Assembly (NCBI GenBank): GCA_002245135.1
Contig: NGBS01000603.1
Location: 62,001 to 126,000 of the forward strand
Source: Proteromonas lacertae
Taxonomy: Eukaryota; Sar; Bigyra; Opalinata; Proteromonadidae
Length of the DNA: 64,000 nt
Reading direction: 5' to 3'
Part shown: positions 1-64,000 of the stretch, piece by piece
Layout: the number at the start of each line of letters is the position of its first letter
How positions within the stretch are numbered: the stretch's first letter is position 1
Notes under the pieces: generated by a model
Told to the model about the DNA's origin: nothing
The model's input: the letters and a program-made list of their open reading frames with translations, nothing else
Database searches by the model: none
Position numbers and translations under genes: made by a program

Positions 1-2145
1 CATATTATATCATACACAATATTATTATTTTCATTCAGTAGTTTTAACGCTTCATTACTATTTAAAGCAGTATCAACTATTCCTATATTGAATTTATATT
101 TTAATATTCTTTTACATAATGATAAATGTATTTTATCATCATCAATAAGTAATATTTTTTGATCAAAATGACTAAAAGACTTTGAATTTGAATTAAATCT
201 CACCAATGCATCTTTCTTTACTTCAACAGGAATTTTTATAGTAAAAGTACTACCAATATTTGGTTTTGAACAAACTGTTAATTTTCCATTCAATAATTTG
301 CACATATTATAACAAAATGATAATCCTAAACCATTTCCACCTCCTGATTGTAACTGAATTGGATCTACTTGTAAATGTTTCTCAAATATGTTCGGTAGAA
401 CTTCTTCAGATATCCCAACTCCACTATCTGTCACTGATACTTCTAAATATTTATCTTCAAATATTGTTGAGACTATTATTGATCCTCCATAATTTGTGAA
501 TTTATACGCATTCTATTTTTAACATTATTATATTTATTATTATACAGAAACTAAATTCATGATTATTTCTTGTATTCTTAAACCATCTCCAATAAAAACA
601 ATTGGAATGTCTTCATTACATATACTTTTATATAATATTCTTTTAGACTATATACATTATATATATAAATATACAATTAGATTATGTTTAAATGTATTTG
701 CAACTTCCCATAGTAAAGGTCTTATTTCAAATGGTTTATTAATTATTTCTAATTTCCCACATTCCATTTTATCTATTGTTAATACTGAATTTACGAGATT
801 GTTTATGTATATTGTTTGTGTATGGATTATATTTGCATAATAATCATTATCAACTGAATTTTTATGTTGATTTTCTATTGATTCATCTTTTTTACTATTA
901 CTTTTTATCTCTGAAAGAAGTCTATCTACATTATTGATATTATTTATATCAAAATCAATATTAAAAGAAAAGATTCGTTTCTTTTACTTATTGATTTATC
1001 ACTTGGATAACTACTACATCTGATTCGACTACTCTTATCACTTAATATTTGTTGTTGTTCATTTTGTTGTTTATGAATATTCTGTTTTTGTTGAATATTC
1101 ACATCTTCCAATGAGGTGGTTGTATCTGTTGATTTATACGATGATATTGAATGTTTAACTAGAGATTGTGGGTCAATAATAATGACTGATTTAGTCTTAT
1201 CTTCACATACATTATCTGTTGTTTGTTTAGTAATAAATGATGCAGCAAGTGATACTGTTGACAGTGGATTTCGAATCTATTTATATTTTAAAAAATAATA
1301 AATACATCATGAAACAGTTGATTAACATAATCAGATTTTGCACTGTTTGCTCGACAAGCTTCATCTGATTTTAGTTTCAATTCCAAAGATAATTTGAACA
1401 TATTATGTGAAGATCTTTCTATTGAATAACTACTGTATGTTATTAATATTATTGAAAAGATCAATAGTATGAATTGATAAATATATTTTTCTTTCTCTTT
1501 ATCTTCCAAACACACGAAGAATAGTATGATGTATATTAATAAATACCATAACACTAATCCAACTGTGTGTTGAAATGGCAAATGAAACAATAATACTGAA
1601 CTCACAGTCAATAACATCATTATTATTATTACGTTTGTATAATCATATTTGGATGAAATATCATTTCCCATTATTATATATCCCATAAATTTGACTGATG
1701 TCTATTACAGTATATCATATACAAATGAGATTATACAAATATAGAAATTGTTCCAACTACTACAAGTAGTATACAGCTACTAACCACAGAATAACTCTTT
1801 TCAATGGATGTGTATTGTATTAGTACAGCATATACAACACAAGAGACTATAATCATTAAACTACATACCAACCTCCACAGAACATATGACCTATGTTCTT
1901 CTGCAAAGTAAATTATATCAGGTATATATAAAACACAGTGGAGTATACAACACAAAAACACAGATATTAAACGAATCTTCCTAGAACATTAAAACACAAT
2001 AATACATTGATTCCTTATTAACATAGTTTCTGTATCTAGTTTCTACCTTCTGATTAATAAAACTATTCCAAAAATGATGTAATTTAAGATCAAACTCACT
2101 ATATTTGTCGTCATCATCCACATTTAATATAATAGAACAATTCAT
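1..2145 (-). CDS. Membrane hybrid histidine kinase (HisKA-HATPase-receiver), 3' end outside window
   Basis: Autophosphorylating sensor kinase with a receiver domain, acting at a membrane. I start at the ATG at 2145. A 25-nt intron (1981-2005) leads into several hydrophobic segments (about 1960-1450). The H-box reads FHD-IRNPLS across an intron near 1270-1300. The HATPase part has the N-box NLVSNAYKFT across an intron near 500-550, the G1 box DSGVGI and the G2 box GGGNGLGF near 330-420. A receiver domain begins with ILLIDDDKIHL near 140 and runs off the window. At least four introns are visible. Between about 960 and 1010 the frame must shift by +2 (or -1) in a low-complexity insert between the H-box and the ATP-binding part; this could be a missed intron, an indel, or assembly error. 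Family assignment is certain; the input signal is unknown. Confidence 0.88.
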
Positions 2146-2416
2146 GAGATGATATTGTATGATAACAAGAAATGAATTGATTTACAACGATATATAATTA
2201 ATATGAAAAAATGTCGATTCGAAAAATTATTATCATAGATAGTAACAGCAGTCTTATTCTGCTAATTGCTATATGCGATTGTTTTATTACGACAATTTTA
2301 AGTGTATTAATCTTAAATTTAATAGAGGCTTGTGATAATGAAAGCATAATCAACATATAAGTAAATATAAGTACTTATTTACATATTAAGCTTAGTATAT
2401 CGTTATTAAACTATTT

Positions 2417-3443
2417 CTAAGGCAAAAGAAATTGAGATATTTCTTCATCATCCTATAAAAATATATTCTACTGCATTGTATACATCTTTATCAATCTCTC
2501 TGAAAAGATAAGGATCACTACATTGTTTTAAATCATGAAATGGAGAAATCCACTGATTATAAAATATAAATTAAATATAAATATCTATACATCTATAAAT
2601 GAAGGTCCCATAAACATCTTCCAATTACCATACCACCCTCTATTAACACTATATCCAGGTGGACTCTTGAGATCAAGTGTTGTTCTATTAGAAACTACTA
2701 AATATAAGTGAAATAATGTAAACCAAGGAATGACAATCAATACAGAGAATGAACCAATAAATCTATTTCATTTTTATTTATATATTATATTTATACGCTG
2801 GTTCTCCTAAGACAGCTGAAAATGATTTCTTTGAAATGAAACAAGTTAGAGCCATATAAAAACAACCAAAGCACAGAATAACATAAAAATTGAATGAAGA
2901 ATTTCTTGTTGTAAAAGCCAATACAAGTTGCTGTCCAAGGGCAATGATGATCCATTGCTAATATACAACGCTAAATAATAGTTATATGATTAATACGTCA
3001 CATATATGACAGTGATGAGCTCTTGGAGGTCTAAATGTTGAACATTTTGTACATTGGGTAATTCCACGAGAAACTATTTTCATTGTATGTTCTATACTGA
3101 GCATCGTAACTAAATTTTCTACTCACTTTGCCTGGATCTATATCGATTTATTTAGTTGAATATAATAATACCTGTTACAACGGTTTTTACAAATGATATA
3201 ATTCCTAAAGCAAATATTGTCATAAACGAAATTAAGTAAATAAAGCATAAAAATTGTAATCCTGCTATACAACATATAAAAAGTATATAACGATACATTT
3301 ATATAATCCAACTATAAATAATGAATAGAGTGCAAAAAATAATCCATAAATGCCAAATATTACAGATGTACAAGCTAATGAACAATAACGGATTGATGGA
3401 CTATTGTTTTAAAAATATTGTGTATATACTTTGGATTTAACAT
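2417..3443 (-). CDS. DHHC-type palmitoyltransferase
   Basis: Transfers palmitate to cysteines of target proteins on endomembranes. Rebuilt from about eight short exons. Two N-terminal membrane segments are followed by the conserved TDPG motif, the cysteine-rich domain (CTKCSTFRPPRAHHCHICDRC) and the catalytic MDHHCPWTATCIG, then two more membrane segments, a TTxE-like SNRTTLDL and a short tail. Introns are very small: 26 nt at 2971-2996 inside the CRD and 19 nt at 2453-2471 before the last exon. Near 2820 one T must be skipped (run of four T on the coding strand) to keep the frame through the third membrane segment and the next splice; it then reads KEIISAVLGEPAFIGSFS. The start at 3443 is the only ATG before the first membrane segment. 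Family is certain, substrate unknown. Confidence 0.88.
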
Positions 3444-3577
3444 ATTTATAATGTAGTATATTCTACACTGTTCAAATAAAAGACAAAAATATAATATTCG
3501 AAACGAATAGTTTTTATTGTCCAAAAAATCTTTTCTCAATAAACAAACACAGTATAATAGAAATGAATAAATTCATT

Positions 3578-3605
3578 TAATAATAATAATAATAATAATA
3601 ATAAT
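3578..3605. repeat. TAA trinucleotide microsatellite
   Basis: About nine tandem TAA units in the intergenic space between the DHHC gene and the EST1-NYN gene. A similar run sits in an intron near 47795-47822. Confidence 0.9.
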
Positions 3606-3760
3606 ATATTGCTTCATCAACAAAGTAAGATGATTATTATGAGGTAAATTCTTCACCTCCTTTTTCTTCTGTTGATTATTCATCTGAAGTATGCATTAGG
3701 TTTGTAGTATTGAAGAATAATATATAGATTATCCTCAAAATATTTACTAATCAAGAGAAA

Positions 3761-6679
3761 TTAACTTGATTTTGGAGGAAAGCAATACTTAGGGTTAGGT
3801 AAAAACTCATCATTCACCCATGTATAAGTAATAATATGTCTTTTCAACCAATCTTTCTCATTTCTTTGTTGATAAGTATCTTTAAAACTCGATAAATGAT
3901 CTCTATACATATCATTACTAACAATAACACCATCATGTTGATGTGCATAACCAATACAGTAATTATCATCGTAATCTTGTGAAGGAGTTGCTATTAAATT
4001 ACCATTAGCTATCAATTCCTTTAATAAACCAATATCATCAGGGATTTGAGATGCTTTGTTTGACAAACCAACTTCCATTATTCTTTTCTTTTCACCCACA
4101 CGTGTATAGTCTAAATAATAATCTGGAATAAATCCAATTACTTTATGTCCTTTATTTTCCCAATACTCTATACATAATTTAATACCTTTACAGGAGAATA
4201 GTTTATTTCCACCATGTCTCATTGCAATATTTGGAGCATCCATTACTATTAAATAGCCATCTTCATTCTCATCCTTCATTAATAATGATGATGTTTGTTG
4301 CTGTTGTTGCTGTGGAGGTGGTAATCTATATGATGAAGTATTATTACCATATTCTACTCTTCTTCTTCCTCTGCCTCTACCTCTTGTTGTTGTTGTTGTT
4401 CTTTCTGGTGATAATGATGGTGGTGGTGGTGGAGATGTTTCTGGTTTAGTGATATGTAATAATCCACCTCTTACTTTCTTTTCTTTATTGTTATTCTCAG
4501 TTTCTTCATTATCATTTGATTCTGATAACAATGATTCATTATTTGTTTCATTTTCATTTTCATTTTCTTCATTATCTTCTTCATCATTAAATAAAATATC
4601 TTCTCTGTCTTCTATATCTCTTTCATCTTCTTCCTTATCTTCTTTTCTTATTTCTTCCTTTGTTGTATTTTCTTCATCTTTTCTATCCAAAAATTCTTCT
4701 TCATTAGCATAATAAGTATCAGTTTCATTATCATAATATATTGATTTATTTTCATATAATAAAGCACCATAATCCCTTATTCTCATTATTCTTATTTGAT
4801 TGGGTGTAAATATCTCATCATTTCCATCACCATCTTTATCATTATTTACACTACCCATTCTATCATCATCATTATCATCATCTTCATCATCTTCTTCTTC
4901 TTCATTAATATCAACTTCTTTTTCTTTTTCTTCTTCTTTTTCAACATTTTCTTCTGCTTCTGGTTTTGCTTCAGTTTCTACTTTTTCTTCATCACTTTTT
5001 TCTTTTTGAGGGGATTTATTTTTGGTTGTTTTTGTTTTCGTTTCATCTTTTATCATACCGATTGGCCACTATATAAATAATAATAATAATATATATTAAT
5101 AAATATACTAAATATCTTCTAAACGGAACATACATCCCATACAATACATCTTCACTCAAATCGCCTTTACTTTTATCACCATTTTCCATCACTTCATTAT
5201 CCTTAATACAATTCATAAATGGAGTGATCACTTCTACTAATCCAGTCATTACTTTATCTTCTATTAATTCTAAATGATCTGGATTATTGTTACACCAAAC
5301 GCAGAAAAAGCTGATTACTTTTAAATATACCATTAATTTCATATAAAAATCACTTTCTGCATTATCTTCGACTAAATAATTATCATATGTATTAATTATT
5401 TCTGTCATATACTTGTAAATGAAATTGATTATTTTCCTGCTTTCTATTTCATTGCTTTGTTTGATAATATCATAGGATAAAAGTAATAATACTAAAGATT
5501 CAGTTAAATATCCATAAACTATTGATTATAATATATATATATATATAAATACTATCAATAATTCCTTCGTTAAAACAACTCAACAACTCTTTCACTAACG
5601 TTACTGTCTTTCCTTCTGTTTCAACGTATTTATCATTATCAACATTCGAATAGCAGATATAAATTAATCTTAAGAAATATAAAGATAAAACAGAATGAGG
5701 AAGCATTTCATTTCTAAAATATTAGAAAAATTAAAAATATATATACATTTTTGGTAATGACGTTGAATTTGTGATTAATCTTTTCCTCTGTAATAATGTC
5801 ATTAGTTCATTATTTGCAGTACCCAAACTTGTTAATAATTTATCATTATTCTTTATACTGAATGCACAGCATTTACCACATATTAACTCAAAACAACTGG
5901 AATAGTTGAATTTCATTAGATTGTATTTATCAGAGATCTTTTCATTCACTTCTCCATTGATTGGTAATATTTTATGTGCCTTTATATAACTTTTGATATT
6001 TGGACTGGATATTTCTCCACTATTAGCTATTTCTCCTAAAATGAACAATACAATCTTGAACTATCTTTAATGGAGGGAATAATGGATCTTCTGCAACTAT
6101 ATTGTACAATATAGAAGGGGTGATAAGACTTGATTTTGTACTTTTTTATAATTGATTTCACTAATTCTGAAAAATATGTCTTTGCATTACTATATAAAAA
6201 ATAAATAAATATTATATTATTATACTCTATCAATTGCTGAAGTTCTTTTTTCTTAGTATCAGTGTTATAGTGATGATTTTTAAGTTCTTCAATTTTGTTC
6301 TTCACATCAGTTATCTAGTTGAAGTATATATACACAAAATATACATCTTTGTTATAAAGAATCCAAATCTTTTTAGGACTATTATTCTTTAATGCTTCTG
6401 TGATGTTGTTGAAGATCAAATACCTGTAGATTTTGCTTAGATTCTCTTTGATATAACTCAATGTCATTTCTTTTACCTCGCATGTCTTTGTAACTGTTCA
6501 ATTTGACGAATTCTTCTTGCCAGTTTTTCATATACAATATTAATTTCATCATTGTGGCTTTTGATGGATCAAAGTCTTTTATTATTGGTATTTTCTTAGT
6601 AATTGAGGTTGAATCTAGATTTTCGCTCTTAGCCCATGCAGGGATATTATTCTCATTAGATCCTATGAATACTATTCAT
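3761..6679 (-). CDS. EST1/SMG5-6-7-like protein fused to a Regnase-type NYN ribonuclease domain
   Basis: Predicted RNA-decay endonuclease of roughly 860 residues. The N-terminal half resembles the EST1/SMG TPR-like region: WILYNKDI, then FILGEIANSGE, then a helical stretch SYIKAHKILPINGE that matches the family pattern of a YYxxAxxLxPxNGxPYNQ helix pair. A long Asp/Glu-rich linker (about 5050-4600) and a PQ-rich stretch follow. The last 160 residues are a Zc3h12a/Regnase NYN domain: VMDAPNIAMRHGG, LFSCKGIKLCIEYW and DGVIVSNDMYRDH carry the conserved acidic active-site residues. All joins through eight introns are in frame, including 5069-5108, which links the SMG-like half to the acidic linker. 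The 5' end is unresolved: the frame is open to about 6664 without a clean ATG, so a small first exon may lie between 6670 and 6800. Alternatively 3761-5056 could be a separate gene starting at MIKDE, but the in-frame splice argues against it. Confidence 0.72.
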
Positions 6680-6881
6680 TATAGTATTTTATACTGCTTT
6701 TATACATAGATTGTATTTCTATGTTAATTTAAAATGAAATTAATTCCCAAATGTTAACAAAAATAGAGTCGTTCTAAAATGGGTGAATGATATTTAATCG
6801 AAAAAGAAAAACCGTTTTAATCGTTTCAATCATTAATTTTTGAATTTTTTATTGTATTAAAGTAAATATAGAAGTATAAAA
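6680..6881. promoter_or_regulatory. Divergent promoter region, EST1-NYN gene / dynein heavy chain
   Basis: About 200 bp of AT-rich DNA separates two genes transcribed away from each other; it must hold both 5' regions and perhaps the missing first exon of the minus-strand gene. I see no clear motif. Confidence 0.4.
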
Positions 6882-9800
6882 ATGTCAGAAGAAGATGTAG
6901 ATCCACGTATTACGTGGATGAAGAACTTAGTTGTACCAGCAACAGGAATACTAGATTTTGAGTGGACTAGAGTGATGAAGAAGGAAGTAAATCATCAAAT
7001 ACTTTATGATTTTATCAATACTGATCCTCGTATATATTATTATTATTATATTACTTGACTAGATGGTACAACAATTTATTTCTATGCAGTATTACCAAGT
7101 ACAGCAGCAATAGGTCAAGATGGATATTACATATTTGATCCTTTAGATTTAAGATTTTATGTGTCAAAGAATGAAATTCCTGCAGGAACACACGAATATA
7201 GATCGTACTATATGACAAAAGAAATGGATGGAGATATGGTAAATGAAGCAACAATGGCAGCTAATATTGATATGGGAGTAATGACAGGTGATCATTTAAG
7301 AAATGTAGCTGAAATCATCAATCAAATATATATTCCATTAATCGAAGATGGTCATCAAAAGAACAAGAATTCTGATAATACCACTTTAATCCAGGAGTTT
7401 AGAACAGTAATTCATACCTTAGCAAGTAGTTTAATAAATGCTAGTATGCATGTGAATGGTCAAGTATACTTAAAAATGCCAGATGTAACAAATGAAGAGT
7501 TGGAAAGTGGAGATGATTTTGATATGTTGGCAAAGTTAGAAGCCGCATTAGATGATTGGACACAACAAATAGCTTTAATAGTAGAACAAGAAAAAGGCAA
7601 AGTCCCCAAAGAACCAGGTCCAAATGGTGAAATCGAGTTTTGGCGTCAAAGAAATGCAATTATTTCTACTGTTTATGAACAAGCTAATTTACCCAAAGTT
7701 CAACAAATATTATCAGTCTTACAAAGATCAGGATCTGGTGGTTTATCTACATTCAATTTCCATCGTGATGAATTAAAGAAATTATATACAGAAGCAGTAG
7801 ATAATGTGAAATTCTTAGTCAACTTTAGAAAGATACTTTAAGAATATAATGACTGGTGATTTGAAGCTGATAAAAGAGACATTAGAACCATTAATGAATG
7901 GTTTGAGAATGATTTGGATTATATCTCGTCATTATAATACAGATGAAAGGATGGTTCCTTTAATGGAAAGAATAGCTGAAGAAATTGCAGATAAAGTTGC
8001 TTTAACAATTGATATAAAGAATATATTCAGAAAGCCATCCAGTGAAACAATAGAATTAGTTCAATTAGCAATTGATGTATTAGAAGGATGGAGTAGTACT
8101 TATCAATCAATAAGAAAGAAAATTGAAGATTCTGGAACAGATCACAGATGGGAATTTGAAAAGAGAAGATTATTTGAAAGAACCAATTATATGGCAGAGA
8201 TTTGTAAGAATATTCAAGAAGTTTCTAAAGTATTAGATGAATTTAAGAAGTTCCTTGGTCCTGATTTGAGAGAAGTAACTGGTGATACAGCAGGAATAGA
8301 TAATCTCTGTCAAAGAGTGGAAAGTTTGATTCAACCAATGGAAACATCTCCATTTGATATATTTGATAAGAAGTTTAAAGCAAGTTGGGAGAATGTAATG
8401 ACAACATTTAGAGATCAAGTTAGAACCTTTAGAAGAAATGACAGTAACATTTATTAATAGTTCATTTAGAAAATTACGAAGTGCTTTAGGTGCATTTGAA
8501 TTATTAAAAGGATTTCAGAATATAAAGAGTCGTCAAGCAATCAATGAAACAATGAATAAGAAATTTGATGATATTTTAGTTCAATTCTTGAAAGAAATTG
8601 ATGATGCTCAAAATCTATTTCATAGTAGACAAAGTAATCCACCATTGAATAAGAATTATCCACCTGTAGCTGGTGCAATTATCTGGGCAACTAGCTTATA
8701 TAGTTCATTACATGAAGCTGTTATTAGTTTTAAATCAAAACCTGGTTTAATGGAAAGTCCAAGAGGTTTACAAGTAAGAGAGAAGTATTTAGCATTATCA
8801 AAAGAAATTGACGCTTATGCATTGAATAAATATCAAGAATGGGTAAATCAAGTGAAAGTTGTAGCATCTGAACATTTAAAACAACCATTATTAACAACAG
8901 TAAATGCATTAAAAGGAAAATTACCAACTAAAAAGACAGTTCATATAAGTGGTGAATTTGTAATGCCACCTCCTCCATATGCTGTTAATTTCAGTAATGA
9001 ATTACGAACATTAGTAAAAGAATGCAAATATTTAGATGAAATCCAATTAGAAATACCTGAAACAGCATTAAATGTTTCACTACAAGCACAAAAATTCCAT
9101 TCTTATTGTGAAGCAATCGAACAAATGTTGAGTGATTATCATAATGTAATTAACAACTTAAATCCAGTGGAAAAGAACTTGCTTCATGGTAAATTAGATG
9201 AATTAAATAGTGTATTAAAACGTGGATTTGATCCATTGAATTGGAATTCTTTACATATTCATACATTTATTGATTTATGTAATAGTGCAATAATGAAATT
9301 CCAAAGCACTATTGGTAATATTCATAAATTCAGTAATTTGATAGAAGATGTAATTACAGCCATAACAAAGACCTCATTAGTTCAAGAAAAAGACTTTATT
9401 CCTACAAAAGTTTATGATTTAACCGAATTCTGTGATATATTAGAAAAGAATCGTCAGAAAAGAGTTCAAGTATTAAAATCTCAATATGAAAATATTGGTG
9501 ATCAATTAATAAAGATAGAAGAAGAAATCGAAAATACAAATACAGGAAAATCCCCATTAATGTATGATTATTATATCTATTGGGAAAAGAAGATATTTAA
9601 TGCCATAACAACAATGATATTAAAATCCTTTTCAACCCTTGGATCTTTATTACAAGTATTACCAAATTGTACAATAAAAAGAGGTCCATTATTTGAAATT
9701 GTTGCTTCAATCAATCCACCAGATATTGTTATAACTCCAACAATTCAAGATGTTGATAAGATGTTAAGAAAAGTAGTAGATCAGATAGTAGGAAGTGCAA

Positions 9801-12800
9801 GATCCTTTGTAAGATGGAAAGATCGAAGTTGTTTGAAATGTGAAGAATTGAAAGGTCCTGATGATGAACCGATAATATTTTCATTCTATGATGATATATC
9901 TGGTCATTCTCATGTAGTTAATATGATTTATTCAATTTGGCAAGGTTCATTCAAAGTATTATTCAATATGGTAAAGAAATATATTGATTCTTGGAGAAAA
10001 TATGATAAACCATATAAATTATGGGATACTAAAAAGAACCAAAAGGATCAATTCAGAGATCAAAAACCTGGTTTGATCTACTTTGATTCTAGATTAAGTG
10101 CTTATCAGAAATTAGCTCAAACTGTTAGTAAACTACCTGGTTTTAGAGATGTAGTATTTGTTCGAGTAGATTGTCAACAAGTAGCAATGGCAATACAGAA
10201 ACAAGCTGATGCTTTGAGATTAGAATATGGTGGAATAATGAGAGATTTGATATTTGATGTATTACAAAAGAATGAATGTATTTGTCATGATTTAAAGAGT
10301 GATTTGGATACTGTTTGTAATGATTTAGAAGATTTGAAATTCGTATTAAATAAAGTGAATGAAGTGACAAAAGAGAATTTAGGAATGTCTTTAGTTAGAG
10401 ATGAGATTGAAGAATGGTATAGAACATTAGAATTATACAATATTCCAGTAGATGATGCTGAAAAAGAAAGAGAATTAGCATTTAGAAAACTATGGAAAGA
10501 TACATTAGATTATGGTAATACAATGAATCATCGATTATCTCCAATTATTGAGAAATTCCGAAAAGTGACAGTAGAAGATGTGAATAAATTCTTAGCTGAG
10601 ATTGATGTATATCATCAAGAATACTTTGAACATGGTCCAACTAATGAAGAAATTACCTTAGATGAAGGTGTAGAATTATTAGATAAATTCAAATTACAAA
10701 CTCAAAAATTAAATGAAAAGAGAGAAGAATTAGTTAATACTGAGATGTTATTCAAACTACCCATCACTCCATATCCCAAATTAATCGAAGTACAACAAGA
10801 TATGAATAAGATAAATGAAATCTATGCGATGTATAAACGAATAAGAGACTTTATTGATGAGAATTCTAGTATGTTATGGAGTCAATTAGATATTGATCAA
10901 ATCCAACGAGGTGCTGATCAATTAGAGAAAGAATATAGAAAATTCTCAAAAGAATTGAAAGCTTATCCATTATATACAAAAGTAAAAGAAGTAATTGATA
11001 ATTTCAAAGAGAGTTTACCATTAATTCAGAATTTGAAAGATGATTGTATGAAACAAAGACATTGGCAAAAATTGATGGAAGTAACAGGAGTTCAATTCAC
11101 AATAACAAAGACATTTACATTACAAAACATCTTTGCAATGAATTTAGCAAGATTCAAAGATCAAATTGATGAAATTGTAGCTGGTGCTCAAGGTGAAGCA
11201 AAGATTGAAAATATGATAAAAAAGATTGAAGAAAAATGGAAGAATTTACAGTTTGGTTTAAGTAAATATATGAAAGGTAATGAAGATCGAGGTTTTGTAT
11301 TGAAAAGTGCAGATGATATAAAGATGATATTAGAAGAAGATATGTTGAATTTACAATCAATGAGTGGTTCAAGATTTGCTACAATCTTCATAGATGATGT
11401 AAAGACTTGGGAAAAGAAATTGAATACAGTTTCTGAATGTATAGAAATATGGTTTAAAGTACAAGCTAAATGGATGTATTTAGAAAGTATCTTTATTGGA
11501 AGTGAAGATATTCGTTTACAATTACCTGAAGAAAGTAAAAGATTTGATGCAATAGATAAGAATTGGAAGAATATAATGATAGGAACAAATAAAAATCCAA
11601 ATTGTGTAGATGCTTGTCATTGTGATAATCGAGTTGAAACATTAAATGCATTGAGTAAGAAATTAGATGATTGTCAAAAAGGATTGAGTGATTATTTAGC
11701 AACTAAACGTAATGCTTTCCCTCGTTTCTTCTTCTTATCTGATGATGAGTTATTGAGTGTATTAGGTTCATCTGATCCACAATCTATTCAAGTTCATTTG
11801 TTGAAATTATTTGCAAATTGTAAAACAATTCATTTTGGTCGAGGATGTGAAACTGTAACAGGTATGACAAGTAGTGAAGGAGAATCGTATAATTTTGAAG
11901 ATCCATCAACTGTAGAAGGTCCAGTAGAAAACTGGATGACAAATGTTCAAGAAGAAATGAAGCATTCTTTAAGAATCATCTGTAAAACAGGTGTATTCTA
12001 TTATGCAAAACATGAACGTATTCCATGGATAGAAGAAAGATTAGGTATGGTGACAGTATTAGGAAGTCAAATCTGGTGGACATGGGAAGTAGAAGATGTA
12101 TTCCGAAGAGTGAGACAAGGTGATAAAAGAGCTATGAAAACATTAGAAAGAAAATTAACAGGTCAATTAAATGCAATGGTTGCGAAAGTTCGAGAAAATT
12201 TGGTAGAAAATACAAGAAAGAAGTTTAATACATTATTAATTATAGATGTTCATGCTCGAGATATAGTTGATTCATTTGTAAGAGATAGTATATTAGATGA
12301 AAGAGAATTTGCTTGGGAAAGTCAATTGAGATTCTATTGGGATCATGATAGTGATGATGTAAGAATTAGACAATGCACTGGTACATTTAAATATGGTTAT
12401 GAATATATGGGATTGAATGATCGTTTAGTTATTACACCATTAACTGATAGATGTTATATGACAATTACTCAAGCATTGACATTCAATTTAGGATGTTCAC
12501 CTGCTGGTCCAGCTGGAACAGGTAAGACTGAAACTGTGAAAGATTTGAGTAAAGGTTTGGCTTTACCTTGTTTTGTAACAAACTGTGGTGAAGGTTTGGA
12601 TTATAAAGCGATGGGTAGTATCTTTAGTGGTTTATGTCAAGTTGGAGCTTGGGGTTGTTTTGATGAATTTAATCGTATTAATATCGAAGTGTTATCTGTT
12701 GTATCAGCTCCAAATTCGAGCCTATTCAAAATGCATTGAATGAAGGTGCTGATGTAGTTGATATTGGTTTAGGTAAAGAAGTGAAATTAGATAGTCGTGT

Positions 12801-15800
12801 TGGTATATTTATTACTATGAATCCTGGTTATGCTGGTCGTACAGAATTGCCTGATAACTTAAAAGCATTATTTAGACCAGTTACTATGATTAAACCTGAT
12901 TTATTACAGATTTGTGAAATTATGTTATTCTCTGAAGGTTTTGAAAGTGCTAGAGTATTAGCTAAGAAGATGACTGTATTATATCAATTAGCCCAAGAAC
13001 AATTATCAAAACAATACCATTATGATTTTGGTTTAAGAGCTTTAAAATCTGTATTAGTGATGGCTGGTTCATTAAAGAGACAATTCTCAGATAAAAGTGA
13101 AGAATTGGTGTTAATGAGAGCTTTGAGAGATATGAATATGCCAAAATTTGTATTTGAAGATGTTCCATTATTCCAAGGTTTGATTGGTGATTTATTCCCT
13201 GGTTTAGATTGTCCTCGTGTAGGTTATCCTGAGTTGAAACAAGCAATTGAAGAAGTATTAACTGAAAAACAATTCCATCATAGTGATGAAGAGAAATTCC
13301 AATTACAAGTAGATAAAGTGATTCAATTATATGAAACAATGTTGACTAGACATACAACAATGATAGTAGGTCCAACAGGTGGTGGTAAGACAGTGGTTAT
13401 TGATACACTACAAAAAGCAATGATGCCTGCATTCGATAAGAATGTAAAGATATTTGTATTAAACCCAAAAGCTCAAGGTTTATTCCAACTATATGGTGTA
13501 ATGGATCCAGTAACAAGAGATTGGACAAATGGTGTTTTATCTAATATATTCAGAAGTATAAATAAACCATTACCAATTGGTAAAGATGGTAAAGAAATCA
13601 ATGAAATTCGTTGGATATTATATGATGGTGATGTAGATGCAGTTTGGGTAGAAGATATGAATAGTGTAATGGATGATAATCGAACTTTAACTTTGCCAAA
13701 TGGTGAAAGAATAAGATTACAGAATTACTGTAAGATGTTATTTGAGACATTTGATTTACAATATGCTTCTCCAGCTACAATTAGTCGATGTGGTATGGTA
13801 TTTGTAGATCCAAAGAACTTAGAATATCAACCATACTATGAATGGTGGGTTAAGAATCGATGTGATCAAAATCCAACAAAGAAACAAGAAAAAGAATTAT
13901 TAATGGAATTCTATATGAAATATGTTCCTCCAATTATTGCTTATATATTGGAAGGTTTAGATGAAGGTGAAATTGGTTTAAGATGTCGACAAGGTATTCC
14001 ATTCACTAATTTGAATATGGTAATGCAGTTAACATCATTCTTAGATGCCGATATTAATCGAAGGAGTAGATACAAGTGATCGTGATATAGTAGAAGGATG
14101 TTATTTATACTCAATCTACTGGTCATTTGGTGCTTGTTTAGATGAAAGAGATCGAACAAGATTTGATTTATTTGTAAAAAAAGTATGTGGTTTAGCTTTA
14201 CCAAATGATCAATTATTCTATCAATTCTTTGATGTAGAATCAAGAAGATGGGAACCTTGGGATAAACAAGTGACTGAATATCAACCACCAGTTCCATTTG
14301 AATTCTATAAAGTGTTAGTTCCAACTCGAGATTTCGTAGTATATTCTAGTCATTTGAAGAGAATGAGTAGTGTTGAAAGACCTTCATTATTTGTAGGTAT
14401 AAGTGGAACAGCTAAAACAATCACAATTCGTAAATTCTTAGAAGATTTGGAACATGATAAATTCAACAAATTAACAATGAACTTCAGTTCTAGAACCACT
14501 GGTTTAGATGTTCAAAAGAATATTGAAGAAAATACTGATAAGCGAATGGGTAAAATCTATGGTCCACCAAATGGTAAGAGATTAATGACGTTTATTGATG
14601 ATTTGAACATGCCTAGAGTAGATAAATATGGTACACAACAACCAATTGCCTTGTTATTGTTCTTAATTGGTCGACATTCAATGTTTGAACGAAGTAGAGA
14701 TTTGGAATTATTAACTTATCGAGATATGAATTATGTAGCAGCAATGGGACCTCCTGGAGGTGGTAGAAATGCAGTTGATCCTCGATTTGTATCACTATTC
14801 AGTTTCTTCGATTTACCAGCTCCATCTGAAGAAGTATTGAATAAGATTTATTCCACCATTGCTAAATCTTACTTTGCTGAATTTACTGAAGGTATTCAAA
14901 AGTTTATGGATAAGATTACTCCTGTTACTTTACACTTATACACTCAAATAATTGATGGTTTACCTCCAACACCATCTAAATTCCATTATATATTCAATCT
15001 TCGTGATTTAGGTAGAATCTATGAAGGTATGTGTTTAGCCACACCTGATATATTCAAAGAAGATAAGCAAATGGCCAGATTATGGATAAATGAATGTAAA
15101 AGAATCTTCTCTGATCGTTTAATTTGTGATGAAGATATAAAATTCTTAGATGAAAAGATTCGAGATGGAATGAAAGCTGATTTTAGTGCATTTATTGATG
15201 AAGCAATAGCTGAACCAATGGTATTTGGTAATTATAAGAATGCAGCTGCTCGTATTTGTGAAGGTGCAGAAGATGCTCGATTATATCAAGATTTAGGTAC
15301 ATCTGATGCTGCTAGAGCTATATTTGATGAAATCTTAGAGAATTACAATGTAGATAATAAACCAATGAATTTAGTCCTTTTCCTAGATGCTTTGAATCAT
15401 TTAACTCGAATAATTCGTATAATATGTGTTCCAAGAGGTAATGCTTTATTAGTTGGTGTAGGTGGTAGTGGTAAACAATCATTAACAAGATTAGGTACTT
15501 ATACATTAGGATATACACTGTTTGAAATCTCATTAAGTAAGAATTATGGTGAAAATGAGTTTAGAGATGATTTGAAAGAATTGTATAAGTTATTAGGTAA
15601 AGGTCCAGTAGTATTCTTATTCACAGATGCTCATTGTGTAGAAGAATCATTCTTAGAATTATTAAACAACATGTTAACAACAGGTATGGTTCCTGCATTA
15701 TATGAAAGTGATGAAAAAGATGGTTTATTAATGACAGTTAGACCAGAAGTACAAGCTAAAGGTATAATTGATACACCTGATAATTTATGGAATTATTATG

Positions 15801-18800
15801 TTGATAAATGTCGAAATAACTTACATATAGTATTAGCCATGTCTCCATCAGGTGATGCATTGCGTATAAGATGTCGTAACTTCCCTGGAATGGTATCAAA
15901 TACAGTAATTGATTGGTTCTTCCCATGGCCACAAGATGCTTTAGAAAAGGTAGGAGAACACTTCTTAGCTGAACAAAAGTTACCTGAAGAACATCGTATG
16001 AATATAATTAGACATATGGTTTATGTTCATATCTCTGTTGTATCTAAAGCTGATCAATTTTTACATGAATTAAGAAGACATTATTATGTAACTCCCAAGA
16101 ATTATTTAGAATATTTATCAAATTATATAAATACAATGAAGAGAATTAATGATGCAATTAGCAGTCAAATTACTAGATTAGATGGTGGTTTAGGTAAATT
16201 ATCTGATGCAGCTCAAGCTGTAGAAATAATGAGTAAAGATTTAGCTAAAAGAAAAGTAGTCGTAGATCAAAAGAAGAATGAAGCAACCATAATGATTAAT
16301 GATATAAACACTAAGAAAGAAACAGCAAGTCGAGATCAAGAAGCAGCAACAATGAAACAGAAAGAATTAGAAGAAGATGCTGTAATAATCGAAGAAGAAC
16401 AAGCTAAAGCTAATACAGCTTTAGAAGCAGCTTTACCAGCCTTAGAAGCAGCTAGTGAAGCTTTAAAGAGTTTGAATAAGAAAGATATTGTAGAAATTCG
16501 ATCTTTTGCCAATCCACCAAATTTAGTGAAATTGGTTTGTACTTGTGTAGTTTATTTAAAACCATTTGATGATATTGATGATAGTGGAGATTTATGGGGA
16601 CAAGCTAAGATGATGATGACAAGAACTGATTTCTTAGATCGATTACAGACATATGAAAAAGATAAGATTAAAGAAAAACAAATTCAAAAAGTTAAAAGAA
16701 CTTACAGTGCTAATAGTGATTTTAATTATAACAGTTTAAAGACAGTCTCTAAAGCTGGTGCTGGTTTATTCAAATGGGTAGATGCAATGGTTAATTATTA
16801 TGATGTATTTAAGAGTGTTCAACCATTGAAAGAGAAAGTGGCTGAGATGGAAAAGAGACAAGAAGAATCTCGAAGAGATTTAGCAAATATTAAAGAAAAA
16901 TTATTGAAATTACAAGATGAGATTGAAACATTATCAAAGAATTATGCAGTAGCTAAAGAAGAATTAGATGCGTTAGAAGCTGAAGCAAATCTTATGGAGA
17001 AGAGATTAAATGCTGCTAGTAAATTGATAAGTGGTTTAGGTGGTGAACAAATAAGATGGACAGAAGATAAAGGTAAATTATTAGAAAGATCCAGTCATGT
17101 AATAGGTGATGCTTTATTATGTGCTTCCTTCTTAAGTTATGCAGGTGCCTTTACATTCAATTATCGAGAAGATTTAATAAAGAATATGTGGTTGAGTGAT
17201 GTAGAAGATAAAAAGATTCCATTATCTGAACCATTTAATTTACAGAATTTATTATCATCTGATGCTGAAGTACAAAGATGGATAGGTCAAGGATTACCAG
17301 CTGATGAATATTCTGTTCAAAATGGTATCTTAACATCTCAAGCTAGTCGATTCCCACTTTGTATTGATCCTCAACAACAAGCTGTAGCTTGGATAAAGAA
17401 TAAAGAAAAAGCAAATCATTTGATCGTAAGAACATTTGCTGATGATTTCATGAAACATTTAGAATCTGCCGTTCAATTTGGTCATACATTTGTATTTGAA
17501 AATGTAGATGAAGAAATCGATCCAATCATTGATCCAATCTTAGAAAAGAATACATTCTTACAAGGTACAACATTAAGTATAAAGATAGGTGATAAAGTAT
17601 TACAATGGGATACTAACTTCCGATTATTCTTAACTTCAAAATTAGCTAATCCTCATTATTCTCCAGAAGTAATGGGTAAATTAATGATTATTAACTATTC
17701 AGTGACATTAGAAGGTTTAGAGAATCAATTATTGAATGTAGTTGTATATAATGAAAGACCTGATTTAGAAGAACAATATGTTCAATTGATTCAAGAAACA
17801 ACTGCTAATACTCAAATGTTGGTGACATTAGAAGATACATTATTGAGAGATTTAGCTAATTCTGAAGGTAATATATTAGATAATGAAGCATTAGTAACAA
17901 CATTAGATGAAGCTAAGACAAAAGCGAATGATATTAAAGCCAAATTAGAACAAGCCAAATATACAACTGAATCTATAAATAAAACAAGAGCTATTTATTC
18001 TGTAGCAGCTAAGAGAGGTTCAATCTTATTCTTTGCAATGTCTGGATTATCAATAGTGAATAGTATGTATGAAATCTCATTAGCTTCCTTCTTAACAGTG
18101 TTTAAATATTCATTGAAAGTAGCAAAGAAAGATCCAAATGTAAGTGGAAGATTACGAAATATAATGAATGAAACAACCTCTCAATGTTATGATTATACAT
18201 GTACAGGTATATTTGAAAGACATAAGCTGATGTTTTCATTCCAAATGGTATGTATGATATTAGAAGGTGAAGGAATGTTAAATCGAACTGAATTAGATTT
18301 CTTCTTGAAAGGAGATCAATCATTAGAAGATGTATCTCGTCCTAAACCATTTGATTGGTTAACAATAGTCGGTTGGAAAGATTTAGTAAAATTAGCAACC
18401 TTAAAAGAAGAATTAAGTAAATTACCTGATGATGTAATGAATAATGAGAAAGTATGGAAAGATTGGTATGATTTAGAAACTCCTGAAAAAGAACCATTAC
18501 CAATGAATTACAATGAAAATTGTGATGATTTTGAATTATTATTAATCTATCGATGTTTCAGACCTGATCGAGTTTATAATGCAGTAAAATTGTTTGTAAT
18601 TAAAAAGATGGGTTCAAAGTTTGTACAACCTCCAGTGTTAGATTATAATCGTGTATTCTCTCAAAGTACTGCATTTAACCCAGTTGTATTTATATTATCT
18701 CCAGGTGCTGATCCTCAATCTGATATTCAATTATTAGGTGCAGAGAAAGGATTTAAAGGAAATAAATTCCGATTCTTAGCTTTAGGTCAAGGTCAAGGAG

Positions 18801-20464
18801 AAGTAGCTGAAGCAATGTTAGAAAGTGGTATAAGTAAAGGATATTGGGTATTATTACAAAACTGTCATTTATTGACATCTTGGTTAAAAGTATTAGAAAA
18901 GAAATTAGAAAGCATGCATACACCACATGAACAGTTTAGATTATGGTTAACAACAGATCCAACTGATAAATTCCCATTAGGTATATTACAAAGATCTGTG
19001 AAAGTAGTAACAGAACCTCCTGATGGATTAAAACAAAATATGAGAAGTTTATTATCCAAATTAGATGATAATGTAATGAATGAATGTCCACATACTGCTT
19101 ATAGACCATTAATATTTACTTTATGTTTCTTACATGCTGTAGTATTAGAAAGAAGAAAATATGGTAAGATAGGTTGGAATGTGAGTTATGATTTTAACGA
19201 ATCTGATTTCAATGTATCTCGAAGATTATTAGGATTATATTTAACAAAAGCATTTGAGAATGGTGATGAAATGATTCCATGGGGTTCATTGAAATACTTA
19301 ATAGGTGATGCAATGTATGGTGGAAGAGTATCTGATAACTTTGATCGAAGAGTATTACAAACATATTTGAATGAATATTTTGGTGATTTCTTATTTGATA
19401 CATTCCAACACTTTTACTTCAGTCAATCTGATTTTGATTATACTTTACCTGAAGATGGTCCATTATTGAATTATACTGAATATGTTGAAACATTCCCATT
19501 GACAAACTCTCCTGCTGTATTTGGTTTACATCCAAATGCCGAAATTAGTTATTTCAGTAATGCAATAAAATCAATGTGGAGAGATTTAATCGATTTACAA
19601 CCTAGAACAGCTTCATCTGGTACTGGCATTAGTCGAGAAGATTATATAGGTCAAACAGCAGCAGGTATAACAGCAAAATTACCCGAATTGGTGGATTTAG
19701 TTGCTTTAAGAAAGAGATTACCTGAAATCACTCCAACATTAGTTGTATTATTACAAGAAATTGAAAGATGGAATAATTTAGTAGCAAAAATGACAAGTTC
19801 TTTAACTGATTTACAGAAAGCATTGAAAGGTGAAATTGGTATGTCTGATTCATTAGATGCATTGGGAGATGCTTTATACAATGGTTTCTTACCTGAAATG
19901 TGGGCAAGATTAGCTCCAGCAACCTTAAAACCATTAGGTAGTTGGATGAATCATTTCAAGAGAAGAGAAGCTCAATATAATGATTGGATGGACAATGGTG
20001 ATCCAAAAGTGATATGGTTATCTGGTTTACATATTCCTGAATCTTATTTAACAGCCTTAATTCAAACAACTTGTAGAATAAAGAACTGGCCTTTAGATAA
20101 ATCAACATTATATACAGTCGTATCAAAATATACATCAGTTGATCAAGTACCAGCAAAATTAGAACATGGAACATATGTAACAGGTTTATATTTAGAAGGA
20201 GCGAAATGGGATTTAGAGAATATGTGTTTAGCTAAACAAGATCCGAAAGTGTTAGTAGTTGAATTGCCAATCTTACAAGTTATACCAATCGAAGCTAGTA
20301 AATTGAAGTTACAAGATACATTCCAAACTCCAGTTTATGTAACACAGAATCGTCGAAATGCAATGGGTGTTGGTTTAGTATTTAATGCAGATTTATCAAC
20401 AAAAACTCATATCAGTCATTGGGTATTACAAGGTGTTGCATTATTCTTAAATACTGATGAGTAA
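6882..20464 (+). CDS. Axonemal dynein heavy chain, probably inner-arm I1 (DNAH10-like)
   Basis: Motor subunit of a flagellar dynein, about 4,510 residues, the normal family length. One intron (7030-7062, 33 nt). N-terminal tail and linker run to about 12500. AAA1 has GPAGTGKTE and CFDEFNRI, AAA2 GPTGGGKTV (13371), AAA3 GISGTAKT (14398) and AAA4 GVGGSGKQS (15455). The stalk coiled coil and microtubule-binding tip follow (about 16130-17080), then AAA5-6 and the C-terminal domain ending VTQNRRNAMGVGLVF and HWVLQG. The DNAH10 call rests mainly on this C-terminus and overall likeness; DNAH2 is the main alternative. The frame is broken at five places, each needing one base skipped: 7818, 8431, 12710-12711, 12723 and 14059. 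The restored frame at each gives dynein-conserved sequence (for example TLERYFKNI, and IQNALNEGADVV), so the gene is a single functional-looking locus. The last 6.4 kb has no break. Confidence 0.95.
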
Positions 20465-20594
20465 TATTAAATAATAATAATAATAATAAGTATTTCTTTT
20501 ATTAATATTTTTTGTGTGTTTTTAGTGGATAATTAAAAATAAAATTCACAAAACCAATTAAAAACATTTACAAACATAAGTTTTATAAATATTA

Positions 20595-21271
20595 CTACTT
20601 CTTGTTATTCCCAAATGTGTTTAACAACTCTAATAAACCTGATTTGGTTGGAGTAACTGTTTTACACATCTCTTTACTTGCCAAATCTCTTATTGATATA
20701 CATTTCTTCTTCTTATTTTTATTTTTTAATTCTATATTCTTTTCCACTTTATTCTCTAGTCTAAGTGATTTTGGTTTTGGAGGAATATGAATAGCCTTCT
20801 TACAACATGCAATATATGATATATTACCACATTTATAGCATATAAGACTCTAATATATTATATTTACATATATACTAGATGATTTTTATTCATTTCTTTA
20901 TCTTTATGTTTTTCAATTGCTTCTCTTTGAATTTCATTATAACATCTTAATAATAATATACACAAATATCAATACTCGTTTGATAATCGTCTTGAAAATA
21001 TGGTTTTATTTTTATTGCACTTTTTGTTGATATGATTTAGTCGAACTTTACCAGTCAAACTAGCAATTATTAAACATCCACACTTTTGACAAACTGTTTC
21101 TTTCAAACTACCAGAGATTTCTAAATATTTGTAATAATATTTATATTTACTTTCGTTAATAAGGAATGAGATGTCTTCTGCTTTTCTTCTAAAATATCAA
21201 ATTATTTGATATATATATACAGAAAAGAATGTGAGAGACATTGATTTTTACTTATTATTTGCTGAGAACAT
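20595..21271 (-). CDS. Zinc-ribbon protein resembling C18orf21/UPF0711 (RNase MRP/P subunit-like)
   Basis: Three introns join in frame to give about 180 residues. It starts MFSANNKRKAEDI, then has a first CxxC (VCQKCGCLI), a VRL segment followed by a basic spacer NKKCNKNKT, the helix SNECYNEIQREAIEKHK, and a second CxxC (ICYKCGNIS), followed by a Lys-rich tail with a PTKSGLLELLNTF-like end. This order of CxxC, VRL, a long helix and a second CxxC is that of the C18orf21/UPF0711 family, related to the Rpr2/Rpp21/SNM1 zinc ribbons of RNase P and MRP. If right, the role is rRNA or tRNA precursor processing in the nucleus or nucleolus. Rpr2/Rpp21 proper is the alternative. The start is the ATG at 21271, which splices in phase to the next exon. 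Confidence 0.55.
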
Positions 21272-21452
21272 TTTAACAGATACTCAGTTCTTCTTTTATC
21301 AGCAATTTCATCATCTATTTCAAATCAATTCATTACAAATACTTGATTTTGTAATTGGTTGAAATGACATGTCAAAATTACTTATATTAATGTAATTTGA
21401 AAAAATAAACAAGAACATTGATATAATAATATCTAATAATAATATAATCAAT

Positions 21453-21620
21453 TATTTAATATTGAAGAATTCTTCTAATATTTTATTCTTTTCTTATTCA
21501 GATATTCCAACTAATTTCACTCTTCTGAAAGAATACAATGCTTTTAGAAAGGATTTTAATTCTGATTTATCTATATCTCTTTTTACTGTTATTGATAGTT
21601 CATGAAAATACTTTACATAC
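21453..21620 (-). pseudogene. Decayed C-terminal fragment of a pseudokinase-LRR paralogue
   Basis: Read on the minus strand this gives LSITVKRDIDKSELKSFL, a diverged middle, GISE, an in-frame TAA, and EKNKILEEFFNIK then a stop. It lines up with the end of the intact LRR gene at 35654-38963 (LSITVKENIDRSELKSFL, GISEEEKKEILKVFLNVE). The stop replaces a glutamate codon (GAA to TAA), and no upstream LRR frame stays open, so this is a remnant rather than a gene. Confidence 0.7.
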
Positions 21621-22846
21621 ATTTACTACGAAAGATTCTATCCATCACATTAAATTCAATAATCTTTCTTGTGTATTTCACTTTTAACATCAACTACGTT
21701 ATTTGTGCCATCATGTGCATTTCGATTGTGAACATCATTTTATCATTCAATACTATGTTATAACAATTTTAAGTCTACAACGTCATTTACAGCTAATTAT
21801 GTAGAATAAGATGTTGTGGAAGAATATTTACAGCATACAAATGCCAATTAACATTCATCTCAATTCGATTAAGATTATGGTCGTATTTCGTTAAAAGATG
21901 TAGTAATACCTAACAGATTTCCAGACTATTCAAGAAGATAGGATAAGTTTAATATATTATGAGAAGCTGAAGGTGTTATTAGCAAAAAATGATTAAACAG
22001 ATAAGGTGATAAAGGCAAAAGGAAATAACAATCAAAGACGCATGATTATACAATTTTGATAAGAATAAGTACAAATACTTTCATGATTTAGTAATTACAG
22101 AGGTTATTGTACTATCTATAAATTTATAAAACACGATAATGCTAATAGAGATAATGCTCATTGTAAAGAATCATCTTTAAGAGACGAAATCAATGATCTA
22201 TTATCAGAAAGACAAAAATACCGTACTATAGAGTTCGTAGATTCCTAAATATGCCTCTAGAAAAAGCATTACATAGAAAAAGTAGTCATAGACTAGGATC
22301 AGGAAAAAATAATCTAACCTCAAAATCATAATCTTCTAATATAATTAGAAAAACAACTATTAATTTTAAAAGCATTTTCTTTTCTCAAATTCTTCTTTAG
22401 ATGAAGTTAATAATTCGATAATATCCAGTCTATGTGAATTTAAATCTGCTTTATTTATTTTGAGGTGTCTGTTATATCATCATAATCATTATTTATAAAT
22501 GTACCAAAATCATCTGTAACATATTCCATTTGTTGTATTAGATTATTTGCATATTCATTGCAACATTGATGCTTATAAAACTCAAGTGATTTATGATAGT
22601 TTAGAATTACAAAAGAATTATATTATACTTAATATATTACCTTTATTGTTGATGAATAAGGATGAATTTGGTACTATTATATTATATTACCACAACATTT
22701 TATAATACATAATTAGATGTAGATGTTGTTGTAAGATTATTAATAATTTTATATTTTCATTTTTTTTATTGAAAAAGGTTTTAGAAAATTATACGAAAAA
22801 ATACACCCCATTATTTTTTTTCATTTCATTTTTCTCATTTTTTAAC
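21621..22846. other. Gene-poor, probably decayed DNA upstream of TIM22
   Basis: No frame longer than a few dozen codons and no intron-joined gene could be built. Short minus-strand stretches (around 22380-22460, reading RHLKINKADLN and DIIELLTSSKEEF) have an LRR-like feel and may belong to the same degraded paralogue as 21453-21620, but I cannot align them. The last 100 bp are T-rich and presumably hold the TIM22 promoter. Confidence 0.4.
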
Positions 22847-23531
22847 ATGGATATTCCAAAATTATCATATCCATATACATTAATAGGTGATGCTTTAGAT
22901 AGAATGTCAGACGATTCTAAAAGAACTATAATTAATCCTCTTATGGCAATGTATTTATAGTTTGTTATAGTATAATAAAATAGGACAAGAGGTTTATCCC
23001 CAGATGCACCAATTCCTGCTCCAGAATATGGAAGATTTACAGAATCATGTTTAGTAAACGCTGCATTGGGTGCTGTTATGGGTGCAGGAGTAGGTCTTTT
23101 AACAGGTTTACTCTTTGGAAGTTTTGATGCAATGAGTGGTCCTACAACAGCTACATTTAGTCAAAATCTTCCATTGAAAGAAGAAGTATATATTTTTAAA
23201 AAAACTATACCATGTAGATGATTAGAAGTTATAGGAAAATATGGTTAAAAATGAGAGGTTGGGCAAAGAATTTCGCTGGTTTAACATGTATTTATTATTA
23301 GTTATATTTTATTCTCGATATATAGTGGTTTTTAGTGGATGTGAATGTGCAATACAAAAATTTAGAGGAAAACAAGATAAAACAAATTCAATCGCTGCTG
23401 GATGTGTAAGTGGTGCAGCATTGGCAACAAAAGCAGGATTTTATGGTATGTGTGCTGGCTGTGTGTCGTTTGCTATTTTTTCGTATGTGATAGACTCATA
23501 CTTTGAATATCGTGAAGATTCAAAGGAATAA
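22847..23531 (+). CDS. TIM22: Mitochondrial carrier translocase TIM22
   Basis: Channel-forming inner-membrane subunit that inserts carrier proteins. The ATG at 22847 begins MDIPKLSYPYTL. Introns: 22951-22983, a second that joins LKEE to MIRSYRKIW, and a third that joins AGLT to LVFSGCECA. The Tim17/22/23 fold shows as glycine-rich membrane segments: NAALGAVMGAGVGLLTGLLFG, the signature GCECAIQKFRGKQDKTNS, then AAGCVSGAALATKAG and FAIFSYVID. The cysteine/ECxIxxxRxKxD signature is that of TIM22 rather than TIM17 or TIM23. About 170 residues, a usual length. Confidence 0.85.
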
Positions 23532-23694
23532 TTAATTATTTATTGTTTACCTTGTTTGTATTTATATACTTTTATTTGTTGCTCAGGTTATTTAATGCGG
23601 TTGTACGTTGTAATTGGAATTGTGTTTAAGTGTTTTTTTTGAATTCAAACCAAGAGGCTTGATCAATTAGATTATTCTTTTGTTATTAGAGAAC

Positions 23695-25765
23695 ATGGAA
23701 AGATTAGAATATGTGTATCATTCTAAAAAAATTCATTGTATAGATTTGGTTCAGATGACTCTGGTACTGAAGAACCAGCAGAGCATAACAAGTATGATTG
23801 GATAATCTGTGTATTAATGTGTGTTGGAGCAGCTATAGTAAGTAACCTAGGAACAAATTTCCAAAAGATGGCATTAAATAGAAGAGTTCAGCATAAAGAA
23901 GGTGCACATAAATATTTGACTTATGTTATATGGATTGTTGGATTTATATTAATCGTATTAGGTTCATTTGGAGATTTTGGTGCTTTGGGATTCGGTGGTA
24001 TATAAAATTATTAGTTAATGTTATTTATTTAATAGCTCAAAGTATTGTAGCTCCATTAGGATCATTGACATTAGTCGTAAATTTTGTTTTAGCGCCATTA
24101 ATGCATGGAGAGAAATTAGGTTGGATAGATTTTATGTGGACAGCTGTAATTATAGCAGGATGTACAGTGTCTGTAGCATTTGCATCACATGAAGAATCTG
24201 AGTATAACATTATTTATATATAATTAAATAGTTTTGATCTTGCCACTTTGAAATCATTTTATAGAACAACTCGTTTTATAGTTTATTTCACTACAGTAGT
24301 GGTAATAGTTGTAGTTATATTAATAGCAATCAAAGTGATTGAAAGAAGACAAAAGATTTATGGTAATTCATCCCCAGAATACCAAAAATTCTTTAAATTC
24401 CATAGATTCAGTTATGCATGCATTAGTGGTATTGCTGGTGCTCAAAGTGTGTTATTTGCCAAAACATGTGTTGAATTATTGATGAAGTTCTTCAAAGGAG
24501 GAGATTTCCCATTAGCTGATTGGTTCACATGGATTATATTAATTTGCATGGGTTCTACAATTGGATTACAAATATTTTGGTTGAATTGCGGCTTGGCTCG
24601 ATGGGATTCTTTGTATAATATCCCAATCTTCCAATCATTTTGGATTACCGTTAGTGCAATAGGTGGTGGTGTGTTTTATGAGGAGTTTAATGGATTTTCT
24701 ACCTTACAATGGGTGATGTTCCCATTAGGTGTTTGTATTACTGTATTTGGTGTATATATGTTAACTCAAACAGCTCCAGCAAGTTCAGGTGATAAGAAAT
24801 CTGCTGAAAAGATCAGTGGTCCAGAAGAAACACTTCCATTACTAGATAATGATGTTGATGGTAAAAGAAGAAGTAATTTAAGTGCAGAAATTGCTAGAGA
24901 TAAAATCAATAAATTCCAATCAGGAGAATGGACTTTCTCAGAAGATTACACTGATTATGAAGTTGAATTCCACAATGTCGATTATGGTTTAGATATTGTG
25001 CCAACTCATATAAAAGCAGTAAGTAAAGAAGATAGTAGGAATACAGCTAATTTAGAAGTATGGAAAGTTGGTGGTTTCCATCAAGTGAATGGTGAAATGG
25101 GAGAAGCACAAAAACACGGATTAATTCAACCAGGACAATTATTAGTAGCAATAAATGGAGAGTTGTTATTATCAAAGTATTTATCATCTGATGAAATATT
25201 GAAGAAGATAAGAGATGCTACAATACCTATTTGTATTAGATTTAGACACTTTTTACATCCAAATGTATATATATATATATATATATATATTAATTGATTT
25301 ATTTATTTATTTATTTTATTATTAGAAAGAGGAAATTGATATGTCAGAATTACCTCATCAACCAAGATTTAGATCAAATAGATCACTTAGTGGATCAAAG
25401 TATATATATTTATTTATATATTTTATTTAGTTTAGAACCAATCAGTCAGTTGATTCACAATTATGATAATATTTCAATAGGTGCATTTATATCCTTATTT
25501 TTTATGTGTTTTAAATAAATATTTTCTTTAATTTATATTGTAAGATAAAGATGATTCTATTCCAGAAACACCTGAAGTGAAAGGAAAGAAGAAGAGGTTG
25601 ACCAATATCATTGAGAAAATACCAACAAGTGCAATGAAATTATTGGATGGATTATTAGATGTTTTAGATCCTATTAATCCAGAAGCAGTAAAGACAAATG
25701 AGATGGGAGAACCTGTAGCAATTACTGCAACTGATCCAACAGCCAATGATTCGAAAGAAGCATAA
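23695..25765 (+). CDS. NIPA-family magnesium transporter with C-terminal PDZ-like domain
   Basis: NIPA/DUF803 proteins are multi-pass Mg transporters of plasma or endosomal membranes. Starts MERLEYV (ATG 23695), spliced to FGSDDSGTEEP. Family motifs include SNLGTNFQKMAL, AQSIVAPLGSLTLVVNFVLA, LGWIDFMWTAVIIAGC and PIFQSFWITVSAIGGGVFYEE. After the last membrane segment comes about 40 polar residues and then a PDZ-like fold at about 24955-25255: YEVEFHNVDYGLDIVP, VWKVGGFHQVNGEM, IQPGQLLVAINGELL and a closing IPICIRF strand. Further exons add a short polar tail ending DPTANDSKEA. Six introns all join in frame; one contains a 28-nt AT dinucleotide run (25264-25291) and one uses an AAG acceptor. 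The PDZ could localise or cluster the transporter. Confidence 0.82.
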
Positions 25766-26072
25766 TTAATTAGAAGTTTATGATATTAATAATAATCATA
25801 TAACAAATAAAGTATTATTATGAATTTTTTTAATATAAAACAGAAAGAATAATATTTCCATAATACAATAGTTTATATTCACACTCTTTACTCTCATTGG
25901 TATTATCTTGAGGAAAATACAAAAAGAAAAAAAAAATATACAATTACACCTCAACACACACAAATTATAAAATCTAATAAATAACTATAAATATTAATAA
26001 TTTAACTAATCAACACATACTATACCATAATTAATACAACATAAAACATAATCAACAATTCCATTGTAAATA
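25766..26072. other. Convergent intergenic space
   Basis: AT-rich 3' flanks of two converging genes, with an A-run near 25920-25940. No gene or RNA structure seen. Confidence 0.5.
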
Positions 26073-27271
26073 TTAGTAAGTATTAGAAGACACAGTGGGA
26101 GAATGATTTGGTTTTGGTTTGACCTCAATATACCTTTTATTAGGAGATGTTAATGGACTAAACAAATTTGAATTAGACATGCCAAACTCATCTAAAGTAG
26201 ATTTTGCTCTTGAACTAACTCTACTTCTATTAATCTCCAGTTCTTCATTGTCTGTTACAGATAATCTCAAATTTGATTTCCTTATAGAGTCGTTGGGAGG
26301 TCTAGTTAGTGTAACTGATCCTTCTTCACATTTAATTTTCATCAATGCAGGATTGAGAGATTTCAAACGTTTTGAACTCTTTTTATCTAATGCATTGTTA
26401 TTACTTTCTTTGATAGTCAACGCTAACATAGAACATTTGGCAACTTTTAGTATTTTTTCAACATCATATATACTATTTCCACTAAAATCATATGCATAAG
26501 GTGATTCTCTGCCAAAATATTTTATCTTAAAATTTTCAAAACAACTACCTACTGGAGGATAAGCACCATTGTGAGCTAATTGATAAGATTTAATAGTATC
26601 AAAATTATTTATTCTAAATATGATATTTTCATATCTAGTATGACCCAGTATATTGTACCTCATTGCTTCTAGCATATTTTGCAGTTCGTAGTATAGATTG
26701 TTTTTTGCAACAATTGAGTAAAATTCGTCGCTATTTACATATCTATAATATTATAATGTCAAAATATACAAAGAGTCAGTCTTGAAATACATATCGCAAT
26801 CTTCTGCAGCATTTGGTTTATGAATTAAATTCAAAATCTCGAGAAATAACTCCAAATCAATATAATTCTCATTTGGAATGCCATTTAACATTATACATAC
26901 TATACAAATAAACATAAATTTGTAAATATATATACATTTAATCACATATTTCAAAGGAACACAAGAAAAAAATATAACGGATTGAAAAAAATCATCCCAA
27001 GTAATTTCATCTTTTTTAGCCACTTTGCTATTATTAATTGCATCTAATTATTACATATAAGTGATAATCTAGAAATACGAAAGCAGGAAAAAAGTTTTTC
27101 TAGTAAGACAGAGTCTTTCATGTTCAATCCTCTTAAAATTAATGATCTATCAACTTGATCAGCCCTAGTAGACTTGATAAAGAAATAAATTTATACCTAA
27201 CCAGCATCACCTTGTAAAAATCTAGTAACTTGCGCACATCTCCATTGGACACTATATTTTTTATTAAATTG
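26073..27271 (-). CDS. Unrecognised helical protein, possibly EF-hand-like
   Basis: At least five exons join in frame: NLIKNIVSNGDVRKLLDFYK, then TRADQVDRSLILRGLNMKDS, then LEKLFSCFHAINNSKVAKKDE, then ITWDDFFQSVIF, CIMLNGIPNENYIDLELFL, and a long last exon from LYVNSDEFYSIVA to the stop at 26073. The alternation of helices with a short polar loop and an acidic-hydrophobic DDFF or LELFL segment resembles calmodulin/calcineurin-B style repeats, but canonical DxDxDG loops are absent, so any EF-hands are degenerate. The C-terminal 90 residues are Ser/Lys-rich and disordered-looking. The 5' end is not resolved; the first exon lies upstream of 27271. I do not assign a function. Confidence 0.5.
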
Positions 27272-27745
27272 CTAAAATATACAACAACAATAATTTGCCA
27301 AAATGAGAGAAATCTCGTTTAAAAGCGATTCTGTATTATTAGACTATTATAAATTCATCAGAAAAAAAGTTAGATATACCATATTACTCAACCATCAATG
27401 ATGATTTAATAAATGAAATAAAATTCGTTTTAATAAGTTTGACAGACGCTTGACACAAAAATGATTTTTAATTGGATTGTGAAAGAGTTAAATACACCCC
27501 CAAAATTACAACATTTTCAGAAGATTCTATGAAATACTAAGTATTTTGTGAATTGCCGTTTGTGTTTTGATGTGATGATCCGGTTATTTAAAGTAAAACA
27601 ATTGTTTGATTTAATTTGTAATGAATTATTTATACATAAGGATGTTGTAAATAGATTTTGTCTAGAATAAAAGAATGAAATAGAAAATTCTCGATTATTC
27701 TGGAACAAACCTTCTTGAACTTATTTTTTTGACTTTTTATTCTAA
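27272..27745. other. Divergent intergenic space with unresolved first exon of the minus-strand gene
   Basis: About 470 bp without a supported gene. It should hold the first exon(s) of the unrecognised minus-strand gene and both promoters. Short ORFs here have no family likeness. Confidence 0.4.
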
Positions 27746-28876
27746 ATGCAAGAACAAACTCTATCACAAGAAGAACAACAATCAATTAATACTATGAACA
27801 GAATACAAAAGGACTATGAAAGAGAATTAGATAAATATAATCGTTTTAGCGAAAGATATAAAAGAGAGTCATGTAAATATTCATTTTATGTATGGAAATC
27901 ACGTATTAACAAGGAATTTAAACCAGACAAAGAGCAAAAGCTGGCAATATCAAACTATGCTTATCAAATTGGAATGGTTGGTGAAAATATGAATAACTTA
28001 ATACTAAAATTAGATAATATAGATACATATGGAAATGAAAACATCCGACAGACTAGAAAAGAACTGATAAAGACAATCCAAAAATCAATAGATACAAACG
28101 ATAAGCTATACAAACAAGCCAAAAGATTAAACCAACTTTACATAGATCATTTCTTTCCTCCTGAAGTTGATAATAGCAAAATGGAAGAAGAAAGGAATAA
28201 AAATGAAAATGAAAAATCACCATCAACTGAATCTGAATCTGAATCTGAAGAAGAAATAAAAGAAGAAGTAGAAGAAAATAATGAAAATAAATATCAAAAT
28301 ATACCAGATGCTCCTTCACTTAATTCATCTTTAGAAATGGAACAAGAAGATAATAACAACAAAAAATCAAGAAGAAGAAAACACCATCATAATAGACAAA
28401 GTGAAAAACAACAAGAACAACAACAATATAATGAACCATTACTTCCTCAATTTGTAGAAAGTTCTCGACATATTAATAGAAAATGGACACCACGTTATAA
28501 ATTAAATCGTTATGGAAGAGATTTAGCATTGAGAGTTGAATTACCATATGTGAAGGAAGAGAATATAGAAATATCACTAGATCCAGATAATGATACCATA
28601 AATATAAGTGGAATGAGAAATTTAGAGAATATGTACAGTAGATTTAATTCAATGAAAGATTTTAATACTCCAAATTATGATTATTTTGAATTAGAAGTTC
28701 CAATTGAATTGAATAAGATTGATACAGAGAATATTCGTTATGAATTTGAGGATTTTATACTGACAGTTATTTTTCCATCCAAAAGAATAATCTATAATAA
28801 TAGAAATGATAATAGGTATATCAACAGCTGGTTTAATAATGATTATTATCCTCGTAATCCATTTTTCGCATTTTAA
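27746..28876 (+). CDS. BAG domain plus alpha-crystallin (small heat-shock) domain protein
   Basis: Single exon, 376 residues. Residues about 65-135 match a BAG domain, the Hsp70 nucleotide-exchange module: LILKLDNIDTYGNENIRQTR then KELIKTIQKSIDTNDKL follows the LLKLDxIxxxGDxxxRxxRKxLVxxIQxxLDxxD pattern. Residues about 145-235 are acidic and Gln/Asn-rich linker. Residues about 248-355 are an alpha-crystallin domain: YGRDLALRVELPYVKEEN, ISLDPDNDTINISGM and FELEVPIELNKIDTENIRYE. This suggests a cytosolic co-chaperone holding aggregating clients and handing them to Hsp70. The ATG at 27746 is the first in frame. No introns, unlike most neighbours. Confidence 0.78.
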   Translation: MQEQTLSQEEQQSINTMNRIQKDYERELDKYNRFSERYKRESCKYSFYVWKSRINKEFKPDKEQKLAISNYAYQIGMVGENMNNLILKLDNIDTYGNENIRQTRKELIKTIQKSIDTNDKLYKQAKRLNQLYIDHFFPPEVDNSKMEEERNKNENEKSPSTESESESEEEIKEEVEENNENKYQNIPDAPSLNSSLEMEQEDNNNKKSRRRKHHHNRQSEKQQEQQQYNEPLLPQFVESSRHINRKWTPRYKLNRYGRDLALRVELPYVKEENIEISLDPDNDTINISGMRNLENMYSRFNSMKDFNTPNYDYFELEVPIELNKIDTENIRYEFEDFILTVIFPSKRIIYNNRNDNRYINSWFNNDYYPRNPFFAF

Positions 28877-29136
28877 TTACATTAATTTTATTATTTAATA
28901 CAATTTTTTTGTTGTTTTGTTGTTTCAAAAACAAAGCATTCTGTAAATATATTTGAATTGTTAAAGAGTATAGCGAAATAATAAAAAAATATAAAATATT
29001 TTGGTTTAACAATTAGTTGTCTCACCTTCATATAGACTTGCGATGCTTGATATGGATTTATGAAGAAATACAAATGTAATGTGGGTAATTTACTTTTGGT
29101 CATAATTACACGTCATAAAAGATTTCATTGTTATAA

Positions 29137-31931
29137 ATGAGTAATACTACCCAGGAGCCACTGTTGAGTGCAGAGGAAGGTAAAGCCAATGGAACTGAGG
29201 AAGGAGTGGTGATCGGACCTAGAGAAAGCATAGACTTAGCTGCTGAAGCATTCAAAAGGGATAGTACAAACGATTTGAACATTTTCAATGGAGTTATTGT
29301 CCCTTGTCTATTGAATATTCTTGGTGTAGTGTTGTTTTTGAGACTTGCATGGGCAATTGGTCAAGCAGGATGGTTACTTGTATTAGTGTATATATATTAC
29401 AATTATTTAACATGAAATAATAATAATAAATAGGATGTTAGCATTAGGAGAATCGTTAGCATTGTTAACTGTATTATCTGTAAGTGCTATTGTAACAAAT
29501 GGTCATATGAAAGGAGGAGGTTCTTATTATATGATTAGTCGTTTATTAGGACCAGAATTTGGAGGTGCTATAGGTGTTTTGTTCTATTTTGCATATGCAA
29601 TTGGTTGTAGTTTCTATACATCAGGTTTTGCTACATTAATATACAACTCCTTTTTCACTAATTATAATCAATACAGTACAACTGTAATAATTGGATTATG
29701 TGCACTAGTATTTTTATTTTCAGTCGCTATGATTGGTGCTACAGCTTATACAAAAGTTAATGTGATATTATTCTTAATACAAATAACATCTATATGGTGT
29801 GCAATTACTGCAATGTGGTTTAGAAGTCCTCATGAGCTAGATAATGGTGGTTATTATAGTGGGATGAAATGGGATACATTTATGAACAACAGTAAAGCAG
29901 AGTATATATAGATTATTATTTTTTATTATTTTATAGTTATACAATATCAGAAGAATGTGGAAATAGTTTATGCGATTTTAAAACCATCTTTGGTGTTATA
30001 TTCCCTGCAGTTATTGGTATAATGGAAGGCGCAAATTTAAGTGGAGATTTAAAAGATCCAAGAGCAACAGTAGGCAAAGGTACATTGATAGCTGTGTTGA
30101 GTGCTATTGCTCATTATGTTATATTAATATTGACATTCAGTGCAACAATGGATAGAGAAGCTTTAAGAGATAATCCCAATGCTTTTCAAGATATTATTTA
30201 TAATAAATATATATCTATAATTGGTGCATCTACTTCATCATTATCTGCAGCTTTAGCTACATTGTTTGGTAGTAGCCGTATATTACAAGCATTATGTAGA
30301 GATAATTTATTCCCAATAATTAAATCAATTGGCAAAGGATATGGTTCACAAGATGAACCACGAAGAGCTGTTGTTTGTTCATTTGTCGTAGGAGTTATCT
30401 GTATTTTAGTTGGATCATTTGATGTATTAGCTCAAGTTATTACTGGATTCTTTTGTTTAGGTTATAGTTTGATTAATTTATCTTGTTTCTTGATGAGAAT
30501 TAGTGGTACTCCCAACTTCAGACCTACATTTAGATGTTATGGTTGGCCATTATCTTTAGCTGGTGCTATTTTAGGTATTGCATTAATGTTTTCATTAAAT
30601 GTATGGTACGCTTTATTAGCAACTGGAATATGGATTGTTTTGTTCATTTATTTGATTTATACAGCACCAGAATCCCCTTGGGGTGATATTGGTCAAGCCT
30701 TAATCTTCCATCAAGTTAGAAAGTATTTGTTACGTCTAGACACTAAAGAAAATCATCCAAAGTTCTGGAGACCATCGATTTTATTATTAGCTGATGATGC
30801 ATCTCCTCCATTACTCTCATTCTGTAATGTAGTTAAGAAAGGAGGATTATATGTAGTAGGTAATGTAATAGTAGGTGATTTTAATGATAATGTCCAATTA
30901 TCTAAAGATTTGAAAGATGCTTGGAATCAATATATTACTAAAACTCATTTGAAAGCATTCCCAACTATTGTAATTGCTAATGATGCAAGAGATGGTTATA
31001 GAGAGTTGATAATGTGTGGTGGATTAGGAGCTTTAAATCCAAATACTATTATTATACCATTCTATGAAGATCCGTATATTATATTTATATTTATATATAA
31101 ATAGAAGAAAATTACAAAGAAATCCAACCACTGGCTATTATTCTGATTTAGTTCAAATGTTATCAACAGAAAGTCAATCTAAATTAGCAGCAGTATATAA
31201 TTATATATATATATATATTATAATATAATAATAATAATTATTATTATTAGAGAAATACCTTTGGTTCATCAGACAAATTCGTAGGAATATTAAGAGATTC
31301 ATTGAAATTAGATAAACACTTATTAATCACTCGTCACTTTGACAGTGATATAATGTGGAATTTCTTTGGTTCAAGAAAACAAGCTGATAATGGATTAAGT
31401 GACTTTGGAGCTTCACCAGTCAACAAGACTTTAGATGTTTATATCTTCGGTAAATGGAATTGGGAAGTATTTAATGGCAGTTTATCATTAATGATTCAAT
31501 TAGCCCATATTACTCACAGTAACTCCAAATATGCTTCAACTAGTTTCAGATTAATTGAAATTGTAGGTCAAGAAGAAGTACATGGTAAAGAAGAAGAGAA
31601 TTTGAAATTGTTAATTAAAGAGACTAGAATTAGAGCTACTCCAAAGTTGGTTATTGCTACACCTGACCAAATTACAAGAGCATCTGATAATCAAGATAAA
31701 ACTAAAGTTGCTGATTTGAATAAAACTGAGTTGAATAAGTTATATAACAATATTATTATGAACCAGTCAACTAACAGTGTATTGGTATTTGTGAAGATTG
31801 ATCCTCCAAATGATGATGCTGATGAATATGAGAAGTATTATAAAGATTTAGAAATACTTGGTAATAATCTTCCACCATTGTGTATGGTAACAACTGAATC
31901 AACACAAGCAGTTATTACAAGAGAGATTTAA
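29137..31931 (+). CDS. SLC12-family cation-chloride cotransporter
   Basis: About 875 residues, with four introns that all join in frame (near 29390, 29895, 31076 and 31195). The N-terminal transmembrane core carries the APC/SLC12 signature NIFNGVIVPCLLNILGVVLFLR with RLAWAIGQAGW, then GGGSYYMISRLLGPEFGGAIG and EGANLSGDLKDPRATVGKGT, all hallmarks of cation-chloride cotransporters. The C-terminal half is the cytosolic domain (KFWRPSILLLADD, LDVYIFGKWNWEVFNGS). It moves Cl with K and/or Na across the plasma or vacuolar membrane and helps set cell volume. I cannot tell KCC from NKCC or SLC12A9-like by eye. The gene has no frame break. Confidence 0.88.
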
Positions 31932-32047
31932 ACAACATTAATCTCTGACAAATGCTTTTGTTGATTTTATTTTGTTTTTTTGTTTTTGTTTACATAAAAA
32001 ATATATTCGTTTCTTTTTTCATTTTATTTTTTTTTAATTTAAAAAAT

Positions 32048-33113
32048 ATGGAAGAACTGGAAGTTCAAATGAAAACGTATATAAATTTTGTTGATATAGT
32101 CATAGATATGAAACCCAATTATCACAAATGGAAGAGAATAAAGAACAATATGGTGATCAGTTCGAAACTTATAAGACAACACTCACTAAATGTATTCTTT
32201 TAACAAAAGCCTCAGTATATTTCTCATATTTTTAACTAGTAATGTAGTTGGATGCTGTAAAAGCAGATGATGAAGAACTTGCTTCCAAAGGAGAAAATAC
32301 AAACGAAACTCCATTAGATGAAAATGGTAAACCATGTATAATCATTATATTTATTAGTATATGTAAATAGTACCACAATATGCTGTAGGAACAAAAGTAT
32401 TAGCTCTATATCTCATAGATGGTGAAAAATATCCAGCTGTAATCGATCGTATAGTAGATGCAGGTAGAAAATACCTAATAACATTCACAGGTTATGGAAA
32501 TCATGTTGTTGTATTGAATAGTCACATTAGTGATATTAATAAAGGTTCCAAAGAAGCTCAAGTAGAAGCAAGTGATATAAAAGTGGGAAATAAAGTCAGA
32601 GCTATGTATCCTTATGATGGCAAGTTTTATGATGCAATTATTAAGGCAATCGAAGGAGATTCTGTAACAATTAACTTTTTAGTGTATAGCGAAACTCTTA
32701 CAGTAAAAATAGAAGATCTTAGAAAGAAGAAAAACATACTACAAGCTGATAAAAATGGTGAAATTGCTATTCCTGATTCATTGAGAATTCTACCAACAGA
32801 TGATCAAAGAACAAAAGATCGTAAGAAGAAGACACTTAAATCGATAAAATATAAAAACCATAAAGCTCAATTAGAGAAAATTGAAGCAGATAAACAAAAG
32901 GAATGGACAAGCTTTCAGAAGAAGATATCTAAGAAGAAGACGTATGGTTTTCTTACTAGTGTTGCTATGAAACAGAAAAGTGCATTTGCTACACCTGAAT
33001 CTGATTTTGGTCTTGTTGGTAAGGTTGGAGTGTCTGGATCTGGTAAGAAAATGACAGAACCTCCAAAGATGCAGAAAATATCAAAGACTGAGAAGAGAGA
33101 TTTGATTTTGTAA
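32048..33113 (+). CDS. SMNDC1: Tudor-domain splicing factor SPF30/SMNDC1
   Basis: Splicing factor that binds symmetric dimethyl-arginine and helps tri-snRNP assembly. Exon 1 is MEELEVQMKT and further exons give a coiled N-terminus, then Tudor-like sheets: VGTKVLALYLIDGEKYPAVI and VGNKVRAMYPYDGKFYDAII. The C-terminus has the SPF30 signature: IPDSLRILPTDDQRTKDRKK, LKSIKYKNHKAQLEK and KVGVSGSGKKMTE. Human SMNDC1 has one Tudor domain; here two Tudor-like segments follow each other, which may be a duplication. Introns near 32080 and 32338 join cleanly; the intron around 32201-32273 needs an AAG acceptor to stay in frame. Confidence 0.82.
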
Positions 33114-33262
33114 TTTAGATTTATTATTTTTGTTGATTTTTTGTTGTTAAAATATAAGAATATGCTTAAAGAACATTTTTATAAAATACAACATCATTTT
33201 TTTCAAAAAAACAATATGAATAAGCAAGATTTCTATTATTGAAACGGCTAGTTGTGATTTTA

Positions 33263-33720
33263 ATGTCTGAAGCAAAGAAACTAGAAGCAAAATTATACCT
33301 TGGTATTGATATATGCAATTTTATATAATAGGAGAAGTAAAAGAAAGAGACTGGATAGAACCAGATCCTGATTTTGGAGAACTAACTACTGTATGGCCTT
33401 ATAGTTATTATTGTAACTAGATAACATTTGTTGATACTTCTAAAAAAGTTATAAGCACTTCAGAGGTATTATTTATTCTATTATTTATTATAGTTTCCTG
33501 TAGGCCATACTGTTGATCATTTAAAACTATTTATTGAAGAAACGACAGAAAATCCATCCGAAATAGTAGTATTTATACATTTTTTATAAATGTCCATAAA
33601 TAGGTGCTGACATTCAATGGAAAAGAAATGCTAGGCCCATTATCCATATCAGATTATCCGCAATTAACAAATCCATCAGCCTCTCATGATATTACAGTGT
33701 CTTATAAGAAGGGCAAATAA
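33263..33720 (+). CDS. Small ubiquitin-like-fold protein
   Basis: Five exons joined by 28 to 38 nt introns give about 107 residues. MSEAKKLEAKLYLGEVKERD leads into ITFVDTSKKVISTSEFPVG, HTVDHLKLFIEETTENPSE, IVLTFNGKEMLGPLSISDYP and a final strand DITVSYKKGK. The beta-beta-alpha-beta order and the LTFNGKEM strand look like a ubiquitin-like domain. No C-terminal diglycine is present, so it is unlikely to be conjugated. No specific family recognised. Confidence 0.6.
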
Positions 33721-33816
33721 ATTAACATATGTATTATTTTTTATAATTTGTGTGTGTGTTTCATACCCAATATAACGAAAAATATATATATATAAAGAAA
33801 ATGAAAAACACATTTT

Positions 33817-35540
33817 TTAATTCTTTTGAACAATAATAGTAGGAGTGGTAATAGTTTCACTATCTCCATCTTTTACGAATGATACTCTCAATCTTAACTT
33901 AAACGGCTGATCAGCATCAAATTTAGTCATTTTCACATGATGTTCTATACTTTTCACAGCTTGAGGTAATAAACTATCTTCCAGAGGATCAGTTATACAC
34001 TGACAATACTTTGCTGAATTAATTTGAACAGCAAAATCATTATAAATATAAGAAGTATAATTGGTATATTGAACTAAAATATCAACATTGTTATTCCCAT
34101 TACTATATTAAATAAATAAAATATAATTATATATATTATACAAATTAGCAGTGAATCTGATAGTAATCAAATCATCTTTGTACACTTCTTCAGATGCATT
34201 TTCAGCTTCAGCTTCTGTTCTTTTCTTCAAACATTTTGCACAAAGTGTCTTACTCTTTGAATTCTCAAAACCACAGGAACATACCCAATTCTTATTTCTA
34301 TTCACCATCATTTTCTTCTTTAATTTGTCTTCCTCTTCTGCTTCACTTTCTGATGTGGATGAATTACCATTTCCTTCAATGAATGGAGGCATTTCAACAC
34401 TATAATAAAAATAAAAATATATAATTATACATTGTTGCACCAGCTGGAACATTACTTCTTTTATTCCTTTCTAGTTCCATTGATAAACCATCACTTCGTA
34501 ATAATGATCGACTATGTCTTGCAGTTCTCTAAAAATATATTAATATAATTTATATATATATACTTTTGTGTTTTTACAACATACTACAAAAAAGCAACCA
34601 ATCATCACCAACATCGCTAATAAGAATCCCCATGTATCACTTAGACTATATTCTGTAGATGGAGTATCTGGTACAGGAATTGTACAATTTTCTCCTTTAT
34701 ATTTACTAATGCATTTACATGTACCATCACTGTTACATGTTCCTTGATTTGAACAAGTTACATTTGCTAAACAATAACGATTACAGTTTTTATTATAATA
34801 GTTTTCATTACATTGACATCTACCATCATCTAGACATTGACCATTGCTACTACAATTTAAATCAGGATGACAATATATATTACATAAAGGACCAGTCCAT
34901 CTATAAAAATATAAATATATATATATACCTATCATTACATGAACATGTTGAATTGGATGTACACTGTCCATGACCATTACATATACTATCATCACACTTT
35001 ATACAACTACCATCCTTATCTTTAGTATAACCCGAATTACAAACACAATTGCCATGATTACATATTCCATTATCATTGTTACAATAATGATAGATATTAC
35101 TATCTTTATCGAGGGATGAACCTGGACAAGTTATATTGCAATTATCACCAGTCCATCTAATATTAATAAAATATTTTAAAATAATTATTATAAATACTCA
35201 TTATCACAACTACATTTCCCTTCTACATTACAATCACCATGATCATAACATGTTTCTTTTGCATCACAATATATATTACAATTTGGTAGAATATAATAAG
35301 GAGGCTTACAATAACAAGAATTATCTGTCTCATTTCTAGTTGACTTACCAGGGCATGGTACTAAAGTAGTAGCCTGTACAGTAGTAGTTTCTTCAGATGT
35401 AAAATTTGTTTGCAACTCTAGAAGAAAGTGAATTATATATGACTAACACTATATATACCAGCATCCTCATCACATGATGCGAATGAGAAAATATATAAAC
35501 AGAAGAATGTAAAAAGTGTTAAACTGCGCTTATACAACAT
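33817..35540 (-). CDS. EGF-repeat transmembrane protein with RanBP2 zinc finger and adaptin-ear-like cytoplasmic tail
   Basis: Type I membrane protein rebuilt across six introns, all in frame. A signal peptide (MLYKRSLTLFTFFCLYIFSF) is followed by a Thr/Ser-rich stretch and about five EGF-like units (for example CYDHGDCNVEGKCSC, CNGHGQCTSNSTCSC and CSSNGQCLDDGRCQC). One membrane span follows (WGFLLAMLVMIGCFFVVCC). The cytoplasmic tail has a basic region RTARHSRSLLRSDG, an acidic Ser stretch, a RanBP2-type zinc finger (WVCSCGFENSKSKTLCAKC) and a C-terminal beta-sandwich resembling the gamma-adaptin/GGA ear: VYKDDLITIRFTANFNG, VQYTNYTSYIYNDFAVQI and KLRLRVSFVKDG. It could be a receptor coupling cell-surface cargo to endocytic accessory proteins (inference). 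The start at 35540 gives a good signal peptide. Confidence 0.75.
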
Positions 35541-35653
35541 TTTTCTATTTTTGTTACTCAAACCTGTGATTTGATTCATTTAATGAAAATATAGTCGTTA
35601 TGAATAATAAAAACACAATATAAACTCATCAAATGGTTATAATACATAATTAA

Positions 35654-38600
35654 TTATTCAACATTTAAAAACACTTTTAATATTTCTTTCTTTTCTTCTT
35701 CTGAAATTCCATTCAGCTCTATTCTTCCAATTAAATCAAATGTGTCTAAAAATGATTTTAACTCTGATCTATCTATATTTTCCTTTACTGTTATTGATAA
35801 TCTATCCAATTTGTAAAATATTTCATGATTCTCTCTCATTAATTTCAATTCATTTTCATTTAATTCATTTCCTACTATATTAATACCTCTTGATAACTTA
35901 CAATCTATTAATCTTTCTAATAACATTATAAAACCTTTTTCACTCATTACAACTTCTATTCAAATCACATAATTATAATATAATAAAAATACTTGATAGA
36001 TTTAATGACAGTGGATTATAATGTCTATCTTTTTCAACAAATATATCCAAATATTTACAGATTATTTCTATACCTTCATCTCGAATTTCATTATTGAATA
36101 TTATAATATCTTCAGCATCTTTTGGTAAAGAATCTACTAACTCTTTTAATCCTTTTGAACTGATTTTATTTTTGGATAAATCAATTTCTTTAAAATCAAT
36201 CTGTTTAATTAATGATATGTGAGAATCATTAATATTCATATCTATTATTGATTAAATTTTAAAATTCTATACTTGAAAAATCATATTCCCTATAATCTAT
36301 CCTTTTCTTGTTTATACAATAATTCAAATAATACTCCAATTCTTCGTTTTTCCATGATGAACATTTTATTTTTATAAATGGATATTCTCCTTTTTCTAAT
36401 GATTTTGAACAAATTGTTTCTAATCCATTCATTCTGACATTATTTCCACTTAGATCTATTCTGTCACATTCTCTATTCGATTTTATATTATCTGCTAATA
36501 ATATTACACTTTCATCATCAATTGAGATATTACTCAAATTCATATTGTAAGGATATTCTATTAATATTTCTATATTATCTACAAACAATTTAAAACCATC
36601 ATTACCAATTGGATTATCTATTGATGAAATACAACAAACATTAATATAAAACATACTATGAATAATCAGTGTTTTAATATATAAATTTTCTTTCATAAGC
36701 TCTAGCAAATATTTTACTCCATTTGAATCAATATTATTATTACTTATATCAAGTATACTTACCCTTTTATCATACATTAAACCTTTTATTAAATACTTTA
36801 ATCCAACTGAAGATAATACCATTTCTATTTCATATTAAATATTAATAATTATACTTGAACAGTCAATTTTGCCACAATAGGGTAGTAAATAAGGCAAAGA
36901 ATGAAATAGCATTTTAATTCCTTCATCTCCTATCTCATTTCCACATAATTCAAGATGTTTAAGATTTGGAAATGATGATAGATTGTTAATCAGTAATTCA
37001 ACACTTTTAGATGTTAGTTTATTATCTAAAGTAATAGAAATAAATCAAACTATACTACATAAATTCAGCTCTTCTATTTCTCTCATCTCATTTGATCTTA
37101 AAGAAACAAACGATCTGAAAAGATCATCATCAATATCTGAATTACTCAGACTTAAACATTTATTATTTTTGATTATTTCTGGAACATCTCTATCAATCAG
37201 TAATTCAATACTCCCATTTAAATCAAATAATACTTTTGAAATAGGAAATTTGGAGAATAAAGCTTTTAATCCTTTTGAATGAATATTCCCGTTGAATTTA
37301 ATATCTATTTTGTTAATATTTGGATATTTATATAATTCTTCTGATAATAATATCATTGATTCATCATTCAAATTCATAAATTGAAGATCCAATTCATTAT
37401 CTTTGTTGATTAATAAATGTAGATATGGAAGTAAAAATTTGAATCCTTTTGGACCAATAGGATTAGCTATTCCAATATTAAAAAAAATATATCAAATACT
37501 TGCAACATCAATGTATTTTAATCTCATAAATGGAATTGATTTAACAAATGATTCAATGAAAATATAAGTAAATTTACAAAACAAAAACCCTAATTCTTGA
37601 AGACTTGACATATTACAAATATATAATGCAAATAATGGTTGATATTTGAATAAAACATTAACATTATCTACACAAAAAATAATGACCATGAATATACAGA
37701 AACTTAATTTTGTAGGATTGATTAACTTCAATATTCTAAAGAAATAATCCATTCCTTCTTCACATACACATATCACTGTAGAATTAATAACAATTCTTTC
37801 TTCAGCTAATCTATTGTAAATTCCAAATATCATTTTATCTAAATAACATTCTGATTTTTGTGTTTTGCATTTATGTTTAATCTGAAATTTCAGTCTATCA
37901 TTAATTGACTTATCTTTTTTGTATAATTCCTTCATTAATAGAATTGATAATATTCTCTCATTTGGATTATTATTGTAAAATTCTATCAATTCATCTAGAT
38001 GTGAATGCCACTTACAACTATGAAGAGTGTATTGCTGTGGATATAAAATTTCAAGAGTCATTATATCATTATTTGATAATATCTCTTTTCTTTCTTTCAT
38101 CATCATTAGATTATCATATTTATCTTTATATACTTTACACATTTTTATCATTTCCTTATTCAACTCTTTTAAACTCATTCTATCTTCATTCTTTAATTTC
38201 AACATTCTTTTTATCATTTCTTTCATTGAAATATTACATTCTACATCTAAATTATATTTACATCTCATGACATTATTAACTGTTCTTTTGATATTATTAT
38301 CTTCATTAAATGGTAATTTCTTACAAATCATTTCATATAATATACAGCCAATTGACCAAATCACACTTCTTTCATTACATTCATATCCATTCAACTCTTC
38401 TGGACTTTTAAAACAAAGATCATATATTTTCACATCTTCTTCTTTTCTCAACAAATCCAAGAACAAATCGCATATCTTTATATTATTATCTCCTTCAATT
38501 ATTACATTATTATTCTTTAAATTATTTATTACTATATAATATTCACTCAATACTATAACAACATCACATATTGAACTAATCACTCTACAAATATCACTGT

Positions 38601-38963
38601 TTGAAAAGAATTTACTTTGAATCATCTCCTCCAAATCTCTATCATAATAATTTCGTGATATCACTATACACTCACTATCTTTCTTAATCTGAAACACTCT
38701 AAAAGGACAGATAAAGGATAAACAACAATCTGATAATAAGGAGTTATTCTCACAGAAGTCTAATATTCTTTTTTCTTTCATTCCACATATATTTAATATT
38801 TTTATCACATTCACATCATTTTGCTGTTCAACTAACAAATCTACTTCATTTATACTCTTCTCTACTCGCTCTTTTAACTATTAAATATATTATACACACA
38901 TACTTTTATATTGGGATTTATATATTTCATTACATCCTCTACAATGAAATTACAGCAAAACAT
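35654..38963 (-). CDS. Pseudokinase with C-terminal leucine-rich repeats
   Basis: About 1,000 residues from eight exons. Starts MFCCNFIVEDVMKY and has a truncated kinase N-lobe with no glycine loop or VAIK lysine. The catalytic loop reads VINNLKNNNVII, so the HRD aspartate is replaced; the DFG motif is CDLF, and SPEELNG with VIWSIGCILYEM mark the C-lobe. It is therefore a predicted pseudokinase. After about 150 linking residues come ribonuclease-inhibitor-like LRRs (for example HLELCGNEIGDEGIKML and ILDISNNNIDSNGVKYL) ending VFLNVE. All six LRR introns are phase 1 and sit at the same place in the repeat. This fits a sensor or scaffold role, perhaps intracellular recognition, but no ligand is implied. 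A decayed relative lies at 21453-21620. Confidence 0.82.
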
Positions 38964-39049
38964 TTTTTTGAATTTTGGGGTTTATATTTTTTGCACCATA
39001 TTCAAACTTGAGGTTTGAGATTTAAAAATTCTTTTTCTCTCAATATAGA
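38964..39049. promoter_or_regulatory. Very short divergent promoter, pseudokinase-LRR / GBF1-like
   Basis: Only 86 bp lie between the two start codons. It contains G and T runs (TTTTTTGAATTTTGGGGTTT) but no recognised motif. Both genes must be driven from here or from inside each other. Confidence 0.45.
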
Positions 39050-42000
39050 ATGAATGTTTTAGTTCAACAAAATCCCAATGCTCTAACAATAATAAAAGGT
39101 GAAATTTACAACGTTTTATCTCTAATTCGATCATATGATCAATTTTCAAATGAAGACCGTTTTATCAAAGAAGTTCCAGTTCATGTATGTGATATTGATG
39201 TAATGAATAGGCATTTTCTCCAATACTAAAAGCGTTTAAAACTCTTCATGATGCACTTTCTTCTTATGAAGAGTTAATGAATATTGATATCTATTCCTGT
39301 GTAGAAGTATTTCTTCGTGTAATGGTGAGTGAAGCATCAGGGTATAAAAGTTGATGTAATATTATCATCTTAGTGTTTCTATAACCAGTTCAGCTATTAA
39401 TGCAGTAAATGAATTTTTATTACATAATTTTATAACCTTAGATGTATTTAATATACTAATATTTATGAATAGTCTCCTCGTGCTTCAATTTGTATTAATC
39501 ATATCTCCACCTCAACTGTAAATTGTCGTTTTCAATCAGAATCACCTCGAATAGATGAAGTAGTCTATATGGGCTTATTAAATTTAGCATTAAACTGTAT
39601 AAGAAGTGAATCGTCAATTCTGATTTCAGATGGAAAGTATTTAATATATAATTATTAATATAATAGTCTATATAATCTATATCAAATGTGTATGAGATTT
39701 TCATCGCCAGATTATTCATTAGTCCTACGAACAAGTGCAGAAAATACATTGAAATGTATTATAAACATCGTCTTTGCTAGAACCAATGAAATTGGTACAG
39801 ATAAAGTATACCTATTAATATGATTATCTGAATAGTTATTAAATCCAAATTATAATAATAACGAACCTTCTGCTTCGCCAGATACTGCTGAAGATGATTA
39901 TGATTATCCACCACCAACACCATATGTATAATAATTATGATGTATAATATATAGGGTGAGAATTTATTTCGATTAATACTAGAAAATCTAGTTAATAAGC
40001 TTGATCCTCAAACCAATCCAATCTATTCTCAATCATTGAGTTTAATATTAGTAAATAATATAATAGAAAGTGGAGGAACTGGTTTAGGTAAAATTACTGT
40101 TATATTAGATTTAGTTCAAGTATATATATATATTATTTATATTTATTTTATTAGGGCGATTTATGTAAATATTTAAATATGATCAGTCAAAGTGCTGAAC
40201 AAAGTACGCTTCCACTAACACTTCGTGTAATATTCAACTTATTCAATTGTATGAAAGACTATTTGAAAGTACAATTAGAAGTATTTTTCAAATCAATTCA
40301 TTTGAGGATAATTGATAGTCCTTCTTATACACCAAATCAGAAGGAATTAGTGATGGAAAGTATGGTGGATTTCTGTAGAGAACCAACATTAATGCTTGAT
40401 TTATATACAAATGTATAGTTATCTATATTTAATCACTATAGTATGATTGTGATGTTGGAAGTACAAACCTGTTTGAAGATTTGTGTAATTGTTTGTGTAT
40501 TAACAGTGAACCAAAATGTAACGAATCTTTGAATAATCTTCATATTTTAGCATTTGATGGATTATTAGCGATTTTAAGTTCAATAGCTTCACGATGTGTT
40601 AAAGAAAAGAAACATTATCAATTGAATAATAACAATGTGAATGATTCAGATAGTGAAAATGAAGATTTTGGTTGGTTAGAAAAATCTAGAAATTTACGAG
40701 CTGAAGATTTGAGAAAGAGAAGAACGTTGAAAGTGAATATGAAGAAGTTTTGTGAGAAATTTAACTCAAATCCTGGTGGTAAAGAATGGTTACAATATTG
40801 TGAAGTATTTTATTATTCTTATTATAAATAGAAAGTTCAACTTATAACCAATAAGAATGACTGTAGTTCAATAGCCAGTTTACTACGATCTGCTCCATAT
40901 ATTGACAAAAACAAATTGGGGGAATATTTTGGCAGTGATCCAGAAAAACACCCCGAAATTAAAGATATCTTAGATGCATATACTGCTTCATTTGATTTTA
41001 AAGGTTTGAGTGTAGATCAAGCTATGAGAACATATTTAGAATGTTTTAAACTTCCAGGTGAATCATTACAGATTGATAGAATAATGGAATCTTTGAGTAA
41101 ACAACTGTATATAATATATATATATATTTACTTAGATTTTTACAAAGTTGTGGTCCATTCACAAAACAAGAGGATTTATTTGTCTTATGTTTTGCCTGTA
41201 TAATGTTAAATACAGACTTGCACAATCCAATGGTGAAAAACAAAATGAATTTAGAATCTTTCAAATTAAACCTCAAAAGTATCAATGATGGAAAAGACTT
41301 ACCAGATGATTATATAGAAAGAATATATAATAGTTTAAAAGAGAATGAATTACATTTACAACCAACATTCTCAGAATTACAGACAGCTACAGAATGGGAT
41401 AGAGTTTTAGCTAGATCAAAACAAGTAGCTGGTCCAGCATTTACATTTTCAACTCCAGGTAGAAGATTTACATTGAAAGCTGGCATTCATGAAAGAGATA
41501 TGTTTTTGTTGATTAATGATAAAGCATTAAATTCAATAACTGTATTTTTTTGTGTGTATTTTATTATATTTATTTAGAGTGTATTTGAACATACGAAAGA
41601 TATAACTGGCACTTTGAGAAAGACATTGTTAGGGTTTAGATATATGTGTAAAATAGCTCATTATTATGGAATTAGTGATGTATATTGTTATGTATTTATT
41701 ATTATATATAGATTATTAATACAATTGTTATCTATTTATGTAATGTAATTGAAAAGAAGATTGATAATCTACAAACTATTGAATCACTAAACACTCCTAA
41801 ATCATTCGATTCTTATGATGAACAACCAGATGAAGATATTAGAAATGTATATTTTTGATAATGTTTATATAAATATATATAGTTACAAAGTTGTTTATAT
41901 CCACTAAGAGCCTTAATAACCATAGTAATTGAATATGGAGATGAAATAAACGATGGTTGGAAAAATTTCATATTGTTTTTATTATATTTAAATAATAATG

Positions 42001-43655
42001 GATGTCTTCCTCCTTCTATTAACAAATTCTATGATTATGACTGTAAAAATGGTTTATCTTCAGCTATTAATGAAATTAGGGAAGTTAAAGATAGAAGTAG
42101 TAGTATTAGTGGTAGTATAAATGGTGGTTTATGGGAATCTTTGACAAGCTATTGGAACAAGCCAAGCGAAGGCTTGAATGATGATATAAAAGCACAAATT
42201 ATAGAGAGTTTAGGATCTTTGAAAGTAGAAAAGATATTTAATCAAAGTATTAAATATGATAATGAATGTCTAAGTGATTTGTTAAAAGTATAATTAATTA
42301 AATATATATATATATGATTTGAATAGAATTTGATGTTTATATGTGATATAAACAAATATAGAGAGAATATAAAGAATAATATCTCCAATACAAGCAATAA
42401 TACAAATAGGAATGAATTTGAAATGAATATTTGTTTATGTTTAAACCTCTTGGTAATGGTAGTTAAGAATGAAAAAGATAAAATCAAAAGTAGTTGGCAG
42501 TTGATATACAGTTATTTTGAAAAGTGTGTTTTATTAAGCAAAAATGATCTGTTTGGCTATTTTCATGAAAGATTATTGGTTAGTTATTTAATGATTATAG
42601 ATAGTTTGATAAGTAGTGAAGAAATGCAACAAACATGTTTGTTATCTTTGAATATTTTGAATGAATTTAAAGATACAGATAATATAATAAATAGAAAAAT
42701 ACTTGGAATAAAAGAGATAATAATTCATAATCATGAGTCTTTTAAGAATGATTTAAGCTGGAGTACAATGATAAACCTTCTAAGTTCAACAATACAATAT
42801 GAATATGGAATTAATATGATATATGAAATATTGGAATTGATAAGTGGAGAATATATAAATGAATTGAATTTTAATTGTATTATCAAATTTATTTCATTAT
42901 TCTGTATATATATATAATTATATTGTTATTATATATATATAGTATCTTCACATACACCAGAACAATATCAAATTAAAGCAATTGGACTATTTCCTATTAT
43001 ATTAAACTCTAGTAATTTATCAATCGAAAATATTTGGCTTGATATTTTATCTACTTTAAAATCATCAATTATTAATATTATACCAAATGTATTCCTTCTT
43101 TATTTATTTATTAGTTACAAAATAACTTATTGGATATATTGGAAGATATAATGTTTTTACCAACAAATTTACCAAAAGAATTATGGTTGAAAACATTTGA
43201 AAAGGTATTAATATATATATTATTAGTTCTTTAATTATTATATAATAGATTCTATTACCGTTACTTCAAGAAAGTAAGTTGATGAAGATAGAATTACGAA
43301 TCAAAATATTAACATTGTTTGTTAGAATATATTTGAGCAAATTAGACTTATTGAAAGAGTGTCAAGAATTTAGTGAGTTGTGGTTAAAAATATTAGGTCA
43401 ATTGATTAAAGGAATTAAAGAAGGTGGAGATGTGTGTGATAATATAGTTGAATCTTTGAAGAATATACTGCTTATTATGAAGTATCTATATTCTATGTAT
43501 AATATATAATGAATAGAGATCAAGGACTGTTTAAAGTAGAAAATCCAAATTATAAGAATATGAATTTAACATGGACAGTTATAGATTCGGTTAAGAATGA
43601 TATTCGTCAACAATTTGAGTTAGTTTTAGGATCTCCTCCAGAAGATTTTCCATAA
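39050..43655 (+). CDS. GBF1/GNOM-class Sec7 ARF guanine-nucleotide exchange factor
   Basis: Activates ARF GTPases at the Golgi. Starts MNVLVQQNPNALTIIKGEIY, the usual GBF1 N-terminus, with DCB/HUS regions (LHDALSSYEELMNI, SPRIDEVVYMGLLNLAL). The Sec7 domain lies about 40790-41330: CSSIASLLRSAPYIDKNKLG, then FKLPGESLQIDRIME with the catalytic glutamate finger kept, then CFACIMLNTDLHNPMVKNK. HDS regions follow (TLRKTLLGFRYMCKIAHYYG) and the end is GSPPEDFP. Roughly 20 short introns; those I checked join in frame with no frame break. About 1,300 residues, smaller than the roughly 1,850 of human GBF1. Confidence 0.88.
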
Positions 43656-43769
43656 TTTTATATTTATTTTCTCTCTTCTTTTTAGTATTGTTTGATTATG
43701 TTTTATTAGCATCTATACATTGTATTTTTGATATATTCTGACATACAAACATAAAAATAAATTACATTT

Positions 43770-43995
43770 TTAGGTTTTATCGTTTGAAGGCTTATCTTCT
43801 TGGTTTTTGTTTCTTAGTGGTACTATCATGGGATGAAAATCTTCTACTCTGCACTGCATAGGTGTATCTTTAACTAACACTGGTGGTTCTAAAATGATTT
43901 CTATTATATTAATATTCGAAAGAGATACTTTCTTTTTCAGTGTGTTTATCACCTTCCTCTTTCTTATTCTCTTCTTTTGAGTGTTTTGAATCCAT
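43770..43995 (-). CDS. Small unrecognised protein
   Basis: Two exons joined in frame by a 27-nt intron give about 65 residues. Starts MDSKHSKEENKKEEGDKHTE and continues IILEPPVLVKDTPMQCRVED then FHPMIVPLRNKNQE. It is highly charged at the N-terminus with a short hydrophobic core, and may be a small conserved subunit, but I do not recognise it. It is convergent with the GBF1-like gene, 114 bp away. Confidence 0.6.
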
Positions 43996-44032
43996 CCTAT
44001 GTTTATCTAGCGAAGAAAAATTACTTCTTCAG

Positions 44033-44104
44033 GCGTTATTGGTCTAATGGTTAGGATTTATGCCTTCCAAGCATGAGGTCCGGGTTCGATTCCCGGGTAA
44101 CGCA
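44033..44104 (+). tRNA. tRNA-Gly (anticodon TCC)
   Basis: A 72-nt cloverleaf without intron. The acceptor GCGTTAT pairs with GTAACGC (one G-U at the last pair), the D arm contains TGGTCTAATGG (A box), the anticodon loop is CTTCCAA, and the T arm is CCGGG/CCCGG around TTCGATT (B box GGTTCGATTCC). Discriminator base A. No CCA encoded, as expected in a eukaryotic nuclear gene. Confidence 0.96.
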
Positions 44105-44106
44105 AA

Positions 44107-44113
44107 TTTTTTT
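44107..44113 (+). terminator. RNA polymerase III terminator
   Basis: A run of seven T residues two bases after the tRNA discriminator, the usual pol III stop signal. Confidence 0.8.
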
Positions 44114-44223
44114 CATTTTTTAATTTTATTTGATTAAATGTTAAACAATTCTGAAATCATTGATCTAATGTTTTAAATTTGTCATTTATTAAACAAACAT
44201 CAAAAACAAATATAAAATAAATA

Positions 44224-47200
44224 TTATTTCTTCAAATGTTTATTCTTTATTTCAATTTGATTTAGCATTATTTTCAAATGTGAAATCTCTATATTTTGTG
44301 TATTTATTAAATTATTCAAATCATTTATCTTCTTATTCATACTATTCAGTCTTTCTTCAGCTTCTTCTACCACTTTTTGTGATTCATTTATTCCTTTGTT
44401 TGATTCATTTCTTATTCTATCAGCACTATTATTAAATTCATTTAATTTACTTATTGTCTTAGATAATTCTTCTTTTAATGGCTTTATTTCAATTTCCAGC
44501 TGGTTTTTAAGATTCTCTTTTTCTTTTACTAATGCCATACATGATAAGATGTTATTCTTATATTCATCCATTTTCTTTTCTATTTTCTGTTTTTCTATTG
44601 AATATTTGTGTTTATTCTGTTTAATTAATGCTTCCAGTATTTCATTATCTTTCTTTTGTTTTTCTATTTCATTATGATATTCATCTATTGGGTTTATCCC
44701 ATCTTTGCTATTATTGTTTTTGATAATTTGTTGATATTGTTCAATATCTTTGATTAGTAATTCAATTTCTGCTTGTTGTTCACAATTATGATTATATAAT
44801 GAGTTGTAACTATCATTTTTGTTTTGATAGATTCTATTCAGTTCATTCTTCTTCTTTTCATACTCTTTTAAACTATTCTCTTTTTTGATCAAACTTGATT
44901 CAAGCTTTATATTTGTATTTTTCATATTAACTAATTCCAACGATAATTTCTCCATTTTGTTATAAAATTCATCATGGTTTTTTTCTAATTCTTTTACTTT
45001 ATCTGGAGTTAATTCAATTCTATTTTCTACTTCTTTATTTCTTAATATCAATGACCTTATTGTGTAATTACACCACTCATTGAATAATTTTGATTTTAAT
45101 ATCATATTATGGTGATTCTGAATTGTTAAAATTATATTTCTATCTCTTCTTTTCTTCATATAATATTTCTTCCATGCCTTGAAACATCTTTGTTCTAACC
45201 AAACCATTTCTATTTGAAATTTCTTCTTTTTAGCTTACAGAAAAATAAGAATTAAAGAATATATAAATAATATATTTATCACTTAAAAAAAGGATATAAT
45301 TACTGTTTTATATTTATCTCCATAATTCATTATAAACTGTTTTATTTTGATTCTATTAAACAACTTGTTGAAAATATTTACCATTTTGATCATTTTCTTA
45401 CATTTATAATGATAAAACCTCCAATTACAAAACACTCTTTTCATTATATTCAAATTGTTGAAATTTTGTGATATTTTCTCGTTGTCTCTTCTTCTAATAA
45501 TTGAGTGTGAATAATTATGCCAATATTCAAAACATAATCTCTTTTTTAGCTGAATTATACTCTATAAAATAACAATATAGCAATATATATATACTTTTGT
45601 TGATAGTTTTAATTCTTTCTTATATTCTATTTTATCTATATAATACTTTTTCCATTTACTAATTGATTTGTTTAACTTTACATCTCTAAAATGATCATCT
45701 GCTTTTAGTGTAAGATATTTCTTATATTTATATAATAAATGAAGATATTTAAACTTCTTTATTGCTCTTTTCTTATCTCTAATTCTCTTATCTTGTTCAT
45801 ATTTCTTGATTTTATTTTTATTGACTCTTTTATTATCTACATATAACTTCCATCTTTTGAAGATTTCTTTTTTTACTTTGTGTTTAATATAACGAGATTC
45901 TTTAGCTGCAATAAACCATTTTTTGAATATTTTCCTTTTATAATGTTTTAATGCTATTTTTGTTTGTCTTGACTCTATAACTGGATCGATATTGAAACTT
46001 TGGACATATTTCTTCCAACTTTTAAATATTATCTTTTTATTCATATAATTAATATTTCTTTTATAAATTCTTGTTATTTTTATAACATCTATCCATTTTT
46101 TGAATGTTTTTAATAATATTCTTTTTTCATTGAAGTTTTTGATGTATAAATATCTTTCATTCTTATACTTACATTCTTCTTTATACAATAACCATATTCT
46201 CAAACATGTTTGTATTCTTTTATTTTGATGATTTTCATAGAATTGATTGGCTATTTCATTGTATTGATTCTCATATTGTAACTCTTTAACTAATTGTCTT
46301 TGTACTTTTATATCTTTCATATGATACTTTGCTTTATTTACCAACTAAAATAGAAATATTAATATATATATTATACTTGATTATATTTGATTTTAGATTT
46401 CTCTAAATTGACTTTAAGATTTTCATAATTAGTTTTCTCCTGTGTTAAGTTCTGTTTATATTCAATCAATTTTCTAGGTAATTGAATGATATATTCAAAC
46501 TCTTTTTTAGCTTGAGTGTATTTACTACTTTCACTTGATTTCTTCTGTTTCAATTCATTTACTTTAGATAATAATTCATTGTGTTTTTGTTTTAAGGTTG
46601 CTAGAATGTGCGTAATATTGTTATTCTCTTCATTTTTATGCTTTTCACAGGTGTCTAATAATCCACAGAGTGTTTGATTATAATCCTAATCATAAATATA
46701 ATTATAGTAAATATATATATATATATACATTTAACCTTTTTTCTATATCATTTCTTTTCATTATTTCATCTCTCAATTTGATAACTTCTTTCTTTAATGA
46801 TGGCAATGATACTGGTGTTTCTTCAGGTATTATATACTTTGGGACTAATACTGGTTCTGGTAATTCTGATGGTAATATACTAAGTGGTTTTGGAAATGGA
46901 GATTCTGGAACTTTGGGAAGAATAAACTCTCTTTCTTTATCTTTTACTGCCTTCTTTTACTATTTCATGTTTTGATGATTTTATTGGAATATTTGATTGT
47001 TGTTTTTTATATGATTTCATTCACCATTGGAGTTGGTTTAGGAGGTGTAAATGGCTTTGGAATTTCCATAATATTTTGTTGGTTTATTTCATCAATATCT
47101 TTCAATGGAGTGTTATCATTGGATTTTATTGCTTGATGATGGTGTTGATGAGATGGTAGTATTGAGTGATAAAGGTGAATTATAAGATGATGTATTATTA

Positions 47201-47789
47201 CACTCAGAAGCATTGACATGATGATAATGGAGTGGTATTTGTAGTAGATCTTGATGTTGTTGTTGAAGGAGTGGACAATGATGATGATAATGTTGTTGTT
47301 GTTTGACTATTACATTCATTACAATGAATAGGATTTCTATCATAATAATCATTATATTTACATTTAGAACATTTTGATTGATAGGGTGTTATTAATGTAT
47401 TGGTACTATAGGATGATGATGAAGATGATGATGAAGTACAACAAGTACAATTTCCACTACTGCTTTTACTTTTACAACTACATGTTGAACAAGTATTATT
47501 ACCACTAGTCTTATGACTATTAGATGATGATGTAGTTGATGTAGTTGTTGAATAAGGTGATTGATATTGATAAGGTATTGGAGTATCATATTCAATAGAA
47601 TCTTCATATGATATATCACTATCATTATTATTATCATTATTGTCAGTATTAGTATAGATTGGTATAGGTTGTGGAGGATTTAATATTGGTTCAGGCACAT
47701 CAATAGCTGATGATTTATAGTATAATCTCAAATATGTTTGACCAAATGAAAATGAATCAACTGATGATTTATATATATTACGATTCTAT

Positions 47790-47825
<36 letters not shown>

Positions 47826-48924
47826 TACTTTTAATTGTATTAGTTTATTCTTCAATATATCATGATAATTCTTACCTATGGAGTTATATTGCTTTACTAA
47901 TTCTGTCAATCTCTTGGATAGTTTATCTATTTCATTCTTTTCATTAGATTGTATTTTGATATAAACTAAATCCCAAATGTCATTATTACTGTTGTTGTTA
48001 TTGTTTGAAGATGAAGTTGTAGACATTGATTTGTATAGATTTACACAATTGCTTCTAATTTTATGTAATAAATAATTATGAAAATATTCATCACTATCAT
48101 CATACCACTTATTAGTCATTATATTCCACTCATTCAATAATACGTTTGGATCAAAATCGATTATTCGTGGGAAGTAGTCATTGAATATTTCCAAGTGTTC
48201 TAATATGGATATCAAATATTCTATTCTTATCTCCAAGCTTTCATTCAATTTTTGTATTAAAAATATATCCGTTTCTCTTTTAAATGAATTTTTTAAGAAT
48301 CTAAAATCGTTTTCAACAATTTCATTTGCCTTTTTCCTTATCTCATATGTTATTTTATTCTTGTTATAATACCAGATTTGGTTGAATGTTGAAATTACAT
48401 ATTCTGTTGAATGAGGTAAAGAATTGAACGGATTGCCATCCAATGATAATATTTGAAGTTTACTAAGATAAATAAGCGGTGATAATGCTTCAAATGTTTC
48501 AATCTATATTATAATAAATAAAATAATTATTAATACTTTATTATTTGACAAATTCAAAGTTTTTAAATTCCAAAATTGACTTATTTTTCCTAATTGTTTG
48601 ATTAGGTTGTTTGATAAATCTAGAGATTCTATACCTCTAAATCTAGAATCAACTTCATCAATTTCTTTTATGAAAACTTTTTGCAATGTTATACCATTGT
48701 TCCTAAAACAAGTGGGTGATTTTTCAACTTTCATACTTAACTACAGATTAAAAAATGTATATATATACTTTTATAACTTTCTTTTTTGTTGCAGTCTGAT
48801 TTAATGTTTTAGGCTTTACTATTTTTGAAATAAATGTCTTTGGTTTTGAAGAGTTTTGTTTTACATTGGATTGAACTAAAGGATTTACATCAGATTTTAC
48901 TGATTTTGATGCTGACATTGACAT
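44224..48924 (-). CDS. LRR, Sfi1-repeat and coiled-coil protein (centrosome/basal-body type)
   Basis: About 1,350 residues from around nine exons. N-terminal LRRs (IESLDLSNNLIKQLG, LKTLNLSNNKIETFEAL, LQILSLDGNPFNSLP), a helical region, a 200-residue Ser/Thr/Cys-rich low-complexity linker (about 47750-47100), Pro-rich DNA, then Sfi1-like repeats with a central Trp (FKKWIDVIK, FKSWKKYVQ, FKKWFIAAK, FKRWKLYVD and ISKWKKYY), and a C-terminal coiled coil to the stop. Sfi1 repeats bind centrin, so a basal-body or centriole role is likely. The low-complexity linker needs four +1 frame skips (around 47225, 47135, 47005 and 46950). I treat it as one gene because exons on both sides splice in phase, but a split into two genes there is possible. 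Confidence 0.72.
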
Positions 48925-49004
48925 GATGAGAATAATATATCTCTTATATTACTCTTCTAATATATAGAAAATTTAAATTTAAAATCAAAAAACTCAAGCC
49001 AAGC
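48925..49004. promoter_or_regulatory. Very short divergent promoter, LRR-Sfi1 / mtIF3
   Basis: 80 bp of AT-rich DNA between two divergently transcribed starts. No motif recognised. Confidence 0.45.
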
Positions 49005-50072
49005 ATGATTTCATTCTTTAGATTTTCAAAGCCTATAGTAAATAATACTCTACTGAAGAGGTATTTTGCTTTATCAAATAGAAATGACTTGCCATTTTTT
49101 TGTAGAAATTTTCCAATGAAGCTAAATCATGAAATAGTAGGACCTGAGGTGAGATTAGTCTATCCAACTGCTTCAAAAATGCCATCTACAGTCGTTCCAA
49201 TTCAGGAAGCATTGAAAGAAGCAGAGAAACTAAATTTAGATTTAGTTCAGTGGAATGAAGCAGCCAAACCACCTGTTTGCAAATTGGTAGTGTTTAAAGA
49301 TATGGCAAAACAGGAATATGAAAAAGCTCAGATAAGAGAACAAAAAGAAAAGAAAATGAAAGCTATAAAGGAAGTTAGAATGACAGGTAGAATTGAAGAA
49401 CATGATTTAGTAACTAAAGTATTTATTTTTAATATTCTAATATATCTAGATCAATCGAATTAAAGATTTTTTAAAGCATCAAAATCCAGTGAGAGTAATA
49501 ATAATAGGTAGATTAACAATACCAAGAAGAGTGTATAAAAATTACAAAAAGTACTTGGAACTAATGGAACTACCAAAATCAACACATATCGAAAAAATGA
49601 TTGAATCTTTAAAGATAACCCAGAAATTACCAGATGAAAAAATAGCACAAATCAAAGCAGCAGTAGATGAAGTAACTAATGTCAATCGTGATATATTCAG
49701 TAGAGTATAAAGTTATGTTTTTTAAATATATTTTTATATATATAGATTGAAAAAGAGATTGTAGATTATGGAACATTCCAAGGCCAAATAGAGGTAACAG
49801 ATCTTACAATGACAGGAGTAATTATACATAAGTCTGTGAAATCTGAAGATGTTGAAAAAATAGTAAAAGTTGCTGTGAAAGAGGAAGTAGTTGAGAAGAT
49901 AGTAAAAGAAATAGAAACTGATGAAGTTACAGAGAAAAATGCTAAAGTTGGTGTTGTAGAACCATCTTCTCCTTCTTCCGCTAAGATTCAGAAGAAGAAA
50001 AGTAAAAAATCAAAACATAGAAAAGCAGATGATGATAATACAATAATTCCAGCTAAAGCTGAAACAGATTGA
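49005..50072 (+). CDS. Mitochondrial translation initiation factor IF-3
   Basis: Three exons, about 330 residues. Basic Ser-rich start MISFFRFSKPIVNNTLLKRY is a likely mitochondrial targeting peptide. The IF3 N-domain reads GPEVRLVYPTASKMP, EAEKLNLDLVQWNEAAKPP and VCKLVVFKD. The C-domain follows the second exon junction (RIKDFLKHQNPVRVIIIG). Introns of about 31 and 42 nt join in frame. The C-terminal 80 residues are an unusual charged extension (VEKIVKVAVKEEVVEK then KKKSKKSKHRK), not in bacterial IF3. Acts in start-site selection on mitochondrial ribosomes. Confidence 0.85.
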
Positions 50073-50227
50073 TCATCTTATTCTGTTTATTTACTTGTAG
50101 TTTTGTCGTATTATATATTTATAATCAATTGTTGTTTATCTTGGGTGAAATTTATAAATCAATTATGTTTTTCATTACACATAAACAATAAAAGAGAATA
50201 GATTCAGAAGTAACATTATCTTTATAT

Positions 50228-50721
50228 TTAGGCTTTAAGAGCATAACGACGTCTTGGGAAATAAGCATCTCTTTTAGCAATTCTACTACATTTAATTGAA
50301 GCATCGTGTTTACTTAATGCTCTTCTCATAGCTCTGGTCTTTTTGTATCTGATATCTGTTGGTAAGTATTTCTTACCTCTGAAATGTTCACGTAACTGTT
50401 TTAAATAATAGAAATAAATCAAAATACGTTCTTTCTTAAGTTTTCATTATAGACGGTTAATATTCTAGCAATGTTGTGTCTTACTACTTTGATTTGAGCT
50501 AATTTTGTTGCTGGACCACCAGTTGAGACTTTTACAACACGTAACTAATGTATATAAATATTTTCAAATACGTTGGCGAGTTCTTTCTTTTGCTCTTCTA
50601 AATTCTTGAGTAAATCTTCTTTACTCTTTTCTCTTAATTGTTTAGCGATTAATTTAGCTATACAGAATATAACATATAAGCAAATGATATAATTTTAATA
50701 AGAATATATTTCTATACCCAT
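50228..50721 (-). CDS. RPL35: 60S ribosomal protein L35 (uL29)
   Basis: Four exons joined in frame give about 120 residues, the family length. The start exon is only ATGG, followed by an intron, and continues KLIAKQLREKSKEDLLKNLE. Conserved stretches are LRVVKVSTGGPATKLAQIKV, RHNIARILTVYNENLRK, REHFRGKKYLPTDIRYKKT and RAMRRALSKHDA. A structural subunit of the cytosolic large ribosomal subunit. Introns interrupt codon 2 and two later positions, each with GTA...AG borders. Confidence 0.93.
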
Positions 50722-50940
50722 TTAAATTGCTTCTGAACCTCAATGCAAATACTATTTTTCAAACCCCTGATGCTGAGGCTTATGAAAAATATGTTTCCTA
50801 TTTAAATTATTCAAATATTTTTATGGGGCAAATTTTTCGTTATTTTTAGTGATACAAAATACTGTTGTTGAGTGTACAAGTGATTTGAAAAAGCGCGCCA
50901 CATCCATATTATTCTAGTTTTCTCATCAACAGGTGGATCA
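50722..50940. promoter_or_regulatory. Divergent promoter region, RPL35 / CDC45
   Basis: 219 bp between divergent starts. It contains a rare GC-rich patch AAAAGCGCGCCACATCC (about 50887-50905), which resembles an E2F/MluI-type element (GCGCGCC) seen at replication genes in other eukaryotes; I infer a possible cell-cycle element for CDC45. Confidence 0.45.
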
Positions 50941-52928
50941 ATGAAATACAGGATAGAAGAATTGGATGAATTGTATCATGAAATTGTAAATAATGGTAGT
51001 CATGATAGTTGTTGTGTGTTAATTTTAGTTTCAAATGATGTAGATTCACTTTGCGGATGTAAAATATTCACAGTATTAATATATAAAAAATAACAGTAAA
51101 TAGGACCTTCTCAAAAACGATGATATAATGTTTATGATTGAACCAGTTTTTGATGATAATAGTATATCCAGTATTGCTAGATAAATTTCAATGAAAAAGA
51201 AGATGTATAATTCCCTGTAATATAATCATTATTAGATAAGAAGTGTGGTATGTATCAATTGTTGTGGTAATTTGAATATTATGAGTGTTTTTAATCCAAC
51301 AGATGAAATGAAATTTTATGTATTCGACATACATCGACCTTTTGATATTTATAATATACACAATGATGGTGGGATATGTATAATAGATGATGGAAGAATA
51401 GACGATGTGCCAAATCCAGCATTATTACTACAAAACGAATCACAAGAAGAAGGAGAAGAGGAAGAAGAAGTAGAGGAAAATGAAGAAAATTCTGAAGAAA
51501 ATACTGAGGAAAATTCCCAAGAAAACAGTGAAGAAAACAGTATAAGAGAATCAGAATATGACTCAGAGAATATCACAGAAACAAATAGAAAAAGAAAAAG
51601 AAAGCAAATAGTGAATAAAAGAGAAGAGGTAACTAAAAAGATAAAGTTATATTATCGTGGTGATTATTTTGGTCTACCTGTCAGTCATATTATGTATTCA
51701 CTCTGTAAAGAATTATGTTGTGATAATAATGATAATTTATGGTATTGTTTGATAGGAATCACATTTCATTATTTATTTAATCATATCAATAGAATAGATT
51801 ATAATAATTTGGTTGAATGTTATAAAAGTGAAGTTTTAGATAAGAATGGATATGAATCAGAAGGTTCTTCTTCTTCTTCTACATTATCACCAACTTCAAT
51901 AATTACAAGGAAAATAGAAAATGGAAAGATTGAATATATTGATGAGTTGAATTTTGGACTATACAGATATTGGAACTTATATGAATCAATGAAATATAGT
52001 GAATATGTTAGTTGTAAATTGGGAGTGAATGAAAAGAAAGTAGAAGATAATCTTAAAGAATTTTTAGCTAAATCAGGGTTAAGTTTAAAAGAATGTACTG
52101 AAGAATATTCATTTATGTCATTATCAACTAAAAGAGAGATGTTTAATAAAATGAATAATTATATAGGTGAATTTGGATTAGATGAGTTTAATTATAGCTC
52201 TTTTACTCGAATTAGTAATTATAATGAAGAATATGGAGTTAGCTGATTTGGTTTATGGAATAAATGGAATCTTAGAGAATTATAAAATTATAAATTCTGA
52301 TGCTTTTAATAATAGTAGTGTTTTAATGAATATAGATAATAATAATAATAACAATATAATGAGTGAAATGTGGAAAGAAAAGTTTTATGAAGGTTATAAC
52401 TTATTATCAATAAATGAAAATAAGAAATTAATTGAAACATTCAGAAAAGGGATAGAAATGAGGAAAAGATTGGAAAGAGCGATAGTGAAAGTAAATACAG
52501 CAATATATGACCAACAGTTATTGAAAAATAGCGGAAAGTTCAGATATATTATATTGAACCAAATTAACAGTGCAGATTTGAATAATCTAATGACTCCTTG
52601 TTGTATTAATGAGTTATCGTCTTATATAACTAATGCTAATCATTGCTTTAAAAGATGGTTGAATAAAAACCAAAAACCGTTGGTTATATGCTGTCCTCTA
52701 AACTGTAGCAGTAAGTATTTAGTTTGCTGTTCAATGTGTAGTGAGAAAGGCCAATTGGAAAGAAATTCAATGGTTCCTGTTCTTGATAGAATTATCATCA
52801 CTAATGATACAATTGATTTGACAAAATTGAAAGAGAATGTATATCTGCTTGATATAAGCGACATTGAATTATTTATTGAATACTTGCACACAATGAGTAA
52901 TGAATCAGATAATTTAGAGAATATATAA
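50941..52928 (+). CDS. CDC45: DNA replication factor CDC45
   Basis: Component of the CMG replicative helicase (Cdc45-MCM-GINS). Starts MKYRIEELDELYHEI, then CCVLILVSNDVDSLCGCKIF and DLLKNDDIMFMIEP, typical of the CDC45 N-terminal DHH-like domain. A later exon reads VVCINCCGNLNI, then an acidic Glu/Ser-rich stretch (about 51450-51600), then YFGLPVSHIMYSLCKELCC, LWYCLIGITFHYLFNH, GLYRYWNLYESMKYSEYVSC and KEFLAKSGLSLKECTEEYSF. Two frame problems: near 51165-51185 the frame moves by +2 (or -1), possibly an unresolved intron; and between 52200 and 52240 one base must be skipped to enter the C-terminal part (MELADLVYGINGIL), which matches the family end. About 630 residues. Confidence 0.85.
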
Positions 52929-53041
52929 AATTAGTTTTTTTTAATGTTCTTTTATATTTGATATATGTTTCTAACAAGATAAATACAAGAAAGTAAAAAT
53001 ACAAAAATATATTCGTTTTGTTTTTCATTTTTGTTTTTTTC

Positions 53042-54194
53042 ATGAAATCTTTCTTTATTGTCGTTCTTTGTTTATCTTGCGTATTAGGATGTTACAAGTA
53101 TTGTAATGGGCATGGTAGTTGTGGTCCAAAAGACAAGTGTGAGTGTTATATGGGTTGGGGAGGTGCTGATTGTTCTTTGAGTATAATAATATAAAATTAT
53201 TGTTTAAAATAGGAGCATGCCCATACGGAGAAGCTTTAGTTGATATTCCTTTAGGTGATTTAAATCACGATGGAAGTGTTACAACAGCTTCAGTAAAAAC
53301 AGAATGGAGACCTAAGTATGGCTTAAGTGAGAATTTAAAAGGATATGTCACAAAGAGCAGAGCTCACAGATATGCTGAATGTTCCAACAGTGGAAGTTGT
53401 GATAGAACAACTGGTGATTGTGTATGTTATAAAGGATATGAAGGAAGTGCTTGTCAACGTCGTAGTTGTCCTAGTAGTGTAGAAGGAGTAAGTTGTAGTG
53501 GAAATGGTGTTTGTATGAGTAGTACAGCTTATGCTAAAAGAACAAGGTAGTGCTTATTATGGATGGGAATTAGATAAATTCTTTACTTGTAAATGTGATG
53601 CTGGTTATGAAGGTGTTGATTGTAGTTTAAGACAATGTCCAATGGGTTTAGATCCAGTTGAATATGCTGGTTCAATTGCTAAATTTGAAGTAAGTATTGC
53701 TACAACAGTAGATATTACAAGTAATAGTTATATTTTAGAGTTAAGTTATGATGGTATTTCATATCCCACTCCAACTATTAGTAAATTTGATTTAAAGTAG
53801 AATATGTAATAGTTTTCCAGCTAAAGATACTTATTCTATTTCATCCTATCAAGAAGAAATGAAAAGAGCAATTCAAACAATTCCTCCACTTACACAATCA
53901 TCAATACAAATATCATGTAAGCTGCTAATAATGCAGCTACAAATAACAGTAACAATAGATTCAGTAGATCCACTTAAATTCTTAGCTAATTCAGCTGCAT
54001 TGAAAGTATCAGGAGGAAGTACATCATTTACCAAAAGTTTATCTAAATCAGATGGAACAGAAATCACAGATCCAAAGACTATTTCGAAATTATGTTCTGG
54101 AAGAGGTTTATGTGATTCAAAGACTGGATTATGTAGTTGTTTCCAAGGTTATTATGGATATGCTTGTGAAAATCAAAGAACTATTCAATTGTAG
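53042..54194 (+). CDS. Secreted tenascin/EGF-like protein
   Basis: Signal peptide [16 protein letters not shown], then EGF-like modules: [89 protein letters not shown] and a last [19 protein letters not shown]. The CPxGxD and CSNxGxC.RxTGxCxC arrangement is common in secreted stramenopile and dinoflagellate proteins, including mastigoneme-associated ones; a mastigoneme or surface role is inference. One intron (about 53179-53212). Two +1 frame breaks: near 53537 (TAYAK to EQGSAYYG) and 53798 (KFDLK to [10 protein letters not shown]). About 370 residues. Confidence 0.78.
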
Positions 54195-54256
54195 ATAAAA
54201 AATAAAATAAAAACACATTAATTTATAAACTCTATTCTAAAATAAAAATATATTGT

Positions 54257-57200
54257 TTATTGTGGATTAAATCCTCTAAAATATTCATTTTCATTCTTTT
54301 CATTCTTCTTCTTTTGATTTATTTCTGTTGATTCATCTCTTCTTGGTGGAATTGGAGGTGGTGAAAAAGATCTTGGTGGAGGTTGAGATAATTTCTCTCC
54401 TTTACCTTCATTAACAATACCAAAATTCAAATTATCAGTTTTTGTTGCAGTGGTTGGAGATCTAGGTGAAGGAGAACTATATATTTTTGATTTACTTCTG
54501 GTAGGTGTCTTTGCTGGTGGATATGGCTTTTCAAATGGTAATGCATATACTTCTATTCCATCACTGATATCTTCATCTTCTTCTTCAACATTATCATCAT
54601 AAACATTATCATTATAACCATTTTTATCACTTTCTTTTATTCTTCTACCTATTGTAGCTGACTTAATATCTCTATAATTCCTCACTTTCTGTTTTTCATT
54701 ACCAACACCTCCTCTTGTTTTCCCACTACTAATTCTATTTGGCCTTCTAACTGGTGGTGCACTTGTTGGAACTTCACTTCTGTATAATTCATACATTGCT
54801 ATCAATTCTTCTTCTAAATCACTACTCAAAACATCATTATTCACATCTACTTCTTTTGATCTACTACTATATCTTTCTCTTTCTATTTTATTATCATTTA
54901 TGGATATTTGACTTTCAGGATAAGACTTTGAATCTTTTGGATTTATCATAATCTTTCCTTTATTGTCATTTTTATCATCAGATTTCTTCAGTTTTCTATT
55001 CTTCTTATAATCATGATTAATTGAAAGATTGGTAAAAGACACTCTATTCTTTAGATTTGGTGGAGGTGTTGGAGTATTGATAATAACTTCTCGTGATATT
55101 AAACCACTTGGATAAACACGACTAACAAATATATCATCGTCTTTAGTATCATCTTTTGTTAAATTATGAATAGGAGGAATAGGAAAATTGATTACTGTAC
55201 ATTCTGCTTTATTCTTTAAACTAACACCAGTTACATTGGGAGATGTACTTCTTGACGAACTGTTTGAATGATTCACAGGTTGTGGTAAGGAAGCAGGTAA
55301 ATATGATAAATATACTTTACCCTTTTCATTTGTCAATGGTTGTTGTTTATCTAAAAATTCTTGTGAATTCTTGAAGTTAGTTGGTAAATTCTCTTTAGGT
55401 GGTGAATTGCTTCTTGAATAACTGAAGTAATTGACAGTCCGATATTCAATTCCATCTGTAGGTTCTGGTGACTTAGGTGGTCTTTTTGGTGGAGAATTTG
55501 ATCTTGACTTTATTTCTACAGATTCAGTTTGTTGATCAAAATCTTTAAGTAAATCATTAGTTGTATATTCTTCTTCATTTTTACCATCTTTTTCTGTTAT
55601 AAAAACTCTATCTTTTGGAGGACTAATTGGACTAACCATTCCATCTTTTCTCATTTCTCTTTCATTATATTCTCCATAGATAATACCATTATTATCTTTC
55701 CTATAAGATCTATAACTTGGATCTAAATAACCTATGTAATTACATGTTCCTGCTTTATTATCATTCTTTATTATAGCACCACTATATACACTTGTAGCAC
55801 AAGATTGAGGTCTTTTAACTGTTGGAATCATTATGTCTTTATTGTTATTCATTTCTGATTGAGGTCTACCTTCAACATGTGGTTGTGGTTCAACTATTTC
55901 TATTGGCTCAGTATTTGTACCACGACTTATTGTTGTTATTGGTTCTTTTTCTTCTATTTCTTTAGATAATTTCGATCTTCTATTCTTCACTTCTTTTCCT
56001 AATTCACTTCCTTTTATTCCACTTGTAACATTATCATATTTTGATGATCTTCTTTTGTTTTTATCTCCACTTAGTTCTTCAATTGTCAATAGATATTTCT
56101 TATCATCTTCTTCACTAAATTCATCACTATCATTGTCATTATAATTACCAAATCTTGATTCTGGTCTATTTAAATTTGATTTTCTAATACTATTTCTCTT
56201 TTGAGGTTTAAATGGTGAATTCCTAATAGCTTTTATTGAATCTTCCAAGGTTTTATTCCTCATTTTTTCACATTCATACATTGTATACCAATAATCACTT
56301 TGTTTCTTAATAACATTTGGAGCTATAACATTATCAGGAACAACTTTATTTGGTTGATTTCTAATAGATTCTTCTAATTCATGATATTTTTGATTAGCAA
56401 ATTCTAATTGATTTCTTAAATGTTCATTCTGCTTTTCATACTCTTCTTCCACATCAATTTCTTCTATTTTCATTGAAGCTCCTTGTATTCTTAGTTTACT
56501 AATATCTATTGCTTCTACTTCCGTACAATACTTCTCTTTTTCTGCGTATTTAATATAGGCATCTCTACTAAGATCTAAATATTTATATTTGTTATTATCA
56601 AATCTACTTGCATTGAATTTTGAAGGTGATTTCTCTAATATTGAATCAGGTGATGATACTCTTTCACAAGTTACGATATTATCAATTCTTCTATCAAATA
56701 TATACTTACTACTATTCAAGTCTTCTTTAAACATTAAGAATTTTTCATATTGTTGTTTATTATGTTCTATTCTATTCTCTAAATTCTCAGAATAACTTTC
56801 AAGAATGGATCTTAATACCATATTTGATTCACTTATATAACATGGCGGATAATGTGATAATGTAAGTTTTGATTTTCTTGTGTTTGGATAATTCATAATG
56901 TTTTGATTGTCCTTTTCTTTCAATTCTTCAATAAACATCAATTCATTTTCTTCACTTTCTCTGTATATTTCTTCTCTATCATTGTATAATAATCTCAATT
57001 GATTTAATGTATTGAAATAGATACTTTCTTCTGTATTCTCTTTTTCACTATCTAATTTCTCATTGAACTCTTTATACAGTTCTTCAATCGCTTTATTGAT
57101 GATTTTGATTTTATTTATATAATGTCTTCTAGTTGAACCATTTGAACTGGCAGCTTGATAATGTAATTCTTCCAACTGTAATAAAAGATTATGTAAAGGT

Positions 57201-59279
57201 ATATAATATGATTCATAAATTGGCATTGTTTCTATATCACAATTCTTCATTTGATAAGAACATATTTCCATGAAATAATCAATCATTCTATTAATTCCAT
57301 TTACTCTTTCATTTTCTCTTAATAATAATTGTTCAAAGTTATAATATGTTATTTCATCTCTATATAAATTCTCTCTTTTCAGTAATGTATTATACTTTTT
57401 TTCTATATCAGAAAACATCTCTAATCTTGTTTGGTACATTCCTATTTCTTCCATTGCTTTCTTCAATCTTTTTGTTAAGTCTAATATCTGTAATTTATCT
57501 TTATTTGCTTCTTCATTCTTCTTTGCTGATGATATTGATCTCATTCTATCTCTTTCTGATTGAGAGATTTTACTTGAATTTTCTGCTGCTTTTAATGCTA
57601 TTTTTAAACCTTCAATTTGTTCTTCATATTCATTTTGTAGTCTTTTTCTTTCTTCTATTAATTTCTTCCTGAAGTAATCTTCATTATCATTCAAATCTTT
57701 CTCCAATTGTCTCATCTTTTCTTCTAATAATTTATACTTTTCATCATGATTCTTTCTTGTAGAAGATGATGATATTTTGGGTGGTAATCCTTTTGCATTT
57801 GCATTTGTATTGGCATTTGTATTCATTACAGAATTACTGGAATTTGGTGTAACTGTATTGGCTGGTGGTTCTTTCTTTTTATCATTTACTGTTTTATCTT
57901 TTCTGTTTCTTCCTCTCATTTGAGCTTGTAATTGGTTAATTGTATTTCTCAATTCTTCAATTAATTTATCTTTTTCTTCAGAGGCTTTATTCAAATCATT
58001 CAATTTCTTTTGTAATAGTATCAAATTAGCTTCACTATCTTCATATATTCTTAACTTATTCTCATATAATTCTTTCAACTTCTTTATTGTTTCTTCTAAT
58101 ACTTCAATTCTTTTAGTCATTTTTTCAATCATTCCTAAGAATTTCTTTCTAGAATCATCCAATATATCTCTATAATCTTCACAAGCTCCTTCGAAACGTC
58201 TCTTTTACGTCATTCACTAGTTGAACTCCTAGTTTCTTATTGGCTATTGCATTTTCTCTTAATAGATCTTCTCTTTCTTTTTGCCATTCCATTTCTTTCA
58301 TTGCTGTCATATTTCTTTCTTCTTGAATTGCTGAATTTAGTTTCTGTATTTTAAACTGTAAGTCACCTGAATTATTCTCATTCTTTATTTGTAAATCATG
58401 AGCTTCTACTTGAATTGCTCTTTTTTTCATCCTTTCTTCATCTAATAATCTTTGTAATTCTTCTATTCGTTTTTCATAATCCATTTTCTGTTTTTCTTTA
58501 TCTCTCAAACATACATCCACATATTCGTTTAAATGTCTTTCTGCATTAGATGCTTTGATTCTGTAAAAATTGATTTGTTCATCAGTAATTTCTTCTTCTG
58601 GTTTATCCTCCAAATCTAAGTAATGATTAATCCTTAACCAAGCATCGTGAGGTATTAAGTGTTCTGGATGACTTCTCTTTTCAAACACTAAACCATGTAA
58701 GGAGATATATTCGACATAGAATTTATCTCTATGTATTTCCATTTGACGTATTCGAGTGTCTAATTGATTTCTTAATATATCTATTTTTGCTGTTGATTCT
58801 TTGTTTAGATCATTGGCTGAGTCTAATTGTGTTTTTAATTGGTCAATTTTCTAGTTTGCGTTAAATATTATAATATATACAGCTTTCTTTTCCCTTAGTT
58901 TGCCTTTTAGGAATTTAACTTTCTCATTTAATTCATATGAACCGTCTATTGAGTTTAAAACATCTATTCCTAAATTTTCTCTCAACATGGATCTAATTTC
59001 CTTATCTGTGACTGGTTACTGGATCTATTAGCATCTTCTACAGGCATCTCTGGGCTTTCTATAACATATTTGTTTCTGTTCTTCATATCTCTCAGTTTTA
59101 AAACCTAAAATAATATATAAAATGATTTTCTATACAGAGTTTCTTAATTTTTGACTCTGTTTAGCTATCTCTATCTCTAATAAACCCATATCTGAAAATA
59201 TTCCTTTATCTTCTTTCTTATTTGGATGACTCATTAATATATCATAGATTTCCTGGTTGTTTGGACTTGTTTGTGTCAT
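54257..59279 (-). CDS. Large coiled-coil protein, function unknown
   Basis: About 1,620 residues. Starts MTQTSPNNQEIYDILMSHPN (ATG 59279). The first 300 residues have short exons and coiled coil, then LHGLVFEKRSHPEHLIPHDA WLRI and long heptad-rich coiled coil to about 56900. The C-terminal third is disordered, Pro/Ser-rich with short repeats RSNSPPKRPPKSPE and SRSNSPPKEN, and PPxxxPP proline motifs near the end. Near 58195 one base must be skipped to join the 58179-58742 and 54257-58162 segments; near 59015 the frame moves by +2 (or -1), and an alternative start at 58988 (MLRENLGIDVL) would avoid it. This size and composition suit a cytoskeletal or basal-body scaffold, but I do not recognise a family. 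Confidence 0.65.
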
Positions 59280-59399
59280 TCTTCACAAAAAAATAAAAAA
59301 TAACTGTTTTTAAAGAATTAGACCTTTCATAGTGAAAAATACTAAAAACTTCAAAAAACAACGAATATATAATAAAAATAATTATTACTTATGCTATGT
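59280..59399. other. Intergenic space
   Basis: 120 bp of AT-rich DNA holding the promoter of the coiled-coil gene and the 3' flank of the ferredoxin-like gene. Nothing else seen. Confidence 0.4.
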
Positions 59400-60033
59400 T
59401 TAAGGTATATCATCAGGTGTATGTTCAGGAATCTATAAAACAAAAATAAATAGAAAAATCAATACAACAACTTTCATTCCATCTAATTCACGTGTCAACA
59501 CAATCTGAGATGCAAGACGAGAACTATTTTTAAAATAGATTAAATATTAGATATTATACTTTGGTGACTTTGGTACATAATAAATTTCATCAATAATTTC
59601 TTTCTCTTCTTGTTGCATAGGTGGTAATTTTGATAAGTATTCTTTTGGTTATGAAAACTTGACTAGCATTACTTACTGGACCTTCACCAAAAAGATCTTC
59701 ACTCCATCTTGGAGTTCTATTTTTTCTTACTGGTGCTCCAGAATTGCCAAAGTGTGTTCCACCAATTTCAATTTGATTATTCATTGCAGTCTGTAAGAGT
59801 GTATCACCTACTCTTCCTTTTACAGTTTTCGAACTTCCATCTTCATGTTTAATAAATTGAATTTGGATTCTATATTTTTAAATATATAAATTCATTCATT
59901 ATAGCCATACGTGTTATTTAAGTGGGAATCTTGAAAAATACCATAAACAAAAGCTAATCGTTTACAAATGGATGAATATACTTCTGGCAAGTGGTTTAGA
60001 ATAACCAGTAAGTTTTGTGAATCGAGATAACAT
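59400..60033 (-). CDS. Ferredoxin-like mitochondrial protein without cysteines (possible complex I C1-FDX type)
   Basis: Five exons joined in frame give about 155 residues. Starts MLSRFTKLTGYSKPLARTFV, a likely mitochondrial presequence. The fold follows adrenodoxin-type [2Fe-2S] ferredoxins: IQFIKHEDGSSKTVKGRVGD, TLLQTAMNNQIEIGG, then NSRLASQIVLTRELDGMKV and VIPEHTPDDIP. The cluster-binding loop reads THFGNSGAPVRKNRTPRW and the RLGCQI site is RLASQI, so all four cysteine ligands are gone; the whole rebuilt protein has no cysteine. Degenerate ferredoxins are known as structural subunits of complex I in plants and some protists (C1-FDX); the head-to-head NDUFA12 supports that reading. Confidence 0.72.
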
Positions 60034-60153
60034 CAAAATCAAAAATAAATACTCAAGCCAAAACTTGTTTGATGGGATATTTAAAAATGAATAATCCTAT
60101 TTAAACTGTTTGATAGTTTTTATAAAGTTTTATTTACTCTATTTCTATTCTAA
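60034..60153. promoter_or_regulatory. Divergent promoter, ferredoxin-like / NDUFA12
   Basis: 120 bp between two mitochondrial protein genes transcribed apart. A shared promoter would co-express them. No recognised motif. Confidence 0.45.
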
Positions 60154-60844
60154 ATGATATTACGTCCAGCAACAGGTGTTGGTTTTTTCCGTGTATATTT
60201 AATATCTCTCTATTAAAATGCATTAGACTATTTATTATGGATTACTTCAACATGGTTGGAGAGGTTCTTTAAGACAACTTTGTCAGATGGGTGAAATGAG
60301 AGTAGGAACATTAAGAGGAACTGATGAGTTTGGAAATAGATATTATGAAAACACAAAGTATCAATTTGCTAGAGATAGATGGGTTGAATATGCAAATTTA
60401 TGGCATTATGATATGTCTCAAGTTCCTGCAGCTTGGTATGGATGGCTTGCACACATGACAGATATGGTTCCAGAAGAGCTAGCTGCTGCTATGAAGAGTG
60501 TTCAAACTAATAAAATTGTGGAAAGGAGTGATGCTATATATGATACAAACGTTGGTTTAAGCCAAGAACCATTTATAGAGAATCAAACATGTATTTTTCA
60601 TTTTATATCATGAATAGATTTCCGTCCTCGTGGTTACAAAGTTGAAGGTTATAATGACGGTTGGGGTGCTCATCCTGATGTTGTAAATAGTCATGATTTA
60701 AGAGTAAGTCATCAATTACATCCAGAATTTGAAATGAACGAAGACCAGTTCAGCGAATATGAAGGTAAATTAGGAGATATGAAGGATAAGAAGCTGACCA
60801 CAGGACCACATAAGATATTGACAGATTTAAGTGAAGAAAAGTAA
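60154..60844 (+). CDS. NDUFA12: Complex I subunit NDUFA12 (B17.2)
   Basis: Accessory subunit of mitochondrial NADH dehydrogenase, located near the matrix arm base. Starts MILRPATGVGFFRTIYYG after a first intron, then LLQHGWRGSLRQLCQMGEMR, VGTLRGTDEFGNRYYENTKY, QFARDRWVEYANLWHYDMSQ and VPAAWYGWLAHMTDMVPEE, matching the family core (RYYEN, RxRWVxY, VPxxWxxWLHxMTD). The second intron near 60591-60616 leads to YFRPRGYKVEGYNDG and a 55-residue C-terminal extension not typical of animal NDUFA12. About 210 residues. It shows the organism has complex I. Confidence 0.93.
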
Positions 60845-61185
60845 GGTGTTTTTAAACAATGTTTAAAATTATTCTTAATTATTATTGTTATTATTATCAG
60901 TTTTGTTTTGGATTCTTTTTTAAACTGAAAAGAATATATTGTCATAATAAATCCTTTAATTTAAGGCTGAAGGTTATACTCTACATGAGATATGTATAAC
61001 ATAGCAGATATAATGGTTTCAAGATAAAAACAATAAATATTTAACTGCGTTGCATGATGTTTCTTCAAATATGCAAATTAAATTTTGATGAGGTTTGAAC
61101 AGATCGTGTTTTATTTATTTTGCGTTATAGATTATAGATCCACGATAATAAATTAAGTCATATAGAAATTTACATTAATTGAATC
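60845..61185. other. Intergenic space
   Basis: About 340 bp of AT-rich DNA between two genes on the same strand, with T/A-rich NDUFA12 3' flank and the RGS gene promoter. No gene or RNA recognised. Confidence 0.5.
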
Positions 61186-62599
61186 ATGATGAACTATAAT
61201 TCCAACAAGAGCCATTCAAACTTTGAATCTCAAATTAAAAAGAAGAAAGTACAGAAAAAGGAAGAATGGAATCCATATCAGCCACCACATCTAGTATATA
61301 TTTATTTTATTTATCGTAAGATCATGAATTCGCGTATGGTTTTAATTCAACAATTAAACATGAATAAAGAATTATTGAGTCCATATGTATCAGCAAGATC
61401 AAATAGAAAACCAAAGACGAAGATCAGGTCTTTACTGTGCCTGGTTACTGAAAAAGAAACAAATACACCAGGAGCGATGCTTGGTCCATGTCGAACACAC
61501 ATTAAAAAGGATGGTGAAACCCAAACTGATAAAGAAGATTTCGAACGTAAAAGGTCATTTATTAAACAAATTACACCAAGGAATGTTCGAGAAGCAAGAG
61601 AAAAGGAAGGAAGACTTGACGATTTTGCAGGTGAATTTGTACATAATTTAATCCCTGAAGTACTAGAAGAAATATACATTGAAAAAATAGATAAAATAGC
61701 CAAAATCACAATAGAAAATATAATACACAAATTAGAAGAAGAAGAAATTGATGAAGCAATTAAAATAGTTGTACCAGCCTGTATAGATTCACTAATGACA
61801 GAAGTAATACAAATCCAAGAAGAAGAAGCTGCAGAAGCAGAAGCAGCTGAGTTAAAAAGATTAGAAGAAATCGATGATTTACCAGGAAGAATAGTGAAAA
61901 GTATAGCAGGAATAGATATTTCTCATTATGTAAACGTTGGCGATTTTTCACCAATGACTCCAATTACAGAAAGAGATGACTATGCGGATATGCAACCGAA
62001 TGATATTCTTAAAGATCCAATCACAAGAGCATTTCTAAAAGCATATTTAATAAAGTGCTATCAAGAAGAATCAATAGTATTTTGGGAGATTGTACATGAA
62101 TTAAAGGATATTTCGAATAGAATTACTAAAAAGGAGAGGAAGAGATATTGTAAAGAGATATATGATACTTTTATTAGTGATGGTTCGAAAATGGAGATTA
62201 ATATAAATAGTGACATGAAGAATAGAATAAAAGAAACGTTGAAAAGAAATGGTGATGATGCTTCTATGTTTGATGATGCTGAAGATGAGATGGCAAAGTT
62301 GATTATTGCTAATAATTTCAATGATTTCAAGAAATCTGATTTTCATAAGAAATCAAGGGCAATTCAAAAATGGTTTTCTATATTTCCAAAGTTTGATAAT
62401 GATTTGAGTATTGCAATAGCTGAATCAATCAGTTATAGTCGTAGAACTGCATATATTGGACAATATTGTATATCTATTCATTATTCTGTTTTCTATTATT
62501 ATAGTCCCTCCTCCAAAGGATGTTGTATCTGAAACAAACAGAATTAGAAAGTTGATGGCTAGTTTGATGAGTTTCTTTGAAGATTTGTTTGGAGCGTAA
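61186..62599 (+). CDS. RGS-domain protein
   Basis: RGS domains speed GTP hydrolysis by G-alpha subunits. Starts MMNYNSNKSHSNFE. A 27-nt GTATAT...AAG stretch at 61294-61320 is probably a stopless intron whose length is a multiple of three, so the frame stays open either way. A helical middle (EFVHNLIPEVLEEIYIEKID and PACIDSLMTEV) precedes the RGS domain at about 62005-62370: ILKDPITRAFLKAYLIKCYQ, EESIVFWEIVHELKDISNR and YCKEIYDTFISDG. A final intron (about 62466-62502) leads to FPPPKDVVSETNRIR and the stop. About 450 residues. A paralogue follows directly. Confidence 0.78.
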
Positions 62600-62793
62600 A
62601 TTAATTATTATAATTAATATCTATTATACTGTATTCTTATCTATTGCTACATATATTTAATTTTGAAAAAAAAGAGCACGATCTGAGTTCAGTTATAAGT
62701 TTTGTTATTTTATCAAAAATATTCTCGTCCTTCGATATTTTACCAATTAACAAAACAAATATATAATATTTAGACTTATATTTTTACTTATAA
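62600..62793. other. Intergenic space between tandem RGS genes
   Basis: About 190 bp, with a poly-A stretch near 62665. Presumed promoter of the downstream paralogue; nothing else seen. Confidence 0.4.
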
Positions 62794-64000
62794 ATGATAT
62801 TAGCACATCCGCTTCAGTCATATCCCACATCAGAGAAAAGAAGAGGAGATAACACAGAGATCATCAAAAAATGATATTTATCGAGTGAATTATATTGCTC
62901 CAGCACCATCGACTGTATTATTGACATACATTTTTCAATAGATAAACCAATATTGAGTTGTAGATCTAATAAAATAACATAGGTAATAATAAGAAGTATC
63001 TTCTGTCATCACCAATACATTGTGGTAGAAAATCGGAATTATAGTCCAAGAATTTGTATAATTAAACATATTTATATATTGTGATTTATAGTATCACCTG
63101 TTAGTATGGATGTATCTACTAATACAAAAGGTCCAATGAAAGGAATGTGTAAAACACGAAGATATGTCTCTAATTGCACTCAAACAAGTGAAATAGAATT
63201 TGAACCAATCGATTTATCTGTCAATACATCAAAACAAAATAGAAAGAGTAAATCAGATGACAATGATGCTGATAAAACAAATAGAAAAAGTGTATTAAGT
63301 GAAGAAGGTGATGAATATTCAAATATTACACCAATGCATCAACTCAAATTGAACAAAAAAGAGAATAATCAAAATGACATGATGAGAAGAAGAAGAAGAA
63401 AGAGGAGAAATAGAAGAAATAAAAGAGGTTCTGGCTATTTATTAAGAAATGCAATCAACAATAGATATATGAAGTTACAGAAAAACAAAGATGGTCAATT
63501 TGTAGATGAAAATGGTAAAGTAGTTGAAGGAATTAAAGAAGGAGAAGATGGTAGAATATTAGTTGAAAAAGTTGGCGAAGATGGTAAAGTATATTATGAA
63601 GCAGAAGGATTTGAATATGAAGAAGAAGAAGATGAAGATGATGATAGAGGAGAAGAAGAAGATGATGATGATTTTGAAGGAAATGATGAATTTAATAAAG
63701 AAGGAAATGAAGATGATAAAAAAATAGAAACAGAAGTGAAGAAATGTATTGATTCAATGATTGATATAATTGAAAAAGAATCGAAAAATACTATAAGCAA
63801 TTCATTAGAATCCAGAGCTAGAAATAGTATTGCACATTTGAATTTCAATTATTTGGAGAAGTTGAAAATAATATCTGAGACTGATTCACCATTTGCTAAT
63901 TCTCCTTTATTATCACCAAATAATGGTACAGAATCAGATACTGATAAAAAAGATAGAACTGAAAAGTGTAATAAAATATTAGCTGATCCAATATTAAGAG
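62794..64000 (+). CDS. Second RGS-family paralogue, cut by the window end
   Basis: A long open frame from about 63100 reads SPVSMDVSTNTKGPMKGMC, then TRRYVSNCTQTSEIEFEP, resembling GAMLGPCRTHIKKDGETQTD of the upstream RGS gene. A Lys/Arg-rich stretch, a Glu/Asp-rich stretch (63600-63720) and ETEVKKCIDSMIDIIEKE follow, and the window ends at NKILADPILR, which matches the start of the upstream RGS domain (NDILKDPITR). The first exon is likely MILAHPLQSYPTSEKRRGD at 62794, but the exons between 62880 and 63090 are not resolved and may include a +1 break near 62866. The RGS domain itself lies outside the window. Confidence 0.65.

What the first reader, a model, noticed from the sequence alone, without database searches (positions are those of the whole stretch)
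3761..6679. EST1/SMG-like protein carrying a Regnase-type NYN nuclease instead of a PIN domain
SMG6, the animal NMD endonuclease, pairs an EST1-like domain with a C-terminal PIN nuclease. Here the EST1-like half is joined by an acidic linker to a Zc3h12a/Regnase NYN domain with its acidic active-site residues. NYN and PIN share a fold superfamily, so this looks like a domain replacement giving a different NMD-type nuclease. The join across intron 5069-5108 is in frame.
Basis: partly seen in the sequence, partly recalled or inferred. Interest (0 to 1): 0.8.

Follow-up and report, generated by a model that had tools for sequence, protein, structure and literature searches.

The report
Protist EST1-NYN mRNA decay nuclease (SMG6L-type)
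This is a gene of an unnamed protist for a protein that probably finds faulty messenger RNAs with one half and cuts them with the other; the same two-part design is already known from the ciliate Tetrahymena (SMG6L), so it looks like a new member of a known family.

Summary
A minus-strand gene (about 6707 to 3761, six short GTAT...TAG introns placed by eye) joins an EST1/SMG5-6-7-like region to a Regnase-type NYN nuclease. Pfam EST1_DNA_bind scores 39.1 bits (cut-off 22) before the 5108-5069 intron and RNase_Zc3h12a 93.1 bits (cut-off 23) after it. The join rests mainly on relatives: 10 of 124 listed proteins carry both Pfam domains, among them Prymnesium, Achlya, Aphanomyces and Chrysoparadoxa. 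A relative's halves resemble human SMG6/SMG7 and ZC3H12C. The architecture is not new: Tetrahymena SMG6L, an SMG5/6/7-family protein with a C-terminal NYN that appears to work with UPF1, is described in a review (passages); the primary paper is not held. The EST1 half shows three frame jumps without introns, most likely assembly indels (indirect evidence). Side observation: the position of SMG7 R163 is Asn here, and this organism's UPF1 tail has no S/TQ, so recruitment may not need phospho-UPF1. New member of a known kind; interest modest.

The parts
6695..6707 (-). exon 1 with proposed start codon (MYKS...)
   Evidence: read by eye: ATG, then a GTAT...CATAG intron 6694-6663 that joins in frame; no transcript evidence
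6345..6662 (-). exon 2, N-terminal region and start of the EST1/14-3-3-like domain; one frame jump about 6480-6440
   Evidence: three-frame translation; colinear match of window residues 33-477 to a profile of relatives that leaves the window out, probability 94%, E 1.2e-7 for this one comparison
6226..6314 (-). exon 3, 14-3-3-like domain
5747..6189 (-). exon 4, 14-3-3-like/TPR part with LGEIANSGE; frame jumps near 6145 and 6040
   Evidence: position of SMG7 R163 counted
5553..5713 (-). exon 5, EST1_DNA_bind helices
   Evidence: Pfam PF10373 spans about 5817-5139 on the joined pieces
5109..5518 (-). exon 6, end of EST1_DNA_bind with LSEDVLYGMYVPF
   Evidence: PF10373 39.1 bits on the joined pieces, 22.4 bits on this exon alone in the genome search, cut-off 22; alignment
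5069..5108 (-). intron 6 joining the two halves
   Evidence: GTAT...ATATAG, 40 nt, in frame
3761..5068 (-). exon 7: arginine-rich helix (QIRIMRIRDYG, 4798-4766), acidic linker, NYN domain, stop codon
   Evidence: one 435-aa open frame; low-confidence helix at ORF residues 89-109, aligned to relatives' RVRLARLRRF by MAFFT but without gain in profile score
3797..4252 (-). RNase_Zc3h12a NYN domain; acidic residues D277, D367, D368, D386, D390 of the ORF
   Evidence: PF11977 93.1 bits, E 1.8e-26; nearest PDB sequences ZC3H12C/A/B; model block-mean pLDDT 76-97 over the domain, Foldseek best 7ndh E 3.7e-13

Best explanation
The gene encodes an SMG6L-type protein: an SMG5/6/7-family 14-3-3-like/TPR region, an acidic linker modelled without structure, and a C-terminal Regnase-type NYN endoribonuclease. 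Shown by computation: the two domains and their order, the acidic active-site residues, the same architecture in relatives, and UPF1 and a UPF2-like locus in the same genome. Inferred: the EST1-like half docks on UPF1 at a ribosome stopped at a premature stop codon, the flexible linker lets the NYN reach nearby mRNA, and the NYN cuts it with bound metal so that exonucleases clear the pieces, as SMG6 does with its PIN in animals. Inferred with less support: docking does not depend on phospho-UPF1 here, because the position of SMG7 R163 is Asn and the UPF1 tail has no S/TQ.
For: EST1_DNA_bind and RNase_Zc3h12a above cut-off. Both domains in one protein in 6 of 8 hits and 7 of the 120 listed of 135 hits, 10 distinct of 124. 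Window residues 33-477 match a profile of ten relatives that leaves the window out (prob 94%, E 1.2e-7). The same relatives' full profile matches the joined protein over positions 91-935 at 325.8 bits. The relatives' profile matches human SMG7 1ya0 (4.9e-44), SMG6 4um2 (2.5e-39) and ZC3H12C 7ndh (3.2e-26). The model of relative P0021 matches 4um2 (9.1e-12), 1ya0 (4.8e-10) and 7ndi (1.7e-5). UPF1 195.7 bits; UPF2 27.1 bits, 30.1 with neighbours in frame, cut-off 29.8. SMG6L described in PMC6173133 (passages).
Against: No transcript or protein evidence. Three frame jumps without introns in the EST1 half leave a damaged gene possible. PF10374 (EST1 N-terminal) gave no match on the composite or in the genome (where no control rang). 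The EST1 half alone found no convincing PDB sequence match (best E 0.11, arginine kinase). The joined score exceeds the sum of the parts by only about 7 bits (325.8 against 289.5 + 29.5), and adding the part of the last exon before the NYN to the EST1 part adds nothing (29.0 against 29.5); the hhalign match stops at the intron. The R..R...[FY] pattern of the helix turns up in 416 of 10000 shuffled linkers and occurs twice in the real one. Function in NMD rests on analogy; I could not compare with the Tetrahymena protein itself.
Confidence: 0.86

Rival explanations
1. Two neighbouring genes: an SMG7-like gene ending by read-through at about 5043 and a separate NYN nuclease gene starting at the ATG at 5056.
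For: Both stop and start exist in the sequence; no transcript data; many NYN hits lack a detectable EST1 region (107 of 124 not matched by the EST1-part profile); profile scores give little extra for the join.
Against: The genes would overlap by about 14 nt; the read-through tail is low-complexity and intron-like; relatives fuse the same two domains, EST1 first and NYN last in the rows aligned.
Confidence: 0.05
2. A decaying copy (pseudogene) of an SMG6L gene.
For: Three frame jumps in about 0.65 kb of the EST1 half, denser than the four in the 13.6 kb dynein gene next door; SMG7 R163 position not conserved.
Against: It is the only NYN locus found in the genome, and its EST1-half DNA was found only once; the 435-aa NYN exon is open with the acidic residues kept; the dynein gene also has jumps; two assembled copies of this genome's UPF1 differ by 26 gap openings and 1 mismatch over 4157 columns, so indel errors occur in this assembly, though most there lie in a different, small contig.
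Confidence: 0.06
3. A ribonuclease that uses the SMG-like half for another purpose (Regnase-like control of chosen mRNAs, or telomere work like EST1) and not NMD.
For: Among solved structures the NYN is closest in sequence to ZC3H12 Regnases. Plant DNE1, an NYN enzyme that binds UPF1, has targets of which about 21% are NMD-sensitive, much as in background sets (PMC10226599, passages).
Against: About ten residues follow the NYN, with no zinc finger found; the architecture matches SMG6L, which appears to work with UPF1.
Confidence: 0.1

Closest known systems
Tetrahymena thermophila SMG6L (Tian et al. 2017, seen only through passages of review PMC6173133)
   Same: SMG5/6/7-family protein with a C-terminal NYN; [quoted passage not shown]
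   Different: Sequence not held here, so identity not measured. The review says Tetrahymena lacks SMG1; here SMG1 and SMG8/9 gave no match, but no control rang
EST1+NYN proteins without a given function: Prymnesium (P0006), Achlya (P0016), Aphanomyces (P0019), Chrysoparadoxa (P0020), metagenomes (P0001-P0005, P0021)
   Same: Same domains; similar NYN with an insert before the PxQDYDDSY signature, in the rows aligned (P0004 not aligned there)
   Different: P0016, P0019, P0020 and P0021 carry a Cys-rich ribbon in the linker; the window has an acidic linker. The ten relatives of alignment A2 keep the arginine at the SMG7 R163 position; the window has Asn
Animal SMG6
   Same: SMG 14-3-3-like/TPR domain plus C-terminal nuclease of PIN-like fold
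   Different: SMG6 has a true PIN. PMC12923823 (start of abstract and two passages) reports that the SMG5 PIN enhances the SMG6 PIN through a composite active site; no second EST1-family gene was accepted here
ZC3H12A/B/C Regnases (MCPIP1)
   Same: NYN fold and acidic residues
   Different: No zinc finger found here; a different loop before YDD and an extra insert
Arabidopsis DNE1 / MARF1
   Same: NYN endoribonuclease linked to UPF1 and mRNA decay (PMC10226599, passages)
   Different: DNE1 has an N-terminal NYN and two LOTUS domains

Membership tests
SMG6L (EST1-like + C-terminal NYN) | SMG5/6/7-family region in the N-terminal half | tested here: met
   PF10373 39.1 bits, cut-off 22; relatives' profile prob 94%, E 1.2e-7; PF10374 not found
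SMG6L (EST1-like + C-terminal NYN) | C-terminal NYN with acidic residues | tested here: met
   PF11977 93.1 bits; D277, D367, D368, D386, D390; fold match
SMG6L (EST1-like + C-terminal NYN) | both on one polypeptide | tested here: met
   by inference, no transcript: in-frame intron and fused relatives; profile score adds little
SMG6L (EST1-like + C-terminal NYN) | sequence orthology to the Tetrahymena protein | not testable with these tools
   paper not held; no hit bore that name, and most hits bear none
SMG6L (EST1-like + C-terminal NYN) | acts with UPF1 in NMD | not testable with these tools
   UPF1 and a UPF2-like locus are in the genome; function needs experiment
SMG6 | C-terminal PIN domain | tested here: not met
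   no PIN family on the protein; the one PIN_4 locus found in the genome lies on another contig and its two scanned frames carry PIN_4 only
SMG5/6/7 phosphopeptide-binding 14-3-3-like domain | residues at SMG7 K66 and R163 | tested here: inconclusive
   positions counted in 1ya0; Lys aligned, Arg replaced by Asn in the window; their role is recalled, the alignment is weak there and a frame jump lies close by
Regnase (ZC3H12) | NYN followed by a CCCH zinc finger | tested here: not met
   about ten residues follow the NYN and no zinc-finger family was found
DNE1/MARF1 | N-terminal NYN with LOTUS domains | tested here: not met
   no LOTUS family; the NYN is C-terminal

The most novel reading that the evidence does not exclude
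EST1-NYN is the main NMD endonuclease of a large share of protists (stramenopiles, haptophytes, ciliates and this unplaced lineage), so the animal SMG6 PIN is one of two separate solutions; and in this lineage it has dropped phospho-UPF1 reading altogether, as the loss of the SMG7 R163-type arginine together with a UPF1 tail without S/TQ sites suggests.
Probability: 0.25. Interest if true: 0.45.

Novelty: new member of a known kind. Interest (0 to 1): 0.27.

Why it matters
It adds a clear case, in a lineage with no close named relative among the listed UPF1 hits, to the view that different eukaryotes fitted different nucleases to the same UPF1-docking scaffold. The relatives named here make the origin of the NYN fusion testable by a tree, and the missing arginine plus the S/TQ-free UPF1 tail make phosphorylation-free recruitment testable.

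Tried and rejected
Second EST1 genes: the genome search gave three other PF10373 matches. C1051 scored 28.5 bits, over the cut-off and above this gene's own exon (22.4), but the frame is a TPR array beside a Glyco_transf_41 domain, so an O-GlcNAc-transferase-like gene. C244 (17.0 bits) is the same kind. C158 (17.3 bits over 29 positions, under cut-off) was not resolved: two frames nearby were scanned (a lipase and one without a family), not certainly its own.

A PIN-bearing SMG6: the only PIN_4 locus (two exon matches on C1155) carries PIN_4 alone in the two frames scanned; that it reads like SWT1 is recalled.

Programmed +1 frameshifting: three of the jumps (two in dynein, one here) sit by TTTAG. 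Rejected because one of the four dynein jumps goes the other way, the other two jumps in this gene lack TTTAG, and indel errors occur in the assembly.

Micro-introns at the jumps: the GT...AG candidates I looked at by eye were shorter or less AT-rich than the six accepted introns, or left the wrong frame; no systematic scan was made.

The profile gains nothing from that stretch, its aligned letters there have low confidence, and its pattern occurs in 4% of shuffled linkers. It now counts as weak; I lowered the best explanation from 0.87 to 0.86 and raised the two-gene rival from 0.04 to 0.05.

SMG1 and SMG8/9: no match, but nothing rang in the controls, so absence is not shown.

Naming the organism: of 120 UPF1 hits listed (3911 in all) two unnamed metagenome proteins were close (92% and 73%), the next about 50%, mostly plants; the lineage stays unplaced.

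The 787-aa metagenome group (94 sequences of 700-800 aa): weak profile match to the EST1 relatives (prob 28.8%, E 6e-4), none to the window's EST1 part (prob 0.1%), and no Pfam EST1 on the one member scanned, P0031; undecided.

Literature. The word SMG6L with Tetrahymena was found in one paper, PMC6173133. Passages of PMC5709506, PMC10449492 and PMC3710099 were also looked at; the last held nothing on EST1. I make no claim that no other report exists.

Full report
What is there. The window lies in an unnamed 50.2 Mb genome of 1181 contigs. On the minus strand I read a gene from 6707 to 3761 with six introns of 30-40 nt, each GTAT...TAG and placed by eye: 6694-6663, 6344-6315, 6225-6190, 5746-5714, 5552-5519 and 5108-5069. 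The last exon is one 435-codon frame. The EST1 half changes frame three times without an intron (about 6480-6440, 6145, 6040), so I searched it as pieces joined by X (911 residues).

Is it more than chance. Pfam gives EST1_DNA_bind at 39.1 bits on the part before the last intron (34.1 on the whole; cut-off 22) and RNase_Zc3h12a at 93.1 bits on the last exon (cut-off 23). PF10374, the other EST1 family, was not found. The EST1 part alone finds nothing convincing among PDB sequences. A profile of ten relatives that leaves the window out matches window residues 33-477, probability 94%, E 1.2e-7 for that one comparison. The match runs in order through the frame jumps.

Is the join real. Six of eight hits of the first protein search carry both domains; of 135 hits of a second search with a diverged NYN, 120 were listed and seven of these do; together 10 distinct of 124 listed. 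Named holders are Prymnesium parvum, Achlya hypogyna, Aphanomyces invadans and Chrysoparadoxa australica. In the alignment of ten relatives (nine carry both Pfam domains, P0007 has EST1_DNA_bind just under cut-off) the EST1 side comes first and the NYN last. A local EST1-part profile finds 17 of 124, ten of them its own members. Their LPED.ELRGFLPL motif meets window LSEDVLYGMYVPF just before the intron.

Results against the join. The joined protein scores 325.8 bits against the relatives, its parts 289.5 and 29.5, so the gain is about 7 bits; adding the pre-NYN part of the last exon to the EST1 part gives 29.0, no gain. MAFFT puts QIRIMRIRDYG, after the intron, on the relatives' R.RLARLRRF helix, whose two arginines and phenylalanine are nearly invariant in A2; but the pattern R..R...[FY] occurs twice in the linker and in 416 of 10000 shuffles, and the hhalign match stops at the intron. 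The fused relatives and the in-frame intron carry the argument.

Structure. The window's NYN exon was modelled with 18 sequences; block-mean pLDDT over the NYN is 76-97 and the linker is mostly under 60, with one helix at residues 89-109. Foldseek ranks ZC3H12 structures first. Relative P0021 (ten sequences, mean pLDDT 64) matches SMG6 4um2, SMG7 1ya0 and ZC3H12C. By sequence the relatives' profile matches 1ya0, 4um2 and 7ndh at 4.9e-44, 2.5e-39 and 3.2e-26.

Active site. In 18 aligned NYNs D277, N280, D365, D367, D368, N385 and D386 are among the invariant columns and D390 is nearly invariant. They align with ZC3H12 residues; their catalytic role is recalled.

The rest of the pathway. The genome has UPF1 (195.7 bits) and a UPF2-like locus (27.1 bits, 30.1 with its neighbours in frame, cut-off 29.8). 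SMG1 and SMG8/9 gave no match, without a working control. One NYN locus and one PIN_4 locus, on another contig, were found. The organism's UPF1 has three S/TQ dipeptides in 919 residues, none after 537. After the helicase motif LNVALTRA it and its relative P0126 have none, while P0128, P0130, P0132 and P0168 have 12, 10, 19 and 14; P0125 and P0127 lack that exact motif, and P0125 has none after 533 and P0127 has seven after 880. PMC5709506 (passages) says S/TQ-rich UPF1 ends are phosphorylated and recruit SMG5/6/7. At the SMG7 R163 position the window has Asn, while the ten relatives of A2 keep Arg.

Frame jumps. Two assembled copies of this genome's UPF1 differ by 1 mismatch and 26 gap openings over 4157 columns; 23 of the gaps are bases missing from the small contig C799. 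The adjacent dynein heavy chain has four jumps at which I recognised no intron (near 7825, 8420, 12700, 14050). Indel errors are therefore the likeliest cause here too, but the evidence is indirect and a decaying gene is not excluded.

What is known. [quoted passage not shown] The primary paper is not held. The window gene fits that description in the features I could test. It differs from relatives aligned here in its acidic linker, the lack of the Cys-rich ribbon of P0016, P0019, P0020 and P0021, and the missing arginine.

Verdict. Observation confirmed; interpretation right on content and probable role, not on novelty or on the direction of a domain swap. New member of a known kind.

Noticed in passing
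window 6882-20464 (+): Dynein heavy chain gene next door with four frame jumps at which no intron was recognised (near 7825, 8420, 12700, 14050); three go +1 and one the other way; probably indel errors.
   Followed up: partly
L013 (G000:C48) and L016 (G000:C799): Two assembled copies of UPF1 differ by 26 gap openings but 1 mismatch over 4157 columns, so some contigs of this assembly are unpolished.
   Followed up: yes
L013:1370-4126 (-): UPF1 of this organism ends in an Asn-rich acidic tail with no S/TQ sites.
   Followed up: partly
proteins P0022-P0124 (94 of them 700-800 aa): A large group of similar metagenome proteins with a C-terminal NYN and an N-terminal half only weakly similar to EST1 relatives; possibly a very diverged SMG6L.
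   Followed up: partly
P0016, P0019, P0020, P0021, P0009: A Cys-rich ribbon (CxxC...CxxC) sits before the NYN; the window lacks it.
   Followed up: no
linker of relatives; window 4474-4451 (-): A short motif like GLLxGVNL occurs in 10 of 124 proteins, 31-74 residues before the NYN start; the window has a partial form, VRGGLLHI.
   Followed up: partly
window 3-512 (-): HATPase_c 71.5 bits plus a sub-cut-off response-regulator match: probably a hybrid histidine kinase.
   Followed up: no
window 37495-38877 (-), 41101-41574 (+), 51236-52243 (+), 61183-62529 (+): Protein kinase, Sec7, CDC45 and RGS matches.
   Followed up: no
window 44033-44104 (+): tRNA-Gly (tcc).
   Followed up: no
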